From Rhodococcus jostii RHA1 (GTDB taxonomy: Bacteria; Actinomycetota; Actinomycetes; Mycobacteriales; Mycobacteriaceae): a stretch of DNA of 64,000 nt. Positions within the stretch are counted from its first letter, which is position 1. Every line of letters starts with the position of its first letter. The stretch lies in contig NC_008270.1 in the NCBI RefSeq assembly GCF_000014565.1, positions 378,537 to 442,536 on the forward strand, in the 5' to 3' direction. Position numbers and translations under genes: made by a program. Positions 1 through 64,000 of the stretch are shown here, one piece after another. The notes beneath the pieces are model-generated. The model did no database searches, was not told where the DNA came from, and saw nothing but the letters and a program-made list of their open reading frames with translations.

Positions 1-221
1 GACCCCGGGGCCGTGGTCGAGGCCTTATCTAAGTGGTCGAATCCCACCTGACTCGGGACAAGAAACAGGTCCCTACGAGCCGCACTCTCGTTGCGATACG
101 GCGGAATCTGTCAATTTTTCCGAACAGCCGTTCTGTTCGGTCGATCCGGCTCTCAAGCTCTATTGAAAGTCGCGTAGCGCGCTCGGACGACAGCTGCCCC
201 TGCCGGCACTCGCTGGTTTGT

Positions 222-258
222 TAACAGTGAGGTAGACTGTTAGTAACTGTTAGGAGGT
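222..258 (+). promoter_or_regulatory. Operator and ribosome binding site of the toxin-antitoxin operon
   Basis: TAACAGT at 222-228 and ACTGTTA at 236-242 form a perfect 7-bp inverted repeat with a 7-bp spacer, and ACTGTTA occurs again at 246-252. AGGAGG at 253-258 lies 6 bases before the GTG start at 265. Autorepression of such operons by the antitoxin through short palindromes is typical of the family. That this palindrome is the operator is inference. Confidence 0.6.
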
Positions 259-264
259 GTTGAG

Positions 265-864
265 GTGGGCACGATCGACGACCGTTACCTCGCCGGCGAC
301 GTCGACTTCGAGGCCGCGGTGGGGGAGGCGCTCGGCACCCCGGTCTCGCGGGAAACCATGCTGCCGCTGCTGCATGCGCTGCGCCGCGGAGCGCACCCGA
401 ACGCCCAGCTCAGCGACCACGACGCAGCCTTGTACGACGCGGCCGGGTTCACCGAGGACCCACTCGCCCCAGCCGCTGCGGCCGCCGAGCGGGAACAACG
501 CATGCGCCAGCTCACCGCGACCGCCAAGACCGTTGAGGAGGCGGCTCGCATGCTTGGGGTGTCGACCTCCCGGATCCGCCAGCGCGCCGGGTCGGGCAGT
601 GTGTGGGCGATCAAGGTCGGCAACAAACTGTTGCTACCGGTGGTGCAGTTCACCGGTGAGGCGATGGTGCCGAACCTCGACCGCATCCTGACGGCCCTCC
701 CGGACGGGTTGCATCCCCTCGCGCTCGAGCGGGCCCTGACCGACCCCAGGGCCGACCTGGCTCTGGACGGAAGCCCGGTCTCGGTCATCGATTGGCTCAC
801 CAGCGGCGGCGACGTCGAAACCGCACTAGAAGTGATTACCCAAATCGAGTGGGAGGCAGCGTAA
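265..864 (+). CDS. Antitoxin with DNA-binding domain, partner of the RES toxin
   Basis: A 199-residue protein encoded directly before a RES-domain toxin. Residues 88-110 contain a helix-turn-helix-like segment (AARMLGVSTSRIRQR). The C-terminal 60 residues (RILTALPDGLHPLALERALT and onward) resemble the toxin-binding region of the Xre/MbcA/ParS antitoxin family, which neutralises RES toxins and represses the operon. The GTG start is fixed by AGGAGG six bases upstream. The stop codon abuts the toxin start with no gap, so the two are probably translationally coupled. The HTH is central rather than N-terminal, and the first 80 residues match nothing I recognise. Confidence 0.75.
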   Translation: MGTIDDRYLAGDVDFEAAVGEALGTPVSRETMLPLLHALRRGAHPNAQLSDHDAALYDAAGFTEDPLAPAAAAAEREQRMRQLTATAKTVEEAARMLGVSTSRIRQRAGSGSVWAIKVGNKLLLPVVQFTGEAMVPNLDRILTALPDGLHPLALERALTDPRADLALDGSPVSVIDWLTSGGDVETALEVITQIEWEAA

Positions 865-1509
865 GTGGCGCGGATGCTCCCGCACCCTCCGGCCGTCGAC
901 GAGCTTTCGCACCACGGCATCCGCGACAACGAATACGCTCTTATCCCCACCACCGGTTTGCTGTGGCGGGTGCACCGCACCACCAGCAGCCACGCGCTGG
1001 CCTGGGACGAGCTCCGCACGTATGGGCCGGTGCTGCGGTTCGACCCGCACCCGCTCCCGCGCGGTGACCACCCGGGGCACGGGGTTTGGTACGGGGCGAT
1101 GGATGTGCACGGCGCACTCGCGGAAGCATTCCAGGCCACCCGCACGATCGACCGGGTGCAGGAGGCGCCGTACCTGACCGGGCTGCATCCGGCCCGGGAC
1201 CTGCGGCTCCTCGACGTCGGCGGGTTCGGGGCCGGACGCTGGCCGACCCGGGTCGGGGGCACCTTCGCCCTCGATTCCGCCGCGCACGGCATCACCCAAC
1301 GGTGGGCCCGCACCATTGCTGCCGCGCACCCCGGGCTCGATGGACTGCTCTACCGCGGTCGGTTTTCCGGCGGCCCGTGTGCGGCGCTGTTCCCCCCGGC
1401 CGCCGACGCCTTCCCCGTGCGGCCGGCAACGTCGAACCCGCTCGCGCACCCCGGCCTGCAACGCCGTCTCACCGCGGCCGCGGAGGCGCTCGGCTACACC
1501 CTCGTCTGA
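865..1509 (+). CDS. RES-domain toxin (NAD+-degrading family)
   Basis: A 214-residue RES-family protein. Visible signatures are the early arginine motif LWRVHRT (residues 33-39), the middle block YGAMDVHGALAEAF (76-89) carrying the conserved glutamate, and the serine block GLLYRGRFSGG (160-170). Characterised family members (MbcT of Mycobacterium tuberculosis, ParT) consume NAD+ by phosphorolysis or ADP-ribose transfer and arrest growth. The GTG start directly follows the antitoxin TAA. Such pairs are common on actinobacterial plasmids, where they stabilise the replicon. The family call is firm; the exact reaction is not readable from sequence. Confidence 0.85.
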   Translation: MARMLPHPPAVDELSHHGIRDNEYALIPTTGLLWRVHRTTSSHALAWDELRTYGPVLRFDPHPLPRGDHPGHGVWYGAMDVHGALAEAFQATRTIDRVQEAPYLTGLHPARDLRLLDVGGFGAGRWPTRVGGTFALDSAAHGITQRWARTIAAAHPGLDGLLYRGRFSGGPCAALFPPAADAFPVRPATSNPLAHPGLQRRLTAAAEALGYTLV

Positions 1510-1975
1510 GGTTGCGCCGACCAAGACGGGTGGAGTCGATCTGGCCCGACGGCTCGACCGTGCGTTTCGTGTCAGGCACGGGCCGTGGTCAAGAGGATGT
1601 TCCGCACTCAGGTTCTGACGCGGGCAATTCGATCGCGTCCCGCGCCGGTGTGCACGGATGAGTGGATCCGCGGGGTTTGCAGGGCATCGGGGCTTTTGCC
1701 CTCTTGAGAGAGGAAGAGATCGCTGCTCGCATGGCGATAGTTGGCCCGAAGTTGCCAGTCCCAGTTCACCGTAAGTGGCACGGGAAGCTGTACCGAAAAC
1801 CTTGTCATGGCTCCTCGATGTCGGTGTCGTCGGCTGATTCGGTTCCGACACGGCCGGGACGGGAGATCCGGTGCACGCTGGCATGGGGCAGCACCGGCCG
1901 CGCCGGATTCAGGCGGAGAAAGGTGCTGCTCCGCTGGGATGAAAACAATCGACCTCTCGCGGTTTCGTGGCGAGC
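1510..1975. other. Intergenic region, no supported gene
   Basis: Between the toxin gene and the broken oxidoreductase gene. Open frames here are arginine- and serine-rich without family features. No convincing promoter or terminator was seen. Confidence 0.5.
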
Positions 1976-2845
1976 TCAGGCGCGGCCCTTGAGCATCAGG
2001 TTCCAGTACAGGAACGGAAGGCCGTAGCGTTTGAGGTACCACATGTCTCGTCTCGATTTCGTGGTGTCGATGATCGGGAAGGACGGGGTGTGCCTTGACG
2101 TTGTAGTCGAACTCGGCGAGCAGCATCGTCTTGCGGGACGTGGTCAGAGGGCATGAGCCGTAGCCGTTGTATCGGCCGGTCAACGCCCTACCGTCCAGTG
2201 ACGCGAGCACGTTGTCGACGGCGACCGGTGCCTGTTTACGGACCGCCGCGCCGGTCTTCGAGTTCGGGGTGGCGGCAACGTCTCCGAGCGCGAAGATGTC
2301 GGGAAACCTGCTGTGCTGCAGCGTGTGCTTGTCGACGTCGACGAATCCGGCGGCGCCGCCGGGCTCGGCGACGGGCGAAGCCTTGATCCAATCCGGTGCG
2401 GATTGGGGGGCTACGACGTGGAGCATGTCGTAACCGATCGTTTCGGCGGTGTTGCTGGTGTGGTCGACGATGGTTGCCTGCCGATGGTCGGGATCGACCT
2501 CGGTGAGCTCGCTGCTGGTGCGCACCTCGATGCCGTATCCGGCTGCTACCCGTTCGAGTTCGTCCGCGAAGGCGGCGATACCGAACATCGCCGGCGTGGG
2601 TAGGACGAGAACGACCCGAAATGGCGTCGAGAACGCCTTGCTCACGCCAGTAGTCGCATGCCAGGTAGGCGATCTTCTGTGGAGCCCCGGCGCACTTGAT
2701 CGGCCCGGGCGGCATCGTGAACAGGGCGGTGCCCGAGCGCATGTTCCGGATCAACTCCCACGTCTTCGGCGCGAGCTCGCGGGAGTAGTTGCTCGACGCG
2801 TGCGGCGACGACAGGGCGGTGCGCACCCCGGGGGCTGACATGTGG
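1976..2845 (-). pseudogene. Broken sulfide:quinone oxidoreductase-like FAD/NAD(P) oxidoreductase
   Basis: Three reading frames on the minus strand must be joined to give a recognisable protein. The first, near 2840-2640, has LAPKTWELIRN, TALFTMPPGPIKCAG and KIAYLACDYWREQG. The second, 2645-2100, has VLPTPAMFGI, the FAD-binding signature FPDIFALGDVAATPNSKTGAAVRKQAPV and [19 protein letters not shown]. The third, 2095-1976, has [20 protein letters not shown] and a natural C-terminus ending in LMLKGRA. These match SQR / flavocytochrome c sulfide dehydrogenase-like proteins. The N-terminal Rossmann dinucleotide-binding segment is absent, so the gene has lost its start and has at least two frameshifts. 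Members oxidise sulfide to polysulfide and pass electrons to quinone; this copy is surely inactive. Confidence 0.75.
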
Positions 2846-3142
2846 ACAAGACCATCCGGTCACTGGGACGGTAGAAGTTCGGGGTCGGCGCGAACTTGAC
2901 CGGCAATCCCGAACAGGGGTAATGCCAGACGGCATTGTCGGTATCCCAGAACTTCTGGGCGACTTCGGTGATCTCGTCGAGAAGGTCGACGAAGCTACGG
3001 CGTGTCAATGGCGTCTTGGTCGCCAGCGATAATATAGGGGGCGGCGATGATCGAGCTGTGCGAGGCGCTGGCGGTTCCGACGATCGTCCGCCGACTGATC
3101 ACGAGAACGGCGTCGTGCAAGTTCGTAGTTGAATTCCCGACG
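2846..3142. other. Degenerate sequence upstream of the oxidoreductase pseudogene
   Basis: A short minus-strand frame (3008-2870) reads like a protein fragment (EVAQKFWDTDNAVWHYPCSG), but it does not continue into the FAD-binding N-terminus expected for the adjacent gene. It may be a piece of another gene joined by deletion. Confidence 0.35.
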
Positions 3143-3634
3143 TTAGGTAGTCCCGAACGTTGGTGACGTGCCGGCGCGTACTAGGTCATTGGTGTGTGCC
3201 GTTTGTCGTGTGATCAGGGCTTGCAGAGTGGATTGCAGTTCGGGTAGCGCGAGGGAGACTAACCGATTCATGCGGTACAGGGTTGCTTGTCGGAAGTTGC
3301 CTTCGGCGATGAGGAACTCCGACCATCCGATAGATCGCATGCATGTCACGTCCTCCGCCACGTAGGCGGGCGTCCTCCGCGGCTTCCCCGCCTTTTGACA
3401 AGGGTGGGGGATGAGCTGTGCCAGCATCCGCATCGTGTCCTCGTCAAATCTGCGCCAAGTTAGCAGTAGTGAGCGGTGTCCGGGAAAGGCGTCGGTGTCC
3501 ATGATTCCGCCGAGTAGCGAAACGGCGAGTTGTGCCCCCTCCCAGACAGCCACAGCGCCTAAGTGGAACTCCGTGAGATCGGAGCTGTGGGTGCGTGTCT
3601 GCGGCGCGGGTGACGGTGCTCTGGCCAGGGTCAT
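3143..3634 (-). CDS. Hypothetical protein
   Basis: 163 residues from the ATG at 3634. This start overlaps the stop of the upstream DUF3263-like gene as ATGA (3631-3634), the usual sign of translational coupling, which is why it is preferred to the longer open frame. The middle (GAVAVWEGAQLAVSLLGGI) is hydrophobic but short for a membrane span. No family recognised. The pairing suggests a plasmid or prophage accessory function. Confidence 0.5.
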   Translation of the reverse strand: MTLARAPSPAPQTRTHSSDLTEFHLGAVAVWEGAQLAVSLLGGIMDTDAFPGHRSLLLTWRRFDEDTMRMLAQLIPHPCQKAGKPRRTPAYVAEDVTCMRSIGWSEFLIAEGNFRQATLYRMNRLVSLALPELQSTLQALITRQTAHTNDLVRAGTSPTFGTT

Positions 3635-3945
3635 CGGTGCCTCCGGCTTGGGGGCAGCTGATGGGAGCCTGTTGCCAGACTTCTGTCGTGAAGGATGTCG
3701 CCGAGGCATTGTGCGAACCGCTCGCGTGTCATACCGAATCTGACAAAGATTTCGTCGTCAGGAGCGCCTCCGTAGGGGGACCATGTAAGCGCGAATTGGA
3801 TGATCTCGGAGGCTTCGTCAGGCGTGTGGTGAAGTTTTGCTCGTACTCGACGTTCGATGAGTTGGCGATGGCGCCGTTGCCGGTACTTGGTTAGTTGATC
3901 TTCCAGGTGTGGGTCTGTAGGTCTGTGTCGCATTGGGGATGGCAT
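3631..3945 (-). CDS. DUF3263-like small protein
   Basis: 104 residues. After a basic N-terminal third (KYRQRRHRQLIERRVRAK) comes EIIQFALTWSPYGGAPDDEI followed by FVRFGMTRERFAQCL. This matches the pattern of DUF3263 proteins of mycobacteria and rhodococci (hydrophobic-rich start, W..GG.PDEEIF..FGLT). Function unknown; the C-terminal part looks like a small helical DNA-binding module. Coupled to the next gene by ATGA overlap. Confidence 0.6.
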   Translation of the reverse strand: MPSPMRHRPTDPHLEDQLTKYRQRRHRQLIERRVRAKLHHTPDEASEIIQFALTWSPYGGAPDDEIFVRFGMTRERFAQCLGDILHDRSLATGSHQLPPSRRHR

Positions 3946-4648
3946 GTCGTTCTAGATCCTTGATCAGTTAACGGACAAACGGTGCGATCGCCCGAGAAGG
4001 CGCTCATCAGATGCCGTGTCGGCGGCGTGCACATGCGCAGGCTCAAATTGGCGTGGGCTCATAATCGGCGATCGATATGACGTCCTGGCGGTGCGGCGTT
4101 GGTACATCGTGTAGTCCCCCAAGCACGGAAAGTATTCTGAGCGCCACCTGCCCTTGGCGTAAATCTGGACGACGTTGGGTGACACTCGTCCTCCATCGGG
4201 GCTGTTAGCGCGTCGTTGCACTGGGTGCGGGTGCATGGTTCAGAACGTTTGTATCCCGGAGAGCGGTACCTGTGCGGCGTCCAGTGTCGATTCTGCGCCA
4301 CCACGGTCATTGGTGCGGTCGGCAAGTTGCCTGGGCGAATCCCGTTCTCCTAGTTCACAAAGACGGCCGTCTCGACAACTGCATTGTTGCGGCGAATCCT
4401 ATCGAATGACGTTGGAGGGCCGTACTACTCGTGACAGGTTGTCGTAGTGGGACGCTCGCGGTCGATCCGGGTGGGGCGCTGGCGAGGTTGATACCCAGTC
4501 TGGCCTGCGCCCCACCACCAGAATCTCACGGTGAACCAGAATTGCTGACCTCCGGCCGTAACGTTACCGCCGGAAACGTCTCGTCGAGTCCCGGAGCTGA
4601 TGATTCGCGCGGAACCGTGCCGTGAGAAGCAGTCCGCCGCAATACGTT
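3946..4648. other. Intergenic region, no supported gene
   Basis: About 700 bases upstream of the DUF3263-like gene and downstream of the NCS1 permease gene. Only short arginine-rich frames are present; no repeat or RNA gene recognised. Confidence 0.5.
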
Positions 4649-6025
4649 CTATTCGACGACCTTCTCGGGTTGCGCGAAGAGGTCGGGCCCTGTCGCTTCG
4701 GGCGCACGTACTGGGGCAACTTTGCGTCGCTGCAAAATCCAGGGCACGTAGAGGAAGAGCGTCGCCGCAACTGTGATCAGCGGTGCGAGCAAAGACACCT
4801 TCAGAGAGGTCTTCTGCTCGACGAGGGCGATGCCGAACGCGGATGCGATAATCCACGCCAGAACGGGCCAACTCAACTTGCCCGCCGGAGCATTGTCTTC
4901 GTAGCCGCGGGGCCTGCGTCCTGTGACGATCAGCCAGGCCAGCGCGATGATCACCCAGGATGTGATGAAGACACCCTGCCACGCGAGAGCCTTCGTCAGG
5001 TAGCTCACGACGTTGGTCAGCATGAACAGGTAGCATCCGACGCCGACCAGGACGACCCAGAGGAGACGCGGTGTCGCTTTGCCTGTGATTTGCTCGACGA
5101 ATCGCTCGAGATTTCCGGAGGCGGAGAAGAAGTTCGCACTTTGGATCCGAATTTGGGAGATAAGGAAGACGAAAAGACCGACTCCACCGAGGGAGCTCAG
5201 AATCGCGCTGATAATGGCTGCTTCACTGTTTCCGTGATCCCATGATGACGTCAGGTAGATGCCACACAATCCTGCAACGATGAAGCAGACGGCGTAGAAG
5301 ACCCAACCGAAAGTGACCTTGGCGTGGAAGTCGGCATCGTTGCGGCGTCCGTGACGGGCGAAATCGAATGTGTACATCATCATCACCCATGCGCCCATGA
5401 AAATGAGGTAGGCCTGCAACCAGCCCGGAAGCGGCAGGTCGGGGGGAGCGGGGGCCGACAGCCAGCCATCGGGGTAACCCCGCTTGACCGTCGAGGCGAT
5501 GAGGATCGCGGCCAGGCCCAAGACGTAGAACGGCAGCAGGATGCCATTCAGCCGGTCCAGCCAGTTTTGCACTCCGCCGGCTACGAGCGGGACCGAGACG
5601 ACGATGATGACGAGATACCAGATCTTGATGTCGCCGCCGAAGTACTGTTGCAGGGCGATCGACATGAGCGACCCCTCGAACGTTGCGAAGTACAACGCTG
5701 TTACACCGAAGAGCAGGGCCGCAACGGCGGACCCGCTCGATCCGAATACGCGGTTGGAAAACAAGCTGACGGTCTCACCCGTCTCAATCGCGCGCCGCGC
5801 CAGCATCGCGTTGATGATGCCATAGGTCGCGACGGTGAGAACCATTGCGATCAGTGTGTTCATAGGTCCGACGGCGGAGCTTGCGGCCTGGCCGATGTAG
5901 AGCCAGATCATGGCCGAGGTCATCCCCCAGAAAGCCATGGTCAGAGACCATCGCGGCACTCGATGGTCCTCTGGTAGTGCGGCTCCGCCGGGGCTGTCCT
6001 CGCCTCCGGTAATGTTCGATTGCAT
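4649..6025 (-). CDS. NCS1-family (purine-cytosine permease type) transporter
   Basis: 458 residues with about 12 predicted membrane segments. The N-terminal block PRWSLTMAFWGMTSAMIWLY and the long series of glycine-rich hydrophobic helices resemble purine-cytosine/hydantoin permeases, which import nucleobases, hydantoins or related rings by ion symport. The ATG at 6025 is chosen because GGAG lies five bases upstream. It is the last gene of the minus-strand cluster (PxpB through biotin carboxylase), so it probably imports that pathway's substrate. Substrate identity cannot be read; a lactam, imide or hydantoin-like ring would suit both the family and the neighbours. Confidence 0.8.
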   Translation of the reverse strand: MQSNITGGEDSPGGAALPEDHRVPRWSLTMAFWGMTSAMIWLYIGQAASSAVGPMNTLIAMVLTVATYGIINAMLARRAIETGETVSLFSNRVFGSSGSAVAALLFGVTALYFATFEGSLMSIALQQYFGGDIKIWYLVIIVVSVPLVAGGVQNWLDRLNGILLPFYVLGLAAILIASTVKRGYPDGWLSAPAPPDLPLPGWLQAYLIFMGAWVMMMYTFDFARHGRRNDADFHAKVTFGWVFYAVCFIVAGLCGIYLTSSWDHGNSEAAIISAILSSLGGVGLFVFLISQIRIQSANFFSASGNLERFVEQITGKATPRLLWVVLVGVGCYLFMLTNVVSYLTKALAWQGVFITSWVIIALAWLIVTGRRPRGYEDNAPAGKLSWPVLAWIIASAFGIALVEQKTSLKVSLLAPLITVAATLFLYVPWILQRRKVAPVRAPEATGPDLFAQPEKVVE

Positions 6026-6216
6026 GTCGCTCCGATTCTGCTTCTCAGGGTGTGGGGTGGGGAAAAATGGCGTGCATCGGGGTTCCGACAGTTGGTGCTG
6101 ACTCAACCCCTGTTGCGCGCGGGTCCGTTCACCGTCCGATGGTGAACGGCCCCGCGTCACAGACCTCCGCGCGGGGGGACGAGGTGTCTCGCGCTACCGC
6201 GTCGATCCATCGCGGC

Positions 6217-7554
6217 TCATAGAACTGATTGTTCGATGAACTTCGTATGGTGTGACACCGAGCAGAATTCGCTGCTTTCGGCTAGTTGACGGAGGAACGG
6301 CTTGGTAGTGATCAGTCCGTTCACCTCGAGCTCGTCGATGGCACGCTTCAATCGTGCGATTGCCGCCGGTCGGTCGGAGTCCCAGACGATGAGTTTTGCC
6401 AACATCGAGTCGTAGTAGGGCGACACCGTCGAACCCGCGGTGACGCCACTGTCGATCCGCACCCCCGGACCGGTCGGCCAGGTGACTGATTCGACGAGGC
6501 CGGGCGAGGGCATGAAGTTCATGTCGGAATTCTCAGCGCAGAGCCGCGCTTCGATGGAATGTCCATGCACGAGGATGTCCTCCTGCTGGTAGGCAAGAGG
6601 TGCACCGTCCGCGATCTTGAGCTGTTCGCGCACTAGATCGATCCCCGTGATCATTTCTGTCACCGGGTGCTCGACTTGCAGTCGGGTGTTCATCTCGATG
6701 AAGCAGATCTCACCGCGGTCGGCGTCGTACAGGTACTCGACAGTTCCGGCGCCGCGGTACTGGCATGCTTCTGCCAGTCGTACCGCGGAGGACAACATCT
6801 GCTCGCGAAGGTGGGAAGGGATATCGGGGGCGGGAGCCTCTTCGAGCACCTTCTGCTGTCGACGTTGCATAGAGCAGTCACGATCGAACAAGTGGATCGC
6901 CCTGCTACCGTCAGCGAGAATTTGCACCTCGACATGCCGCGCACGTTCGATGTACCGCTCGAGGTAGACAGACGAGTCACCGAAGGCCGCCGAAGCCTCG
7001 GCTGCAGCGATTTTGAACTCCGATTCCAGATCGGCGGCCCGGTGGACGATGCGAATCCCGCGACCTCCGCCACCTGCAGACGCCTTGATCATCAGCGGAT
7101 AGCCGATACGCTCTGCGGCTGCCTGCAGCGATTCGAGATCAGCAATGGACCCGTCACTGCCGTCCATGATCGGCACCCCGGCGGACCGCGCTGCGCCTCG
7201 TGCGGCGGCCTTGTTGCCCATCAGTTCGATCGACTCCGGGCAGGGGCCGACCCAGATGAGGCCGGCGTCGACGACCGCGCGTGCGAAGGAGGCGTCTTCG
7301 GATAGAAATCCGTAACCGGGGTGTACAGCGTCAGCACCCGACGACACTGCAGCGTTGAGCATCGCGTCGCGGGAAAGATAGCTTTTGGTCGCCGGCGACG
7401 GCCCGACACAGATGTCCTCGTCGCTGAATGTGGCCGGATGTCCGGTTCGATCGGCTTCGCTCACTGCCAGAATGGTCTCTATTCCCAGCTCTCGCGCGGC
7501 ACGCATGATGCGGATGGCGATCTCGCCGCGGTTTGCAATGAAGAGTCGCTTCAC
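6217..7554 (-). CDS. accC: Biotin carboxylase subunit
   Basis: 445 residues, the normal length for a free-standing biotin carboxylase. Seen: N-terminal KRLFIANRGEIAIRI, the ATP-grasp glycine loop ASAGGGGRGIRIV, and the catalytic block EMNTRLQVEHPVTEMITG. The enzyme uses ATP and bicarbonate to carboxylate biotin on its carrier protein. GTG at 7554 is preferred, with GAGGTG just upstream, because upstream residues are not family-like. The carrier gene lies 52 bases upstream and PxpA follows. The usual carboxyltransferase partner is absent; PxpB/PxpC homologues occupy that role in the cluster, so this subunit probably serves a biotin-dependent amidase-like reaction rather than acyl-CoA carboxylation. 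Confidence 0.92.
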   Translation of the reverse strand: MKRLFIANRGEIAIRIMRAARELGIETILAVSEADRTGHPATFSDEDICVGPSPATKSYLSRDAMLNAAVSSGADAVHPGYGFLSEDASFARAVVDAGLIWVGPCPESIELMGNKAAARGAARSAGVPIMDGSDGSIADLESLQAAAERIGYPLMIKASAGGGGRGIRIVHRAADLESEFKIAAAEASAAFGDSSVYLERYIERARHVEVQILADGSRAIHLFDRDCSMQRRQQKVLEEAPAPDIPSHLREQMLSSAVRLAEACQYRGAGTVEYLYDADRGEICFIEMNTRLQVEHPVTEMITGIDLVREQLKIADGAPLAYQQEDILVHGHSIEARLCAENSDMNFMPSPGLVESVTWPTGPGVRIDSGVTAGSTVSPYYDSMLAKLIVWDSDRPAAIARLKRAIDELEVNGLITTKPFLRQLAESSEFCSVSHHTKFIEQSVL

Positions 7555-7606
7555 GATGACACCTCGACTGTCTTGTGTTCTTCGTGTGCGTCGACGTGCG
7601 GTTGTC

Positions 7607-7855
7607 TCATGACCGTGCCAATTCGACGATGTCTTGGCCGGGGGAAACCTCGGCGCCGTCCTCAACCAGGAATCGGACCACCGTGCCGGCCAGATCGCTG
7701 GGCACGGAGTGGAAGCTCTTCATGATCTCCACGAGTCCCACGATGTCTCCGGTGGCCACCTCCTGGCCCACTTCGACGTAGACGGGTTCACTTGGGGACG
7801 GACGACGATAGAAGATCCCGGGGATCGAAGTTTTCAGGGTGTGTGTGTCGGACAT
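7607..7855 (-). CDS. Biotin carboxyl carrier protein (short, single domain)
   Basis: 82 residues, only a biotinyl-lipoyl domain without the long N-terminal region of AccB. The biotinylation loop is EIMKSFHSV, where the lysine would carry biotin; most carriers have AMKM, so the methionine after lysine is replaced by serine. The C-terminal VEDGAEVSPGQDIVEL is typical of the fold. ATG at 7855 follows an AGAGG site. It sits between PxpA and biotin carboxylase and is presumably carboxylated by the latter. Confidence 0.88.
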   Translation of the reverse strand: MSDTHTLKTSIPGIFYRRPSPSEPVYVEVGQEVATGDIVGLVEIMKSFHSVPSDLAGTVVRFLVEDGAEVSPGQDIVELARS

Positions 7856-8158
7856 AGGTCCTCTGCCTTTCGATAGGGAGTTGCAGCGTCGTTGAACGCT
7901 CGCGATGTCCCCGAGTACGGAGCTGTCAGCGAGTTCTAAAGTGTTCGGTGCGGTGCGCGAGGAATCGCGCGGCGCCTCGTACCGCGTAGGGCGGCTCGTC
8001 GCTGACTGCCAGAACGGCACGACACCGGACGCGGGTATCTATCCGCGGTGTATTGCCTTGCGCCGTATGGACCAAAACGACGAAATCGTAAGCGCAAGTC
8101 GACTATCGAGTCTTCGGTCTGGTTGTCGACCCGTACCGAGCAGCGCAGCGGGTCGCAC

Positions 8159-8923
8159 CTACGTGCTCTGCACGGAGCGCCTCGACAGTGCGACCACCTC
8201 GATGTCTGCGTCTGTGAGCGCTCGACGCAGTGCGGCCCCGATGTCAACGGCATTGGGACGGTCACCGTGGATGCACAGCGTGTCCGCTTCAATGTCGAGC
8301 TTCTCGCCACCGATCGTTGTCAGAATCCCCTGTGCCATCTCCACGCCACGTGCAGCTACGTACTGGGGTTCCTTTCTCGGGGGCAACCGTTCGATGATGA
8401 CGTTCCCGTCGTCGTCGTACTCCATGTCAGCCACAATCTCGGCACGGACGCGGAAACCGCGGTCGCGCAGCACGTTAGCGGGCGCACCCGTGAACGTCAC
8501 AATATCGAGTCCCTCGTGGAGTTCGACCATGGCTTCCGCGAACTTCACGAGCAGTTCATGGTCTTGGTTGATCATCACGTTCAACGATCCATGGGGCTTG
8601 ACGTGAGTCATGCGCACACCGGCCATCTTTGCAAAGGCCATGAGCGCGCCCACCTGATAGACACACATGTCGACCACCTCCTCATGTGAAGCGGCCAGAG
8701 TGCGGCGCCCGAACCCGCCGAGATCAGGAAAGCCCGGATGGGCTCCCAGATCGACATCGTTTTCTTTGGCCAGTCGTACCGAATTGCGCATCCAACCAGG
8801 GTCACCACCGTGGAATCCACAGGCAGTGTTGACCGATGTCACGTGCTTGAGGAGCTCTTCGTCGTGACCTAGGACCCATCGGCCGAAACTCTCGCCGGCA
8901 TCGGCGTTGAGATCAATCCGCAC
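8159..8923 (-). CDS. pxpA: LamB/YcsF family protein, 5-oxoprolinase subunit A-like
   Basis: 254 residues, the family's usual length. Hallmarks: DLNADAGESFGRW at the N-terminus, HPGFPDLGGFGRR near residue 60, HVKPHGSLNVMI near 110 and a C-terminal IHGDRPNAVDIG. In bacteria PxpA acts with PxpB and PxpC to open 5-oxoproline with ATP. Homologues also pair with biotin carboxylase subunits in other ring-opening systems. The GTG at 8923 is set by AAGGAGGA six bases upstream. PxpB and PxpC lie 6-8 kb upstream on the same strand. Confidence 0.9.
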   Translation of the reverse strand: MRIDLNADAGESFGRWVLGHDEELLKHVTSVNTACGFHGGDPGWMRNSVRLAKENDVDLGAHPGFPDLGGFGRRTLAASHEEVVDMCVYQVGALMAFAKMAGVRMTHVKPHGSLNVMINQDHELLVKFAEAMVELHEGLDIVTFTGAPANVLRDRGFRVRAEIVADMEYDDDGNVIIERLPPRKEPQYVAARGVEMAQGILTTIGGEKLDIEADTLCIHGDRPNAVDIGAALRRALTDADIEVVALSRRSVQST

Positions 8924-9737
8924 AGCTCGTCCTCCTTGTGATGTCGTGCATTGGCCGAAACAGCGACCATGAATGTGTCTGTCGTCACAACACTCTAGAA
9001 CCGCTGCACAACCATTACAAGGGTTTGGTCGGACGTCATGGTTGCCCGCATGTTGTTTTTTGGTTAACGCTGCAACTCGGCGGCGGCAGTGCCTAGCCAG
9101 ACGGAGAGTTTCGCTTGGCGACTGGGCCCCGGACTGGTCCCGCGGGTCTGCGGCCCGAAAAGGGCCTAATCGCGGGCATGCGGACGCGCGATCTAGCCGC
9201 CCCAGCCGTACTTCAGCTTCTGCACGAGCTTGGCGCGTACGTCTACTAATCAGCTACTGATCGCGTGACATATAGAAGACGCACAGGCGCCTTCTGCATG
9301 GCAGTGAAGAAGCGCACCCACCGCAGACTTTCCGATGCGACAACCGGCGGCGGTGGGTGCGACTCACTACAACCGGGAATAGCTGCGCTGTGCGTCCAGT
9401 GCGCTGAATCTTCCGTCAGGTGAACAAGGTTGGGCAGATCGGGCCGCGACGAGCACCAGAGCACCGGTCCTCAGTGGTTCGGCGTACATGTCGCCGGCGA
9501 TCCGGTCCACGGCGAGCATTCAGAGACGATTGCGGCAGGCCGCATTCGTCAGGTGTGCCTATGGGCCGCAGACCAGCGACAGCGTGAATCCATGCACAGG
9601 GGTCCATCCCGTCGAGGGCGGCCATACGGGGGACGAAGATCCGATCCCGCCGAGAAGGACGATCAGATGCCGGTCACGACAACGGCTTTGTGTCTCGGCT
9701 CGGAAGGAGACTGCAGTGGTGCTCGTGGCGTTCCATC
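8924..9737. other. Intergenic region with a candidate operator
   Basis: 814 bases between PxpA and the acyl-CoA synthetase. At 9038-9046 lies ATGGTTGCC, the reverse complement of the GGCAACCAT found before the microcompartment genes. A separate inverted repeat at 9313-9361 is listed on its own. No supported gene; the length suggests PxpA-BCCP-AccC-permease has its own promoter. Confidence 0.45.
9313..9361. repeat. 12-bp inverted repeat
   Basis: CGCACCCACCGC at 9313-9324 is followed after 25 bases by its exact complement GCGGTGGGTGCG at 9350-9361. It lies downstream of the acyl-CoA synthetase stop (minus strand) and could act in termination or transcript stability, though no T-run was seen. 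Confidence 0.5.
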
Positions 9738-11366
9738 TCAATTGATCCGTGCGTCGCGGTCGCCCCACTCGCTCTCCCGGAGCTCGAACTTGCGGATCTT
9801 GCCGGTAGAGGTCTTGGGCAGGTTTGGGACTACAACGATCTCGCGAGGTGCCTTGTACCGAGCGATACGTGTCTGAACATGTTCGAGGAGGTCGGCTGCA
9901 GTTACATCCCCGGGCTCGATGACCACAACGAAGGCCTTAGGACGCTCCCCCCACTGTGGGTCGGGCACACCCACCACCGCCGCTTCGATCACGGCAGGAT
10001 GAGTCATCAAAGCCTGCTCTACCTCGACCGTCGAAATGTTCTCCCCGCCGGATATGATGATGTCCTTGGCGCGATCACGCAGTTCGACGTAGCCGTCAGG
10101 GTGCATGACACCAAGGTCGCCGGAGTGGAACCACCCACCGCCGAAAGCAGATCGCGTCGCTTCGGGATTGCGATAGTAGCCGCTCATGACGTTGTTCCCG
10201 CGCATCACAATTTCACCGATGGTCACGCCGTCGGCCGGGACATCGACCAGCAGTCCTTCCGGGCTCTCTGTGGACACCACCCGCATTCGATCTGCCTGAA
10301 TCATCCCGACACCCTGTCGGGCCATTCTCCTGGCTCGGGTGGCCGCATCCAGAGACTTCCAGCTGCTCTGAGGCTCGCAGATCGAGTAGGGACCGTATGT
10401 CTCGGTCAGTCCGTACACGTGGACGACCTCGAAGCCGATATCGGCCATACGCTCGATCGTGGTCGGGCTGGGCGGCGCCCCGGCGGTGGTGACAATGATG
10501 GGCCGGTCGAGCTTGTGCGCGCGACCGCTGTTCATGATTGTGATGATGACGGTGGGGGCGCCATTGAGGTGAGTGACACCGTGCCGGTCGATGAGATTCC
10601 AGATCAGCTCGCTTCGGACCTCTCGCAGACAGACCTGTGTTCCGCCGGCGGCCGCGACTGCCCAACCGGTGGACCAACCGTTGCAATGAAACATCGGTAG
10701 TGTCCAGAGATAGACGCTGTCGACGTCGTGTTTCGAGTGGATCAGTTCACCGATGGCGTTGAGATAGGCGCCGCGGTGTGAGTACATCACCCCCTTTGGC
10801 TTCCCGGTCGTACCGGAGGTGTAGTTGATTGAAAGCAGCGACCTCTCATCGTCGACCGCCCACTCGATTGCGGGCAGATTCACGCCGTGCACCATGGCCA
10901 GTAGGTCGGAGAAATCGCGGCATTCGGCGAGAGCGGCAGTCCCCGACGCGGCATCGTCGGTTACCGTCACGATCGTCTCAACAGTCTCGAACTTCTCTGC
11001 CACATCCACGATCGAAGAGCTCAATGCGGTGTCTATCACCAGGAATGTCGATTGACTGTGGTCGACGATGTAGCGGATCTCCTCACCGGACAACCGGGTG
11101 TTGATTGCGACCAGCACCGCACCGGCCAGCGGTACCGCGAAATGTGCGATCAACATCTCCGGCACGTTCGGCATCAGATACGCCACACGGTCGCCAGGGC
11201 GCACCCCGGCGGCGCGCAGTGCGCGGACGCGAAGTTCGACCGCCTCGGCCAATGCCCGATAGGTGAGCGCCTCGTCGCCATAGATGACGGCGGTCTTGTC
11301 CGGATAGACATCGGCTGACCTACGTAGGAATGACAGTGGCGTCAATTGAGTGGTGAAAGGGTCCAT
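9738..11366 (-). CDS. Acyl-CoA synthetase (AMP-binding enzyme)
   Basis: 542 residues with all the core motifs of adenylate-forming ligases: SINYTSGTTGKPKGVMYSHR (P-loop), VYGLTETYG (A5), FHSGDLGVMHPDGY (A7), DIIISGGENIS, and the terminal TSTGKIRK with the catalytic lysine. It resembles medium-chain or aryl acyl-CoA ligases. ATG at 11366 is preferred over the longer frame because conserved sequence begins there and an AGAAGGA site precedes it. In this cluster it could activate the carboxylate released by ring opening so that it can enter beta-oxidation; this is inference. Confidence 0.9.
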   Translation of the reverse strand: MDPFTTQLTPLSFLRRSADVYPDKTAVIYGDEALTYRALAEAVELRVRALRAAGVRPGDRVAYLMPNVPEMLIAHFAVPLAGAVLVAINTRLSGEEIRYIVDHSQSTFLVIDTALSSSIVDVAEKFETVETIVTVTDDAASGTAALAECRDFSDLLAMVHGVNLPAIEWAVDDERSLLSINYTSGTTGKPKGVMYSHRGAYLNAIGELIHSKHDVDSVYLWTLPMFHCNGWSTGWAVAAAGGTQVCLREVRSELIWNLIDRHGVTHLNGAPTVIITIMNSGRAHKLDRPIIVTTAGAPPSPTTIERMADIGFEVVHVYGLTETYGPYSICEPQSSWKSLDAATRARRMARQGVGMIQADRMRVVSTESPEGLLVDVPADGVTIGEIVMRGNNVMSGYYRNPEATRSAFGGGWFHSGDLGVMHPDGYVELRDRAKDIIISGGENISTVEVEQALMTHPAVIEAAVVGVPDPQWGERPKAFVVVIEPGDVTAADLLEHVQTRIARYKAPREIVVVPNLPKTSTGKIRKFELRESEWGDRDARIN

Positions 11367-11817
11367 ATCGCAGAGTCCTTCTAAAAAAGGCTGAGGCCCG
11401 CATCGACTAGGCGACGTCGGCCTCTCAAGGTGGAAGCAACCGTGGACTTGGTCTGCCTGCTCGTCGATCCGTGCCAAGCTAGACAACACTCTGTCGAGGA
11501 CCCGACCAATGATGGAACGAGACGGCTGGTGGTGACGATGACGGGGATTCGGTGACGCTCGTTAGTCCCGAAGTCCCGATGCGTCTCGACAATTGAGTCC
11601 TGCTCGCGGAGGCGCGCCCGACCCTTACAGCGAGCGTCGGGCGTCGAATCGTCAGGTGGGGAGCCGGCGCCGAATCGCGGGCATGAGAAGCGTCCAGCCG
11701 ACGGGAGTCGACGGGCCGGTACCGTACGCCATCGGTCCAACGCGGACGGAGGACGCGCCCACACTGGTCGACACCGGAAGCGTGTTCTTCCTCCTGCGTC
11801 GACCAGTGACCGAAGAA
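11367..11817. other. Intergenic region, no supported gene
   Basis: 450 bases between the acyl-CoA synthetase and the cyclase-family gene. No recognisable gene or strong hairpin. Confidence 0.45.
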
Positions 11818-12825
11818 TCAGAGAACGGCGAGCGGGTTCACCATCGAAGACGTGGACCCCTTGGTCTTCACCGGAGCCATGATGAACAGGAACTCGGATC
11901 GACCGGTTGCGAGTAGCTCCTCGGTCTTCACGTTCTCGAGGAGATGCGTCCCAGTTTCGGTGAGGAGATGCTGATGCACGACAAATGGTGCACCGGGGAC
12001 CTCGCCGGGCAACACTTCGATTGCCCAGGTGTCAGCGCCGACGACGGTGACGCGCCGATCGGACAGCCAATGGGCGGCATCCCATCCGATGCCAGGCTCG
12101 TCATTGTTGTAGCGATCATTGTCGACCATCCAGAGCGCGCCGTAACCCGTGTGAAGGATGACGGCGTCTCCACGTCGAACCTCGACGTCTTGGAGCTCAC
12201 ATGCCTTCTCGAGATGATCAGGCGTAATGACAAAACCTTCTGTCAGCATGTCGACACCCTCGACCGCAGCGATATTCAGCAGCACGCCTCGTGTCACCCA
12301 CGGTCGTACGTTGTGGATGCCCAACTTATTCAGAGCAGCCGGTGCGTAGAAATCCTTGTAGTGCAGACCGTTGTAGTACCTCCCACCGATGCCGATGTGG
12401 CCGAAGCCATCGAGGTGAGTACCGATGTGATAGATCTGGGAGACGTGTTCTTCCATGTATCCCATGTCGTTGACCTCGCCCAGCGGCATTGCATCCATCT
12501 GGCCGTGAGCGGCGACCAATTGGTGGTACCAACGCGCTCCCTCTTTGCCCGGAGGCGACCACGTCGGCGCTCCGAACTCCAGGACGCGGGCCAATTCGAG
12601 GACACGCCCTTCACGCACCAACTGGATGGCCTCGAGAGTGAGCTGAGGACTCAACTCGTTGCCCGCACCCAGCTCATCACCTTCTCCATAGCGTGAAGGC
12701 CACCATTGCGGGCTGTTTTTGCCTGTTCCGTCGTAGGTGGACGTACCGGTGTTGGCAAACGGCTCGAGATTAACGTCCTCTTCACCCGAGTTCGTAGAAC
12801 CGGGGACATCACATGCCCTGCACAT
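11818..12825 (-). CDS. Cyclase-family metal-dependent hydrolase (kynurenine formamidase-like)
   Basis: 335 residues. The metal-binding signature HIGTHLDGFGH, typical of cyclase/kynurenine formamidase proteins (HxGTHxDxxxH), lies near residue 138, and further conserved histidines follow. Family members hydrolyse amides or lactone-like rings, such as N-formylkynurenine or isatin. ATG at 12825 is chosen because GGAGGA lies immediately upstream. The protein is longer than the 210-residue kynurenine formamidases and fits the longer subgroup found in degradative clusters. Likely acts on a ring-opened amide intermediate (inference). Confidence 0.85.
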   Translation of the reverse strand: MCRACDVPGSTNSGEEDVNLEPFANTGTSTYDGTGKNSPQWWPSRYGEGDELGAGNELSPQLTLEAIQLVREGRVLELARVLEFGAPTWSPPGKEGARWYHQLVAAHGQMDAMPLGEVNDMGYMEEHVSQIYHIGTHLDGFGHIGIGGRYYNGLHYKDFYAPAALNKLGIHNVRPWVTRGVLLNIAAVEGVDMLTEGFVITPDHLEKACELQDVEVRRGDAVILHTGYGALWMVDNDRYNNDEPGIGWDAAHWLSDRRVTVVGADTWAIEVLPGEVPGAPFVVHQHLLTETGTHLLENVKTEELLATGRSEFLFIMAPVKTKGSTSSMVNPLAVL

Positions 12826-13744
12826 ATTTCCTCCATACCTTGGCGCGAGATCGCAGCTCACTTGCGTGACGGCTGAGTCAGACACGGCGCGCCGTGACCG
12901 TTGTCACAACGTATCGAAATCTCCAACCATGCGCAACCAATAGTCGATAAATGGGCGCGCAAGCGCTATGCGCAGGATCCGGAGGAGGGCCCTGTGGCGT
13001 GTCAGCGGCGCCGACAAGCCGGGCTTGCACGATTCGTCAGTGCTGGTGAAGGACGGCGACGTCGGCTGCAGGGGAAGATCTGGGGGGCGAAGGTGGGAAG
13101 GGGTGTCGGGTGACGTTGTGACGCCCCGGCGCACGACCGAAAGCTAGGGCAAGGAGCCATCAGTGACGATCGCAGCGTCAACGTGACTCGCTGCGGCGTG
13201 GCGGTGGTGCAAATGATCAGGTAGTTACTGTAGTAACAGCTGATGCTGTGTCGACAGAATCGATTAGGGGGACACGCGCACAAGCGTGCCGGCTACATGT
13301 CGGGCACGTCTGCCGATGGCAGCTGATCACCATGAGTGACTCCGGACTGCCATGACGACAGCGTATCGACTGGCTGTGTCTTTCGTACACTATGTGCTCC
13401 TCGGCTGTCTGAATACCGGCGCCGTCGGCACCGAAACCGGTTGAACGGCCGCACGGCTTTCCAGGGGCTGACCGAGCAGCTCCGCCGCGCGTAGCGCCAT
13501 GAAATGCCACGTGGGGCCAGACGCCGGACCCACCGGCCGGGCTTCAATCCTGGCGATGGTCACCCGACGACCATTTACGGTTCTGGCGTGTGCGGCGATG
13601 CGCGCCGACCCACACCCTCTTCGTGAGCGATGACCACGTCGACCCCGCGCCCGAGTGCAAGCGCCGTGGAAGGCGACGCTGCCCGGCAAGGGAGCTTGCG
13701 GGGAGGTTTCTGCTGAGCAACCTCTCTGCCGAGGTCTCCGACCG
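12826..13744. other. Intergenic region with a partial operator-like match
   Basis: 919 bases between the cyclase and GntR genes. GCAACCAAT occurs near 12933, an 8-of-9 match to the motif described at 21613. Open frames are compositionally biased and unconvincing; no RNA gene recognised. Confidence 0.45.
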
Positions 13745-14518
13745 TCAAGGCTCGATGGTTGTGCGCGCGCTCTCACCGTCGCTTCGTACGGTTACGGCGG
13801 TGCGGTCCGATCGGTACAACTCATGGGAGTACTCGAAGGGCCGCCCGCTATCGAGTTCGGTTGTTCGAGTGATGGATATCAGGGGTGCTCCCACTGACAC
13901 CTGAAGAAGTCCCGCGACCTCACGGCTCGCAGCAGCTGCTGCGATCGTTTCGATCGCTACTCCGCGATCGACGTCGTATCGGGTTTCCAGGATGTCGTAC
14001 AGCGATCCTCCCAGCGACTGTTCGAGTAGACCGGGGAAGAGGTCACAGGGAAAATGGGCCCGCTCGAGTACCAATGGTAATCCGTCGGCAAGACGGAGCC
14101 GCTCGATATGGAAAATCCACGTGTCCGCGTCCAGTGCGAGCTGCTTTGCGGATTCGTCGTCTGGGGGTCCAGCATGCGTCCCCAGAACTGTCGTACCGGT
14201 TTCGACTCCCTGAGCCTTCAGATACCGGGGTAGCCCGACGACAGGGGTTGAACGAACCAATTTTTTCGGAGCGACGAAAACTCCCCCATTTCGCCCGTGA
14301 GTTCGAAGGATCTCCTCCTGGTGCTCGAGGTGTTCGAGCGCCCTGCGGATGGCCCATCTGCTCACGCCGAGCGTCTGCGCGATCTCCCGCTCGGCACCGA
14401 TGCGGGCGCCCGGCCGCAAACCACGATCCGCGATGAAGGAACGTATGATCGTGGCGAGATCGTTGGCTGATCCCTGACGCGGAATCGGTAGAAGGACTTC
14501 ATCATACGTGTCGCGCAT
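13745..14518 (-). CDS. GntR-family (HutC/UTRA type) transcriptional regulator
   Basis: 257 residues. The N-terminal winged helix has the GntR pattern GARIGAEREIAQTLGVSRW followed by IRRALEHLEHQEEILRTHGR; the C-terminal UTRA-like ligand domain contains IFHIERLRLADGLPLVLERA. It is clearly paralogous to the regulator at 29215, sharing most of the segment from HTH to FPCDLFPGLL. ATG at 14518 is chosen by alignment with that paralogue: both have about 22 residues before the first helix. It lies inside the Pxp/biotin cluster and probably represses it until a pathway ligand binds. Confidence 0.9.
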   Translation of the reverse strand: MRDTYDEVLLPIPRQGSANDLATIIRSFIADRGLRPGARIGAEREIAQTLGVSRWAIRRALEHLEHQEEILRTHGRNGGVFVAPKKLVRSTPVVGLPRYLKAQGVETGTTVLGTHAGPPDDESAKQLALDADTWIFHIERLRLADGLPLVLERAHFPCDLFPGLLEQSLGGSLYDILETRYDVDRGVAIETIAAAAASREVAGLLQVSVGAPLISITRTTELDSGRPFEYSHELYRSDRTAVTVRSDGESARTTIEP

Positions 14519-14879
14519 AAGGTGCTCCCCCGGCCGAATCCAGTATTGTTCGTGTGATTGATTGAGTTTGTTGGTTTGACACGGGCGTGGTTCTCCTCGC
14601 TTCGAGGCCACGCGGCGCGGTCGCGCCCTGCGCCGCCCGGGCCATGGCGAGCCGGCCAGCCTACGAGGGGACCTGGTTCGCCGGCGAGGCGATTCGAGGT
14701 ATCGACGCGCGCCTGTCAATGGCAGGACTGCCCCGAGCAGGCGCGTGCCGACACATACCCGCAGCCCGTGTCTCTCGACATAGGCGTGGTGTGACTCGGC
14801 CAAATGGGCTTAGCTCTCTGGCGCAAACCGTCCGCGTGAGCTGGCCGCACTCATGATCCGACGAAGGGAATCGAGGCGA
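14519..14879. other. Intergenic region upstream of the GntR gene
   Basis: 361 bases separating GntR from PxpC. No convincing open frame or hairpin. Probably carries the GntR promoter. Confidence 0.4.
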
Positions 14880-15860
14880 CTATGAGGAAAGCGATTCACA
14901 GGCCCGGGCGATACGGTCTTGGCGTTCGTGCCGAGCGGACATCGCTTCCTCCAGCGAGACGGCGCGAAAGCGAACTCGGCCGTGAGTGGGCGCCTGTCCC
15001 AGCACGTCGAGGTCGGCCGTGATGACAGTGCCCACTGTGCAATATCCGCCGGCCGTCACGGCATCACGCGCCAGCACAATCGGCTCGGTCCCGCTCGGGA
15101 TCTGAATCGCCCCGATCGGATATCCCGCGTCGACGACGTTGGAAGGGTCACTTCCGGCGCCAAACGGTTGTTCGCGATGGACGAACTCCAAGGCCGAGCT
15201 GTTTTTGCAACTCAGTCGAATCCCCGTGCGATCCGCGTTGGGGGTGACCGCCCATTCGCGTTCTTCGAAGTCCCGCCGTCCTTCTTCGGTCAGTCGGTAG
15301 TTGAAGAGTCCGGGCACGTAGCGCAACGCAACGTCCTTCGCTCGCTGAGGGACGTGTTCGGCTGAGAGTTTCCGTACCGCGTGGAAGCCGGCATGTTCCG
15401 GCAGAAGGTGGAGGAGGTCGCCCGCGTGGAGCTTGCGGCCGTCGAATCCTCCGAAGCCGGAGTTGACGTGAGTCGAGCGGCTACCGAGAAATTCTGTAAC
15501 GTCGAATCCACCAGCGACGGCGATATACCCGCGGACACCTGTCTGAAGGAAGCCGAATGAGAGCACCTCTCCCGGCTGTACGTGATGCGATCGCCATGGC
15601 TCTACGGGATTGCCGTTGAGAAAGATCGGGATCTCGCCACCCGTGATCGCGACCGTTGCCGGAGCGGAGAATGACAGCTTCGGCCCCATGAAGGTGAACT
15701 CGAGGACCGCCGACCCAGGACGATTGTCGACTAGAGCATTCGCAAGGGTGTAGGACTCCATGTCCATTGCACCGGATGGCGGGATCCCCCGCCGATAATG
15801 ACCGGGTCGTCCCGCGTCTTGGACGGTTGTCATGAAGCCTGGTTCTTCCACGACGATCAT
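14880..15860 (-). CDS. pxpC: Biotin-dependent carboxyltransferase-family protein, PxpC/KipA-like
   Basis: 326 residues, full length. The N-terminal DAGRPGHYRRGIPPSGAMDM and the following ALVDNRPGSAVLE are diagnostic for the KipA/PxpC family, also found as the carboxyltransferase part of urea amidolyase. With PxpA and PxpB it forms ATP-dependent 5-oxoprolinase in well-studied bacteria. The start overlaps the PxpB stop (15857-15860, ATGA), so the two subunits are made together. The presence of biotin carboxylase and carrier genes in the same cluster favours a biotin-using variant. Confidence 0.9.
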   Translation of the reverse strand: MIVVEEPGFMTTVQDAGRPGHYRRGIPPSGAMDMESYTLANALVDNRPGSAVLEFTFMGPKLSFSAPATVAITGGEIPIFLNGNPVEPWRSHHVQPGEVLSFGFLQTGVRGYIAVAGGFDVTEFLGSRSTHVNSGFGGFDGRKLHAGDLLHLLPEHAGFHAVRKLSAEHVPQRAKDVALRYVPGLFNYRLTEEGRRDFEEREWAVTPNADRTGIRLSCKNSSALEFVHREQPFGAGSDPSNVVDAGYPIGAIQIPSGTEPIVLARDAVTAGGYCTVGTVITADLDVLGQAPTHGRVRFRAVSLEEAMSARHERQDRIARACESLSS

Positions 15861-16762
15861 TTGTATAGCACCTCGATCAGGTTCCGATTGTATTCGTCCG
15901 GGTCGGCGATGAGCTCCGCCGGCTCGAAACGAATGCGCTTTATCAGGTACCGGTAGGTCCCGTTACTCACCGCGCGACCGATCTCGTCATATTCGTCACG
16001 TGCGATTGGCCGGTAGTTGCAGATGGTTCCGAGCTGTACCAACTCTGTTCGATCACGAAAGTCGGGTAGTCGCTGAGCTGGATCGTAAACCGGAGCCGCT
16101 GCCCGGCCGAAGATTGGGTATCCGCCGACGCTCGGGGTTGGATAGATCGCGGGAAACGCTCCACCGAGTGCGAAGGCCCGATCAGGTGTCTCCGTTCGTG
16201 GCCGCAGATATTTCGGTCCCTGCAACTGACGCTTCTTAGGCACCATCTGATACGACCACACGATACCCGGCACAAACCCTGTCATCGACGCCAAAGAAGG
16301 TGTACTGGTGAGACTGTCGATGAAACCTTCCGTGTCCGCGAAGCCGTTGACGCGCGAGAGATACTCGAGGTCGGTCGAGTCGGGATCTTGAACGCGATCC
16401 CGGAACTTCATGAGCACTTCGTGCGTCCACGGATCGTTAAACAGCACCGGTATATCGACGATGCGGGTGTCGAAGGAGGCGAAACCTTTCGCGCGGGACC
16501 GTGCCTCGGCCTTCTTGAGATCGTTCACCAATACCGTGTACGAGATCACATCTGGGTCGTACCTGACGAGATAGGAAACATTGGCCGGACATACATCGAG
16601 AACTCCGTCGATACCACTGGACTCGACGTCCGTGACCACCCGCTGGACAAGAAGGTTTGTTTCCAGGCTCATCTCTTCGTCGAACTCGACGAGGACGAAT
16701 TCCTCAGCACCGGCTGAGTAGCGCGTCTCGAACAGGGTAGAGGTAGAGGAAAATTCGGACAT
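15857..16762 (-). CDS. pxpB: Allophanate hydrolase subunit 1-like protein, PxpB/KipI-like
   Basis: 301 residues. The end of the KipI domain is recognisable from GFVPGIVWSYQMVP, the PRTETPDRAFALGG stretch and AIYPTPSVGGYPIFGR, which replaces the usual IYP..SPGGW.LIG.T. It is divergent and longer than 220-residue PxpB proteins, with an extended C-terminus (residues 240-301) of unknown role. First gene of the cluster on this strand and overlapping PxpC. The divergence suggests a substrate other than 5-oxoproline. Confidence 0.82.
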   Translation of the reverse strand: MSEFSSTSTLFETRYSAGAEEFVLVEFDEEMSLETNLLVQRVVTDVESSGIDGVLDVCPANVSYLVRYDPDVISYTVLVNDLKKAEARSRAKGFASFDTRIVDIPVLFNDPWTHEVLMKFRDRVQDPDSTDLEYLSRVNGFADTEGFIDSLTSTPSLASMTGFVPGIVWSYQMVPKKRQLQGPKYLRPRTETPDRAFALGGAFPAIYPTPSVGGYPIFGRAAAPVYDPAQRLPDFRDRTELVQLGTICNYRPIARDEYDEIGRAVSNGTYRYLIKRIRFEPAELIADPDEYNRNLIEVLYK

Positions 16763-17362
16763 AATCGGTCAGACCGTCTTGCGCTGAGACGGCCGTGAAA
16801 TCACGGGGGTAATCGGGAACATCGAAACCGGCTGCGTCCGGGACAGGCGAGGTTCTCGAATGTGTGCGACGAACCCTTTCCGGACGACGTCGGAAGGTTC
16901 GGCGTGGTGGGGGTGGCGCATTTTTCCTCCGAGGTGTGACTTACTCCGGAGCCGGCGTTGATTATGGTGCGGCTCACAGCGGACCGTATCCAGTCCGACG
17001 CTACGTCCATTGTCCGACCAGTGCAAGGAGCATGGGTCATTTTGGCGATTAAAAGGTTGTTACACGAGTCGGCGGGCCCGGCGATGGCGTGAGCTCCGGG
17101 CCGCTCGATGCACCTGTTCTGCGCGGAATATCTGCATGAAGCAGGGTCTTTTGAACGGTGTATCGGATTGCTCCACGCCCCGGCGCGGCGGACTCGATGC
17201 GAGTGTGTCGGCGGCGCAACCACAAACGGACCACAAACTATTGTCCTGCGGTCTTCGCACCCTGCATTGACAATGCGCGGTGCTCGGAGGAGGCCCCGCC
17301 CAGTAGACCGGAGCATGGCCTCGTGCGACTCCACCACTCGGGCGTATCGGGCCAGTCGCACT
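16763..17362. other. Intergenic region upstream of PxpB
   Basis: 600 bases without a supported gene; expected to hold the promoter of the PxpB-PxpC operon. No exact GGCAACCAT motif was found here. Confidence 0.45.
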
Positions 17363-17464
17363 TTAGGTGTGGAGACCCGAGAGGACGATCGTCATGCCAG
17401 CGGCCGCCAATACGAACACACCGAACGCTACGACGAGCAAGAGAATCCAATCGTAGCGATTCAT
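17363..17464 (-). CDS. Small single-span membrane peptide (33 residues)
   Basis: ATG at 17464 is preceded by GGGAGG eight bases upstream and the frame ends at TAA 17363-17365. The peptide starts MNRYDWILLLVV, continues with an almost unbroken hydrophobic stretch to about residue 29, and ends SGLHT. This fits one transmembrane helix with a short charged N-terminus. Tiny accessory subunits of transporters look like this, but no transporter gene is adjacent, so the partner is unknown. Confidence 0.5.
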   Translation of the reverse strand: MNRYDWILLLVVAFGVFVLAAAGMTIVLSGLHT

Positions 17465-18703
17465 CGCGTATGCCTCCCTGCCGACCGACTGTCGCACCGC
17501 GCGTCTGCCTCAGTCCGGTGAAGCACGTATGAGGCTGGCTGGAGTCGGTCGGGGAGGCTCTGCGGGCGGGGCTGCATCCGGCGATACCGGATGCGGGACA
17601 GAATTTGCCGATACTGGACAGGATGAGTCGCCACGTCGTCGAGCGCGCGATCGATGACAGGGTCGTTCCGTGTGGATCGGTGTGTGCTGTAGGCGAACTT
17701 CGCTGCCGAATACACAGGACACACGTGAGTGATCTTTCGGGTTCCCCACGCAGTTGGCTCTTCCAGCCGCAGATTCTTGTCCGCCGTCACTGGTGCACTC
17801 GCCTTGTCTTGGTTCGGCACAGTGGAAGTACTTTCGTCCCGCACCTTTGCGGCACCCCCGATCCAGGAACCGGTTGTTTCGTAATGGACGACGACGCTGA
17901 ACCAGTCCTCGTCATCTCTGCGCCTCACTTCTCGTCACTACTGCCATTGCAATGTGGACTCGTCTGAACTTGGTCTGCGCCGTTGTCAACCCAGATCCTA
18001 TTGAGCTGTTGAATACAGTGTCAGCGTTCACTTCTCAATCTGCTGCCGGGCGATGGGAATCATCTCCAGACTCGCGACCTCCGCAGACGACCGCCGCGGC
18101 CAACGACTACGAGAACGTTCACGCACGACCACAGTGCAGGTCTGGGCGTCGGCATGGGGTCGGTGCTCCGACTCGGAGGAAAAGTCCGCGTAATGCACAC
18201 GTACTGGCGACCGTGCCGGTTTCAGTGTGAACACACGAGGCTTGGTCGTCCCGAGTGCGTGGTGAAGATGACTCTGTTGTCGTGCCAGACGAGCGATTCG
18301 GGATGCCACCGCGGGCGGCTGCGGTTGCCGCGGGGGCGCTGACCCGGATCGATCGGCTCGGTCTCGAAGTCACTCGCGCTTCCGCGGACTCGGTACGCGG
18401 AAGCGCCGAACCGCACCGCGCCGTCCTGTTGCGCCGGAAGGTTCGACGCCGATTCCCCCGGTCACAGGATTGGCCGCGGCTTCTGTGTTCAGCCGCGAGC
18501 TGCGGCCTGGCCGGAGGGGCCTTTTCGCTGTCGGCGACGATCGCAGGGACGTGGGTGTGGACTGGTAGTCGTGGCCCGGTGCAGTAGCGCCTCCGGCACC
18601 GTCACATCGTCGACGCCGCGGCGGTCTTCTTGCCCGATTGATCGAACGCAGGACGCCGCGAAGAGGGCAGTAGGGAGCGCGGTGGAGCGAGCGGTACATC
18701 ATC
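17465..18703. other. Long stretch with no supported gene
   Basis: 1.24 kb between the small membrane peptide and the PAS-gene terminator. Open frames on both strands are rich in R, S and P and lack domain features or ribosome sites. It may be a decayed gene or spacer at the border between two clusters. Confidence 0.5.
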
Positions 18704-18744
18704 GCGGATTGCGGCGGTCCCGGTTCAGGACCGCCGCAATCCGC
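18704..18744 (-). terminator. Strong hairpin terminator of the kinase-exporter-PAS operon
   Basis: GCGGATTGCGGCGGTCC (18704-18720) and GGACCGCCGCAATCCGC (18728-18744) form a perfect 17-bp stem with a 7-base loop, starting 18 bases after the PAS stop codon. No T-run follows, which is common for actinobacterial terminators. Confidence 0.8.
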
Positions 18745-18761
18745 TTCTCCGTGTCGTTCGG

Positions 18762-19187
18762 TCAGGCGACGGAGTCGGTGGAGTCAGTGACGTCTTCATT
18801 TCCATGTATCACGTATGCAACGTTGCCATCGGTGTCGAAGATCGGTGCGTTGAGTGCCCGAAACCATCGTTCCTCGTATCCGCCTCCCTGCTCCTCGGGA
18901 CGCGCGATGGGGTAACGCACTGCTCCGGGCAGCCATTCCGCTTTCCCAGTCTGCCGGGCTTGCTCGATTCCGTATTTCAGCGCCTGCGTTCCCTTTGCTT
19001 CGGGGTCATTCGGGTTGTCGGGGAATGCCTCGAAGATGTTCTGACCGATGAGTGCGTCTCGGGTCCGCATGGCCATGGCCAGGTATCCGTTCGTGGCTGC
19101 GACAATCCGGTAGTCATTGTCCACCACGACGTAGTTGACCGGTGCCTGTTCGAAGATCGCCTGGAAGTCGGGAGTGTGGGGTGTCAT
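18762..19187 (-). CDS. PAS-domain protein
   Basis: 141 residues forming little more than one PAS domain: FEQAPVNYVVVDNDYRIVAATNGYL, then IGQNIFEAFPDNPNDPEAKG, and a C-terminal segment with WFRALNAPIFDTDGNVAYVI. PAS domains sense redox state, light or small ligands. No output domain is attached, so it must signal through a partner. ATG at 19187 follows AAAGGAT. It is the last gene of the minus-strand operon with the amino-alcohol kinase and metal exporter and is followed by a strong terminator. Confidence 0.82.
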   Translation of the reverse strand: MTPHTPDFQAIFEQAPVNYVVVDNDYRIVAATNGYLAMAMRTRDALIGQNIFEAFPDNPNDPEAKGTQALKYGIEQARQTGKAEWLPGAVRYPIARPEEQGGGYEERWFRALNAPIFDTDGNVAYVIHGNEDVTDSTDSVA

Positions 19188-19226
19188 AGTAGATCCTTTC
19201 TTTTTTCAACGCGGATGAAGGTGGGG

Positions 19227-20462
19227 TCAGACGGCGACAAGGGCTGCGAACCCAATTAATAACGCCGGCACAGTAGTTAGTACGGTTGAGATGATCGCTG
19301 ACCGCCGATGAACGGCGAATAGCGGGAGCAGCCCGGCGCCGTCGTGACTGATCAGATAGGCCAGCAATGCTGGCAGAGGTAGACCACCGGATAGGAAGAG
19401 ACCGGCCACCACGACTTCCAGGCCGCAGGAGGGGAGAAGGCCGACGAGCGAGGCGACGATCACACCGAGAGCACCATGGAATGGAAGGACCGCAGGATCG
19501 AACCCGGTGACCTCGGTTACGGCTGCAGACACCAAGGTAACCAGACCCACCAAGACGATCATGAAGGACGCGCTGTACGCGGTGTGACGGAGCTGAACGA
19601 GTCGGGAAGACGCGTCGACGCAGTCACAGTCATGTTGGTGGCTGCGTCCACGCAGGAAAACTGCGCAGGCAACCGCGAATCCCACGAGACCCACCGCCAT
19701 ATACGAGTTCATGCCGAAGATTGTCGGAAACGCTTCCTCATCGATCAGATTGAACTCCACAGGGATTGCGAGCACGAATCCCACAGCGATAACGGACCAG
19801 AAGGCGATCAGGAAGCCATCGGGCCGGCCGGTCTCGGATTCCCCCGACCGAAGACCAGGCTCGACGCAACACGGCTCGGTTGTCTTCCACCAGCTTCGGA
19901 CTGGACCGGATACCGGTGGCGATGGAGGGGGAGCCGACATCGTTGGTCGTCGAGAGAGGAGTTGGAGGCTGTTGCTCGATTGCGCAGTATCGCGGGGACG
20001 GAGGGTCGTCACGACGGTGGTCAGTCCCCGCCGTGACACGTCGGTCGACAACTGTCGAGCTCGGGGTTCGATCCGTGCCCAGTCGACAAGACTGCCGCCC
20101 AGGGCGCCCACCACGAAAAACAGCGCTTTGAGTTCGAGCGCGAGCATCGGGTCAGCGGCCAGTAGAAGCCATGCCGAATCACCCATCGTGGCAAGCAGCG
20201 CGGCGATCACCGTTCCGTATGTCACTCGGCGTTGACCGTAGAGGGTGACAGTGGCGATGACTCCGCTGCATCCCGGGGGCAGCGACAAGGTCGCGGCGAG
20301 CAGAGGTCCACATTTCGGGTAGTGGAGCAACCATCCGTCCCATCGCGCTCCCCAGCGACCGCGGGCCCAGCCCATGACCGCAAGCATGAAAGCGACGAGA
20401 ACGCCGATACCGAGAAAGGCATCTACAAGAGGATCTCCGAGTGTCTCTAGCAGATCACCCAT
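19227..20462 (-). CDS. Putative 10-TM manganese/heavy-metal exporter (ArsP_2-like)
   Basis: 411 residues with about ten membrane helices and a hydrophilic central loop (about residues 140-210). Signature segments are SLPPGCSGVIATVTLYGQ, ALLATMGDSAWLLLA in the first half and LPSCGLEVVVAGLFLSGGLP, AYLISHDGAGLLPL in the second. These pseudo-repeats match the family called putative manganese transporter / 10TM heavy-metal exporter. ATG at 20462 overlaps the kinase stop codon (8 bases), indicating coupling; a TTG at 20480 is an alternative. Its role beside a microcompartment is not established; exporting or supplying a metal for the enzymes is possible. Confidence 0.75.
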   Translation of the reverse strand: MGDLLETLGDPLVDAFLGIGVLVAFMLAVMGWARGRWGARWDGWLLHYPKCGPLLAATLSLPPGCSGVIATVTLYGQRRVTYGTVIAALLATMGDSAWLLLAADPMLALELKALFFVVGALGGSLVDWARIEPRARQLSTDVSRRGLTTVVTTLRPRDTAQSSNSLQLLSRRPTMSAPPPSPPVSGPVRSWWKTTEPCCVEPGLRSGESETGRPDGFLIAFWSVIAVGFVLAIPVEFNLIDEEAFPTIFGMNSYMAVGLVGFAVACAVFLRGRSHQHDCDCVDASSRLVQLRHTAYSASFMIVLVGLVTLVSAAVTEVTGFDPAVLPFHGALGVIVASLVGLLPSCGLEVVVAGLFLSGGLPLPALLAYLISHDGAGLLPLFAVHRRSAIISTVLTTVPALLIGFAALVAV

Positions 20463-21519
20463 TGGAGCAACGCTCTTCAAGATCGTTGACGACCGAGGGA
20501 AGAGGATCCCGGCCCGCAGTGTTCCTCAATGAGTCGGCGTCGAAGGCGAACCACGTCGGATCGGTGAGGTAGCGCTGAGCGAGCGATGCCGTTTCGGCGG
20601 CGAGGTGGGGTCCGAGTGTTCGAGCGGGCTCCGATTCGGGGTGGGTGCCGATCCATGCGGTGATCATTAGGCGGCGGAGCATGATGAAAGTGGGAATTTC
20701 GGCAATTGCGGCATCATCGAGTTGACCGATGCTCAGGTAGCCGCGCAGCCACGTCTCCACGGTGGTACGGGCGGACGGGCTGGCCTCGTTCCAGGTGATC
20801 ACTGCGGCGAGGTCGGTCAGGAACCAGGACCATCCACAATCGTCGAAGTCGATGACGATGATCTCTCCGTCACGGACAATGAGGTTGGACATCCGAAGGT
20901 CGGAGTGCACCAGTCCGAACCGGTCCGCTCCGGTACCGAACCGGAGAAGCCGCTCTCTGACGGAACGTTCGGCAGTCTCGATCACCTCACGGTCTGATTG
21001 AGTCAGATTTGGTGCGTGACGCCAGTCTCCCCACCGACCGGTCTCTCCGAGCATCGAGTCGAGATCCCAGCGGAAGCGGACGAACTTTGCCGGAGGCGTC
21101 CATGCCTGCACATGCTGGTGCAACGACGCGGTGACGGCACCGAGATCGCTGAAGCTGATACCCGAAGCCGCATCTTCCGCGCTGATGCCCGGGATGAACT
21201 CGAAGACATCCACCAGTCGAGTCTCACCTGCGTGTTCAATCGCGACCACGCTGTTGCCATCGCCGGCGAGTCTGACCGCTGGAGTCCGGATGGACGAGTC
21301 CGAGCGCACGCTCTCCATCCACGCGAGCTCCGACTCCACCTCGGCGAGGCTGTTGTAGCCCGGCCGGTGGACGCGCACCACGGAACGCTCTCCGTCGAGT
21401 TCAGCCAGGTAGGTCGCGTTTTCCGAGTAGCTGAGCAACGTCAGGGATGCCCGTTCCAACCCATATTTTGGAAGCGACGCGCGGGCAAATGGTTCGTAAT
21501 CGGCAGCCGTCTCCGACAT
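20455..21519 (-). CDS. APH-family kinase, probable 1-amino-2-propanol kinase
   Basis: 354 residues of the aminoglycoside phosphotransferase fold. The catalytic loop HSDLRMSNLIV (Brenner motif, near residue 205) is followed by the metal-binding VIDFDDCGWSW. In RMM/aminoacetone microcompartment loci of Mycobacterium and Rhodococcus such a kinase phosphorylates 1-amino-2-propanol; the phosphate ester is then eliminated by the PLP enzyme. Its position, divergent from the aldehyde dehydrogenase of the shell operon, supports that role. ATG at 21519 has GAGGAGA upstream. No encapsulation tail is evident, so it may act outside the shell. Confidence 0.85.
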   Translation of the reverse strand: MSETAADYEPFARASLPKYGLERASLTLLSYSENATYLAELDGERSVVRVHRPGYNSLAEVESELAWMESVRSDSSIRTPAVRLAGDGNSVVAIEHAGETRLVDVFEFIPGISAEDAASGISFSDLGAVTASLHQHVQAWTPPAKFVRFRWDLDSMLGETGRWGDWRHAPNLTQSDREVIETAERSVRERLLRFGTGADRFGLVHSDLRMSNLIVRDGEIIVIDFDDCGWSWFLTDLAAVITWNEASPSARTTVETWLRGYLSIGQLDDAAIAEIPTFIMLRRLMITAWIGTHPESEPARTLGPHLAAETASLAQRYLTDPTWFAFDADSLRNTAGRDPLPSVVNDLEERCSNG

Positions 21520-21965
21520 CTGTATATCTCCTCGAACGCAGAAGGCAGCCAGTTACTGCCAAGCAAGGGGTGAGTGACATCTGGTGATGCCCGTCACACT
21601 ATTACAACATATGGCAACCATAAGCAAACCACAACCCCATCCGAAGGCAACCATAATGCGGATTAATCGGCAGGCTGCTCGTCGCTACAACCTGGTGGAG
21701 AGAAGGTTGTAGTTCCCTCGTCGCGGGCGCTGAACTGGCGGTTTCCGAGTCACGGCGGTGCGACCGCCGGTGCTGACGGGAACGAGGGCCCAGCAACCAA
21801 TGGCGGCGTGGTCCTTGACACACTTGAGCAAACGTGAGACTGTGAAGCCAACCTTTTACGACCATTTACCGATGGGGTCGGCGCCTCAGTGTGTTTCAGT
21901 CAGCACGATCGCTTGGCGGCGCCTTGGCTTCCCGAAGTCCCCTATCAAGAGAGGCCGATGTTCAC
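21520..21965. other. Divergent promoter region of the microcompartment locus
   Basis: 446 bases between the divergent kinase and aldehyde dehydrogenase starts, holding the two GGCAACCATA sites. It should contain promoters for both operons. No protein gene supported. Confidence 0.6.
21610..21655. promoter_or_regulatory. Candidate GntR operator pair between kinase and shell operon
   Basis: GGCAACCATA occurs twice, at 21613-21622 and 21646-21655, spaced 33 bases (about three helical turns). The first lies in the perfect palindrome TATGGCAACCATA (21610-21622). The same nonamer occurs at 29162-29170 before the GntR gene and, reversed, at 9038-9046 before PxpA. Binding by the GntR regulators is inference. 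Confidence 0.5.
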
Positions 21966-23456
21966 GTGAGAACACCAGAATTCGACCGCTCGCCGGAGCT
22001 CGACACCGTGCTCGACCGGGCGCAAGTTGCGGCGACAGCGTTCGAGGCCTACGACCGATCTCAGGTCGACCGCATCGTGCGGGCGGTTGCGAACGTTGCA
22101 CTCCAGAACGCTCGACAGCTCGCCGAGAAGGCTGCGGACGAGACCGGGTTCGGTGTGGCCGAAGACAAAGTAGCGAAGAACGAAGCAGTCTCGTCCGGCT
22201 TCGTGCGTGAATACGGCGACCTGGATTTTGTCAGTCACCGTGCTGACAACGAAAAGAAACTGCTGCTCAGTCCCAAGCCGGCGGGAGTGATCTTCGCGGT
22301 CACACCCTCCACGAGCCCGGTCGCCAACCTGTACTTCAAGGTTCTTTCGTCGCTGTTGACCAGAAACGCCGTCGTCATCAGCCCCCATCCAGCCGCCGTG
22401 CAGACGAGCCTCGAGGCCGCCCAGCTCCTCAGTCGCGCCGCCACCGAGGCGGGCGCACCGGAGGGAGCAATCCAGATCCTGAACAAGCCATCGGTTCCAC
22501 TGATCGAAGCAGCGATGGGTGACGCGCGAGTGAACCTGATCCTCGCAACAGGAGGCTCGGCGGTCGTCCGAGCCGCATACCGATCCGGAACGCCCGCGAT
22601 CGGAGTGGGCCCCGGCAACGCTGCCGTGGTGGTCGATGAAACAGCAGACCTGGAGCGAGCGGCGGATCAGATCTCAGCGTCGAAGGCATTCGACAATTCA
22701 GTCCTCTGCACGGCGGAGTCGGTCCTCATCATGGTCGAGTCGATCGCCTCTCGAATGAATGAGTTGTTGGTCCGGCGGGGTGCACATCTGTGCCGGCCCG
22801 ATGAGACGCGACGGCTCCGCAACTACATGTACCCCAAAGGTAAATTCAACACCGAGGTCGTAGGAAGGCCCGCGCGCGAGATCGCGAAAAAAGCCGGGAT
22901 CACCGTTGCGGAGGGCACCCAACTATTGCTGGCTCCGATCGACAGCATCCGTGATGACGAGCCGCTCACCCATGAGAAGTTGAGCCCCGTACTGGCCGTG
23001 ATGACGGTTTCAAACTTCGACCAGGCATTGGCGGCGGCTGCCTCCCTCGTCGACATCGTCGGTGTCGGCCATTCGGCGGTCATCCACAGCGAGGACCCGC
23101 AGCACGTACTCGACTATTCCCACCGTCTCCCGGTTCACCGAGTTGCAGTGAACATCGGCGGAAGCCTGGGCAACGCGGGCATCGGCACCGGACTTCCACT
23201 CACGATGTCGATCGGGACAGGTTTCGCCGGAGGAAGCTCGCTCGGGGAAAATCTGGCGCCCGAACACCTGGTGCAGTGGAAGCGTGCGGCATATCCGGTG
23301 GGCGCCGTCTTCCCTCAGTTCGCGTCTCTGCAACCCACCCGAGGCGACCGGTCCGGTGTGTCTGGGGTTGGGTTGGGTGATGGTGCGGTGCGTGAGGAGT
23401 TGCGTCGTCTGATTGTCGAAGAGCTGCGCGGGCTGATTGGGCAGAATCATGGCTGA
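21966..23456 (+). CDS. Microcompartment aldehyde dehydrogenase with C-terminal encapsulation peptide
   Basis: 496 residues from GTG 21966. The fold is that of EutE/PduP-like acylating aldehyde dehydrogenases: VTPSTSPVANLYFK, GVGPGNAAVVVDE and the catalytic cysteine in FDNSVLCTAES (near residue 248). In the RMM pathway it would oxidise propionaldehyde, probably to propionyl-CoA. After residue 460 a linker leads to an amphipathic helix beginning GVGLGDGAVREEL, a typical encapsulation peptide for shell targeting. These codons lie within the 1,686-bp repeat, so the aminotransferase carries the same tail. The last 8 bases overlap the BMC-T start. Confidence 0.9.
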   Translation: MRTPEFDRSPELDTVLDRAQVAATAFEAYDRSQVDRIVRAVANVALQNARQLAEKAADETGFGVAEDKVAKNEAVSSGFVREYGDLDFVSHRADNEKKLLLSPKPAGVIFAVTPSTSPVANLYFKVLSSLLTRNAVVISPHPAAVQTSLEAAQLLSRAATEAGAPEGAIQILNKPSVPLIEAAMGDARVNLILATGGSAVVRAAYRSGTPAIGVGPGNAAVVVDETADLERAADQISASKAFDNSVLCTAESVLIMVESIASRMNELLVRRGAHLCRPDETRRLRNYMYPKGKFNTEVVGRPAREIAKKAGITVAEGTQLLLAPIDSIRDDEPLTHEKLSPVLAVMTVSNFDQALAAAASLVDIVGVGHSAVIHSEDPQHVLDYSHRLPVHRVAVNIGGSLGNAGIGTGLPLTMSIGTGFAGGSSLGENLAPEHLVQWKRAAYPVGAVFPQFASLQPTRGDRSGVSGVGLGDGAVREELRRLIVEELRGLIGQNHG

Positions 23457-24054
23457 TCTGCGGTCGTTCATTTTCATCGACAAGTTGCAGCCTCAGACGA
23501 TGTGTTATCTGGGCACCTTTGTTCGCGGTAGTTTGCCGCGGACGAATATGTCGGCGCAGGTGATCGAGATCGCTCCGGGGCTGGATATCGAGCCGTTGAC
23601 GGATGTTGCTCTGAAGCATGCGCAGGTCAGGGCTGGCATGTTGGTGGTGGAGCGGCAGTTCGGGTACCTCGAGATTCATTCGCGTTCGGCGGATGCTGTG
23701 CGGTTGGCGGCTGATGCGGTCCTCGATGCGTTGGGTGCTTCGGAGACCGAGGCGCGTCCACCGGAGGTGATCGCGTCGAAGATCATTTCCAATGTCGATG
23801 ACGAGCATGCTTTTTTGGTCAACCGCAACAAGTCCGGGTCGATGCTGCTGCCCGGTGATTCGTTGTTCGTGATGGAGATGCAGCCGGCGTCGTACGCGAT
23901 CCTGGCGACGAACGAAGCCGAGAAGGCCAGTCCGATCAAGGTCGTCGACTATCGCATGATGGGCGCCTCCGGGCGTGTCTATCTGGCCGGCGACGAGGAC
24001 GCGGTACGGACCGCGGCTGATGCCGCCGGGGCAGCGTTGGAGATGCGGCGATGA
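23449..24054 (+). CDS. BMC-T tandem-domain shell protein, copy 1
   Basis: 201 residues made of two BMC folds: about residues 1-95, with VRAGMLVVERQFGYLEIHS, and about 96-201, with SMLLPGDSLFVMEMQPASYA and KVVDYRMMGASGRVYLAG. Tandem BMC proteins form trimers that tile hexagonal shell facets, and some have gated pores. ATG at 23449 overlaps the aldehyde dehydrogenase stop; the longer TTG frame lacks a better ribosome site. A paralogue of different sequence is at 25045, and an identical copy is at 27342. Confidence 0.9.
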   Translation: MADLRSFIFIDKLQPQTMCYLGTFVRGSLPRTNMSAQVIEIAPGLDIEPLTDVALKHAQVRAGMLVVERQFGYLEIHSRSADAVRLAADAVLDALGASETEARPPEVIASKIISNVDDEHAFLVNRNKSGSMLLPGDSLFVMEMQPASYAILATNEAEKASPIKVVDYRMMGASGRVYLAGDEDAVRTAADAAGAALEMRR

Positions 24055-24488
24055 CATCGGCACCCGCGCTCGGGCTGCGCGCTCTGGTGCGTGAGCTGAT
24101 CAGCGAGATCATTCCCCAGCTGAACCTCCTGACTCGGCCCCAGCGGGTGGTGATCACCGACGACGAGCAGCTCAACGGCTTCGTCCGCCGGGTCGTCACG
24201 ACACTCGATGACCCGGTCACCGGGCCGTTGCTGCGTTCCGGGCAGCTTTGTTTCCAGCTCGACACCGCAGGCAACGGTGCGGCGGCCGTTTCGTCGCCCA
24301 CAGCACCTGCCGCCGAGGGGCAGGCGACCGACAGCATCGAGATCGACAAGGGGGTGTTGACCGAGCGCATCGTTGCCCGTGCCATCACCGAGCGGGCTCG
24401 GCTCGTTCTCGGCCGGACGGTGGTCATCACTCCGCTTGCCCGCGAACAGATCCGGAAATCGTCGGTCGAGGTGGTGCGGCGACCATGA
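24051..24488 (+). CDS. PduM-like microcompartment-associated protein, copy 1
   Basis: 145 residues, unknown family. The N-terminus (LRALVRELISEIIPQL) is an amphipathic helix; a low-complexity Ala/Pro/Ser linker spans residues 75-95; the C-terminus ends RARLVLGRTVVITPLAREQI and a short basic tail. That layout, especially the final strand-helix VVITPLAR, recalls PduM-type proteins of other microcompartments, needed for shell formation but of unknown activity. The resemblance is by pattern only. It overlaps BMC-T (ATGA) and BMC-P (ATGA), so it is made with the shell. Confidence 0.5.
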   Translation: MTSAPALGLRALVRELISEIIPQLNLLTRPQRVVITDDEQLNGFVRRVVTTLDDPVTGPLLRSGQLCFQLDTAGNGAAAVSSPTAPAAEGQATDSIEIDKGVLTERIVARAITERARLVLGRTVVITPLAREQIRKSSVEVVRRP

Positions 24489-24751
24489 TCAAAGCGACTG
24501 TCCTCGGCCCTGTATGGGCGACCAAGCGGCTCGACGGCTTTCCGTCCGGAGCGCTGCTCGAGGTGCAGCGAGATGAGACCGCCGAGCGTTACGTGGCCTT
24601 GGACCATCTCGGAAGCGGCCCGGGTGATCACGTGTTGGTCGCCCTCGGCAGCGCTGTAGCACACCACCTCCCCGGCAGCACCCCGGCCGATGCGCTCATC
24701 ATCGGAGTCATCGACCCCCCCGCGCCTTCAGCAACACCCAACCCACAATGA
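24485..24751 (+). CDS. BMC-P pentameric vertex protein (EutN/CcmL family), copy 1
   Basis: 88 residues. MIKATVLGPVWATKRLDGFP, LLEVQRD, YVALDHLGSGPGDHVLVALGSA and the C-terminal ADALIIGVID match the EutN/CcmL fold, whose pentamers cap the shell vertices. The ATG overlaps the preceding stop as ATGA. Twelve bases separate it from BMC-H. Confidence 0.92.
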   Translation: MIKATVLGPVWATKRLDGFPSGALLEVQRDETAERYVALDHLGSGPGDHVLVALGSAVAHHLPGSTPADALIIGVIDPPAPSATPNPQ

Positions 24752-24763
24752 AAGGTTCTTCCC

Positions 24764-25045
24764 ATGAGTGATGCAATCGGCATGATCGAAACCCGCGGCT
24801 ACGTCGCTTCCCTTGCGGCCGCCGACGCCATGGTCAAAGCGGCCAACGTCACCCTGATCGGTCGCGCAGAGGTCGGTGACGGACTCGTCGCCGTCATCAT
24901 CAACGGCGACGTCGGTGCCGTGAAGGCAGCCACCGAGGCAGGCTCGGAAACCGCCGCCACCATTGGTGAGCTCGTCTCCGTCCACGTCATCCCCCGACCC
25001 CACGCCGACCTCGGCAAGCACTTCACCGTCAACGGAAACCAGTAA
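24764..25045 (+). CDS. BMC-H hexameric shell protein, copy 1
   Basis: 93 residues, one canonical BMC domain: [51 protein letters not shown] and [11 protein letters not shown]. Hexamers make up most of the facets. AAAGGTTCTTCCC upstream is a moderate ribosome site. In this copy the stop overlaps the start of the second BMC-T (TAATG); in copy 2 the stop is followed by intergenic DNA. Confidence 0.95.
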
Positions 25046-25752
25046 TGTCGACACCAACTACTACGAAGCAGGCCGCCGCAACGAAGCGAAGCTCGGCCTC
25101 GTCCGCCGCACCCGATTCAGGCACACCGTCGACTGAACTGCGCGTCTACCTTCGAATCGAAGGACTCCAGCGCCAGTTTGCGGCCACGATGGCGACACCG
25201 ACCCGGGCCCGCGGCTACCCGCCGAAAGCGGGCGATCATTCGCTCATCGTCGAAGTTGCGCCTGCGTTGGCGATCCAGCGGGTGATCGACGCGGCGTTGA
25301 AAGCGACTCCCGAGGTCGAGCCGGGCCTTCTCTACGTGGAACGGCAATACGGCATCCTGGAGGTTCACAGCCCCAGCGCCGACGTCGTGGAACAGGCCGG
25401 GCAGGCGATCCTGAAGACCCTGAACGCGAAGGCGGAGGATCAACTCAAACCGAAAATCCTCTACAGCGACATCATCGAGGAAATCGGCGACCAGCACGCC
25501 GTCATCCTCAACCGCACCCGGGACGCGTCGATGCTGATGCCGGGTTCCGCTCTGCTGGTGTATGAGATGGCCCCGGCGCTATTCGCTGCCGTAGCAGCCA
25601 ACAGTGCCGAACGGGTAGCCCCGAACCTGACACTGGTGGACGTGCAAATGATCGGTGCAGCAGGACGTCTGTTCATCTCGGGTGATCTGAAGAGTGTCAC
25701 CATCGCGCGCGAGGAGATCACGAGAGTTCTCGAGGCGGTGATTGGACGATGA
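25045..25752 (+). CDS. Second BMC-T tandem-domain shell protein
   Basis: 235 residues. A Thr/Ser/Ala-rich N-terminal extension of about 33 residues precedes two BMC folds: first with GLLYVERQYGILEVHSPSAD, second with SMLMPGSALLVYEMAPALFA and VDVQMIGAAGRLFISGDLK. It is related to the BMC-T at 23449 but clearly different, and is present once. Two BMC-T types in one shell may provide different pores. The start overlaps the BMC-H stop; the stop lies just before the aminotransferase. Confidence 0.9.
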   Translation: MSTPTTTKQAAATKRSSASSAAPDSGTPSTELRVYLRIEGLQRQFAATMATPTRARGYPPKAGDHSLIVEVAPALAIQRVIDAALKATPEVEPGLLYVERQYGILEVHSPSADVVEQAGQAILKTLNAKAEDQLKPKILYSDIIEEIGDQHAVILNRTRDASMLMPGSALLVYEMAPALFAAVAANSAERVAPNLTLVDVQMIGAAGRLFISGDLKSVTIAREEITRVLEAVIGR

Positions 25753-25843
25753 CCTCACGCTCAGCCGTCCGACCAATACCCGAGGGTACGAGCGTCTCAC
25801 GACCGCCGTCGCCGCAGTCCCAACTGTGAAAGAAGACGATCCC

Positions 25844-27349
25844 ATGCAGCAAGATTCGATCGCCAAGCCGAAACTGACCGAGATTGTCGCGTTGAACACT
25901 CTCAACGCCGACAAACTTTCCTCGCTTGACAGCCAAACACGTGAGCTGGTTGAGCGTCGCCAGCGTGTCATGGGGCCCGCATACCGGTTGTCCTACGAGG
26001 AGCCGTTCCAACCGATTCGTGCACAAGGCACGAAAATCATCGATGTTTACGGCCACGAATACCTCGATGCGTACAACAACGTTGCCAGCGTCGGTCACAA
26101 CCATCCGCATGTCGTCGATGCTGTCTGCCGACAGCTTCGCCTGATGAACACGAACACCCGGTACCTGCAGCGCGACATCGTCGACTACGCCGAAAATCTC
26201 GTGAGTACACATGACAGCGCGTTGGACAACGTCATGTTCACTTGCACGGGGTCCGAGGCCAACGACCTCGCTGTGCGCATCGCACGGACGGTAACCGGCG
26301 GCACAGGTGTCATCGTCTCCGAGTACGCCTATCACGGGTGTACGCGGGACGTCGCGTCCTGGTCACCGTCGTCGGGCAAGGGCACCGTCCTCGGTTCGGA
26401 TGTACGGCTCGTGCCTCCTCCGGATACGTTCAGAGCGGATCGTGCCGAGGCCGAAACGAAGTTTTTGAGTAGCCTCCAGGCTCAGATCGATGACCTGAAC
26501 CGTCGAGGTGTGCAGTTGGCCGCCTTCGTCGTCGACAGCATGTTCTCTTCGGACGGGATCCACCCCGATCCCGGGGTGTTGAAGGCCGCGATCGAGTTGG
26601 TCCACCGGGCCGGCGGGCTCCTCATCAGTGACGAAGTGCAATCCGGATTCGGGCGCACCGGGGAAGCCATGTGGGGGTACCAGCGCAGCAACATCGTTGC
26701 CGACCTGGTCACCATGGGGAAGCCGATGGGCAATGGCATGCCCATCGGAGGGGTTGTGGCGAAAAGTGCTCTGCTGGAGAAATTTTCGCGAGAAACGGCA
26801 TACTTCAACACGTTCGGTGGCGAGAACGCACCGGTAGCAGCCGCGCAGGCCGTGCTGGAGGTAATTCGCGACGAAAACTTGATCGCCAATGCCCAGGACA
26901 AGGGCGGTCAATTGGTCGCCGGGATTCGGGAAATACTCACCCGCAATAACTTCGCGGCGGACGTTCGAGGAGCCGGTCTCTACATCGGAGTCGAGTTCGT
27001 GTCCGACTTCGACACGGCGATCCCGGACACCGAGACCACACTGGCATTCGTGAACGGACTTCGTCAGCACCGGGTCCTGACTAGCACGGCGGGGACCTAC
27101 GGAAACGTGATCAAGGTACGCCCGCCGCTAGTCCTGAGTCAGTCCGACACCGATCGACTGCTGACCGAATTCGACAACGTGGCGCGCGAATTGCGCCAAA
27201 GCGCCCGACCTACGCCCGAGACAACGACCGATTCACCCTCGGACCAGGATCCGTCTGGGGTTGGGTTGGGTGATGGTGCGGTGCGTGAGGAGTTGCGTCG
27301 TCTGATTGTCGAAGAGCTGCGCGGGCTGATTGGGCAGAATCATGGCTGA
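25844..27349 (+). CDS. Class III PLP aminotransferase/phospholyase with encapsulation peptide
   Basis: 501 residues from ATG 25844 (AGAAG upstream; a TTG at 25742 gives a longer form). Features: NNVASVGHNHPHVVDAV, the PLP-binding DEVQSGFGRTG and the Schiff-base lysine in TMGKPMGNGMP (near residue 293). Related enzymes act as ethanolamine-phosphate phospholyases; in RMM loci the homologue is proposed to turn 1-amino-2-propanol phosphate into propionaldehyde, ammonia and phosphate. The last 30 or so residues begin with the same GVGLGDGAVREEL tail as the aldehyde dehydrogenase, encoded by the second copy of the direct repeat, so it is probably packed in the shell. Confidence 0.9.
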   Translation: MQQDSIAKPKLTEIVALNTLNADKLSSLDSQTRELVERRQRVMGPAYRLSYEEPFQPIRAQGTKIIDVYGHEYLDAYNNVASVGHNHPHVVDAVCRQLRLMNTNTRYLQRDIVDYAENLVSTHDSALDNVMFTCTGSEANDLAVRIARTVTGGTGVIVSEYAYHGCTRDVASWSPSSGKGTVLGSDVRLVPPPDTFRADRAEAETKFLSSLQAQIDDLNRRGVQLAAFVVDSMFSSDGIHPDPGVLKAAIELVHRAGGLLISDEVQSGFGRTGEAMWGYQRSNIVADLVTMGKPMGNGMPIGGVVAKSALLEKFSRETAYFNTFGGENAPVAAAQAVLEVIRDENLIANAQDKGGQLVAGIREILTRNNFAADVRGAGLYIGVEFVSDFDTAIPDTETTLAFVNGLRQHRVLTSTAGTYGNVIKVRPPLVLSQSDTDRLLTEFDNVARELRQSARPTPETTTDSPSDQDPSGVGLGDGAVREELRRLIVEELRGLIGQNHG

Positions 27350-27947
27350 TCTGCGGTCGTTCATTTTCATCGACAAGTTGCAGCCTCAGACGATGTGTTA
27401 TCTGGGCACCTTTGTTCGCGGTAGTTTGCCGCGGACGAATATGTCGGCGCAGGTGATCGAGATCGCTCCGGGGCTGGATATCGAGCCGTTGACGGATGTT
27501 GCTCTGAAGCATGCGCAGGTCAGGGCTGGCATGTTGGTGGTGGAGCGGCAGTTCGGGTACCTCGAGATTCATTCGCGTTCGGCGGATGCTGTGCGGTTGG
27601 CGGCTGATGCGGTCCTCGATGCGTTGGGTGCTTCGGAGACCGAGGCGCGTCCACCGGAGGTGATCGCGTCGAAGATCATTTCCAATGTCGATGACGAGCA
27701 TGCTTTTTTGGTCAACCGCAACAAGTCCGGGTCGATGCTGCTGCCCGGTGATTCGTTGTTCGTGATGGAGATGCAGCCGGCGTCGTACGCGATCCTGGCG
27801 ACGAACGAAGCCGAGAAGGCCAGTCCGATCAAGGTCGTCGACTATCGCATGATGGGCGCCTCCGGGCGTGTCTATCTGGCCGGCGACGAGGACGCGGTAC
27901 GGACCGCGGCTGATGCCGCCGGGGCAGCGTTGGAGATGCGGCGATGA
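27342..27947 (+). CDS. BMC-T tandem-domain shell protein, copy 2
   Basis: Protein identical to the one at 23449-24054. Here the ATG overlaps the stop of the aminotransferase instead of the aldehyde dehydrogenase. Whether it is needed for dosage or simply a recent duplication cannot be told. Confidence 0.9.
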   Translation: MADLRSFIFIDKLQPQTMCYLGTFVRGSLPRTNMSAQVIEIAPGLDIEPLTDVALKHAQVRAGMLVVERQFGYLEIHSRSADAVRLAADAVLDALGASETEARPPEVIASKIISNVDDEHAFLVNRNKSGSMLLPGDSLFVMEMQPASYAILATNEAEKASPIKVVDYRMMGASGRVYLAGDEDAVRTAADAAGAALEMRR

Positions 27948-28381
27948 CATCGGCACCCGCGCTCGGGCTGCGCGCTCTGGTGCGTGAGCTGATCAGCGAG
28001 ATCATTCCCCAGCTGAACCTCCTGACTCGGCCCCAGCGGGTGGTGATCACCGACGACGAGCAGCTCAACGGCTTCGTCCGCCGGGTCGTCACGACACTCG
28101 ATGACCCGGTCACCGGGCCGTTGCTGCGTTCCGGGCAGCTTTGTTTCCAGCTCGACACCGCAGGCAACGGTGCGGCGGCCGTTTCGTCGCCCACAGCACC
28201 TGCCGCCGAGGGGCAGGCGACCGACAGCATCGAGATCGACAAGGGGGTGTTGACCGAGCGCATCGTTGCCCGTGCCATCACCGAGCGGGCTCGGCTCGTT
28301 CTCGGCCGGACGGTGGTCATCACTCCGCTTGCCCGCGAACAGATCCGGAAATCGTCGGTCGAGGTGGTGCGGCGACCATGA
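27944..28381 (+). CDS. PduM-like microcompartment-associated protein, copy 2
   Basis: Identical in sequence to 24051-24488 and in the same overlapping arrangement with BMC-T and BMC-P. See that entry for features; the functional assignment stays tentative. Confidence 0.5.
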   Translation: MTSAPALGLRALVRELISEIIPQLNLLTRPQRVVITDDEQLNGFVRRVVTTLDDPVTGPLLRSGQLCFQLDTAGNGAAAVSSPTAPAAEGQATDSIEIDKGVLTERIVARAITERARLVLGRTVVITPLAREQIRKSSVEVVRRP

Positions 28382-28644
28382 TCAAAGCGACTGTCCTCGG
28401 CCCTGTATGGGCGACCAAGCGGCTCGACGGCTTTCCGTCCGGAGCGCTGCTCGAGGTGCAGCGAGATGAGACCGCCGAGCGTTACGTGGCCTTGGACCAT
28501 CTCGGAAGCGGCCCGGGTGATCACGTGTTGGTCGCCCTCGGCAGCGCTGTAGCACACCACCTCCCCGGCAGCACCCCGGCCGATGCGCTCATCATCGGAG
28601 TCATCGACCCCCCCGCGCCTTCAGCAACACCCAACCCACAATGA
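28378..28644 (+). CDS. BMC-P pentameric vertex protein, copy 2
   Basis: Identical to 24485-24751 (EutN/CcmL fold). Only twelve pentamers close a shell, so a second identical gene would matter mainly for expression level. Confidence 0.92.
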   Translation: MIKATVLGPVWATKRLDGFPSGALLEVQRDETAERYVALDHLGSGPGDHVLVALGSAVAHHLPGSTPADALIIGVIDPPAPSATPNPQ

Positions 28645-28656
28645 AAGGTTCTTCCC

Positions 28657-28938
28657 ATGAGTGATGCAATCGGCATGATCGAAACCCGCGGCTACGTCGC
28701 TTCCCTTGCGGCCGCCGACGCCATGGTCAAAGCGGCCAACGTCACCCTGATCGGTCGCGCAGAGGTCGGTGACGGACTCGTCGCCGTCATCATCAACGGC
28801 GACGTCGGTGCCGTGAAGGCAGCCACCGAGGCAGGCTCGGAAACCGCCGCCACCATTGGTGAGCTCGTCTCCGTCCACGTCATCCCCCGACCCCACGCCG
28901 ACCTCGGCAAGCACTTCACCGTCAACGGAAACCAGTAA
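28657..28938 (+). CDS. BMC-H hexameric shell protein, copy 2
   Basis: Identical to 24764-25045. It is the last gene of the shell operon on this side; unique DNA begins one base after the stop codon, and the GntR gene follows 276 bases later. Confidence 0.95.
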
Positions 28939-29161
28939 CCACGAATGCGGTGATCGTCACCCGTGCAAGGGTTTGTGCTCGGAGCGACCGGCTCGTCGGC
29001 GCCCTCTTCCGGCGACGCCCAACCCAAAATCGCGCCAACCCGCGATGACTGTTGCCATGAGGGCATCGGGAGGGCAACGATTTTATCGGCGTGTGCCTCG
29101 GTCTTGTGACGTCGTCTGAGTCGAGGTCTGGTGAGCTCCATACCTGACCAATTGCTTCTCA

Positions 29162-29170
29162 GGCAACCAT
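29162..29170 (+). promoter_or_regulatory. GGCAACCAT site before the GntR gene
   Basis: The nonamer shared with the kinase/shell promoter region (21613, 21646) lies about 45 bases before the GntR start, a sensible place for autoregulation. Confidence 0.45.
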
Positions 29171-29214
29171 TTGATAGTTTCGGTGGAATACTGGCCGGGA
29201 GGAGGGTGCGTTCT

Positions 29215-29985
29215 ATGACTGAGGGTGACAAGAGCAAGGATCGAACACTCTCCACCGGCGGATCTACCGAGGAGATTGTCGGCTCCATACAATCCATAAT
29301 CACCGACCGCTCATTGGCGCCAGGTGATCGAATCGGAGCCGAACGGGAACTCGCGCAGAGCTTGGGGGTGAGTCGGTGGACCATTCGCAGGGCGCTCGAG
29401 CAACTCGAGTCCCAGGGACGGATTCTCCGGACTCACGGTCGCAGTGGGGGCATCTTCGTTGCACCGAAAAAGCTGATCCGCACGACACCGCTCGGGGGTC
29501 TACCCGTATATCTACGGGCGCAGGGAATTGATTCCGGGACAACGGTCCTAGGGACCCGTGCGGGGCCGCCCGACGATGAGATCGCAAAGCAGCTGGGGCT
29601 AGAGTCCGATGCCTGGGTCTTTCACATCGAGCGGCTTCGATTTGCGGGTGGGCTACCCCTCGTTCTGGAGACGACGGATTTGCCATGCGATCTCTTTCCA
29701 GGACTTCTCGATCAGCCACTCGGATCGCTGTACGAGATTCTCGATTCAAAGTATGACATCCGGCCAGAAGTGACCGTCGAAACGATCACAGCGACGACCG
29801 CTGAGCGTGAGGTTGCTGGACTGCTGCAGGTCGCCGTAGGGTCTGCTCTGATATTCGTCACCCGAACTGCAGAGCTCGGGAGTGGGCGGACGTTCGAATT
29901 TTCGAGAGAGCTGTGGCGAGCTGACCGGACGGCCATCACAGTACGCAGCGACGGGAAACCTGCGTACACGACCATCGACGCGTGA
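29215..29985 (+). CDS. GntR-family (HutC/UTRA type) regulator of the microcompartment locus
   Basis: 256 residues. Winged-helix block GDRIGAERELAQSLGVSRW with IRRALEQLESQGRILRTHGR, then a UTRA-like domain with VFHIERLRFAGGLPLVLE and PCDLFPGLLDQ. It is a close paralogue of the regulator at 13745-14518. ATG 29215 is chosen over the upstream GTG because GGAGGAGGG precedes it and the start then matches the paralogue. Position right after the shell genes and the GGCAACCAT site in its promoter suggest it controls this locus and itself. Confidence 0.9.
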   Translation: MTEGDKSKDRTLSTGGSTEEIVGSIQSIITDRSLAPGDRIGAERELAQSLGVSRWTIRRALEQLESQGRILRTHGRSGGIFVAPKKLIRTTPLGGLPVYLRAQGIDSGTTVLGTRAGPPDDEIAKQLGLESDAWVFHIERLRFAGGLPLVLETTDLPCDLFPGLLDQPLGSLYEILDSKYDIRPEVTVETITATTAEREVAGLLQVAVGSALIFVTRTAELGSGRTFEFSRELWRADRTAITVRSDGKPAYTTIDA

Positions 29986-30324
29986 GAACACGCGGTCATT
30001 GACACACCGAAATCACAGCGCCTTTTCCTGTTTGATGCACTGAAACGCTCTCTCGGAGCTGGATTACCATCAGTGGATTTCAAGCTGCATATTGGACAAA
30101 TCAAGACTGCCAGTAACGGTCCCCGGACGCTGGATGTCCGGCCTGCCCGGAGACATTCGACGCGCCGAGCAGCCAGACGGACAACACACCTGAGTCGCTG
30201 ACGTTCGTCCGCTCGTCACGCACCAAGTCGCGGACCCAACAGTGCCCACATGCGTGGTTCCGTGTCTGCCCTCTTCCTCACCGACGCCTGCGTCGATATC
30301 GACGTCCCGCATCCAGGAGTTCCA
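29986..30324. other. Intergenic region, no supported gene
   Basis: 339 bases between GntR and the enoyl-CoA hydratase gene. No hairpin or gene recognised. Confidence 0.4.
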
Positions 30325-31059
30325 GTGATCACAGTCGACGAGCACGAGAACATCGTCGTAATCAGCATCGAGCACGGAAAGGTGAACGCTCTCGACCTCG
30401 AACTACTCGCAGAACTGTCTGCGGTGTTCAGGTCCCTGTCCACTCGGGCCGACGGCGCCGTCATTGTGACCGGCGTCGGATCCTCCTTTTCAGCGGGAGT
30501 GGATCTTCGTCGAATACAAGACGGTGGCCGCGAGTACATCCTCACCTTCCTTCCTGCCTTGTCCGCCGCGATCCTGGACATCTTCCAGTGCCCCTTACCT
30601 GTGGTAGCTGCCATCAACGGGCATGCAATCGCTGGCGGATGCCTGCTCGCCGCCGCCGCAGACGTGCGATTCATGGGGAGAGGCAGGATCGGTCTTCCGG
30701 AGTTGGCGGTCGGCGTCCCACTTCCGGTGGCCGGAATCGAGGTGTTGCGCACAGCGATCGGACACCATGCCTACACCATGATCACCAACGCCAGCACTGT
30801 CGCGGTGGACGAGGCCGACGGCTACGGGTTGGTCACCGCCGTGGAGCCGAAGGAGTTGGAGAGCCGCGCCATGAGCGAGGCACGCCGACTTGCTGATATT
30901 CCTCCGCATGCTTTCACTACCACCAAGGCCCAACTCCACGCTCCCACGATGGTGGCGATCGAGGCCAATGCCGAGCTCGACCGCGCGGTGACTGCAGGGT
31001 GGGTCACGTCATGGAATAGCGGACACATCAGCGACTATCTGGCGTCTCTGTCGCACTGA
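30325..31059 (+). CDS. Enoyl-CoA hydratase/isomerase family protein
   Basis: 244 residues from GTG 30325, which has AGGAG five bases upstream; an in-frame ATG 75 bases earlier has no ribosome site. Crotonase features: the first oxyanion-hole block SSFSAGVDLRRI and the second INGHAIAGGCLLAAAADVRF. The usual catalytic glutamates of true hydratases are not obvious (GIGLPELAVGVPLP carries one), so hydratase versus other crotonase activity is open. It lies between the microcompartment regulator and the permease; processing of an acyl-CoA made by the aldehyde dehydrogenase is possible. Confidence 0.85.
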   Translation: MITVDEHENIVVISIEHGKVNALDLELLAELSAVFRSLSTRADGAVIVTGVGSSFSAGVDLRRIQDGGREYILTFLPALSAAILDIFQCPLPVVAAINGHAIAGGCLLAAAADVRFMGRGRIGLPELAVGVPLPVAGIEVLRTAIGHHAYTMITNASTVAVDEADGYGLVTAVEPKELESRAMSEARRLADIPPHAFTTTKAQLHAPTMVAIEANAELDRAVTAGWVTSWNSGHISDYLASLSH

Positions 31060-31753
31060 TACCACCAGGACAGAGCAGTGGTAGTCGTATCCTCCTACCC
31101 GGGACCGACAATAATTCCCGATCCGACGTGGACAATCCCCGGCAATTGATCATCGCAGTCGAGCGTGGCCGACGTCAGAGGGGTCGGCCACAACGGTCGT
31201 GACTGTCTGGACATGCGAGATAGCAGGCTATCGGAACGCCACACAAGCAGCTAACCTCTAGAACCTAGGAGCCCGCTGCAACAACCAACCGGACGTTCAT
31301 CATCCCGGTGCTTCTTCGAAAAGGTTGCCCTGTCAATTCACGCGTCGATCGAATGAGACACGCGCTTCTTGGGTAGTTCCGCGGCCGTAGTCGTCTGGTT
31401 CCGAGCCGGCACGCTCCCTGAGCCAGTCTTCCACCAGAATCGTTCTACCAGTGTCCTGTGCTGAGCTTCCCGCATCGCGTGATCTGGGTCTGGAGTTGTT
31501 TATCTCCGCCAGGATGCTCCCCACGCCGGAACAAGACGTTCTGCGCAGGCGAGGGTCACCAAAACCAACAAATGGTTGCGCATGGTCGGCGTAATGGGCT
31601 ACCTTTTCGTGAGGCGCATCACATAGACCTGCTGAGGTTCAGTACCTGCCACCCACGAACTCCTTGACGCGGCATATTCGGCCCGCTCGGTATCGGGTGT
31701 CAATCCTGAAAAGACATGTCACACAGACGATTTTGGCAGTGGAGGAGAGAATT
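31060..31753. other. Intergenic region upstream of the permease
   Basis: 694 bases. ATGGTTGCG at about 31572 is an 8-of-9 match to the reversed GGCAACCAT motif. No gene supported; expected to hold the permease promoter. Confidence 0.45.
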
Positions 31754-33196
31754 TTGTCGCGCGACAACACGAAAGAGACCCATCTGGTCGGCGGTATAGA
31801 CGTACACGCGGAATCACAGGCGTACCTGCAGAAGCGCCAGCTCCGGAGCGGCACTGCTGGTTGGGTTCTACTGGCAGGACTCGGCGTGAGCTACGTGGTC
31901 TCGGGTGACTACTCCGGGTGGAACTTCGGCTTAGCCGAAGGAGGATTCGGCGGGTTGACGATTGCTGTCGTAATAATCGCGGCGATGTACCTGTGCCTGG
32001 TATTGGGAATGGCTGAGCTGTCCTCGGCTCTGCCCGCCGCGGGCGGTGGGTACACCTTCGCGCGCCGCGCACTGGGACCGTGGGGCGGATTCGCGACAGG
32101 CACGGCCATCCTGATCGAATACTCGATCGCGCCCGCGGCGATCGCAACATTCATCGGTGCCTACGTGGGTTCGCTGAATATCCTCGGGATCACCGACGGC
32201 TGGTGGCTCTACCTGGCTGTCTACGCGATCTTCATTGGGATCCACCTGTGCGGTGTGGGGGAGGCGCTCAAGGGCCTGTTCACCATCGCGGCGATCGCAC
32301 TTATCGGTTTGGTGATCTTCGTCATTGCCGCCATAGGGCGCTTTGATAGCGCCAACCTGGTTGACATCGCACCTGGCAGTGCCGCTGGAGCGTCGGATCT
32401 TCTTCCGTTCGGCTACCTCGGAATCTGGTCCGCGATCCCGTTCGCGATCTGGTTCTTTCTCGCGATCGAGGGAGTGCCGTTGGCTGCAGAGGAGACGGCG
32501 GACCCTCAGCGCAACGTCCCCCGTGGAATTATCGCTGCGATCAGCATTCTCATGGTCACCTGCGCGGCCGTCTTGATCCTCGCAACAGGCGCAGGGGGAG
32601 CGGCATCGATTTCCGAATCGGGGAACCCGCTTGTCGAAGCGCTCGGCGACACCACCGTGGCCAAGGTAGTCAATTACATCGGCTTGGCAGGATTGGTCGC
32701 CAGCTTCTTTTCGGTCATCTATGCCTACTCCCGCCAATTGTTCGCGCTCTCACGGGCGGGTTACTTACCCAAGGTGCTCTCGGTGACCAACTCACGAAAG
32801 GTCCCCACCCTCGCGTTGGTCGTTCCGGGAGTCGTCGGGTTCCTCTTGTCACTGACCGGCAAGGGCGCCCTCCTGCTGAACATGGCGGTGTGCGCAGCGG
32901 CAGTGAGTTACGTTTTGATCATGTTGAGCCACATCGTCCTTCGCCGCCGCGAACCGGAGATGCATCGTCCCTATCGGACTCCTGGAGGCAGCGTGACCAC
33001 TGGCTTCGCCCTCTGCGTTGCGGTCATCGCTGTCGTCGGCACGTTCCTGGTGGATGTGGTCGCGGCGTTGTGTTGCCTGGGTGTCTTCGTGATCTTCCTG
33101 TTGTACTTCGCGTTGTTTAGCCGCCATCGTCTCGTCGCCAACTCCCCTGATGAGGAGTTCGCCGCGCTGGCGCAGGCTCAGGAGGACCTTCGATGA
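31754..33196 (+). CDS. APC-superfamily amino acid/ethanolamine-type permease
   Basis: 480 residues with about 12 membrane helices. LGVSYVVSGDYSGWNFGL and LSSALPAAGGGYTFARRALG at the N-terminus match ethanolamine transporters of the APC superfamily. TTG 31754 is selected because GGAGG lies nine bases upstream. RMM loci often carry such a permease, expected to import 1-amino-2-propanol or aminoacetone-like amines for the kinase. Substrate inferred from context only. Confidence 0.87.
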   Translation: MSRDNTKETHLVGGIDVHAESQAYLQKRQLRSGTAGWVLLAGLGVSYVVSGDYSGWNFGLAEGGFGGLTIAVVIIAAMYLCLVLGMAELSSALPAAGGGYTFARRALGPWGGFATGTAILIEYSIAPAAIATFIGAYVGSLNILGITDGWWLYLAVYAIFIGIHLCGVGEALKGLFTIAAIALIGLVIFVIAAIGRFDSANLVDIAPGSAAGASDLLPFGYLGIWSAIPFAIWFFLAIEGVPLAAEETADPQRNVPRGIIAAISILMVTCAAVLILATGAGGAASISESGNPLVEALGDTTVAKVVNYIGLAGLVASFFSVIYAYSRQLFALSRAGYLPKVLSVTNSRKVPTLALVVPGVVGFLLSLTGKGALLLNMAVCAAAVSYVLIMLSHIVLRRREPEMHRPYRTPGGSVTTGFALCVAVIAVVGTFLVDVVAALCCLGVFVIFLLYFALFSRHRLVANSPDEEFAALAQAQEDLR

Positions 33197-33231
33197 AGTT
33201 CACCGCACTGGGTTCGTGTGTGACGGGTGGG

Positions 33232-34326
33232 CTAACTCCTAACAGCGCTTGAACGCTGTAGGGTCGGCCCAACCGCCGTCGAGGTGGGTTCGGCACTGAT
33301 GGCGGCATTCATCGGTTCGTTCTTGCTGCGGCTCCAGGTCACCGGGCTGTGCACACCGCCCCCGGATGAATCCGGGACTGGGTTGGGGGTGAACTGTCGC
33401 CGGTAGGCGCTGGGGGAGGTCGCGAACGCGGCGGTGAAGTTCTGCCGGAAGGTGACGCTGCTTCCGAAGCCGCACGTGGACGCGATGGTGTCGACGCTCC
33501 AGTCGGTGGTTTCGAGAAGCGCGCGCGCTTCGTGCAGGCGGCGTTCGAGGATCCATCGTGCGGGTGTGGTGCCGGTGGCGTGCTGGAAGTGCCGCACGAA
33601 GCTTCGGCGGCTCATCCGGGCCTGGTCGGCAAGGCGCTCGACCGGGAGCGACTCGTGCAGGCGTATCAGTGCCCATTCCATGACCTCGGCGATGGCTGTG
33701 TCGGTCGCTGGCCGGGTGAGGGGGCGTTCAATGTACTGTGCCTGCCCGCCTTCCCGGTGTGGGGCCACGACGAGACTGCGGGCCACCCGGGTGGCGATCG
33801 CCGCACCCAGATGCTTGCGCACCAGGTGCAGACACGCGTCGATCGCCGAGGCGGTTCCCGCGGAGGTGAGGACGTCACCATGATCGATGTAGAGCACCGA
33901 GGAGTCGACCTCGGTCCCGGGATGCCGTTCGGCGAGCTGTGGCATCGCCTCCCAGTGCGTCACCGCTGGCCGGCCGTCGAGAAGTCCGGCATCGATGAGT
34001 GCGAATGCGCCCAGGCACAGCCCGACGACGATGGCACCGCGGGTATGCGCCTGCCGGACGACCGTTTTCAGCGCGTCGCTGATCGGGGCCAGGGACAGCG
34101 GCCAGGACGGGATGATGACGATGTCGGCCCAGTTCACCGTGTCCGGTGCCCTAATGTCGCTGATCGAATATCCCTCGGCAGTTCGGATCGAGCCAGCATG
34201 GTCCGACCAAAGCAGGGTCTCCCAATTGGGGGCGAGTTGGAGGCGGTCGAGTTCGCCAAACACCATCAACGGTGCGGCGAGATGGAACATGGTGATGTCG
34301 TCGAACGCGTAGATGGCGATCCGCAT
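33232..34326 (-). CDS. GlxA-type AraC-family regulator with DJ-1/PfpI-like domain
   Basis: 364 residues. Residues 1-165 form a DJ-1/PfpI-like domain (MRIAIYAFDDITMFHLAAPL, GAIVVGLCLGAFALIDAGLL with the nucleophile-elbow cysteine). The C-terminal part is an AraC double HTH (LADQARMSRRSFVRHFQHAT, STCGFGSSVTFRQNF). ATG 34326 has GGGGGAG five bases upstream. It is divergent from the isochorismatase gene, which it probably controls, a common pairing in actinobacteria. Confidence 0.9.
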   Translation of the reverse strand: MRIAIYAFDDITMFHLAAPLMVFGELDRLQLAPNWETLLWSDHAGSIRTAEGYSISDIRAPDTVNWADIVIIPSWPLSLAPISDALKTVVRQAHTRGAIVVGLCLGAFALIDAGLLDGRPAVTHWEAMPQLAERHPGTEVDSSVLYIDHGDVLTSAGTASAIDACLHLVRKHLGAAIATRVARSLVVAPHREGGQAQYIERPLTRPATDTAIAEVMEWALIRLHESLPVERLADQARMSRRSFVRHFQHATGTTPARWILERRLHEARALLETTDWSVDTIASTCGFGSSVTFRQNFTAAFATSPSAYRRQFTPNPVPDSSGGGVHSPVTWSRSKNEPMNAAISAEPTSTAVGPTLQRSSAVRS

Positions 34327-34469
34327 CTGACTCCCCCTGTATGGCCTGTTTTCATCGAAAGTAGGCATTTGTGCCACTCGTCGCAACTGTGAAGATACCG
34401 AAAAATCGAGCAGGAGACTCCCACACCGACAGTGGGCGTCCTAAACCCCATGACTGTGAGGAGCCCGCC

Positions 34470-35108
34470 TTGACCACGCCCCGCCGTGCCCTTGTTGTCG
34501 TCGATGTCCAGCAGGAATACTTCGACGGACCGCTCGAGATTCAGTACCCGCCCCGGGGGCAGTCGCTCGCCAACATCGTCGCTGCGGTCGACGTGGCCGC
34601 CGCCCACGACGTCCCGGTCGTCATCGTTCAGCATCGCATGCCTGACGACGCCCCGATCTTTGTCGAGGGAACGCCGGGGTGGTCGCTGCATCCAGATCTC
34701 GAGGCGCGGGTCGATTCGTCCTGTAAGCGGGTGCACAAGCAGTACGGGAGCGTGTTCGCCGGTACCGATCTGGCCGAATGGCTGCGGGCCCGTGACGTCG
34801 ACACCATCACCATCGTCGGGTACATGACCAACAATTGCGACCTCGCGACCGCGGTGGAGGCCGAGGGCCTCGGGTTCGCCGCCGAGATCCTTTCCGACGC
34901 GACCGGGTCGATCCACCTCGCCAACGAAGCCGGGCAGGTCTCCGCCCAGTCCCTGCACACCACGCTCATGGTGCTGTTGCAGTCGAACTTCGCTGCCGTC
35001 ACCACCGCCACGCAATGGGCCCAAGCGGTGCAGTCCGGGACGAGCTTGCCGAAGAACAACCTGATCGAATCGGCCGTTCAGGGCCGCTCGGCGACTGCAC
35101 TCGTTTGA
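34470..35108 (+). CDS. Isochorismatase-family cysteine hydrolase
   Basis: 212 residues from TTG 34470, behind GAGGAG. The catalytic triad is visible: Asp in RALVVVDVQQEYF, Lys in HKQYGSVF and Cys in GYMTNNCDLATA. Members cleave isochorismate, nicotinamide, ureidoacrylate or other amides; the substrate is unknown. Divergent from the GlxA-like regulator. A diverged second fragment of the same family lies at 35704. Confidence 0.9.
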   Translation: MTTPRRALVVVDVQQEYFDGPLEIQYPPRGQSLANIVAAVDVAAAHDVPVVIVQHRMPDDAPIFVEGTPGWSLHPDLEARVDSSCKRVHKQYGSVFAGTDLAEWLRARDVDTITIVGYMTNNCDLATAVEAEGLGFAAEILSDATGSIHLANEAGQVSAQSLHTTLMVLLQSNFAAVTTATQWAQAVQSGTSLPKNNLIESAVQGRSATALV

Positions 35109-35328
35109 ATACCAACTGCACCAGAGAAGCTGAGCGCGACAGTCCCGCGAAATACCGCCAGTCCCCACAGTCCCGGCCGGGCGCGTGCAGTGGCGGCCGT
35201 CGGCTCACCGACTTACCGCTCGTTCGCTGAGCCGTGCCATGTCTGTCAGTGCAGCGCCATCCAGATCGTGCGGAGCGCGGCAGCGCGGGATGACGGGATC
35301 TGAATCTCGTTGGGAGGTCTCACTCGTC

Positions 35329-35440
35329 GTGGATAGGGAGTTGGCCGGTACGGCGCTGGGCGTTGTGAAGTGGTTCAACGTTGAGAAGGGTTTCGGGTTC
35401 ATCACGCCCGACGACGGCAGCGCGGAAGTGGCCGTGCGCC
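35329..35440 (+). pseudogene. Truncated cold-shock protein gene
   Basis: Encodes [20 protein letters not shown], the start of a CspA-type nucleic-acid-binding domain including the RNP1 motif, then breaks off after DGSAEV and runs directly into transposase sequence. About half of the usual 67 residues are missing. GTG 35329 with GGGAGG upstream may still start translation. Confidence 0.75.
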
Positions 35441-35706
35441 TTGGTCCTCGAGCACCGTGGTAACTACGCCTCGGAGTACGAGGCGATCCGCACGATCGCC
35501 GAGCGGATGTCACTGAAGTCGGAAACGGTCCGGGTCTGGGCCCGCAAGGCCGAAGCGGTGGGTGGCGGCACCTGGCTGCGTCGGCATCCGAGGCGGAGGG
35601 CGTACTCCGGGCATAACGGCGGATGAACGCCGAGCTCGAGAAGACCATCGAAATACCTAAGGCTGCAATGTCTATCTCCGCGCGGAAGTCCGACCCGCCA
35701 CGCAAG
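35441..35706 (+). mobile_element. Remnant of IS3-family OrfA transposase
   Basis: Two frames give IS3 OrfA signatures: [20 protein letters not shown] with VRVWARKAEAV (HTH region), then NAELEKTIEIPKAAMSISA (leucine-zipper end). Neither a start nor OrfB remains. It sits exactly between the truncated cold-shock gene and the second isochorismatase fragment, so an IS-linked rearrangement joined them. Confidence 0.7.
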
Positions 35707-36059
35707 TTCGCCGGAACGGATGTGGCGCAATGGCTACACGCGCACAACGTCGACACCATCACAATCGTCGGATACATGACCAGCAATTGCGACCTCGCCA
35801 CAGCAGTGGAGGCCGAAGGGCTCGGGTTCGAAACCGAAATCCTTTCCGACGCCACGGGTGCCATCGATCTCGCCAACGAAGCCGACACGATCTCCGACGA
35901 AGCCTGCATACTGCACTGATGGTGTTGCTGCAGTCGAATTTCGCTGCGGTGTCGACGACCGCGCAGTGGATCGAGGCAGTGGGGTCGGACTCGACGCTGC
36001 CCAAGAGCAATCTAGTGCAATCTGCCATCGATGGACGCTCGGCGGCCGCCGTGACCTGA
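35704..36059 (+). pseudogene. Fragment of a second isochorismatase-family gene
   Basis: Covers the C-terminal 130 residues of the family: FAGTDVAQWLHAHNVDTITI, the catalytic-cysteine block GYMTSNCDLATAVEAEG, and after a frameshift near 35905 TALMVLLQSNFAAVSTTAQW and the end SAIDGRSAAAVT. It matches the intact gene at 34470 from FAGTD onward but with many changes, so it is a diverged homologue rather than a fresh copy. The N-terminal half is lost at the IS3 junction. Confidence 0.8.
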
Positions 36060-36279
36060 CGAGAGCGACAGCGGAGGGCGAGGGCGGAACCGAGGGCCGC
36101 CATCGGTCCGTATTGTGAACGAAGTACACGGCACAAGGCGCCCTCCTCCCCGCTGCGTGAACATGCTTGCAGCCAGCAATATTCGTGCTCAGATTCGTAC
36201 TGGTGGCCGTCGGCTAGGGTGATGGACTGCGGATCCGGTGCGCTGAGTCAATGTGCGGTCCCAGGGGGTGCTGCCAGAT

Positions 36280-37224
36280 TCATCCAATTTCTGGTGTCGT
36301 TTTCGCGCGGGTACCGGTTTCTGCTGGGCGCAGAGTGCCAACTGCGGTTTGTAGAGCTTCAAGGGTCGTTGCTGTCGCAGGAATCTGCGTGAAGTCCTTC
36401 AAGGTATATGCGGACACCGACCGGTGTGTAACAGGTCGAAGCGGCCGTGCGACGAGTTTCGGATGGCGTAGGAACGCCAGTACGAGGCTTGGCATGACCG
36501 CGACTCCTACGCCGGCAACGACGAGGCTTTGCATCGCGAGATTGTCGTCCGTCGAGAACGCTATCTCGGGTTCAAATCCCGCGGCAGCGCAGGATTGAAC
36601 GAAGGTTGTCCTGCATCGCGGGCATCCTGCAATCCAGGCTTCGTCGGCAAGCTCCCGTAGCTCGATCCGACGGCGTCGCGACATGGGATGGTCGATTGGA
36701 AGGACGGCCACCATCTCGTCGTCCATCAGGGGGATCTGCGAAAGTCCGCTCTCTTCCACCTCGGACATTCCGTCGTAGCTGAAAGCGAGTGTGATGTCGC
36801 ACTTTCCGTCATGGAGGAGTTGGAGAGATTCGGGTGGCTCTGCCTCCAGCAGTTGAACACGGATGCCTGGGCGCGTTGCCTTCAAATGGGTGACGGCCGC
36901 AGCCACGATGGTGGCGCTTGCGCTGGGAAAAGCGCACACCCTGATGCGTCCTGTCGCCAAATTCTTGATCGCTGCCACCTGCTGCTCAGCGGCGTCGAGC
37001 CCGCTGAGGACACTTTGGACGTGCCTGGCAAGTACTTCACCGGCTTCGGTCAGCTGCATGTGCCTGCCGGACCTCGTGAACAGCGGCGTACCGACCGTTC
37101 GCTCCAGCGTGCGCATCTGCTGACTGATCGCGGGTTGCGTGTAGCCAAGGGCTTCTGCAGCCGCAGAGTAGGACCCGGTACGAACCACTTCGTGAAACAT
37201 GCGCAACGGGCGTGATTCCAACAT
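36280..37224 (-). CDS. LysR-family transcriptional regulator
   Basis: About 314 residues from ATG 37224 (a TTG two codons earlier is possible). The N-terminal HTH has EVVRTGSYSAAAEALGYTQP and AISQQMRTLERTVGTPLFTR, classic LysR. The C-terminal ligand domain follows. It is divergent from the creatinase-like gene, with 142 bases between starts, and so probably regulates the 37.4-42.9 kb operon. Confidence 0.92.
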   Translation of the reverse strand: MLESRPLRMFHEVVRTGSYSAAAEALGYTQPAISQQMRTLERTVGTPLFTRSGRHMQLTEAGEVLARHVQSVLSGLDAAEQQVAAIKNLATGRIRVCAFPSASATIVAAAVTHLKATRPGIRVQLLEAEPPESLQLLHDGKCDITLAFSYDGMSEVEESGLSQIPLMDDEMVAVLPIDHPMSRRRRIELRELADEAWIAGCPRCRTTFVQSCAAAGFEPEIAFSTDDNLAMQSLVVAGVGVAVMPSLVLAFLRHPKLVARPLRPVTHRSVSAYTLKDFTQIPATATTLEALQTAVGTLRPAETGTRAKTTPEIG

Positions 37225-37366
37225 CCGCAAAGTATAAGCACGACTATGAGCGTCTCCAACTAATCATAGCTGGACTTTTGATTCAGAGACGCTCAGCATT
37301 AAGTCCGAACGCGATGACGCAAATCTCATCGCACACCTGACAATTCGGCAATTGGAGGCCCTACCT

Positions 37367-38602
37367 ATGACCGCTACTACCAACATCGACAATACAGTCA
37401 GCAGCACCAACGACGCCGTTGCCGTCCGAAGTAACGAGAACTCCACCGACCTCCACATCCACTTCACCGTCTCCGAGTTCGAAGAACGCCAGCGGCGCGT
37501 TCGCGAGGCGTTGGCGCAGAACGGTCTTGACGGCCTACTACTCAGCAACATCGAAGACCAATATTGGTTGTGCGGGCTCGATACCCTTGGCTTCACCATC
37601 TTCCACGCGATGTTCATCGGCGTGAACGGCGAACTGACCCACGTCACGCGATCCGCCGACGTCGCAAGCATCGACTACTCCTCCCTGTGCACAGATGTGC
37701 GCCTATGGGAAGACGGGTACAAAAGCTCGCGCGCCGCAGCCGTCAAGGACATGCTCAAAAGCCATGGACTCGAGGGGAGGCGCATCGGTCTACAGCTGGA
37801 CAGCCACGGCATGCTGCCCGAGCTATATCTCGAACTACGAGAGCATCTCGACGGCTGGTGCGAGCTTACAGATGCATCAAACATCCTTCGTCGGCTGCGA
37901 CTCAAGAAAAGTCCGCAGGAGCTCACATACGTGCGACGTGCTGGGGAAATCCTCACGCAAGCATCACTCGCAGCGATCGAGATGACACGGCCCGGCGCGT
38001 ACGAGGGCGACATCATCGGTGAGATGTATCGGACCATTTCCGCCAGCGACGGCGGCAATTGGAACTTCCCCTTCGGCTCAGGCCAGAAGGCACTCCTGTG
38101 CCGACCAGCAACTGGGCGTCTCACCGTTTCCCACAATGATCAGGTCACGTTCGAGCCAGGGGCATCGTACCGGCACTACAACGTTGCCAACATGTTCACG
38201 GTGTACACCGGCCCGGAAATCGATGAACGGCACATCAAGATGCAGAAAGCCTGCGTGACGGCACTCGACGGTGTGCAGGACGCCCTCCGCCACGGCAACA
38301 CCGTGGGGCAGGTCTTCGAAGCCCATCGCTCCGCACTCGCCAGCTGCGGTTACGAACATGCACTGCTCCGCGCGTGCGGCTACCCGATGGGAATTCGCTG
38401 GGAACCCACGTGGATGGACAAACCCATGATCGTCAGGGATGACCCGACCGTGCTCGAAGAGGGGATGGTCTACTTCACGCACATGATTCTGACCGACCGA
38501 AGCACAGGCCTCACGGCCTCTCTCGGCGAGACAGCCATCATCACCACTGACCGGCCAGAGATCGTCACACCGGTGCCTCGGCAGCCGATCATCAACAACT
38601 GA
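37367..38602 (+). CDS. M24-family protein, creatinase/ectoine-hydrolase-like
   Basis: 411 residues. An N-terminal creatinase-type domain is followed by a pita-bread C-terminal domain (FPFGSGQKALLCRP, ACGYPMGIRWEPTWMD, VLEEGMVYFTHMIL, ASLGETAIITT). The two aspartates that bind metal in true aminopeptidases are not visible (FEPGASYRHYN replaces them), as in creatinase, which hydrolyses creatine without metal, and in DoeA-type hydrolases. ATG 37367 has TGGAGG eight bases upstream. The following creatininase-family gene makes a small amidine or amide substrate likely. Confidence 0.85.
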   Translation: MTATTNIDNTVSSTNDAVAVRSNENSTDLHIHFTVSEFEERQRRVREALAQNGLDGLLLSNIEDQYWLCGLDTLGFTIFHAMFIGVNGELTHVTRSADVASIDYSSLCTDVRLWEDGYKSSRAAAVKDMLKSHGLEGRRIGLQLDSHGMLPELYLELREHLDGWCELTDASNILRRLRLKKSPQELTYVRRAGEILTQASLAAIEMTRPGAYEGDIIGEMYRTISASDGGNWNFPFGSGQKALLCRPATGRLTVSHNDQVTFEPGASYRHYNVANMFTVYTGPEIDERHIKMQKACVTALDGVQDALRHGNTVGQVFEAHRSALASCGYEHALLRACGYPMGIRWEPTWMDKPMIVRDDPTVLEEGMVYFTHMILTDRSTGLTASLGETAIITTDRPEIVTPVPRQPIINN

Positions 38603-38659
38603 CGAAACTACAGCAACAACATTAACCGTGGTTACTGCATTAGAAGTCGAGGTCGCAGA

Positions 38660-39502
38660 ATGAATCAGAAGAGTGAACAGTCCGTGTGGATGCAGGACCT
38701 GACGTGGGAAGAGGTCGCCTCCCATATCGAGCAGGACCGAGTGGTGCTCGTGCCGTTCGGGAGTACAGAACAGCATGGCCCGGCCGGTGTGCTCGGCGTC
38801 GACACCTACGTTGCCACCGGGATCGTGGAGGACACAGCCAAGCGCACCGGTGCGCTCTGCGCACCGCCCATGTGGTTCGGTGATTCGCCACACCACATGG
38901 CATTTGAGGGAACTATCAGCCTTCGTACGGAAACACTCATTTCAGTCGTCAAAGACGTTTGTACCAGCCTTGCCCACCACGGGTTCAACCGCATCGTCCT
39001 GGTCAACGGGCACAAGGGATCCAATCTTCCCGCGCTGGGGACCGCGGTCCGTGCCCTGCACGAAGAGTCCTTACCCCACGTGATTTTCGCGGTGGCTGAT
39101 CCGCTCCACCTGGCTCGGAATGTTGCCCCCTCTATCAAGGAAACTAACGAACATCACGGTGGGGAACTGGAATTGTCGCAAGTCTTGTACCGATACCCCG
39201 GGAGGATTCGGACGGATCGACTCACCGGTGAGGGTGCACCCTTCGCCGAGGTCTTCGGCGGCTTCGTGGGCAACGATCTCTTCGGACCCGCACCTGACGG
39301 CGTCGACGTCGTCTGGTCGAGCCGCGAACAGCGGAAGTTCGCCCCCACGGGAAGTATGAGTTCATCCCTCGGCGTGACCGAGGACAAGGGCAAGCAGTTC
39401 CACGGGCACCTCGTCGATCGTCTTTCCGAAGTCGTTGAGTGGCTTCGCACCTACAGTGGCCCGCTCGGATCCATTGACCCGATTTCAAAAGTGGGCGAAT
39501 GA
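38660..39502 (+). CDS. Creatininase-family amidohydrolase
   Basis: 280 residues. Metal-ligand motifs are seen in order: PFGSTEQHGPAGVLGVDT (Glu, His, Asp), LVNGHKGSN, and HHGGELELSQ. The family includes creatininase and formamide hydrolases acting on cyclic or formyl amides. It lies 57 bases after the M24 gene. The creatininase plus creatinase pair would convert creatinine to sarcosine and urea, but no sarcosine or urea genes are nearby, so the real substrate may differ. Confidence 0.88.
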   Translation: MNQKSEQSVWMQDLTWEEVASHIEQDRVVLVPFGSTEQHGPAGVLGVDTYVATGIVEDTAKRTGALCAPPMWFGDSPHHMAFEGTISLRTETLISVVKDVCTSLAHHGFNRIVLVNGHKGSNLPALGTAVRALHEESLPHVIFAVADPLHLARNVAPSIKETNEHHGGELELSQVLYRYPGRIRTDRLTGEGAPFAEVFGGFVGNDLFGPAPDGVDVVWSSREQRKFAPTGSMSSSLGVTEDKGKQFHGHLVDRLSEVVEWLRTYSGPLGSIDPISKVGE

Positions 39503-39855
39503 CAAACGTTCAACCTCAAAGGCTCCGTAGCCGCAGAAACATCAGACCCGAAAACCGCGCACTGTTCCGACACTGACCGAGCCGGCAGACCGAGCTGGCC
39601 GTGAATTTCAATAATCCCTCGGTTGGCGCCGAGCCAGACGGTCCAACCGAGGGGCACGCGGACTTCCCCATCAGTAGCGGGAGACGCCTGGTCCTCGCCG
39701 GCAGTCCAGTGCAGCAGTCACTCAGCAGTCGCCCTATCTGCGTATTCCAAACGACACAAGGTCGCATCGTCACCGGCGCGCTTCCCATCGACGCCGGATT
39801 CCTGCCTCAGCTCGCGTGTTGAGGCCCTCGCAACCAGCCAAGAAGGCCGATTCCT
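39503..39855. other. Intergenic region, no supported gene
   Basis: 353 bases between the creatininase-family and transporter genes. Short proline- and serine-rich frames only. Confidence 0.4.
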
Positions 39856-41217
39856 ATGGACACAACACGGTCCGTGACGGACCACCAGTCGCCGCGCAAA
39901 GCGCTCGGCGCTGCGGTGATGGGTAATGTCATCGAATGGTTCGACTACGGTATCTATAGCTACGCTGCCGCAACCATCGGTATGAAGTTCTTTCCGGCGC
40001 ACAGCACCACTGCCGCCGCACTGTCCAGCTTCGCTGTCCTCGCACTTTCCTTCTTCATGCGTCCCATCGGTGGCCTGGTGATCGGCTCAGCCGGCGACCG
40101 ACACGGACGTCGCGGAATGCTGATGCTGACGATCGGACTCATGACCCTCGGAACCGTTTTGATCGGCGTCCTTCCCACGTACGCAACGATCGGGATCGCA
40201 GCGCCCATTCTTCTGATCTGCGCTCGGTTGATCCAGGGCTTCTCGGCGGGCGGGGAGTACGGTGGTGCAAACACATTCATGGCCGAGAGCGCCCCGATGG
40301 AACGTCGAGGACTATTCGGCAGCCTTCTCGAATCGGGCGTGCTCGTCGGATACATGGGCGGCGCCACCGTGGTCGTCGCAACATCGAGCTTGATGAGCGA
40401 CGCCAACTGGGAAGAGTGGGGATGGCGTATCCCCTTCCTGGTCTCACTACCTCTCGGCCTGTTGGCCCTCGTCCTCCGCCGTAATCTGCACGACACGCCA
40501 GTCTTTCAAAACATGCAGAACGCTGGGGAAATCGCCCGGCATCCGATTGCGGACACATTCAAGGTCGGCAAGCGAGCATTCACCATCACTATTCTCGCGA
40601 TTGCGCTCGGAAACGGCGCCTACTACATCGCCCTCACTTACATGCCGACCTATCTCGAGAGCGAACTGGGGATCAGCAGTGGATCCGCACTCGCCCTCGG
40701 CATTGTGATGATGGGCGTGATGATGGTGCTGAATCCGCTGTTCGGACGTCTCGGGGATCGAATCGGTCGTCGCCCGATGTTGGCGGTCTCCTGCGCGCTC
40801 TATATCGTCCTCAGCGTGCCCTTGGTGGCGCTGGTAAACACCGATTCCATCGTGCTCGTCGGTCTGGCGATGATGTGCTTCGGAGCGTTCCTCACGCCGT
40901 TCACGTCGCAGGCCGCCGCAACCTTCCCGGTGCTCTTCCCACGTTCGGTTCGCTACACCGGCTTCACCTTCGCATACAATCTCTCCACGGCCGTGTTCGG
41001 TGGAACAGCGCCTCTGATTGTGGGTTCGTTGCTGGCACTCACCGGCAACTCCTTTGTTATCGCGTTCTATCTCATCGCCTGCGCCGTGGTCGCCGGCATA
41101 GGGGTGTGGATGATGCCCGAGACACGCGACCTGACAGCCGACCATCAATCCAGTCTGCCGCGGGTCCACGAGCCAGCGGAGGCTACTACGGGACAGGTCC
41201 CGGCTCAGCCGCTTTGA
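39856..41217 (+). CDS. MHS-family major facilitator transporter
   Basis: 453 residues, 12 predicted helices. [20 protein letters not shown] at the start and the signature [19 protein letters not shown] define the metabolite:H+ symporter group (proline/betaine, alpha-ketoglutarate, shikimate carriers). The conserved loop [12 protein letters not shown] lies after helix 2. GAAGG precedes ATG 39856. Likely imports the substrate of the operon. Confidence 0.92.
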
Positions 41218-41299
41218 GGTGCAGACTGGGCCACTGCCCATGAGTCCGGCAATGCCTGCGCAACCTAAACCGATGATCGATCCCTGCGGAAGGATTCCC

Positions 41300-42427
41300 A
41301 TGACCTCCCTGAGTGCTCCTATACACGCACTCACGCTCGGCGTAGAGGACATCGATCGCTACGACCCCGACTACCGATTCTGGTTGAACGAGGCTGTCTC
41401 CAAGGTGGTTTCCGACGCCAACCGAACATCGGATACCCACCTGCTCTCAGTCCCGCTGCCACCGGCGTGGGGAGTCGACCTGTACCTCAAAGACGAGTCG
41501 ACTCACCCCACCGGGTCGCTCAAACACCGGCTCGCACGCTCACTGTTCCTGTACGCGCTGTGCAACGGCTGGATCCGCCGAGGTAAGCCGGTCGTCGAAG
41601 CGTCCAGCGGTTCCACTGCGGTATCCGAAGCGTACTTCGCCCAACTGATCGGGGTTCCGTTCATCGCCGTGATGGCCCGGTCTACCAGCCAACAAAAGAC
41701 TCAGCTCATCGAACGGTACGGCGGACAATGCCATCTCGTCGACGACCCCCGCGACGTATACGACGTCGCGGCGTCGTTGGCGCGTGACCGCGGCGGGCAC
41801 TACATGGATCAGTTCACCTACGCTGAACGGGCAACGGACTGGCGTGGGAACAACAACATCGCCGAGTCGATCTTTGCGCAGATGGCGCGAGAACCTCACC
41901 CGGAACCGGCCTGGATTGTCGCCACCGCAGGTACCGGAGGCACGTCGGCCACGATTGCCCGGTACATCCACTACACCCAACGCAACACAGGCATCTGCGT
42001 CGCAGACCCGGACAACTCCGCGTTCTTCCCGGGATGGCGCGACAGCAACCAGACCATCGTCACCCAGATTGGCTCCCGGATCGAAGGAATCGGACGCCAA
42101 CGCGTCGAACCGAGCTTTGTCTCGGAGAGCATCGACCGGATGATGCGGATCCCCGACGGCGCCGCCATCGCGACCATTCACTTTCTCACGGACCTGCTCG
42201 GGCGCAGGACAGGAGCCTCGACCGGCACCGGCGTGTGGGCTGCGTTCCGACTGGTTTCGGAAATGGTCTCCATGGGCCGAAAGGGGAGCGTCGTATCCCT
42301 GATCTGCGACCCCGGGGATCGGTACGTCGACAAGTACTACTCCGACAAGTGGTTGACCGACAACGGTATCGACACCGATCCGTACCGCCGTCAGCTCGAA
42401 TCGTTCCTCAAAACCTCCATTCTCTAG
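41300..42427 (+). CDS. PLP-dependent cysteine synthase-family lyase (Cds1-like)
   Basis: 375 residues from ATG 41300, with GGAAGGA six bases upstream. Fold-type II features: the PLP lysine in [15 protein letters not shown], the substrate loop [14 protein letters not shown] and the glycine loop [15 protein letters not shown]. The C-terminal [16 protein letters not shown] recalls mycobacterial L-cysteine desulfhydrase Cds1. Could be a desulfhydrase or another beta-eliminating ammonia-lyase. A RidA gene follows, which would remove the enamine product. Confidence 0.85.
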
Positions 42428-42440
42428 TCATGCTCCCGTA

Positions 42441-42938
42441 ATGAAAGCGAAGTCAATGACACCCAGTAGTGACGTCACCACGATCCCCGAAGAGCGAATC
42501 GCGGAGCTGGGATTGGTGCTGCCCTCCGCCACCGCCTCGCTCGCCGCGTACGTCCCCGCCGTGCGTTCCGACCAGTACATCTACACCTCCGGCCAACTGC
42601 CGTTGCGAGACGGACAAATGCTCTCACCTGGAAAGGTGGGTGCCGAGATCAGCCTCGACGACGCTCGCGATGCCGCACAACAATGTGCCATCAACGCGCT
42701 CGCCGCGGTGCGTGCTGTGACCGGGGGACTGGCGGCTGTGCGGCGTGTCGTCAAGGTCGTCGGCTTTGTCGCCTCCGCACCGGAGTTCACCGATCAACCT
42801 CAGGTAATCAATGGTGCAAGCGAACTGCTGGTCTCCGTATTCGGGCCCGCAATCGGTGAACATGCCCGAAGTGCCGTCGGTGTCGCGGCCCTGCCTCTGA
42901 ACGCGCCCGTCGAAGTAGAAATCATTGTTGAGATTTAG
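42441..42938 (+). CDS. RidA (YjgF/YER057c/UK114) family protein
   Basis: 165 residues, or 160 if ATG 42456 is used. SDQYIYTSGQLPLRDGQ, AAQQCAINALAAVRAVTG and the C-terminal SAVGVAALPLNAPVEVEIIV match the family, which hydrolyses reactive enamines/imines left by PLP enzymes. The catalytic arginine expected near the end (R in HARSAVGV) is present. Follows the PLP lyase by 13 bases. Confidence 0.9.
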   Translation: MKAKSMTPSSDVTTIPEERIAELGLVLPSATASLAAYVPAVRSDQYIYTSGQLPLRDGQMLSPGKVGAEISLDDARDAAQQCAINALAAVRAVTGGLAAVRRVVKVVGFVASAPEFTDQPQVINGASELLVSVFGPAIGEHARSAVGVAALPLNAPVEVEIIVEI

Positions 42939-43184
42939 CGCCCAACGGGGGAGCGGCAAGCGCCGACTACAACGTCGTAGGGACTGTTAGATATTCGGTG
43001 GATCTGGATCTGGCGCATGGTTAGCGGATATTTAAGGTGCTCCTGCCCTCGGATGTGATAGCGAATGCGTTCAAAGCTCCTTTCCACCTTGCTGCGCTCG
43101 AGTGTTGCCTGGTTATTAGTTGGCTGATGTTGCGGTGTTCGTTCGCGAGCTGACCTGGCGGCCAGCCGACGCGGCACGAACGTA

Positions 43185-43742
43185 GTGTCGATCGATTCCG
43201 GGTGCGGATTGGCAAATGCCACGATCCAGCAGCGGCTGGTGCCGGTGCGATTATTCTTCGACCTTTTGGTGGAGGAGGGCGTCCCGGATCCTAATCCTGT
43301 TGGTAGTGGCAGGTATACGCCAGGGCGGAAGTGGGGTGGGCAGCAGCGTGGCCTTGTGCCACAGTTGGTGAAACTTCCATGGATCCCGACCGAGCAGCAG
43401 TGGCTCGACATCCTCGACCTCGCCGCCGCCGAGCCGCTGCGCAACCGGCTGATGCTCGCAATGGCCTACGACGCCGCCCTGCGGCGCGAGGAGCTGTGCT
43501 CACTGCGCACCGACGACCTGGATCCAGCTCGTCGAATGTCACGAGTGCGGGTGGAGACGACGAAGAAACGACTCAAGCGAATAGTGCTGTACTCGGCGCC
43601 AACCGGGGTGTTGCTGCAGGAGTATCTGACGCATCGAACGACCATAAGCCGGGCCCGAGGACCGCTGTTTCTGTCCGAGTCACCTGCAACCATGCTGAGC
43701 CGTGCAGCGCCGGTGATTATCAGGCCGTGGTGGGAATGGTGA
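43185..43742 (+). pseudogene. Fragment of a tyrosine recombinase/integrase
   Basis: A core-binding segment (ATIQQRLVPVRLFFDLLVEE) and the first catalytic block with arginine in AYDAALRREELCSLRTDDLD are present. The sequence then leaves the family after LFLSES, so the HxxR and tyrosine blocks are missing, and the N-terminus also lacks the start of the SAM-like domain. The 3' end runs into an unrelated gene on the other strand. An inactive relic marking the border between the catabolic operons and the accessory region. Confidence 0.8.
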
Positions 43743-44213
43743 TCTGCTCTCTGCCGTCGATGGCGGAGAGCAGATAGTGGGGGCAGGTGAGCACCTGTCG
43801 CGGCACGGGAATCGCCTGACGGTCGGTGTCGAGGTAGAGGCGGTAGGCGAGCTGCCGTCTCGGTGGCCGCCGGTGTCCGGGTCGACGGCGCCGAGGAAGT
43901 ATCCGTGCGAGGCGCCGGCGGTCGAGAAGATCGCCCGCGCCCACTCGGCGGGCTCGGCGGGCGGTAGATACCGTGGCCGACCCGTCTCGGCGTCGACGGT
44001 GTGCACGAGGACCGTGACCGCGAACCCGGCCACGGCCGGAAACCATTGCTCGGCTGCGACGTCGAACGCCGCGATGGAGGTGTGGATCCGCAGCTCGATG
44101 TCCGTTGCGGTGCGCGTCGCCACCGTGATGGGGTGTGGATCCGCTGAGATGTCGGCGATGGCCGGAGACGGCAGCGCCGGGTCGGCGCTGGGGTTTCCGG
44201 TGCTCGCGGACAT
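43720..44213 (-). pseudogene. Hypothetical protein, frameshifted
   Basis: From ATG 44213 the frame gives a plausible protein (RTATDIELRIHTSIAAFDVA, PAEWARAIFSTAGASHGYFL) until about 43870, then becomes biased sequence. Shifting frame there gives a natural ending (YRLYLDTDRQAIPVPRQV, then LLSAIDGREQITIPTTA and stop at 43720). A one-base indel or a sequencing error explains this. No family recognised. Confidence 0.55.
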
Positions 44214-44419
44214 GGGACAAAGGGTACGGGGCCTCGGCGCCCCGGCTGGGAGGGTGACGGGGGTTCGCATCGCCGACGATCGAACCGGTTGAATGGTCCG
44301 CTGAACAGTGGAAACGACATGTCCCCTGAAGGAAGTATTGGCACGTATGCCACACCGCCAGCCTTTCGTCTCGACGTCGTCGGTCGGCGCAGTTCGGATC
44401 GCCGCCCACCCAGGGCAGG

Positions 44420-44599
44420 ATGAGGACCGTGAGCGACCGAACCGCAGCAGACCTCGAGCGTGAATTCGCCATGCTCGCCTACGTACGCGACCGTCTCCGG
44501 GCTTCGGAGGGCGAAGACTTCCGTGTCCCGACCACGGCCGTCGACCAGGTTTTCGATGAGCTCAACAGTCTTGAACGATCGCCGTGGGATCCGGCTTGA
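44420..44599 (+). CDS. Small hypothetical protein (59 residues)
   Basis: ATG 44420, or GTG 44429, opens a frame rich in acidic and helical residues (ADLEREFAMLAYVRDRLRAS) ending NSLERSPWDPA. Codon use looks coding (strong G/C in third positions). No family recognised. Transcribed away from the frameshifted gene at 43720. Confidence 0.5.
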   Translation: MRTVSDRTAADLEREFAMLAYVRDRLRASEGEDFRVPTTAVDQVFDELNSLERSPWDPA

Positions 44600-44824
44600 T
44601 TTCGTCCGCGCAGTTCGAGCTACTTGTCACGGATGCGCAGCGGGTGACGGGCGGCTACCGAGGTGCCGTCGGTGCGGACCTATGACCGGACAGGATGTAA
44701 CGAAGACAGCTGACCTCGCGAACCAGACTGCGGTGCCATTCCCAGAATCTCGGGAGCCTGATGCCCCCGCCTGAACCTCCTGGGATTGGTGGATCCTCTA
44801 CACGGACTGATTGGAAACCCCGCA

Positions 44825-45543
44825 ATGACTTCCCCGACACCGCCGCCCGGTTGGCATCCGGACCCGGTTGATCCGAACCTCGTGCGTTATTGGGATGGCG
44901 CTCAGTGGACCGGGGACACCCGGCCGAAGGCCGGTCAGACCCTGAATCTGCCTAAGAAAAAGGGCGGTGTCGGGAAGGTGCTGCTGGTCGTGGCCGCGGT
45001 GCTGGTGGTCATGGCGATCCTCGGGACAGTGCTCGGTGGGAACGACAAGAAAGACGACAGGCCCGCGGCGTCGGCTGCGACGACCCTCGCAACCACCACC
45101 ACGACCGCGGCACCCACGACCTCGAAGGTCGCAGTGTCGATGTCCGCACCGGCTACGACGCCCCCGGCGACAACCACTCAGGCGCCGGCCGCCGTGCCGA
45201 GGCCCGCGATTCCGGCATCGGACCCGAGGTGCGCCCCGGCGACCGATCACTGGTTGCCATGGTCGAATCCGGCTTCTCGGCGTCCGGGCTGTCGCTGATC
45301 AACGGCACGGTGATCGACTCCGGCCCGTACACGTTCCTGGGCGGCACCACCGTCGACTCCACCGGCAAGATGAAGAACCGCTCCGATGTCTGGGTGATCT
45401 CGAACGGCGCGGTCTATTCCTCGACCGGCGGCGCCCGCAACACCACGACCTGGCCGAAGGCAAGTGCGGCACCGCTGCAGATCTCACCGGGTGATGAGAT
45501 CGTCCAGGCGCTCGACACCTGCGTGGTCAACCTGACCCGCTGA
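44825..45543 (+). pseudogene. DUF2510 membrane-anchored protein, frameshifted
   Basis: N-terminal DUF2510 module PPGWHPDPVDPNLVRYWDGA with QWTGDTRP, then one membrane helix (VGKVLLVVAAVLVVMAILGT) and a Thr/Ala/Pro-rich linker. The first frame ends at 45298 in unnatural sequence, while a second frame from about 45229 continues with a sensible extracellular domain (SGLSLINGTVIDSGPYTFLG, ending DTCVVNLTR). Joining them near 45225-45235 restores a protein of about 238 residues. It may be a real mutation or a sequencing indel. Confidence 0.75.
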
Positions 45544-46381
45544 TGGCCGGAGTTGTCGTCGTTCGTGGGCTTCGCGGATAGCGGTGGCAGTGAGTTGGAC
45601 GACGGAGCGGGTGGCTGCGGTGGCTGCCTCGAACTTGGCCTTACCTGCGGATACAGCGCTTTTCGGTGGTGCTGCAGAGCAGTCGGGACGGACGACTGGG
45701 TCCGCCCCGACTGCGAGCGAGCACTCCGAGCTAGCCGAGCAGATTGCTGAACCATTCCAGCAGTTTGCTCAACCATTCCAGCAGTTCAGGGATATGCCGG
45801 AGCGCTACCACGGTCCGAATGCCATTGAACAGCAAATGGATTCGCTCTGCCCGTGTCGTCTTATTATTTACTTCACTATTTGATCGTTCTCTATCTATTT
45901 CTCTTTTAATTTCCATTTTAGTTATTCCTTCCGGTGATCCATCACCTTTCTTTGTTGTCCGAAAAATGGCATAATACGATCCAGGGAGTAATTCGCTGGA
46001 GTGCTCGTCGCCGCCATTCTTCGGTGTCGAGGGTCCTACATTACAGGATGCGTCGCCGCAGGTCTAGAGCCCATGGCGTGTATTTTTCGGCGGATTGGGA
46101 ATTGCGTATTCGGCTATTAATAGCCCGGCAAATAGTCAAAGCTAAATGGAAATCCCGGAGTAATACTTATATCTGCACTTAATATTGTTCGCCCACTCTG
46201 GCAGCTGGCTGGAACCCGGCGGGTGAGTCCTCGGCTCGGAGTTCCTCCCCCGTGGATGAGTGCGGAGACCAGCGGATGAGTTGGCGCGACTATCGTCACG
46301 ACTACCTGCGAGCAGGGCTGTGGCGGGTGGGAAATCGGTGCGGCCAGACGGGGCCGTTCCATGGAAATGTGAGGAGCGGCG
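45544..46381. other. AT-rich intergenic stretch with a short tandem repeat
   Basis: From about 45840 to 46190 base composition drops sharply in GC compared with all neighbours. At about 45746-45787 a 21-base unit (containing ACCATTCCAGCAGTT) occurs twice. A frame at 45584-45883 contains FQQFAQPFQQF over this repeat, but nothing else supports a gene. Probably imported DNA. Confidence 0.5.
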
Positions 46382-48121
46382 GTGCCGACTCAGGAGTGCT
46401 CGACCACGGACTGCGGGCGGCCAGCTGCCTTCGCCACCCGCAGCGAACCCGCCTGGTGCCTCGACTGCATCGACAACTTGGTACGCGCTGGTGGCCTCGA
46501 ACCGGCGGAGCCGTTCACCAAGCCGAGCACGTGGCGGCTCACCACCTGCCGCACCTGCGGGGTGCAGGCCCACTATCGGCTCGAGTACATCATCGGCAAC
46601 AACGCTGCAGGGATCGCGACCTGTCGGGCATGCCACTGGAAAGCCTGGCGGGGTAACCGAGGCCCTCGCCCGGGAGCCACGCTCGATCGGGGAAAGATCA
46701 CCCGCCGCCTAGACGAGTTTGGGTATGAGTTGATCGATCCGCTCGACGAGGTCAGCGACGACGGCGATGGCCCCCTCGTGGCCAAATGCCGTCGATGCGG
46801 GCGTATCCGAGCCGCCCGCATGGGGGACTTCGGCTGGCGCTGCAATTGTTCCCGCAACACCCGCTCCTCCAACCCAGCCAGTCCCCGCCCGGGCCGGCTA
46901 CTGCTGTCCGAGTCGGACTCCCCGGCGCTGCAGTGGTGGGACCACGAACGCAACGACGAGGCGACATTTCGCACCGTTACCGTCCGGGCCACACGAGCGT
47001 GTCAGTGGCGGTGCCCGGAGTGCGGGCGGCGGTTCGAAGCGAAGGTGTCCGCTATGGCCGAGCGGCCCACGTGCCCGGACTGTTCGGCCCGCCGGCACGC
47101 GGAATGGAAGAGCGAGTATGCGCAGTGGCAGACGACCCCAGTTGCCGAGGTGCCCGAGTTGGCGGCGGCGTGGGCGGACGACGCCGACCCACGTGAGGTG
47201 ATGGTCGCCGGCAGTTGGAAGCTGCGCCGATTCCGTTGTCCGAACGGCCATCAGCCCCGAATCTCACCGCTGACCTTCATGTCCTCGGGGTGCCCGCACT
47301 GCCGCGGCGCGAAGACGGCGGCAGCCAAGAAGTGGCTTGCCGACACCTCGCCCGAAATCGCAGGCCAGTGGCATCCAACACTCAACGGAAAGCATTCTCC
47401 GCAGAACGTGGTGTGGGACTCGCAGCGCATGGTCTGGTGGCGGGCGGACTGCTGCGGGCACGAATGGCAGGACACCGTCCGGGCGCGGGACAAGTATCAG
47501 CGGCTGCGGTGCCCGGCCTGTCGTACTTTCCTCGGCTCGCTGGCCTGGGACGATCCGGGGCTGGCCGCGGAGTGGAGCCCCGCGAACCCGCTTACCGCGT
47601 GGAACGTGCGCCCCCACACCTCCACTCCGTTTGTTCCGGAGTGGATCTGCGCCACCAATCCCGGCCACACGTGGCAGGCGCCGCTGAGCAGCCGCTCGAA
47701 CGGCGCCGAATGCCCGGACTGCCGCGAGGCCGGCAAGTCGCGCGTGGAGTTGGCTCACCACGCCGCCGCAGAGGAGCTGTTCGGCAACGCGCGCTCCGGG
47801 GTGGCCATGAAGGACAAGGCCTTCACCACCCGGAAGTCGTGGACCACCGACATCAGCGTCAGCGTCAACGAGCACACGCTGGTGATCGAGTACGACGGCG
47901 CGTACTGGCATAGCGCGCCGGCGAAGGTCCTCGTCGACGAACGAAAGAGTCGAGACCTGCTCGCGGCCGGGTGTCTGGTGGTGCGGCTGCGCGAAGACGA
48001 CCTTCCCACTCTGGGGATTGACCATCCTCGTTACCGGGAAGTGCGGGCGCACTCCACCGTTGCGCGACCAGGACCCGTCATGGAGGACATCCGCGACTGG
48101 GTCACGGACCTGACCGCGTAA
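46382..48121 (+). CDS. Zinc-ribbon array protein with C-terminal Vsr/DUF559-like nuclease domain, copy 1
   Basis: 579 residues from GTG 46382, GAGGAG upstream. Residues 1-450 hold about seven Cys pairs (CRTCG/CRACH, CRRCG, CPECG/CPDCS, CPHCR, DCCGHEW/CPAC, CPDC) in modules like the treble-clef zinc ribbons of DUF4379 (AGQWHPTLNGKHSPQNVVWD). The last 130 residues look like a PD-(D/E)XK endonuclease of the Vsr/DUF559 type: RVELAHHAAAEELF, TTDIS, VIEYDGAYWHS (near 505) and ERKSRDLLAAGCLVVRLRED. A sequence-reading or lesion-specific DNA nuclease is a reasonable guess. A paralogue lies at 51102. Confidence 0.7.
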   Translation: MPTQECSTTDCGRPAAFATRSEPAWCLDCIDNLVRAGGLEPAEPFTKPSTWRLTTCRTCGVQAHYRLEYIIGNNAAGIATCRACHWKAWRGNRGPRPGATLDRGKITRRLDEFGYELIDPLDEVSDDGDGPLVAKCRRCGRIRAARMGDFGWRCNCSRNTRSSNPASPRPGRLLLSESDSPALQWWDHERNDEATFRTVTVRATRACQWRCPECGRRFEAKVSAMAERPTCPDCSARRHAEWKSEYAQWQTTPVAEVPELAAAWADDADPREVMVAGSWKLRRFRCPNGHQPRISPLTFMSSGCPHCRGAKTAAAKKWLADTSPEIAGQWHPTLNGKHSPQNVVWDSQRMVWWRADCCGHEWQDTVRARDKYQRLRCPACRTFLGSLAWDDPGLAAEWSPANPLTAWNVRPHTSTPFVPEWICATNPGHTWQAPLSSRSNGAECPDCREAGKSRVELAHHAAAEELFGNARSGVAMKDKAFTTRKSWTTDISVSVNEHTLVIEYDGAYWHSAPAKVLVDERKSRDLLAAGCLVVRLREDDLPTLGIDHPRYREVRAHSTVARPGPVMEDIRDWVTDLTA

Positions 48122-48363
48122 CTCGACAGGAAAGTGCCCCTCCTTGAGGACATCCGAACGGCCGAGCGGGAGGGGATACCCATGGCGGCGACCAGGACAC
48201 CAGACCGTCCGGCCGGCAGATCAACCTGACACGCTGACGTCGTGCCTGAGCACGTTTCGCCCACGTGGACGGTGATGAGGCTTATGCCGCACCACCGCCA
48301 CGGCACCGGTGTGGACGAGATAAGGTCCGCAGGTCGAAGTCATTCGACTGCAGGCCAATCCAG

Positions 48364-48588
48364 CTACGGGCTGCGGCGCCCAACCGCGATGAGTCCACCC
48401 CATCCGGTCACGAGCGTGGCGAGCGCTGCCGCACCGACCGCAGGGGCCGGGGAGTAGACGATCACGGCGATGATCGTGCAGATTGCCACCACAACGAATG
48501 CCACCCACAGGTAGCGATGCCACGAAAGTGCAGGGTGGGGGCCGGGCCCGCTGTTGTTGTCACGTGTGGAGAACGGTACGTTCGTAAT
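48364..48588 (-). CDS. Small two-span membrane protein, apparently starting with ATT
   Basis: An open frame encodes 74 residues with two hydrophobic segments (YLWVAFVVVAICTIIAVIVY and AVGAAALATLVTGWGGLIAV) and the tail GRRSP. A perfect AGGAGG lies five bases before an ATT codon at 48588, and no ATG, GTG or TTG is available in frame between the upstream stop and the first helix. ATT starts are rare but known. It lies downstream of the TetR remnant. No family recognised. Confidence 0.45.
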   Translation of the reverse strand: MTNVPFSTRDNNSGPGPHPALSWHRYLWVAFVVVAICTIIAVIVYSPAPAVGAAALATLVTGWGGLIAVGRRSP

Positions 48589-48635
48589 TGGAACCTCCTG
48601 AAGTCAATGCATGGCGATTGGGGTTTCGAGAAGTT

Positions 48636-48661
48636 GCCCTCGCCGTTCCAGCGGCGGGGGC
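48636..48661 (-). terminator. GC-rich hairpin after the TetR remnant
   Basis: GCCCTCGCCG (48636-48645), loop TTCCAG, and CGGCGGGGGC (48652-48661) pair over 10 bp with one G-T wobble. Located between the TetR remnant and the small membrane protein gene; a plausible terminator without a T-run. Confidence 0.5.
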
Positions 48662-48734
48662 TTTCTCGTGTTCCGAGGACGAACGTCTCGATCAGGTCTT
48701 CCGTCGAGGTTTCCGTTCTCGGTACAGGTAGAGA

Positions 48735-49130
48735 TTAACGGGTGTGGATGGCCATGGAGAGCAGCAGTTCGGTGCAGGTGTCCACGAGCTCCTCCTCGGG
48801 GAGGGTCGCGGTGCCGTTCAACCACGCCGTCAGGGTCTGTGCGAGGCCGCCGACCATGAAGTGCGCGGCCAGGTCGAGGCGCGGGCTCTCGGCCACTTCG
48901 TAGTACCCGACTGTCTGCTTGGTGACCAGGCCCGCGAACAGCCGCGAACTGTCGAGGCGGCGCTGCGCCAGCACCGCGCTCGACTGCGCCACCGAGAACA
49001 TGAGATGGCCGTGACGCGGATCCTCGGCGACCTCCCGCACGATGTTGCGGACTCCGGCGCGCACGATGTCACGTTCACCCGGTCCGGCGTTCGACTCGGC
49101 GTCCAGGGTGCTGGTGGTGTTCCGGTCCAC
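48735..49130 (-). pseudogene. C-terminal remnant of a TetR-family regulator
   Basis: About 131 residues. The ligand-binding half of a TetR protein is visible: EDPRHGHLMFSVAQSSAVLA, RLDLAAHFMVGGLAQTLTAW and EELVDTCTELLLSM. The N-terminal HTH is missing; an in-frame stop lies about 15 codons before the GTG at 49130. Without a DNA-binding domain it cannot work as a normal repressor. Confidence 0.7.
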
Positions 49131-49377
49131 GGCGTGGTCGTAGACGGCGACGGGCCGCGATCAGATTCCGCTCAAGGGTCTTTCGGTATGCTGGGCGTCA
49201 GTCGGCGGTGACGCCGGCGATGCGCGCGGGAACGTGTTGATGGTTGGTCGCCAGATGATGCGCGTTCTCCGTGGAACCCGCCCGTGAGGTGGGTCCGGGC
49301 GTGGCAGATGGCTCTAGGAACCCGTCTGCCACGTTTCGTCGTTTCAGGGGCGGTACCGAGGCGGTCGGGGAGGTCGG

Positions 49378-50253
49378 GTGGCGTACAACGTGAGCCCAGA
49401 TGCGCCGCCGTCGAGCCTGGACCCCGAAGCCGGCATCAGCACCACTCCGGCGTCCAAGCCCGCCGGTTATCGGCCGGCCGCCACCTACGACGACCGCGCC
49501 CAGGAGCGCAAGGGTGCACGGCAGCTGGACCGGATGGTCGAGGACGCGGAGTTCACCCGGGCCCGCAAGGACCTCGAGCGCGCGTTCCCGCGCGCGACCG
49601 TCCCCGAGGTGTCCGACCGCAAAAGCCGCGACCTGCCGATCCCGGATTCGATTCGCCAGCCGCCGAGTTCGCGGCAACGCAAGGTGCGGTCGGTGAACAA
49701 GCACAAGGCACAGTCGCAGTTGCCGAAGGTCGGCTACACCGCCGTACAGACCCTGGTCAGCGACCCGGACCGGTGGAACACCGTCGGCGAGGCGCTGTCG
49801 AAGGCGCGCGGTGACGCGCAGCAACTCGACGAGAAGATGCGTTCCCAGGTCCAGCGCGTGGACCGGGCCATTCAGACCGCCGAACGGTTCAACGACCGCG
49901 GCCACATCCTCTACTGCGCGGTCACACTCCCACACCAGGTGCCGCAGCAGGCGTCGAATCTGCCCGCGACCTTGCATCCGGGATCCCGCTTGGATTTCGA
50001 CCGGCACACGATGGCCACCCACGCCGCTCATGAACTCGATGTCACGCTGGGCGAGCGGGATGTGGTGTTCGAGATCGAAACCGGCCGGGGCATGTATCTG
50101 GGCCGCTCGGACACGGTCGACGACACCGCGCACCTGCTGCCGCGAGGGATGCGGTTCGAGGTGGTCTCGGCAGGGGAGGGGCGATACCGTCGCCCGGACG
50201 GCAGTATCGGCCGGCGGATGATCGTGCAGCTGCGGGACATCACCGAGGAATGA
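49378..50253 (+). CDS. ADP-ribosyltransferase-like protein
   Basis: 291 residues from GTG 49378, GGGGAGG four bases upstream. The N-terminal 110 residues are charged and disordered-looking; 120-175 is helical. The C-terminal third reads like an ART fold: ILYCAVTLPHQVPQ, then GRGMYLGRSDTVDD and HLLPRGMRFEVVS. The catalytic Glu that normally precedes the LLPRG strand appears to be replaced (DDTAHLLPRG). Such proteins sit on actinobacterial plasmids and phages near transfer or head genes. Active or not is open. The next gene overlaps by ATGA. Confidence 0.5.
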   Translation: MAYNVSPDAPPSSLDPEAGISTTPASKPAGYRPAATYDDRAQERKGARQLDRMVEDAEFTRARKDLERAFPRATVPEVSDRKSRDLPIPDSIRQPPSSRQRKVRSVNKHKAQSQLPKVGYTAVQTLVSDPDRWNTVGEALSKARGDAQQLDEKMRSQVQRVDRAIQTAERFNDRGHILYCAVTLPHQVPQQASNLPATLHPGSRLDFDRHTMATHAAHELDVTLGERDVVFEIETGRGMYLGRSDTVDDTAHLLPRGMRFEVVSAGEGRYRRPDGSIGRRMIVQLRDITEE

Positions 50254-50474
50254 GGGGAATGAGGATGGGACTGTTCACCGACGACAAGGGCCGCCCCGAG
50301 CTTGTGGTCCACCCGGACATCAAGCTGGGACGGGCGACGTTCCGGCCGGTCGACGATGAACCCGAGCCGGAGGAGACACCGAAGCAGCGTGCCCGCCGCG
50401 AGCTGAAACTACGACTGGGCGCCGAGCTCCGCGCGAAAGAAGAAACCGGAGACACCAACCCCGAGAAGGGGTGA
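50250..50474 (+). CDS. Small hypothetical protein
   Basis: 74 residues, starting within the stop of the ART-like gene (ATGA); ATGs at 50259 and 50265 are alternatives. Composition is highly charged: FTDDKGRPELVVHPDIKLGR, then EPEPEETPKQRARRELKLRL. Likely a partner or scaffold of the upstream protein. No family recognised. Confidence 0.55.
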   Translation: MRGMRMGLFTDDKGRPELVVHPDIKLGRATFRPVDDEPEPEETPKQRARRELKLRLGAELRAKEETGDTNPEKG

Positions 50475-50554
50475 CGCCTCCGGCTCATCCTGTGCATATT
50501 CAGTGATCCGACTATAGCCACAAATTGCGATAACGCTAGAAAGGCGAGTGGTAC

Positions 50555-50926
50555 GTGTATCAACGGCCGGCGACCGAGGACGAAATCCGCGACAAGGCCC
50601 CTGGACTCACCGCCAGCAACAGCGGCGGCGCGTTCGACGAAAACGGGAACGTGGTCGGCGGTACCACCACCTATCTGATCACTGTCACCGAGCCTCGCGA
50701 TGGATGGTGCACGCGGAACGATCTCATCGACTGGGGCTACAGCGATGCAGGTATCGACCGCTTCTTCGGACCCGAATCCGATGGGCCGGAAGAAATTACC
50801 GGGTGGACGTGCGAACACATCGACCACATCGAGGCAACGGTCGTCGTCCCCGCACTGCGCATGGTGGACGAGGCATTCTCCGACCCCGAGACGCCTGCTT
50901 CCATTCTCCGCGCGGCATCGATCTGA
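50555..50926 (+). CDS. Hypothetical protein
   Basis: 123 residues from GTG 50555 behind AAAGGCGAG. Acidic, with two cysteines (GWCTRNDLIDWGYSDAGIDR and GWTCEHIDHIEATVVVPAL). A YLITVTEPRDGW strand leads into an HTH-like helical region. No family recognised; conserved-looking codon use supports it as a gene. Confidence 0.6.
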   Translation: MYQRPATEDEIRDKAPGLTASNSGGAFDENGNVVGGTTTYLITVTEPRDGWCTRNDLIDWGYSDAGIDRFFGPESDGPEEITGWTCEHIDHIEATVVVPALRMVDEAFSDPETPASILRAASI

Positions 50927-51101
50927 TTCCGTCCCTGAGCGGTCGCCCAGATCGCTTCGAGTAGCTCCCCTCACTGCTCCTGGGGGACATGCCATGTCCG
51001 CAGGTCAGTCCCGCTAATATTCCGGTGACGCGACTACTTCGAGCGCGGATGGATGGGTGCGGGCGGGGTTGGGTCCGTGCGCGGACAGGGTGGCAGCGAC
51101 G

Positions 51102-52940
51102 ATGAAGACCCAGGACTGTGCAACTACGGGGTGCGGTCAGCCGGCCGCCTTTGTGTCCCGAAGTAAACCCGCGTGGTGCACCGACTGCATCGACGGAATC
51201 CTGCGCACGGGTGGCCTCGAACCAGCGGAGCCGTTCACCACGCCGGCCGCCTGGCGGTTGACGACGTGCCGGACCTGCGGTGTGCGCGCCCATTACCGAC
51301 TCGACTACGTCGTCGGAAAGAACGCCTCGGGGACACCGACCTGCCGGGCGTGCCACTGGACGAAGCGGGCGAACAGAACCCGCTCACACCCGTCGAGGGA
51401 GTTCGACCGCACAATGCTCGAGCTACTGCGGCACCATTCACCGGAGCAGATCCTTCAAGCACATCCGCAGCCGGAGGTGCGCGAATTCCTCGAACAGCGG
51501 TGGTGGCCGCACGAACGGATCGCCGGCCACCTCGCCGAGTACGGCTACGACCTCGTCGACCCGATCGGTGAGGTCCACGACGACAACGACCCGGTACTCG
51601 CCCGCTGCCGCAGATGCCACCGGATCAGCGCTGCACAGATGGCCGATTTCGGCTCGGGCTGCACCTGTGCGCGCAATACCCGCGCCTCCGACCCCAGCAG
51701 ACCCCGACCCGGTCGGGCATTGCTGTCGGAATCGCAGTCCCCGGCACTGGATTGGTGGGACCACGACCACAACGAGGCCACCGCCTTCGACACGGTGACG
51801 ATCCTGGCCACTCGCTCCTGCCACTGGCGATGCCCGGAGTGCGGGCTGCGGTTCGAGGAGAAGGTCAACGTCATGACCAGCCGTCCGGCATGCCGGGCCT
51901 GTTCCGCCCGCCGGAGCGAGGAGTGGCAAGTCGAGAGAACGCGGTGGAAGATCACCCCGGTGGCCGACGTTCCGGAGCTGGCAGCGGCATGGGCCGATGA
52001 TGACGACCCCCGCGAGGTGATGGTCGACGAAAGTGGGAAGCTGCGTCGGTTCCGGTGCCCGAACGGTCACCATCCCCGCATCAGAACCCTGCGTTTCCTC
52101 ACCTCGGGGTGTCCGCATTGTCGTGGGTCGGCGACGGCGAAGAAGTGGCTCGCTGGCCTCCTGCCCGAAATCGCCGCCCAGTGGCATCCGACCCGTAACG
52201 GCAAATACACCCCGCAGAACGTGGTGTGGGACTCGCAGCGTGAGATGTGGTGGCGGGCGGACTGTTGCGGGCACGAGTGGCAGGAGTCGGTGCGGGGCCG
52301 CGACGGCGGCAGCCGGCTGCGCTGCCCGGTCTGCCGCACCATCCTCGGCTCGCTGGCCTGGCACGATCCGGGACTGGCGGCGGAATGGAGTGCCACCAAC
52401 GCGGTCACGGCGTGGCACGTTCGCCCGCATGCGTCGCTGGCGTTCGTTCCGGAATGGGTCTGCGCCACCGACCCCGCCCACGTGTGGGGCGCGTCGCTGA
52501 GTAGCCGGTCGAATGGGGCGGAGTGCCCGGACTGTCGACAAGCCGGCAAATCGCGTGTCGAACTCGAGCACCATGCGGCCGCCGTCGAGGTGTTCGGCAA
52601 TGCCCGCTCCGGAATCACCATGACCGACGACGCGTACACCACTCGCAAGTCTTGGACGACGGACATCAGTGTCGACCACGAGGGGCTCACCGTGGTGATC
52701 GAGTACGACGGCGCCTACTGGCATTCCGCGGATGCGAAGGTGCTCGTCGATCAGCGGAAGAGCCGGGATCTTCTCGCGGCCGGATGTGTGGTGGTGCGGC
52801 TCCGGGAGGACGATTTGCCGTCGCTGGCGATCGATCATCCCCGCTACCGGGAAGTGCGGGTTCACTCGACCGTGCCGCGTCCCCGCAACGTCATGGAAGA
52901 CATCCACGACTGGCTGCGAGGACTACCGACCGGCCGATAA
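51102..52940 (+). CDS. Zinc-ribbon array protein with C-terminal Vsr/DUF559-like nuclease domain, copy 2
   Basis: 612 residues. ATG 51102 is chosen to match copy 1 (both begin M.TQ.C.TT.CG.PAAF). The same Cys-pair modules, DUF4379-like repeats and nuclease domain (RVELEHHAAAVEVF, TTDISV, VIEYDGAYWHS, QRKSRDLLAAGCVVVRLRED) are present. An extra segment of about 40 residues near 100-140 (LELLRHHSPEQILQAHPQPE) separates the first and second zinc modules and is absent in copy 1. Identity is high across the rest, so the pair arose by duplication followed by divergence; both keep the putative catalytic residues. Confidence 0.7.
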   Translation: MKTQDCATTGCGQPAAFVSRSKPAWCTDCIDGILRTGGLEPAEPFTTPAAWRLTTCRTCGVRAHYRLDYVVGKNASGTPTCRACHWTKRANRTRSHPSREFDRTMLELLRHHSPEQILQAHPQPEVREFLEQRWWPHERIAGHLAEYGYDLVDPIGEVHDDNDPVLARCRRCHRISAAQMADFGSGCTCARNTRASDPSRPRPGRALLSESQSPALDWWDHDHNEATAFDTVTILATRSCHWRCPECGLRFEEKVNVMTSRPACRACSARRSEEWQVERTRWKITPVADVPELAAAWADDDDPREVMVDESGKLRRFRCPNGHHPRIRTLRFLTSGCPHCRGSATAKKWLAGLLPEIAAQWHPTRNGKYTPQNVVWDSQREMWWRADCCGHEWQESVRGRDGGSRLRCPVCRTILGSLAWHDPGLAAEWSATNAVTAWHVRPHASLAFVPEWVCATDPAHVWGASLSSRSNGAECPDCRQAGKSRVELEHHAAAVEVFGNARSGITMTDDAYTTRKSWTTDISVDHEGLTVVIEYDGAYWHSADAKVLVDQRKSRDLLAAGCVVVRLREDDLPSLAIDHPRYREVRVHSTVPRPRNVMEDIHDWLRGLPTGR

Positions 52941-53118
52941 CACTCGCGCGCCGCTGCCTGTCGGGGAAGTGTCATCACCCCAGGTCACCGGACACGTTCG
53001 GTCAGATATGCGCGTCGGTCGGTGGGACGGAATCGGCGAATTCCTCTGGCGGGCAGGCTCGGGAGGGGACATGTCGTTTCCTGAGGTCATCGCCCCGTGA
53101 GTTCGTCCGGCCGTGGTG

Positions 53119-53922
53119 TCAGGTCAGCTGCCGGATCCGTGGAAGTGTGTCGGCGAGTTGCTCGAAGAGGGTCGGCCATCCGCGGCGAAGCCAGGTCAGT
53201 CGGCCGCGGTCGAGGTGGCCGCCGTCGATGAGGTGGGAGATGCGGTGCTGCTGCGCGGGCACTCCGAGTTCCCGGAGTTTGGCGTAGACGGGGTTGACGG
53301 GGAGCTGGTGTCGGGCGATGTGCGACCACACGTCCTCGGTGGTCCAGTCCCAGATCGGGCCGTAGGCAACGGTGCCGTCGGCGCGGGCGATGATTCCGTC
53401 ATGGCGGCCGCCGCGGGTGTAGAGCATTCGACGGGTGGAGGATTCGTCGGCGCGTACACCCCACAGTTCACCGGGCCCGAGAAGTTGGTGGGCGCGTCGG
53501 GCGGGTTCGGTGATCAGCACCTCATGCAGATCCACGGTGGCCGCGGCCTCGTCGGCGGTCGCCTGGTGGTCCCACAGGCCGGAGTCGGCGAGTACCTGCA
53601 GTAGTGGGGGATCGGTGGGAATGCGGTGCAGGTCGAGCCGCCAGGCGTGGGCGAGTTCGGCGAGGTAGTCGTAGGTTTCGGGGTAGTCGAGTCCGGAGTC
53701 GAAGAACACCACGGGCACATCCGGATCCACCCGGAGGACGAGATCGAGGACGACGAGGGAGTCCTTGCCGCCGGAGAACGCGATGTAGCCGTCATGGGCG
53801 GCGAGGTGTGCCTCAATCCGTGGAAGGATGGCGCCGATAGCCGTCGGTCCGGCTTTCCCCGACGGAGTGCGCAACCCGCGAAGCAGGGTCAGATCCAGGC
53901 CGGGTTCGGATGTGTACCCCAC
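53119..53922 (-). CDS. PAPS reductase (CysH) family protein
   Basis: 267 residues. The PP-loop IAFSGGKDSLVVLDLVLRV (residues 48-66) and VPVVFFDSGLDYPETYDYLA define the adenine-nucleotide alpha-hydrolase fold; GVRADESSTRRML and AYGPIWDWTTEDVW follow as in CysH/DndC-like proteins. The C-terminal catalytic cysteine motif of true PAPS reductases is absent, so assimilatory sulfate reduction is unlikely. Homologues on plasmids and phages act in nucleic-acid modification or unknown sulfur chemistry. GTG 53922 is divergent from the 601-residue unknown gene. Confidence 0.8.
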   Translation of the reverse strand: MGYTSEPGLDLTLLRGLRTPSGKAGPTAIGAILPRIEAHLAAHDGYIAFSGGKDSLVVLDLVLRVDPDVPVVFFDSGLDYPETYDYLAELAHAWRLDLHRIPTDPPLLQVLADSGLWDHQATADEAAATVDLHEVLITEPARRAHQLLGPGELWGVRADESSTRRMLYTRGGRHDGIIARADGTVAYGPIWDWTTEDVWSHIARHQLPVNPVYAKLRELGVPAQQHRISHLIDGGHLDRGRLTWLRRGWPTLFEQLADTLPRIRQLT

Positions 53923-54094
53923 AGCAACTCAGGCTACGATCCTGGCTGCACACACGCTCGTTCCCCTCCTGCGTGACGCCCCGCCTCGCCCGGTGTCTCA
54001 CGTATGGGCACCATGCGGCTTCTCGGCTCCGACGGTGTCGGCTCGACCAGCAATAATGATGCGGCCGTCCGAACCGTGATAGGGGAGCCGCCCG

Positions 54095-55900
54095 ATGACA
54101 AATGCCATCGAACCGCAGATGACTCGACTTGTCGTCGCATCCGATGTCCTCGACGAGCACATGGATCTTACGAAGCGGCAAGAGGTGTGGGCGCGGGCTG
54201 GTGTGGTCCCGACACTCGCAACGATCAGCCGCCTCCTCGCCGACCTCGACCTGTCCGTCATCACCAACTCATGGGGGCGAGTGGAGGAGGCATGGACCGG
54301 GACTGTTCCGCGACCCCTTCGTGCGGATCTGCGCAAGCACCTCCGCCGCGGCCACCTGATCCTGTGCCCCACTGCTCTCATGCAATGCATCAAGGAAGTC
54401 ATCGAGTTCGGTGACCCCGCCGGAGAAGTGGCGCTCCCCTCGCTCGACTTCGCCCGCTGCGTACTGAGCATCAACCAGGACAACGACCAGAGCATCGGCC
54501 CCTCAACCGACTGGCACGACATCGAGAACGCGTTCACGCTCAACTACATCGCGCAGCAGTCGTTCAATCACCCCGACACCTTCGAAACCCTCGCGGCCGA
54601 GGTCGATCAGACATGGCGACAGCCGTGGCCAACCACCACCGGGCGACGGCTGATCCGCGATATGGGGCATGGGCCCGCCGACCTGTTCAAAGACGTCATC
54701 GGCGTCGAACTCGACGATTTCCTCAGCGTGGGATGGGCGATCTGGAACCTCGTCAGCAACGACAAGCTCATCTCGTTCCACCCGGATCTTCAGCTGCGAT
54801 CAATGGGAGCGACCCCCGAGATGGTCGAGATCTTCCTCGAACGCTGCACGTTGACGCTCGACGAGTTGCAAGACCAGCTTTCCGAGGAACGGAACAGCGG
54901 CGACGGGACACCGTGGACCCGCTACAAACTGCAGATGTACCCGTTCATGCGCCTGCCGGACGGTTCGGTGCTGCTACTGCGCCTGCAGTACTTCGTCCGG
55001 CGGTTCTTCGGGCAGCTGCCCTTCGTTGATGTGAACGAAATCCTGAAGAAGGACGAGGGCAGATCGACGCGGTTCCGTGGCGCGATGAACCACGTGTTCG
55101 AGCAGCGGGTGGGGGAGACACTGCACCGGATCGGAGGCTTTACGGGGACCGGTGGCGGCGGCGGGGTGATCTCCGAGGACGAAATGATGAGAGCCTTCCA
55201 GATCCGGAAAGGCGAAACCGAAAGTGTCTGTGACTGGGCATACGTTCGCGATGACACCTGCGTGTTGATCGACGCAAATAATCGACATCTGCTCCAGTGT
55301 TTCGCCGAGGGCAGCGGCACTATCGAAGATTTCCACACCGAGGTGCGGACCAAGTTCAGCGAGAAGAAGTTCCTGCAACTGACCTCGACGATCCGACAGT
55401 TCCGCGACCGAGGGTGGGATGCGAACGGAGTCCGAGTCGACGAACGCACGACGTTCGTTCCACTCGTCCTCGCACCCGAAGATGGGATGCCGTGCAATGG
55501 ATTCATCGAGCGGCTGATGCTCACCTATGCGCAGCCGCTCGTGGCCGAGTTCGACGGATCGGCGCTGCCGCCGACGATCATTACCCGACGGGACCTGCGG
55601 ATCCTGGAAGGTCTTGCTTACCACCGCGGCGAAAACATCGCAGTCCTCCTGCGCGAGTGGCGCGCCCACTGCAACGACGACCCGTTTCCCTGTTCTCTAC
55701 GGGAATTCCTCGAGGCCAAGAAGCTGGACGCTCCGATGGCAGAGTTCGAACACAAACTGGGCTTCGACTTCTACGAAGCGATGCGGGAACACACGGCAGA
55801 TCTGACGATTCGGCAGATGCACCCCAGTCAGCGTGCCGCCGCACAGGAAATGTTGGACGCAGCGCGGCGCAGGCTACCTACTGAGCATCTTCGCCGCTGA
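54095..55900 (+). CDS. Large protein of unknown function (601 residues)
   Basis: ATG 54095 is preceded by AGGGGAG. A regular mix of helices and strands, no membrane span or low complexity. A segment near residues 335-400 (FEQRVGETLHRIGGF, then CDWAYVRDDTCVLIDANN) has the look of a degenerate PD-(D/E)XK core, with a conserved acidic strand but Asn where Lys is expected. No family recognised. It is divergent from the CysH-like gene with 172 bases between starts, which suggests a shared accessory system such as defence or DNA modification (inference only). Confidence 0.65.
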   Translation: MTNAIEPQMTRLVVASDVLDEHMDLTKRQEVWARAGVVPTLATISRLLADLDLSVITNSWGRVEEAWTGTVPRPLRADLRKHLRRGHLILCPTALMQCIKEVIEFGDPAGEVALPSLDFARCVLSINQDNDQSIGPSTDWHDIENAFTLNYIAQQSFNHPDTFETLAAEVDQTWRQPWPTTTGRRLIRDMGHGPADLFKDVIGVELDDFLSVGWAIWNLVSNDKLISFHPDLQLRSMGATPEMVEIFLERCTLTLDELQDQLSEERNSGDGTPWTRYKLQMYPFMRLPDGSVLLLRLQYFVRRFFGQLPFVDVNEILKKDEGRSTRFRGAMNHVFEQRVGETLHRIGGFTGTGGGGGVISEDEMMRAFQIRKGETESVCDWAYVRDDTCVLIDANNRHLLQCFAEGSGTIEDFHTEVRTKFSEKKFLQLTSTIRQFRDRGWDANGVRVDERTTFVPLVLAPEDGMPCNGFIERLMLTYAQPLVAEFDGSALPPTIITRRDLRILEGLAYHRGENIAVLLREWRAHCNDDPFPCSLREFLEAKKLDAPMAEFEHKLGFDFYEAMREHTADLTIRQMHPSQRAAAQEMLDAARRRLPTEHLRR

Positions 55901-56036
55901 CTCTGTGCCACCGACCTCGGATGCACGACAACTTCACGCGCGACCGCGAGGAAGATCGGAGTGACTGCAGTCGGGCCCATGTAGCGGCCTGCACCGTCCG
56001 TCGGATGCAGGCCGCCACCTCCGGCGAGCGAACGAA

Positions 56037-56903
56037 CTACGCGGCCCTCACCTCCGGTGACGCGGCAGCCAGGATTCCAGCGAGCAGCGGCGGGGCCGGC
56101 CACAGGAAGCTGGTTGCCACGAAACGGGACTCGCTGGTTTCGAGTGGCTTCACAGCGTGAGGCAGTGCCCTCGCTCGGCGGTCTGTGAGTCCGCACTGGG
56201 CACCCGTGATCAGCAATGTGCTCGGCTCCGCCGGATCCGAGGGTGCGGCCACAGAATTGGAGGCTGCCGTCCGCAGATCCTGACCGGGTCTGCCGACGAG
56301 GAGTCGGTCGTCTCCTGCCGGGCGGTGGATCAACGTCGTGATACCGCCGTCAAGGTGCCATCGTTGGGCTGCGTGGGTGCCCGGCAAATACCTGATCAAC
56401 CTGGTCGAGACCAACGTGGGGACACCGCGGTGGAGGACGTGCTCGCGGAAAGCGAGGCAACTCGCGTGCATGTGTTCCTCGGTGGCCTCCAGCAAGGCGC
56501 GTATCACGCCAGGTGCTTGTTGATCACGGGTGGCCAGCGAAGACATCCCCGGGACAACCTGAATCAGCGACTTGTGACCTCGAGGATCCCGAGCATCGCG
56601 GTGTCGGGCCTTCGCCTGAGCAGGCGCGGGCAAGATCCAGCCCAGCTTGTCGTTCCATTCGCCAGCCCACCGAGCGAACCGCGCAATGCCGCGCTCGTCC
56701 TGCAGGTACGGAGCAGCCTGTTCCATCAGATCGGTGAGTGTCGCGTGGTCGCGCGACGGTCCCAGCAGTTTCAAGCCATCATGGAGCCATTGCGACTTCT
56801 CTGAGGTGCAGCCGAGTGCTGTCGCACCGGGATGTGACCTACGCGGCCTGGGAGTACTGTTCCGTCTTGCTCCCGTTGACCTGGAAGCATCGTTGTGTTT
56901 CAT
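56037..56903 (-). CDS. Possible 2-oxoglutarate/Fe(II) oxygenase-like protein
   Basis: 288 residues from ATG 56903 (AGGGA six bases upstream; the frame extends to 57062). The C-terminal half has RLIRYLPGTHAAQRWHLDGG with TTLIHR, DDRLLVGRPGQ, and ALPHAVKPLETSESRFVATS, which fit the isopenicillin N synthase-like pattern: HxD, then distal His, then Arg/Ser. The N-terminal half is unknown. If correct it is an iron-dependent oxidase of an unidentified small molecule. Tentative. Confidence 0.45.
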   Translation of the reverse strand: MKHNDASRSTGARRNSTPRPRRSHPGATALGCTSEKSQWLHDGLKLLGPSRDHATLTDLMEQAAPYLQDERGIARFARWAGEWNDKLGWILPAPAQAKARHRDARDPRGHKSLIQVVPGMSSLATRDQQAPGVIRALLEATEEHMHASCLAFREHVLHRGVPTLVSTRLIRYLPGTHAAQRWHLDGGITTLIHRPAGDDRLLVGRPGQDLRTAASNSVAAPSDPAEPSTLLITGAQCGLTDRRARALPHAVKPLETSESRFVATSFLWPAPPLLAGILAAASPEVRAA

Positions 56904-57237
56904 TGGAGTCCCTGCTCTCTGCAGCGCCATTTCCCAGCGGCGGATTGAAGGAGAGACATCGCCGATGGCAATCGGGATGTCTTTCGCGGAGTGCAGTAGT
57001 TCGGTGGCCCTGTTCGAGCAGGGCCACCGACCACTACGTGAGGGGCCTAGCCCCGAGAGCAACTATCGATTCCAATGTCTCCCGTGGTCGTCCTCGCCTT
57101 GGTGAGCGGTGTTCGCATTTAAAGCTATGTCGTGCAGGCATTTCGGACAATGCAAGATCAACTTCTGGGATAGATTGACGCCTGAAGTCTCACTTGTCTC
57201 AATCGATGGGTCAGTGCGGAGCAGCGTGGAGGGCGTA

Positions 57238-58920
57238 ATGGGTGCAGGCCGAGGGAAAGAGCAATGGCAGAAGGCTGCTGGCGAGGCACGCAGAGCCGCG
57301 ACTGAAAAAAGGCTGCTCCGAGAGGTCGAGCCGATCTTGCGCAGGTGGTGCGACGAACAGAGGCCATTGACCCAGTGGACTCGGCAGGCTGTTGTCAACG
57401 CCTCGAGAGACGGATCGGGTCCGCCACGAATCCCCAAGCCGACCCTCTACCGATACTTCACAACGAACGACGCGCTCTGGGATCGAGTTGCCACAGAGAT
57501 CACGCGACGAGGGGATGAGGAGGTGCCCTCACTGATCCGTGCTGCTGCCACGGGCAATCTCGACTCGCGTCAGCCAGCGTGGGTATTCGAGTTCGTCACC
57601 AGCAGTGACAACCTCGAGTTGCTTACCTTCTCGGGTTCAGCCGCAAAAGTGAAACTGGCGCAGTCGCGCTACTCTGAAGTCCGGAAGACCGGCGATACCC
57701 TGACCCGAATCGTCGCCGCCACCGTACTCGCCCGCGCCCTGCTCTCATCGGCGTTGACCGATCTCCGGCTGACCGCTACCCAGGCAGACCAGACAAAACG
57801 GAAACGCACTATTGCCGATGCGCGAGCCTCGCTCAGCGAGGCAGTCGTGAATTGTGAAGACGCGCTGAGCCTCGTCCGCAAGGGCAACCACACACATCTG
57901 CGGGTCGCGCTGAAGTGTCTGAAAATCGCCAGTGAGGCAGAGAGGCTGCTCTCCCGGCAATCTGGCAATGGGATCCATCTCAGGAAACTGGCCATATTTA
58001 AGCGCACGGAGGTCGAATATGCGGAAGAACTCGGTTGGCGGACCCGAGCGGCAATCGCGAAATTCCACCAAAACCGTGCCGAAGCGCTGCGGGACCAAGA
58101 TCGAGAACTCGAATGGGAATCAATTACCTCCGCCGCTCACGAGTTCGTAACGCTGTGCGACGAAGGCGAAGTGATCGAGGCTGGGGACGTCACGATGATC
58201 TTCTCCCGATACTTCGCTGCGCGAGTCGCCTATGACTTGATTCCGACCGACGAACAGAGCCGTACCTTTCGCAAGCTGCAAAACCTCTATCCCCGGACCC
58301 GGATGGGGACCAAGAGCCGAGCGAATGTGACCACTCTTGAGAAAGTCGTGAAGTTCAGCAATGCATATGACCGACTGTCTGCCCCGGATTCGGACCCAAG
58401 CGAAGTGACGAATCTCCTCAAGGAGTATGACTTCACCGCAACGAGTCTGACGCGAGCGAATCGCTTTCCTGGGGTAGGCCATCTTCTGCTTGCACGATAT
58501 TCAACAGCGTTGTGGTTCAGTGCAAAGGAGAACGGAGGTCAATGGCCCCGAGCGCTGGGGGCTTTCGATCTCGTCCAGGCGGAGCCGTTGGATTTTCTGC
58601 GGCGGTCACTCAAATTTTACGACGATGCCCAATTCGAAAAGCGTGATGAGGGAGCTGCCGGAAGGATCAAGCAGATTGCCGCAGTGGAGGGTAAGCGTAT
58701 GCGAGCAGAATTCGAAAGGGCGCTCACCGAGAGGGGAATACATCCAGAGTCTATTGGGATGGAGCAGATGAGTTCCGAAGAGATCAACAAAGTGATCGAA
58801 TCCATCAACCAACTGGTTTTCAACGCGGCGCGGTTCGAAATCCGGAGCACGGACAGCATGCGAATACTCGTTGCAATCGAACCTATCCAGGACTATCTGA
58901 TGGCCATTCAACCGGTGTGA
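57238..58920 (+). CDS. Protein with N-terminal TetR-type HTH and a large unknown region
   Basis: 560 residues from ATG 57238, with GGAGGG four bases upstream; an earlier frame start at 57109 lacks a site. Residues 20-95 resemble a TetR DNA-binding domain (PTLYRYFTTNDALWDRVATE). The remaining 460 residues are helical with charged repeats like TPR/ARM solenoids (RVALKCLKIASEAERLLSRQ, KLAIFKRTEVEYAEELGW) but match no family I know. Much larger than a normal 200-residue TetR protein, so a regulator with a signal-sensing solenoid is one possibility. Confidence 0.6.
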   Translation: MGAGRGKEQWQKAAGEARRAATEKRLLREVEPILRRWCDEQRPLTQWTRQAVVNASRDGSGPPRIPKPTLYRYFTTNDALWDRVATEITRRGDEEVPSLIRAAATGNLDSRQPAWVFEFVTSSDNLELLTFSGSAAKVKLAQSRYSEVRKTGDTLTRIVAATVLARALLSSALTDLRLTATQADQTKRKRTIADARASLSEAVVNCEDALSLVRKGNHTHLRVALKCLKIASEAERLLSRQSGNGIHLRKLAIFKRTEVEYAEELGWRTRAAIAKFHQNRAEALRDQDRELEWESITSAAHEFVTLCDEGEVIEAGDVTMIFSRYFAARVAYDLIPTDEQSRTFRKLQNLYPRTRMGTKSRANVTTLEKVVKFSNAYDRLSAPDSDPSEVTNLLKEYDFTATSLTRANRFPGVGHLLLARYSTALWFSAKENGGQWPRALGAFDLVQAEPLDFLRRSLKFYDDAQFEKRDEGAAGRIKQIAAVEGKRMRAEFERALTERGIHPESIGMEQMSSEEINKVIESINQLVFNAARFEIRSTDSMRILVAIEPIQDYLMAIQPV

Positions 58921-59670
58921 GATCTGTTGTCCCGGAAGAACGAGCAAACCCGCCGGGCGAGTTCTCCTTGGCGTTCTCAGGAGAGCGCATCAACTAAACC
59001 GGCAAATCACGTCACCGAAGCCGCCCCGATCCTGCGGCGCGAGTATCCGGGTCCGTTGCCGACGAGGTTTGACATCGGAGCCCTGGAGTCGTACCCGCAC
59101 CGCGCCGACGTGACCGCCGGCCACGCCAGCACCGCAGTGGGCGACACAGCCAGCGCCGAGGCCGGGGTGGTGCTGGTGTACTCGGTCGAGCGATGGAATG
59201 GCGGGCCAGGGAAAGGCGGGCCAGGGAAAGGCGGGCGTGGTAGGTATCGGATCGTGAGCGTCGACGGGAGTGGATACCCAGATCACAGAGGTCCCGTTGA
59301 CTGAGGGGCTCAGTGAGGATGCCGACCGCTTCGGTGCGGGATGGTCGGCCCCGCCGATGATTCAGTGATCGACACGCTCATCGAGGCGATCCACGTGCGC
59401 CTTGGCGTCGTGCCCGACGCGATCTCTGCGATCCCGGCGTCGGAGCTGCGCGCAGCTCGACGGGAGGCGATTGCAGCCGGACTCGTGGCGTCCGCAAAGG
59501 TGCCGTATGGCCTGGTTCCTTGCAACCGGGCCATACGGACCCTGGTGTTCAGTCGGTGGTGGCGTTGACCTTCTTGCCTTGGAGGATGGGGCGTCGGTCG
59601 GGCCTTTGATGTAGGGGCCACGCCAGATGATGCGGTGCACTCCTCTGGTGTGACGTGTGATGGACGGGCG
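58921..59670. other. Intergenic region with repeats
   Basis: 750 bases. A 15-base unit (GGCGGGCCAGGGAAA) is repeated twice and begins a third time near 59204-59239. A strong inverted repeat at 59503-59538 is listed separately. A frame at 59341-59568 (DTLIEAIHVRLGVVPDAISA) could encode a small protein but ends in the repeat and is not claimed. Confidence 0.4.
59503..59538. repeat. Perfect 10-bp inverted repeat
   Basis: CCGTATGGCC (59503-59512) and GGCCATACGG (59529-59538) are exact complements around 16 bases, inside a frame of uncertain status. Could be a hairpin or a binding site. Confidence 0.5.
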
Positions 59671-60510
59671 TTACGGTCGAGGTTCCTGGGGTGTGAATCC
59701 TCCCGCCTGCGACAGGTCCCAGAGGTATCGGTTGTAGATCAACTCCGCCTCGTAGTAGGCGGTGATGCAGTTATTCAGTGGTTCCTTGTCGAGGTCCCAT
59801 AGGACGCAGACTTGTGCCGTCGACATGAGCCCGCACATCGAAGCGAACAGTCCATGCCGCCACGAGTCCATGACCTTCGTGTATGTATTCATTTGCGCGG
59901 CCATGGTGACAATGGAAATTGCGACCGCGTTCGCGTGGACCAGTCTGTGAAGCAAGGGGAATTCCCGTGGGGCAAGGCTAGGTACTAGCTTGTCGACGAG
60001 TGCCTGGTATGACTTCGGGACCTTGGATCGTGGGAGCAACGGATTGGCAGCACGCCAGTCTGCGATGCTCTTTGCGAGGGCGAGCTCACCTGGGGCCGCA
60101 TTCGGCCCGTGGATGTCGTAGCTGTTGAATCCCTCGCTGAACAAGGCTGCCATCTTCGACATCCGCAGCATGGGTGAGTCCTCGGTGTCGGCGAGAAATG
60201 CTGCGCGACTCGAGTACTCTGCCGTCGCTCGGGCAAGTACAGCTGGTGAGATGAGCATTGGGGATTCGAGGTTCAGAAGCTTGCCGATCGCGTACAAATT
60301 GTCGCCGGCCCCTAAGAGGTAGAAGCGGATCAGTTTGTGCGCACTAGTAAGCGGATCTGGAACGTCGGCCGCCGCATACTGACGATCGACGGCTGCGAGC
60401 TCGTGACCGGGTTCGTGATACGGGGAGTACGCCAATTTGTTGATTGTCAACGAAGTGGTGTTGCAGAGAGTGGCCACGATGGCCAAGCTCGGGGGCGTGA
60501 GGTCGGTCAT
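59671..60510 (-). CDS. Hypothetical protein (279 residues)
   Basis: Mostly helical, soluble, with conserved-looking blocks: KLIRFYLLGAGDNLYAIGKL, RATAEYSSRAAFLADTEDSP and a C-terminal AYYEAELIYNRYLWDLSQ. The arrangement suggests a helical bundle (HEPN- or DUF5677-like in outline), but no catalytic motif was seen. ATG 60510. Function unknown. Confidence 0.65.
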   Translation of the reverse strand: MTDLTPPSLAIVATLCNTTSLTINKLAYSPYHEPGHELAAVDRQYAAADVPDPLTSAHKLIRFYLLGAGDNLYAIGKLLNLESPMLISPAVLARATAEYSSRAAFLADTEDSPMLRMSKMAALFSEGFNSYDIHGPNAAPGELALAKSIADWRAANPLLPRSKVPKSYQALVDKLVPSLAPREFPLLHRLVHANAVAISIVTMAAQMNTYTKVMDSWRHGLFASMCGLMSTAQVCVLWDLDKEPLNNCITAYYEAELIYNRYLWDLSQAGGFTPQEPRP

Positions 60511-61002
60511 GGCAAGTCAGCCTAACGACGAGGCCGACAAACTCCTCGTCGATCTGCTCGCGATCCTCGACGCTGTCGACGTCGACTGATTCCTGAGTCT
60601 TGTAAGTCGATGCGACGGCAGAAAGTGATCCGGGTAGGCCCGGCGGGGGACGTCACTTGGGTGCAGCCGCAGGAGTCTCGGTCGATGAGCTGGGATGGCA
60701 GTCGATGGGTTTCGGGTGCGATGCCGGGGCCGGCGATTCGCCGCAGAGCTCGTGGACTGCGGCGAGTGACCAAGGGGGTTGGTGGCCGCCGTACAAGCAT
60801 CCGGCGAGGTGAGCACTGGTGATGCTGCCCGGTATGTGACGCCCGACACCCGGAGCCGGGCGCCCAGATGGTGCCAGACCCACACTCTGCGAGGTCTCTT
60901 CTCGACGAAGCGAGTGGTGGTGCACTCGCCTTCAGTCCATCCCTTTGTGCGCACCGATCACCGCGCATTCCTATCACTGAACTGGGCAGAAGACACGTCC
61001 CT
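60511..61002. other. Intergenic region, no supported gene
   Basis: 492 bases. Several overlapping frames on both strands, none with domain features or ribosome sites. Confidence 0.4.
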
Positions 61003-61356
61003 GTGACGGCCGAAGGGCCACGCCCGCAACGCGATACCGATGCAGCAGCCACGCCGCCGCTGGGTGAGATTCTGACCGCCGACGAGATCGCCCGGTCTGT
61101 GGCCCGGGTCGCGTACCCCACCAGCCCGGTGGTGCTGGTGGACGAGGAACTCGCCCTGGCCGCCCCGGCGCGGGCCTACGGTGATTGGCCCGATGCGCTC
61201 GCCTGCCGGATCTGGCCGAGAAGCCCCGCACGCTTCTGCCGGAGACCGCCGGCGGCCGCGCGGCGGGCGACCCTGAAGCCGGACCCGGCGCGTAGCGACC
61301 ACCCCGGCTCGGTTCCCGGCCGCCGGCACCTGAAGGGTGAGATGGTGCGGGTATGA
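61003..61356 (+). CDS. Hypothetical protein coupled to DUF6308
   Basis: 117 residues from GTG 61003. The first 70 residues look coding (EILTADEIARSVARVAYPTS, VVLVDEELALAAPARAYGDW), the rest is Arg/Pro-rich. Its stop overlaps the start of the DUF6308 gene (ATGA), which supports it as an upstream partner. No family recognised. Confidence 0.4.
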   Translation: MTAEGPRPQRDTDAAATPPLGEILTADEIARSVARVAYPTSPVVLVDEELALAAPARAYGDWPDALACRIWPRSPARFCRRPPAAARRATLKPDPARSDHPGSVPGRRHLKGEMVRV

Positions 61357-62012
61357 CATTGCGGCTGCCGACGACCCTCGCGACCGACTCGAACACTGCG
61401 GCGATCGCGGCCCTGACGAGGTATTACGGCCGCCCGTACCTCGGTGACGACGCTTACGTCGGCGCGCACTTCGATTCCTGGTCGAGCACCGGCGACCGTG
61501 CCGGGGAGGCGGACCGGTTCACCGCGGACGACCTGGTCGCGGTGACGTTCCTGTCCGTGCAGGTCCCACCGAAAGCGGCGCAGGCGATCCTGCACACCGA
61601 GGCGAAGGCGCTGAACGCCCTTCTGACGGCGATAGGCCCGGATCGGGACCTGGTCGACGAACCGGACCCGCTCGCCCCGGGATGGCCCGCCTGGGACCTG
61701 GAAACGGCCCTGTGGGCGCTGCCGGGGATCGGACAGACGAAGGCAACGAAGCTGATCGCCCGCAAACGTCCCCGGCTCTACCCGATCTGGGACTCGGTGG
61801 TCAGTCAGGTCCTGGGCACTGAGCGATCACATCTGAACCCGGTCCGGGAGGCGCTCCGCGCCGACGACGGCGCGTTGCACCGCCGGTTGCTGTCGCTCCG
61901 GGAGGAGGCCGGCCTCCCCGAGGAGATCTCCGCACTGCGGGTGTTCGATGTGATCGCGTGGATGGACGGCAAGAACCGCGGACTCGATAATCACAACGAG
62001 TTGGAAAATTGA
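61353..62012 (+). CDS. DUF6308 family protein
   Basis: 219 residues. The pattern FDSWSSTG, FTADDLVAVTFLSVQVPPKA and LWALPGIGQTKATKLIARKR with PRLYPIWDSVV fits this actinobacterial family. The GIGQTKATKLIA stretch is a helix-hairpin-helix-like motif, suggesting DNA or nucleic-acid binding. Function unknown; common in plasmid and accessory regions. Confidence 0.7.
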   Translation: MTLRLPTTLATDSNTAAIAALTRYYGRPYLGDDAYVGAHFDSWSSTGDRAGEADRFTADDLVAVTFLSVQVPPKAAQAILHTEAKALNALLTAIGPDRDLVDEPDPLAPGWPAWDLETALWALPGIGQTKATKLIARKRPRLYPIWDSVVSQVLGTERSHLNPVREALRADDGALHRRLLSLREEAGLPEEISALRVFDVIAWMDGKNRGLDNHNELEN

Positions 62013-62221
62013 CTCAATAATCTCCCGGCGTACGCGCGATCTGCAGACGACGCGTATGTGACTAGACGATTTGATGGGAACCCGGCCTTCTACGGTGTCT
62101 GCATCGCGTAGCAGGGTATCTGAGCTGCATCGCATCGTGTCTCAGTATCTGGTCTGAAACGCGAATCGACCTATCCAGTAGCCGCGTGCTCAACTTGGTC
62201 AGACGTGCGATCGTTTGTGCC

Positions 62222-63115
62222 ATGACCACGAACACAGACCAGGCCGCGCTGCCGCAAGTGACGGACCCCGCCGATCCCGCTGACGCCGCAAACGAAGCCA
62301 GCGACGCCACCCCGGAATCGACCCGGGCAAAGATGCTCCGGTTCGAGGCCCGTGGCTTCACACCGATCCGCCACACATTCGTCCAGCAGCCCCTCTCCGC
62401 CAAGGTGCGGAAGGCGAAGCTCGGCGAGATCGTCACTGCACGTCAGGGGCGGGAACTGAACGCATACCTTCTGCTTCTGGTCAACCACGCACGGCTTACC
62501 AAGGAAGACCATCCCTGGCCGGCAGGCGCCTGGGCTCGGGCTCTGTCATCGAGTGCTGGCGCCCCGCTCCCGAACTCGGCAGTCAGTCGAATCTGGAAGA
62601 ACCTGGGGGACCTCGAACTCATCGACCGCTCCAGGAAGTGGCGAAGAGCGCACGTGTTGCCGAGGGACGAATCCGGTAAGCGGAAGTACGCCCGGCCTCG
62701 TCCCGATATGGCCACAGGGGAGAAGAAGGAGCAGGAAATCTACTTCATCCTGCCGGCAGCCTTCTGGACCGATGGCTGGCACGAGAACCTGACGCTCCCC
62801 GGCCGTGCGGTGCTTCTGATCCTGCTTCACGAAACCAGTGGGCGAGACGAGACCTATTTGCCGTACGAGCAGGCGGATAACTGGTACGGAATCTCGGCGA
62901 AGACCGCGCAGCGGGGGATACACGAGCTGATGGACCACAAGCTGATCACCGTTCGATCGCAGCGGGTCGCAGCAGAATTCTCGGCTACCGGCTGGGCAGA
63001 TCGCCGGTATTTCACGCTGACCGGGCCGTTCAGTCGTGCTGCGCGTACGGAGCTTCAGAACAAGACGGCACGCGAATCCGCGGCGAGGTCGAGCAAGGGG
63101 GAGGGCAGTGAGTAA
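62222..63115 (+). CDS. Winged-helix protein, possible plasmid replication initiator
   Basis: 297 residues from ATG 62222, with no Shine-Dalgarno sequence, so possibly leaderless. Two winged-helix-like regions: residues 95-150 (NSAVSRIWKNLGDLELIDRS) and 195-260 (LPGRAVLLILLHETSGRDE, GISAKTAQRGIHELMDHKLI). Rep proteins of actinobacterial plasmids have this two-wing plan, and the nearby AT-rich DNA and telomere-like motifs fit. Could equally be a regulator. Overlaps the next gene. Confidence 0.55.
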   Translation: MTTNTDQAALPQVTDPADPADAANEASDATPESTRAKMLRFEARGFTPIRHTFVQQPLSAKVRKAKLGEIVTARQGRELNAYLLLLVNHARLTKEDHPWPAGAWARALSSSAGAPLPNSAVSRIWKNLGDLELIDRSRKWRRAHVLPRDESGKRKYARPRPDMATGEKKEQEIYFILPAAFWTDGWHENLTLPGRAVLLILLHETSGRDETYLPYEQADNWYGISAKTAQRGIHELMDHKLITVRSQRVAAEFSATGWADRRYFTLTGPFSRAARTELQNKTARESAARSSKGEGSE

Positions 63116-63326
63116 ACGAAAACCATCGCGAGACGAGCCATACCTCGATCTGGAGATCGTTGGTTCCATCAAGCGGACGTTCTGCGCGGCCCTGTTGCTC
63201 TACGTCTCCGCAGAGAAAGATGTTCCCAAACGTCGACACGTAGTTACGACGGTAGCGGTGGCGCTAGCAGCAGTCGTAATCCTTCGGGATCCGGATTTGG
63301 CGCTCCGCTTATTCGCTAAGCAGTGA
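63108..63326 (+). CDS. Small hypothetical protein with a hydrophobic C-terminal half
   Basis: 72 residues. GTG 63108 lies eight bases inside the preceding gene with AAGGGGGAGGG just upstream. A charged N-terminus (KRKPSRDEPYLDLEIVGSIK) is followed by CAALLLYVSA and a second hydrophobic stretch VVTTVAVALAAVVILRDPDL that may touch the membrane. Probably co-translated with the Rep-like protein. Confidence 0.55.
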   Translation: MSKRKPSRDEPYLDLEIVGSIKRTFCAALLLYVSAEKDVPKRRHVVTTVAVALAAVVILRDPDLALRLFAKQ

Positions 63327-63368
63327 GATTCCACCAGTGCGAGGAGCGAATGTAGAGCGTGCCCCAAA

Positions 63369-63404
63369 CACGGCCCGCACCCGACTTCCGGGGTGCGGGC
63401 CGTG
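63369..63404 (+). terminator. Strong hairpin terminator
   Basis: CACGGCCCGCACCC (63369-63382) and GGGTGCGGGCCGTG (63391-63404) form a perfect 14-bp stem around an 8-base loop, 43 bases after the last gene. Confidence 0.85.
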
Positions 63405-64000
63405 TGCCGTGCGGGGCCGTAATGGTGCTGTGACCTGGTGTTATGACATGTCCCCGGTTTGTGATGTGGGGGCGCCGGCGACCTGTCGGGGGAGTGCCGG
63501 CGCCGGGGTGTCGGCGGGCGCGCGGGTGTCTGTTTCGTCCGGTTTTGAGCCGGTTTTGAAAGGTGTTGATTGACAACGTGTTTCGGTAATTAGTTGGTGA
63601 ATAAGTGTTTACGTGTGTTGTGCACAAACGTCAAGTTGTAAGGTTCGTAATCTGTTGTAGATCAACATGTTTGAGTGTTTTGAGATTTTCAACTGTTTTG
63701 GTGTGTGAGGGGTGGGGTGGTATGCTGTGGGTATGACATGGAGTGGCGCGGGAAGGCGAGTGGGCGGCGGGTCGGGCGCACCCTCCCGCCTCCCCAGCCT
63801 CGTTGGGGGGTGGGGGACCGGATCGAACGGGACGAGTAAAAGCGCAGGTGAGAACCTAATCTCGAAAACTCAGAGGAGCGAAGCGACTCGATCGACGGCA
63901 ACGGGAATCGACCCACTGCGAGCCGCGTAGCGGCTCCCTGGCGGGGAGCGGAGCGACTCGCCCCGTCTCCCGGCGCGGAGCGTCGGGGGCAGCGCCGCGG
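63405..64000. other. Gene-free end with AT-rich stretch and telomere-like motifs
   Basis: 63545-63715 is unusually AT-rich. Then GCGNAGC (the complement of GCTNCGC, the central motif of Rhodococcus and Streptomyces linear-plasmid telomeres) occurs four times: 63878-63884, 63925-63931, 63948-63954 and 63975-63981. The second is centred in the palindrome GAGCCGCGTAGCGGCTC (63920-63936). No gene supported. Confidence 0.5.

Follow-up and report, generated by a model that had tools for sequence, protein, structure and literature searches.

Gene content of the locus

The window, a stretch of 64,000 nucleotides from Rhodococcus jostii RHA1, contains what its sequence matches identify as an RMM-type metabolosome operon (Table 1). 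The shell set is of the RMM type, with PDB entries 5l39, 5suh and 5l37 as best matches and 5l38 as second match, and the accessory set is represented by a phosphotransferase, an aldehyde dehydrogenase (ALDH), a GntR regulator and a permease. The PDB chain nearest to the kinase, 6ef6, is presumably the amino-2-propanol kinase of the M. smegmatis RMM. No short-chain amino-2-propanol dehydrogenase was found among the 30 further ORFs scanned, which are part of the ORFs in the window. RMM1 is described with a phosphotransferase, a permease and a GntR regulator in PMC4207490.

Table 1 Features of the locus in window coordinates
Feature	Position	Strand	Evidence or remark
APH-family kinase	20455..21519	-	Pfam APH E=1.7e-24; nearest PDB chain 6ef6 E=3.2e-71
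Aldehyde dehydrogenase, putative C-terminal tag	21966..23456	+	Pfam Aldedh; nearest CoA-acylating types
Repeat copy A	23360..25045	+	1686/1686 identical to copy B
G/T-rich third-codon-position block	23360..23910	+	Repeated letter for letter at 27253-27803 (copy B)
Encapsulation-peptide-like ALDH tail SGVGLGDGAVREELRRLIVEELRGLIGQNHG	23361..23456	+	Translation
G-run motif GGGGTTGGGTTGGGTGATGG at left end of repeat	23364..23383	+	Also at 27257-27276
BMC-T1 copy A	23449..24054	+	PDB 5l39 MSM0275 E=2.7e-86
Conserved RMM protein copy A	24051..24488	+	Adjoins T1 in most relatives
BMC-P copy A	24485..24751	+	Pfam EutN_CcmL; PDB 5l37 MSM0273
BMC-H copy A	24764..25045	+	Pfam BMC; PDB 5l38 MSM0272, second behind tandem-fusion design
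BMC-T2, unique	25045..25752	+	PDB 5suh MSM0271 E=4.4e-89
Class-III PLP enzyme, phospholyase type, putative C-terminal tag	25844..27349	+	PDB 5g4i phospholyase E=2.4e-94
Repeat copy B	27253..28938	+	Base-by-base identity to copy A
Encapsulation-peptide-like phospholyase tail	27254..27349	+	Identical to ALDH tail
BMC-T1 copy B	27342..27947	+	Identical to copy A
Conserved RMM protein copy B	27944..28381	+	Identical to copy A
BMC-P copy B	28378..28644	+	Identical to copy A
BMC-H copy B	28657..28938	+	Identical to copy A
GntR/UTRA regulator	29131..29985	+	Homologue also after second BMC-H in PP30
Amine permease	31664..33196	+	TIGR00908 ethanolamine permease, 503 bits vs cut-off 382

The ALDH has AdhE- and EutE-type NCBIfam matches, both under their cut-offs; its reading frame is open from 21891, and the start was chosen after a relative of 496 residues, P0241. 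The class-III PLP enzyme (AT in comparisons with relatives), open from 25742 and with its start set after the relative P0001, had been called an aminotransferase in the original prediction but is nearest to phospholyases by both sequence and fold (best fold match 5g4i, 40% identity). Its identity to the usual aminotransferase of related loci is 22-30%, with the exception of Leucobacter L015 (53%).

The gene set points to a probable kinase-phospholyase-ALDH pathway, in which the APH kinase would phosphorylate an amino alcohol, either ethanolamine or 1-amino-2-propanol, the phospholyase, carrying its tag, would release an aldehyde within the shell, and the ALDH, tagged likewise, would convert it to acyl-CoA. 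BMC-T1 copy A begins, with its ATG, 8 nt before the ALDH gene ends, and such an overlap would couple each cargo to shell synthesis, while the second cassette would double the dosage of shell genes. Encapsulation, substrate and dosage effect are what we infer for the system.

The exact repeat and the shared enzyme tails

Base-by-base comparison of the two copies gave 1,686 identical bases out of 1,686 and no gaps, which bears out the exact-looking direct repeat of the original prediction and excludes chance identity. On both sides the identity ends at the very first base beyond the repeat. A whole-genome search found exactly two copies, and the two further direct-repeat families located by a repeat finder in the window reach only 77% and 80%. 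The locus lies on a contig of 442,536 bp in an assembly of 4 contigs (9.70 Mb).

The repeat had been taken for a shell cassette with two copies each of BMC-T, a PduM-like protein, BMC-P and BMC-H. The shell genes are indeed inside, with BMC identities assigned by Pfam, NCBIfam and PDB, but the 'PduM-like' product, here called the conserved RMM protein (M), matched no Pfam or NCBIfam family, and the repeat also takes in enzyme sequence: it opens with 97 bp that form the 3' end of the ALDH gene in copy A and of the AT gene in copy B, fused in frame at both left ends. Its right end is the BMC-H stop codon. Because the repeat begins inside both enzyme genes, ALDH and phospholyase share one 31-residue linker-plus-helix tail.

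These tails look like a tag that sends each enzyme into the organelle. A profile of relatives' ALDH tails matched the ALDH tail (E=3.4e-8), and the tail profile matched 14 of the best 120 of 7962 AT homologues. Structural models of both enzymes predict a helix of 20 residues, placed at 473-492 behind a linker in the ALDH (helix pLDDT <50, i.e., low confidence) and at 477-496 behind a disordered linker (456-476) in the phospholyase. The linker is unstructured in both models, and the tail is thus a terminal extension on a flexible linker, as in encapsulation peptides. PMC8217296 describes such a peptide as an amphipathic helix of ~15-20 residues; the hydrophobic moment of the tail is not above that of shuffled sequences, 31% of which reach it.

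The tag-like tail of two enzymes within the repeat, the phospholyase type and the strand-asymmetric composition (see below) had all been absent from the original prediction.

Related loci and the origin of the two copies

All 79 comparison loci (74 assemblies) had one BMC-T1 per fetched stretch, five of them ending before the rest of the cassette, in line with the expectation that RMM loci carry a single shell set. This pattern, which is one of the relatives examined and not a published criterion, is broken in the window by two exact copies. Loss of the BMC-T2/aminotransferase segment through recombination between the copies, as had been predicted, is a reasonable expectation; no looped-out derivative was present among the loci examined. 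A near-mode search of a plasmid collection over the whole locus returned no match, and a protein search with T1 returned four records, every one below 60% identity. The aminotransferase of the window occurred in none of 186 (E<=1e-130) and none of 396 (E<=1e-150) further genomes. At class level (E<=1e-150) it was found in 2 of 394 genomes, the window's own and that of Gordonia sp. PP30. Within the genus of PP30, 9 of 59 genomes matched at E<=1e-120, PP30 alone above 52% identity, and in the genus of G349, which holds Mycobacterium sp. MS1601, 3 of 396 matched, with the T1 cassette directly behind the AT in none of the three contexts.

The PP30 locus (G035) has the order ALDH-tag-H1-T2-AT-tag-T1-M-P-H2, that is, tag and BMC-H stand at both positions and T1-M-P only once. 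H1 and H2 are identical at 276 of 282 bases and reach 71-72% with the BMC-H of the window; BMC-H copies group by genome at the DNA level in both genomes, with 100% bootstrap in PP30. The two enzyme tails of PP30 have diverged (13/20). Since T1 directly follows, or overlaps, the tag of ALDH in nearly all relatives, the tag-T1 unit that stands after the PP30 phospholyase looks ALDH-derived.

Tails of ALDH and AT also match within other genomes: 31/31 in the window, 38/40 in Arthrobacter sp. OAP107 and 34/34 in contig 94577, where the two enzymes were assigned to one genome through the equal length of the longest contig. Between these three, ALDH tails agree at 24, 25 and 23 of 30 positions, and the enzyme bodies of OAP107 and contig 94577 are 76-85% identical to those of the window. 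Only proteins were available for OAP107 and contig 94577; DNA from both positions comes from the window and PP30. As separate conversion events would predict, the left limit of tail identity varies among the genomes (31, 37 and 34 residues, allowing one mismatch at most). Three genomes in which ALDH and AT both bear tag-like tails served as controls and gave 8/14, 13/27 and 14/34; in MS1601 T1 does not follow the AT, and in the other two it is not known to follow. Among four genomes paired without use of tails, tails were closer within the genome in three, and own-genome pairing was the best of 24 permutations, 1/24 being the smallest possible p. Larger sets gave 2/720 (six genomes, with P0246/P0005 and P0241/P0001) and 1/120 (five genomes, with P0246/P0005); neither pair was retained as independent, the former having been matched through the tails themselves, which is circular, and the latter through body identity to the window. 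No aminotransferase partner could be assigned to P0243 and P0245, which also belong to this ALDH clade.

We think it likely that the duplication is old and that recurrent gene conversion, in which the cargo tag is transferred too, has since let each copy overwrite the other. Paralogues are closer within a genome than to their orthologues for BMC-H DNA and for the tails, the pattern of concerted evolution. The module of encapsulation tag, BMC-T1, conserved protein, BMC-P and BMC-H would have been duplicated at an early date, when several actinobacterial lineages had yet to separate or to exchange the locus. Landing in frame behind the phospholyase, the second module would have given both enzymes the same tag, and repeated mutual overwriting by homologous recombination would then make shell genes and cargo tags change together within each genome. 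Conversion as the process, the age of the duplication and a full second cassette in the lineages of OAP107 and contig 94577 are features that we infer. A simple tandem duplication as one-step origin was rejected, as it would also have copied BMC-T2 and the aminotransferase.

The original prediction had left the choice between recent duplication and ongoing conversion, and had regarded the same layout in distant genomes as a sign of age. Matching tails in OAP107 and another lineage, together with cassette ends at both positions in PP30, suggest that the arrangement is at least partly old and its identity renewed, which keeps conversion plausible and makes a recent duplication less likely. A recent single event would have replaced the upstream tag-H1 of a PP30-like ancestor, a possible starting point, by the downstream tag-T1-M-P-H2 through exchange at the tag and BMC-H homologies, once in the window's lineage and likewise, independently, in others. 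The repeat does begin at the tag and stop where BMC-H ends, tag and BMC-H being the two segments that occur twice in PP30, and the copies show zero differences; however, the same two positions would have to be hit independently several times (window, OAP107, contig 94577), the near relatives P0241 and P0001 already show the two tails (30/30 and 29/30 against those of the window), and the PP30 locus has itself the look of an A-X-A arrangement that was reduced. We therefore hold this origin to be unlikely.

Exact repeats can also arise when an assembly writes one cassette twice, but the junctions on the ALDH side and the aminotransferase side both recur in independent data (P0241, 97%; P0001, 98%), the H-T2 and H-GntR neighbourhoods are found in relatives, the contigs are so few, and both left ends are fused in frame, which makes an artefact very improbable. 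Least credible is that the tails became alike through selection for one tag per shell, with no exchange of DNA: both enzymes would presumably need to reach one shell, but synonymous sites are identical too across all 1,686 bp, which largely refutes this at the DNA level here, and neither the control genomes nor PP30 have matching tails.

Strand asymmetry and relation to known systems

Synonymous differences between the window and PP30 are strand-asymmetric in T1 (35 to 5) and BMC-H (0 to 47) and near balance in the other genes. The asymmetry sits in the homogenised tracts and sets in where the repeat starts on its left. Maximum likelihood places the G/T block at 23357-23910, with a third-position fraction of 0.80 inside and 0.44 outside, and at the start of copy B it steps from 0.40 to 0.80. 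In a survey of 685 gene-like ORFs, a set that contains spurious antisense ORFs, one of them opposite the BMC-H of the window, and omits the BMC-H of PP30, the top six among 8,355 windows 130 codons long are the two T1 copies; when the length is 80 codons, 0.78 is also reached by two ORFs from other loci (L014, L012). Among relatives the maximum is 0.61 for 73 T1 5' parts, T1 being split at codon 130, a point picked after the profile was seen, and 0.64 for 69 BMC-H genes. Deamination of single-stranded DNA alone was discarded as a cause of the keto bias for PP30, whose G gains exceed the supply of A. The G-run where the repeat begins is reminiscent of the G4-linked gene conversion described at Neisseria pilE, but a scan detected no such motif in the converted tract of PP30, and this parallel was set aside.

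Separately from the question of duplication, the asymmetric tracts might stem from a donor whose codon usage is unusual, with copying to both positions after the import. The sharp boundary at the repeat start fits this, as does the difference in affected genes between window and PP30, expected of independent imports, but no relative examined has such usage, by the maxima given above; we rate import somewhat below an even chance. One candidate for the asymmetry is mismatch repair by NucS. This enzyme prefers G-T, G-G and T-T mismatches; it would cut heteroduplexes with keto bases on both strands, and the opposite kind would survive.

With the tag at its 5' end, overlapping the first shell gene, the cassette would turn an enzyme into cargo when inserted in frame after the gene for that enzyme. 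We propose, with considerable doubt, that the cassette is a portable shell-plus-tag module in which conversion keeps the tags identical and, being strand-biased, writes a keto/amino signature into third positions, possibly by way of NucS. If true, this would be a natural case of the address label of two organelle enzymes being shared and renewed by DNA exchange, and of a microcompartment that recruits a new enzyme in one step, with bearing on organelle evolution and engineering. Asymmetric synonymous sites in homogenised tracts of two genera may be a readable footprint of recombination in bacteria with NucS in which no MutS was detected.

Among the literature matches listed, nothing was on point for gene conversion or concerted evolution of microcompartment shells or tags; in general, concerted evolution by gene conversion likewise makes paralogues more alike within than between genomes. 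The Gordonia locus shares its genes with the window and keeps the order BMC-H, T2, phospholyase, tag, T1, GntR, whereas its T1, conserved protein and BMC-P are single, its enzyme tails differ, and near-identity is confined to BMC-H. The phospholyases of Arthrobacter aurescens (A1RDF1, 5g4i) and human (ETNPPL, 6tor) have the same fold as the window enzyme at 37-40% identity, but the enzyme of the window carries a C-terminal tail and lies inside a microcompartment operon. The closest known system is the RMM or aminoacetone (Aut) locus of Mycobacterium smegmatis (MSM0271-0275) and Rhodococcus: in the PDB, MSM0275, MSM0273 and MSM0271 are the best matches of the shell proteins and MSM0272 is a second-best one, but the window has the shell cassette twice and a phospholyase-type PLP enzyme where the usual aminotransferase stands.

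The repeat and its boundaries

In a base-by-base alignment, the two copies of the direct repeat in the RMM-type microcompartment (BMC) locus are identical at 1,686 of 1,686 bases, where the original prediction had called the repeat exact-looking, and identity breaks off at the first outside base on the left and on the right. Exactly two copies exist in the whole genome (9,702,737 bases, 4 contigs); the locus is on a 442,536-base contig, the end of which is also the window end, and the other three contigs are of 7.80, 1.12 and 0.33 Mb. Each copy encodes, in this order, a common C-terminal tail (tag), BMC-T1, a conserved RMM protein, BMC-P and BMC-H, and ends with the BMC-H stop codon. The conserved protein matched no Pfam or NCBIfam family, leaving its former label 'PduM-like' unsupported. 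BMC-T2 and the class-III 'aminotransferase' of phospholyase type (AT) are single-copy in the locus. The left end lies within coding sequence in both copies, and the aldehyde dehydrogenase (ALDH) and AT therefore share the C-terminus SGVGLGDGAVREELRRLIVEELRGLIGQNHG; the BMC-T1 start overlaps either upstream enzyme gene by 8 nt. A G-run motif, GGGGTTGGGTTGGGTGATGG, is located at the left end of each copy.

Features of the locus and of other genes in the window (window coordinates)
Feature	Position	Strand	Remark
Repeat copy A	23360-25045
Copy A left end	23360	+	last 97 bp of ALDH gene
Repeat copy B	27253-28938
Copy B left end	27253	+	last 97 bp of AT gene
G-run motif	23364-23383; 27257-27276		copy A; copy B
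Maximum-likelihood G/T block	23357-23910		within ALDH and T1
Asymmetric third-position tracts	23360-23910; 27253-27803
Permease gene	31664-33196
DUF4379 genes	46382-48121; 51057-52940		treble-clef zinc-finger domains
Carboxyltransferase (CT_A_B, CT_C_D) and biotin carboxylase genes	13745-16762; 6217-7665
Creatinase/prolidase-type M24 peptidase and creatininase-family genes	37352-39502		adjoining

The remaining direct repeats listed for the window are 77-80% alike. The two DUF4379 genes are 77-80% identical in DNA along part of their length. Near the carboxyltransferase and biotin carboxylase genes are a cyclase-family gene and a GntR/UTRA regulator gene, and the group resembles a cluster for catabolism of the amide or urea type.

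Cassettes and enzyme tails in relatives

Relatives were collected from a scan of named genomes (55 loci) and from family- and genus-level searches; the comparison set comprised 79 loci in 74 assemblies, with BMC-T1 counted as a match above 55% identity. A single BMC-T1 was present in each of the 79 fetched stretches, in agreement with the earlier view that known RMM loci carry one shell set; five of them (L028, L050, L065, L066 and L071) end before the rest of the cassette, and for the named loci distant second copies would fall outside the fetched stretch and short-read assemblies could mask an exact repeat. A weak second match was seen for BMC-H in L033 and for BMC-P in L119 (Mycobacterium sp. 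MS1601), one case each. The MS1601 locus has two class-III PLP genes with a permease gene between them, one phospholyase-like with a tag-like tail and one usual; directly behind the former is a short stretch of 40 residues that matches BMC-P at 44%.

In nearly all 79 loci T1 follows the ALDH tag directly or overlaps it, at a spacing of -8 to +29 bases (unreadable in frame in L076, and L024 and L069 are without ALDH). Gordonia sp. PP30 is the exception, with the order ALDH+tag, BMC-H1, T2, AT+tag, T1, conserved protein, BMC-P, BMC-H2 and GntR; the cassette ends are thus at both positions and its middle at one. PP30 BMC-H1 and BMC-H2 are identical at 276 of 282 positions and in 27 bases upstream, each being only 71-72% identical to the window BMC-H. 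In the BMC-H tree copies group by genome, the PP30 pair with 100% bootstrap.

ALDH and AT tails agree at 31/31 residues in the window, 38/40 in Arthrobacter sp. OAP107 and 34/34 in a lineage on a 94,577-bp contig (T1 94% identical to that of the window), while ALDH tails compared between these three have 23 to 25 of 30 residues in common. In PP30, with its single T1, the two tails have diverged (13/20). For four genomes paired without using tails, the own-genome assignment was the best of 24. In three controls, genomes whose ALDH and AT both bear tag-like tails, the counts were 8/14, 13/27 and 14/34; these are MS1601, read as DNA, where AT does not precede T1, and two contigs seen as proteins only, in which AT may or may not precede T1. 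Tails of an ALDH (P0241) and an AT (P0001) from near relatives, not shown to be one strain, are 30/30 and 29/30 identical to those of the window, a further argument against assembly error; two ALDHs (P0243, P0245) and one AT (P0004) of the clade were left unpaired.

The simplest account of the tail matching is an old duplication with repeated gene conversion. The module from tag to BMC-H would have been duplicated long ago to the place behind the phospholyase, repeated gene conversion would then have kept both copies alike, and PP30 would retain, after a loss, only the two ends of its first copy. Of the reading originally proposed, a recent duplication of the shell cassette or ongoing gene conversion, the exact duplication stands; a recent origin is the less likely reading, and the duplicated unit includes the tag as well as the shell genes. 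The locus probably represents an old duplication of a shell-plus-cargo-tag module, with identity maintained by recombination. Literature searches that combined microcompartments, carboxysomes or encapsulation peptides with gene conversion or concerted evolution gave nothing on point among the matches listed; the stem 'duplicat' is absent from PMC8217296 and PMC6620236, and 'gene duplication' from PMC4207490.

Strand-asymmetric synonymous sites

The tag and most of T1 have G/T-rich third codon positions (G/T 0.80 inside the maximum-likelihood block, 0.44 outside), and the start of the block is no more than one codon away from that of the repeat. Strong asymmetry of this kind is also seen in BMC-H1 and BMC-H2 of PP30 (L094). 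For the 5' part of T1, third-position G/T is 0.76 in the window against a mean of 0.48 (maximum 0.61) in 73 relatives; for BMC-H it is 0.83 and 0.85 in PP30 against a mean of 0.43 (maximum 0.64) in 69 relatives' matches, the window being at the low end (0.25; relatives' minimum 0.21). Codons differing between window and PP30 but encoding the same residue split 35 to 5 (window keto) in T1 codons 1-130, a boundary picked after viewing the profile, and 12:8, balanced or nearly so, in the remaining T1, as against 0 to 47 in BMC-H. Balance or near-balance also holds for ALDH (58:61), T2 (37:38), AT (76:54, p=0.065), BMC-P (12:11) and the conserved protein (14:11). The asymmetry therefore lies in the homogenised tracts of each genome, and the genes affected are not the same in the two.

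Its source may be import from a foreign donor, a strand-biased process linked to recombination, or selection acting on mRNA. A NucS domain was found in all three of the window's genome, PP30 and MS1601; a MutS_V domain was detected in none of these three and in 11 of 14 control genomes. NucS prefers G-T, G-G and T-T mismatches, according to PMC8228993, and heteroduplex outcomes would therefore be strand-dependent. We hypothesise, the idea having been formed after the data were seen, that this preference is behind the asymmetry.

Gene identities, the tail and the proposed route

Proteins of the M. smegmatis RMM compartment are the best PDB matches of BMC-T1 (MSM0275), BMC-P (MSM0273) and BMC-T2 (MSM0271) and the second-best of BMC-H (MSM0272). 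For the divergent kinase the nearest PDB chain is 6ef6, the RMM amino-2-propanol kinase, and the permease scores above the cut-off of an ethanolamine permease model. AT is nearest in sequence to the phospholyases 5g4i and 6tor; its predicted structure has 40% identity to 5g4i and 37-38% to 6tor, and 22-29% to the remaining class-III enzymes in the 50 listed matches.

A tail profile built from relatives' ALDH tails, excluding the window and PP30, matched ALDH and AT of the window, both PP30 enzymes and 14 of the best 120 of 7,962 AT homologues (E<=0.0044), with no significant score on any usual RMM-type aminotransferase (best E=0.59). The MS1601 AT tail was missed by the profile and found by direct comparison with the window tail. 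For both enzymes an unstructured linker followed by a 20-residue C-terminal helix was predicted (AT residues 477-496, block pLDDT 50, 86 and 75; ALDH residues 473-492, pLDDT below 50), beginning 6-7 residues after the repeat start. A hydrophobic-moment test of the tail was not significant, 31% of shuffles reaching the observed value. From its likeness to encapsulation peptides described in PMC8217296, the tail would direct encapsulation.

In the proposed route, the APH kinase would phosphorylate an amino alcohol with ATP, the tagged phospholyase would eliminate the product to an aldehyde inside the shell, and the tagged ALDH would oxidise this to acyl-CoA. Published RMM schemes (PMC4207490 and PMC6620236) rely on the usual aminotransferase and do not settle the pathway, whereas the route proposed for the window has a phospholyase.
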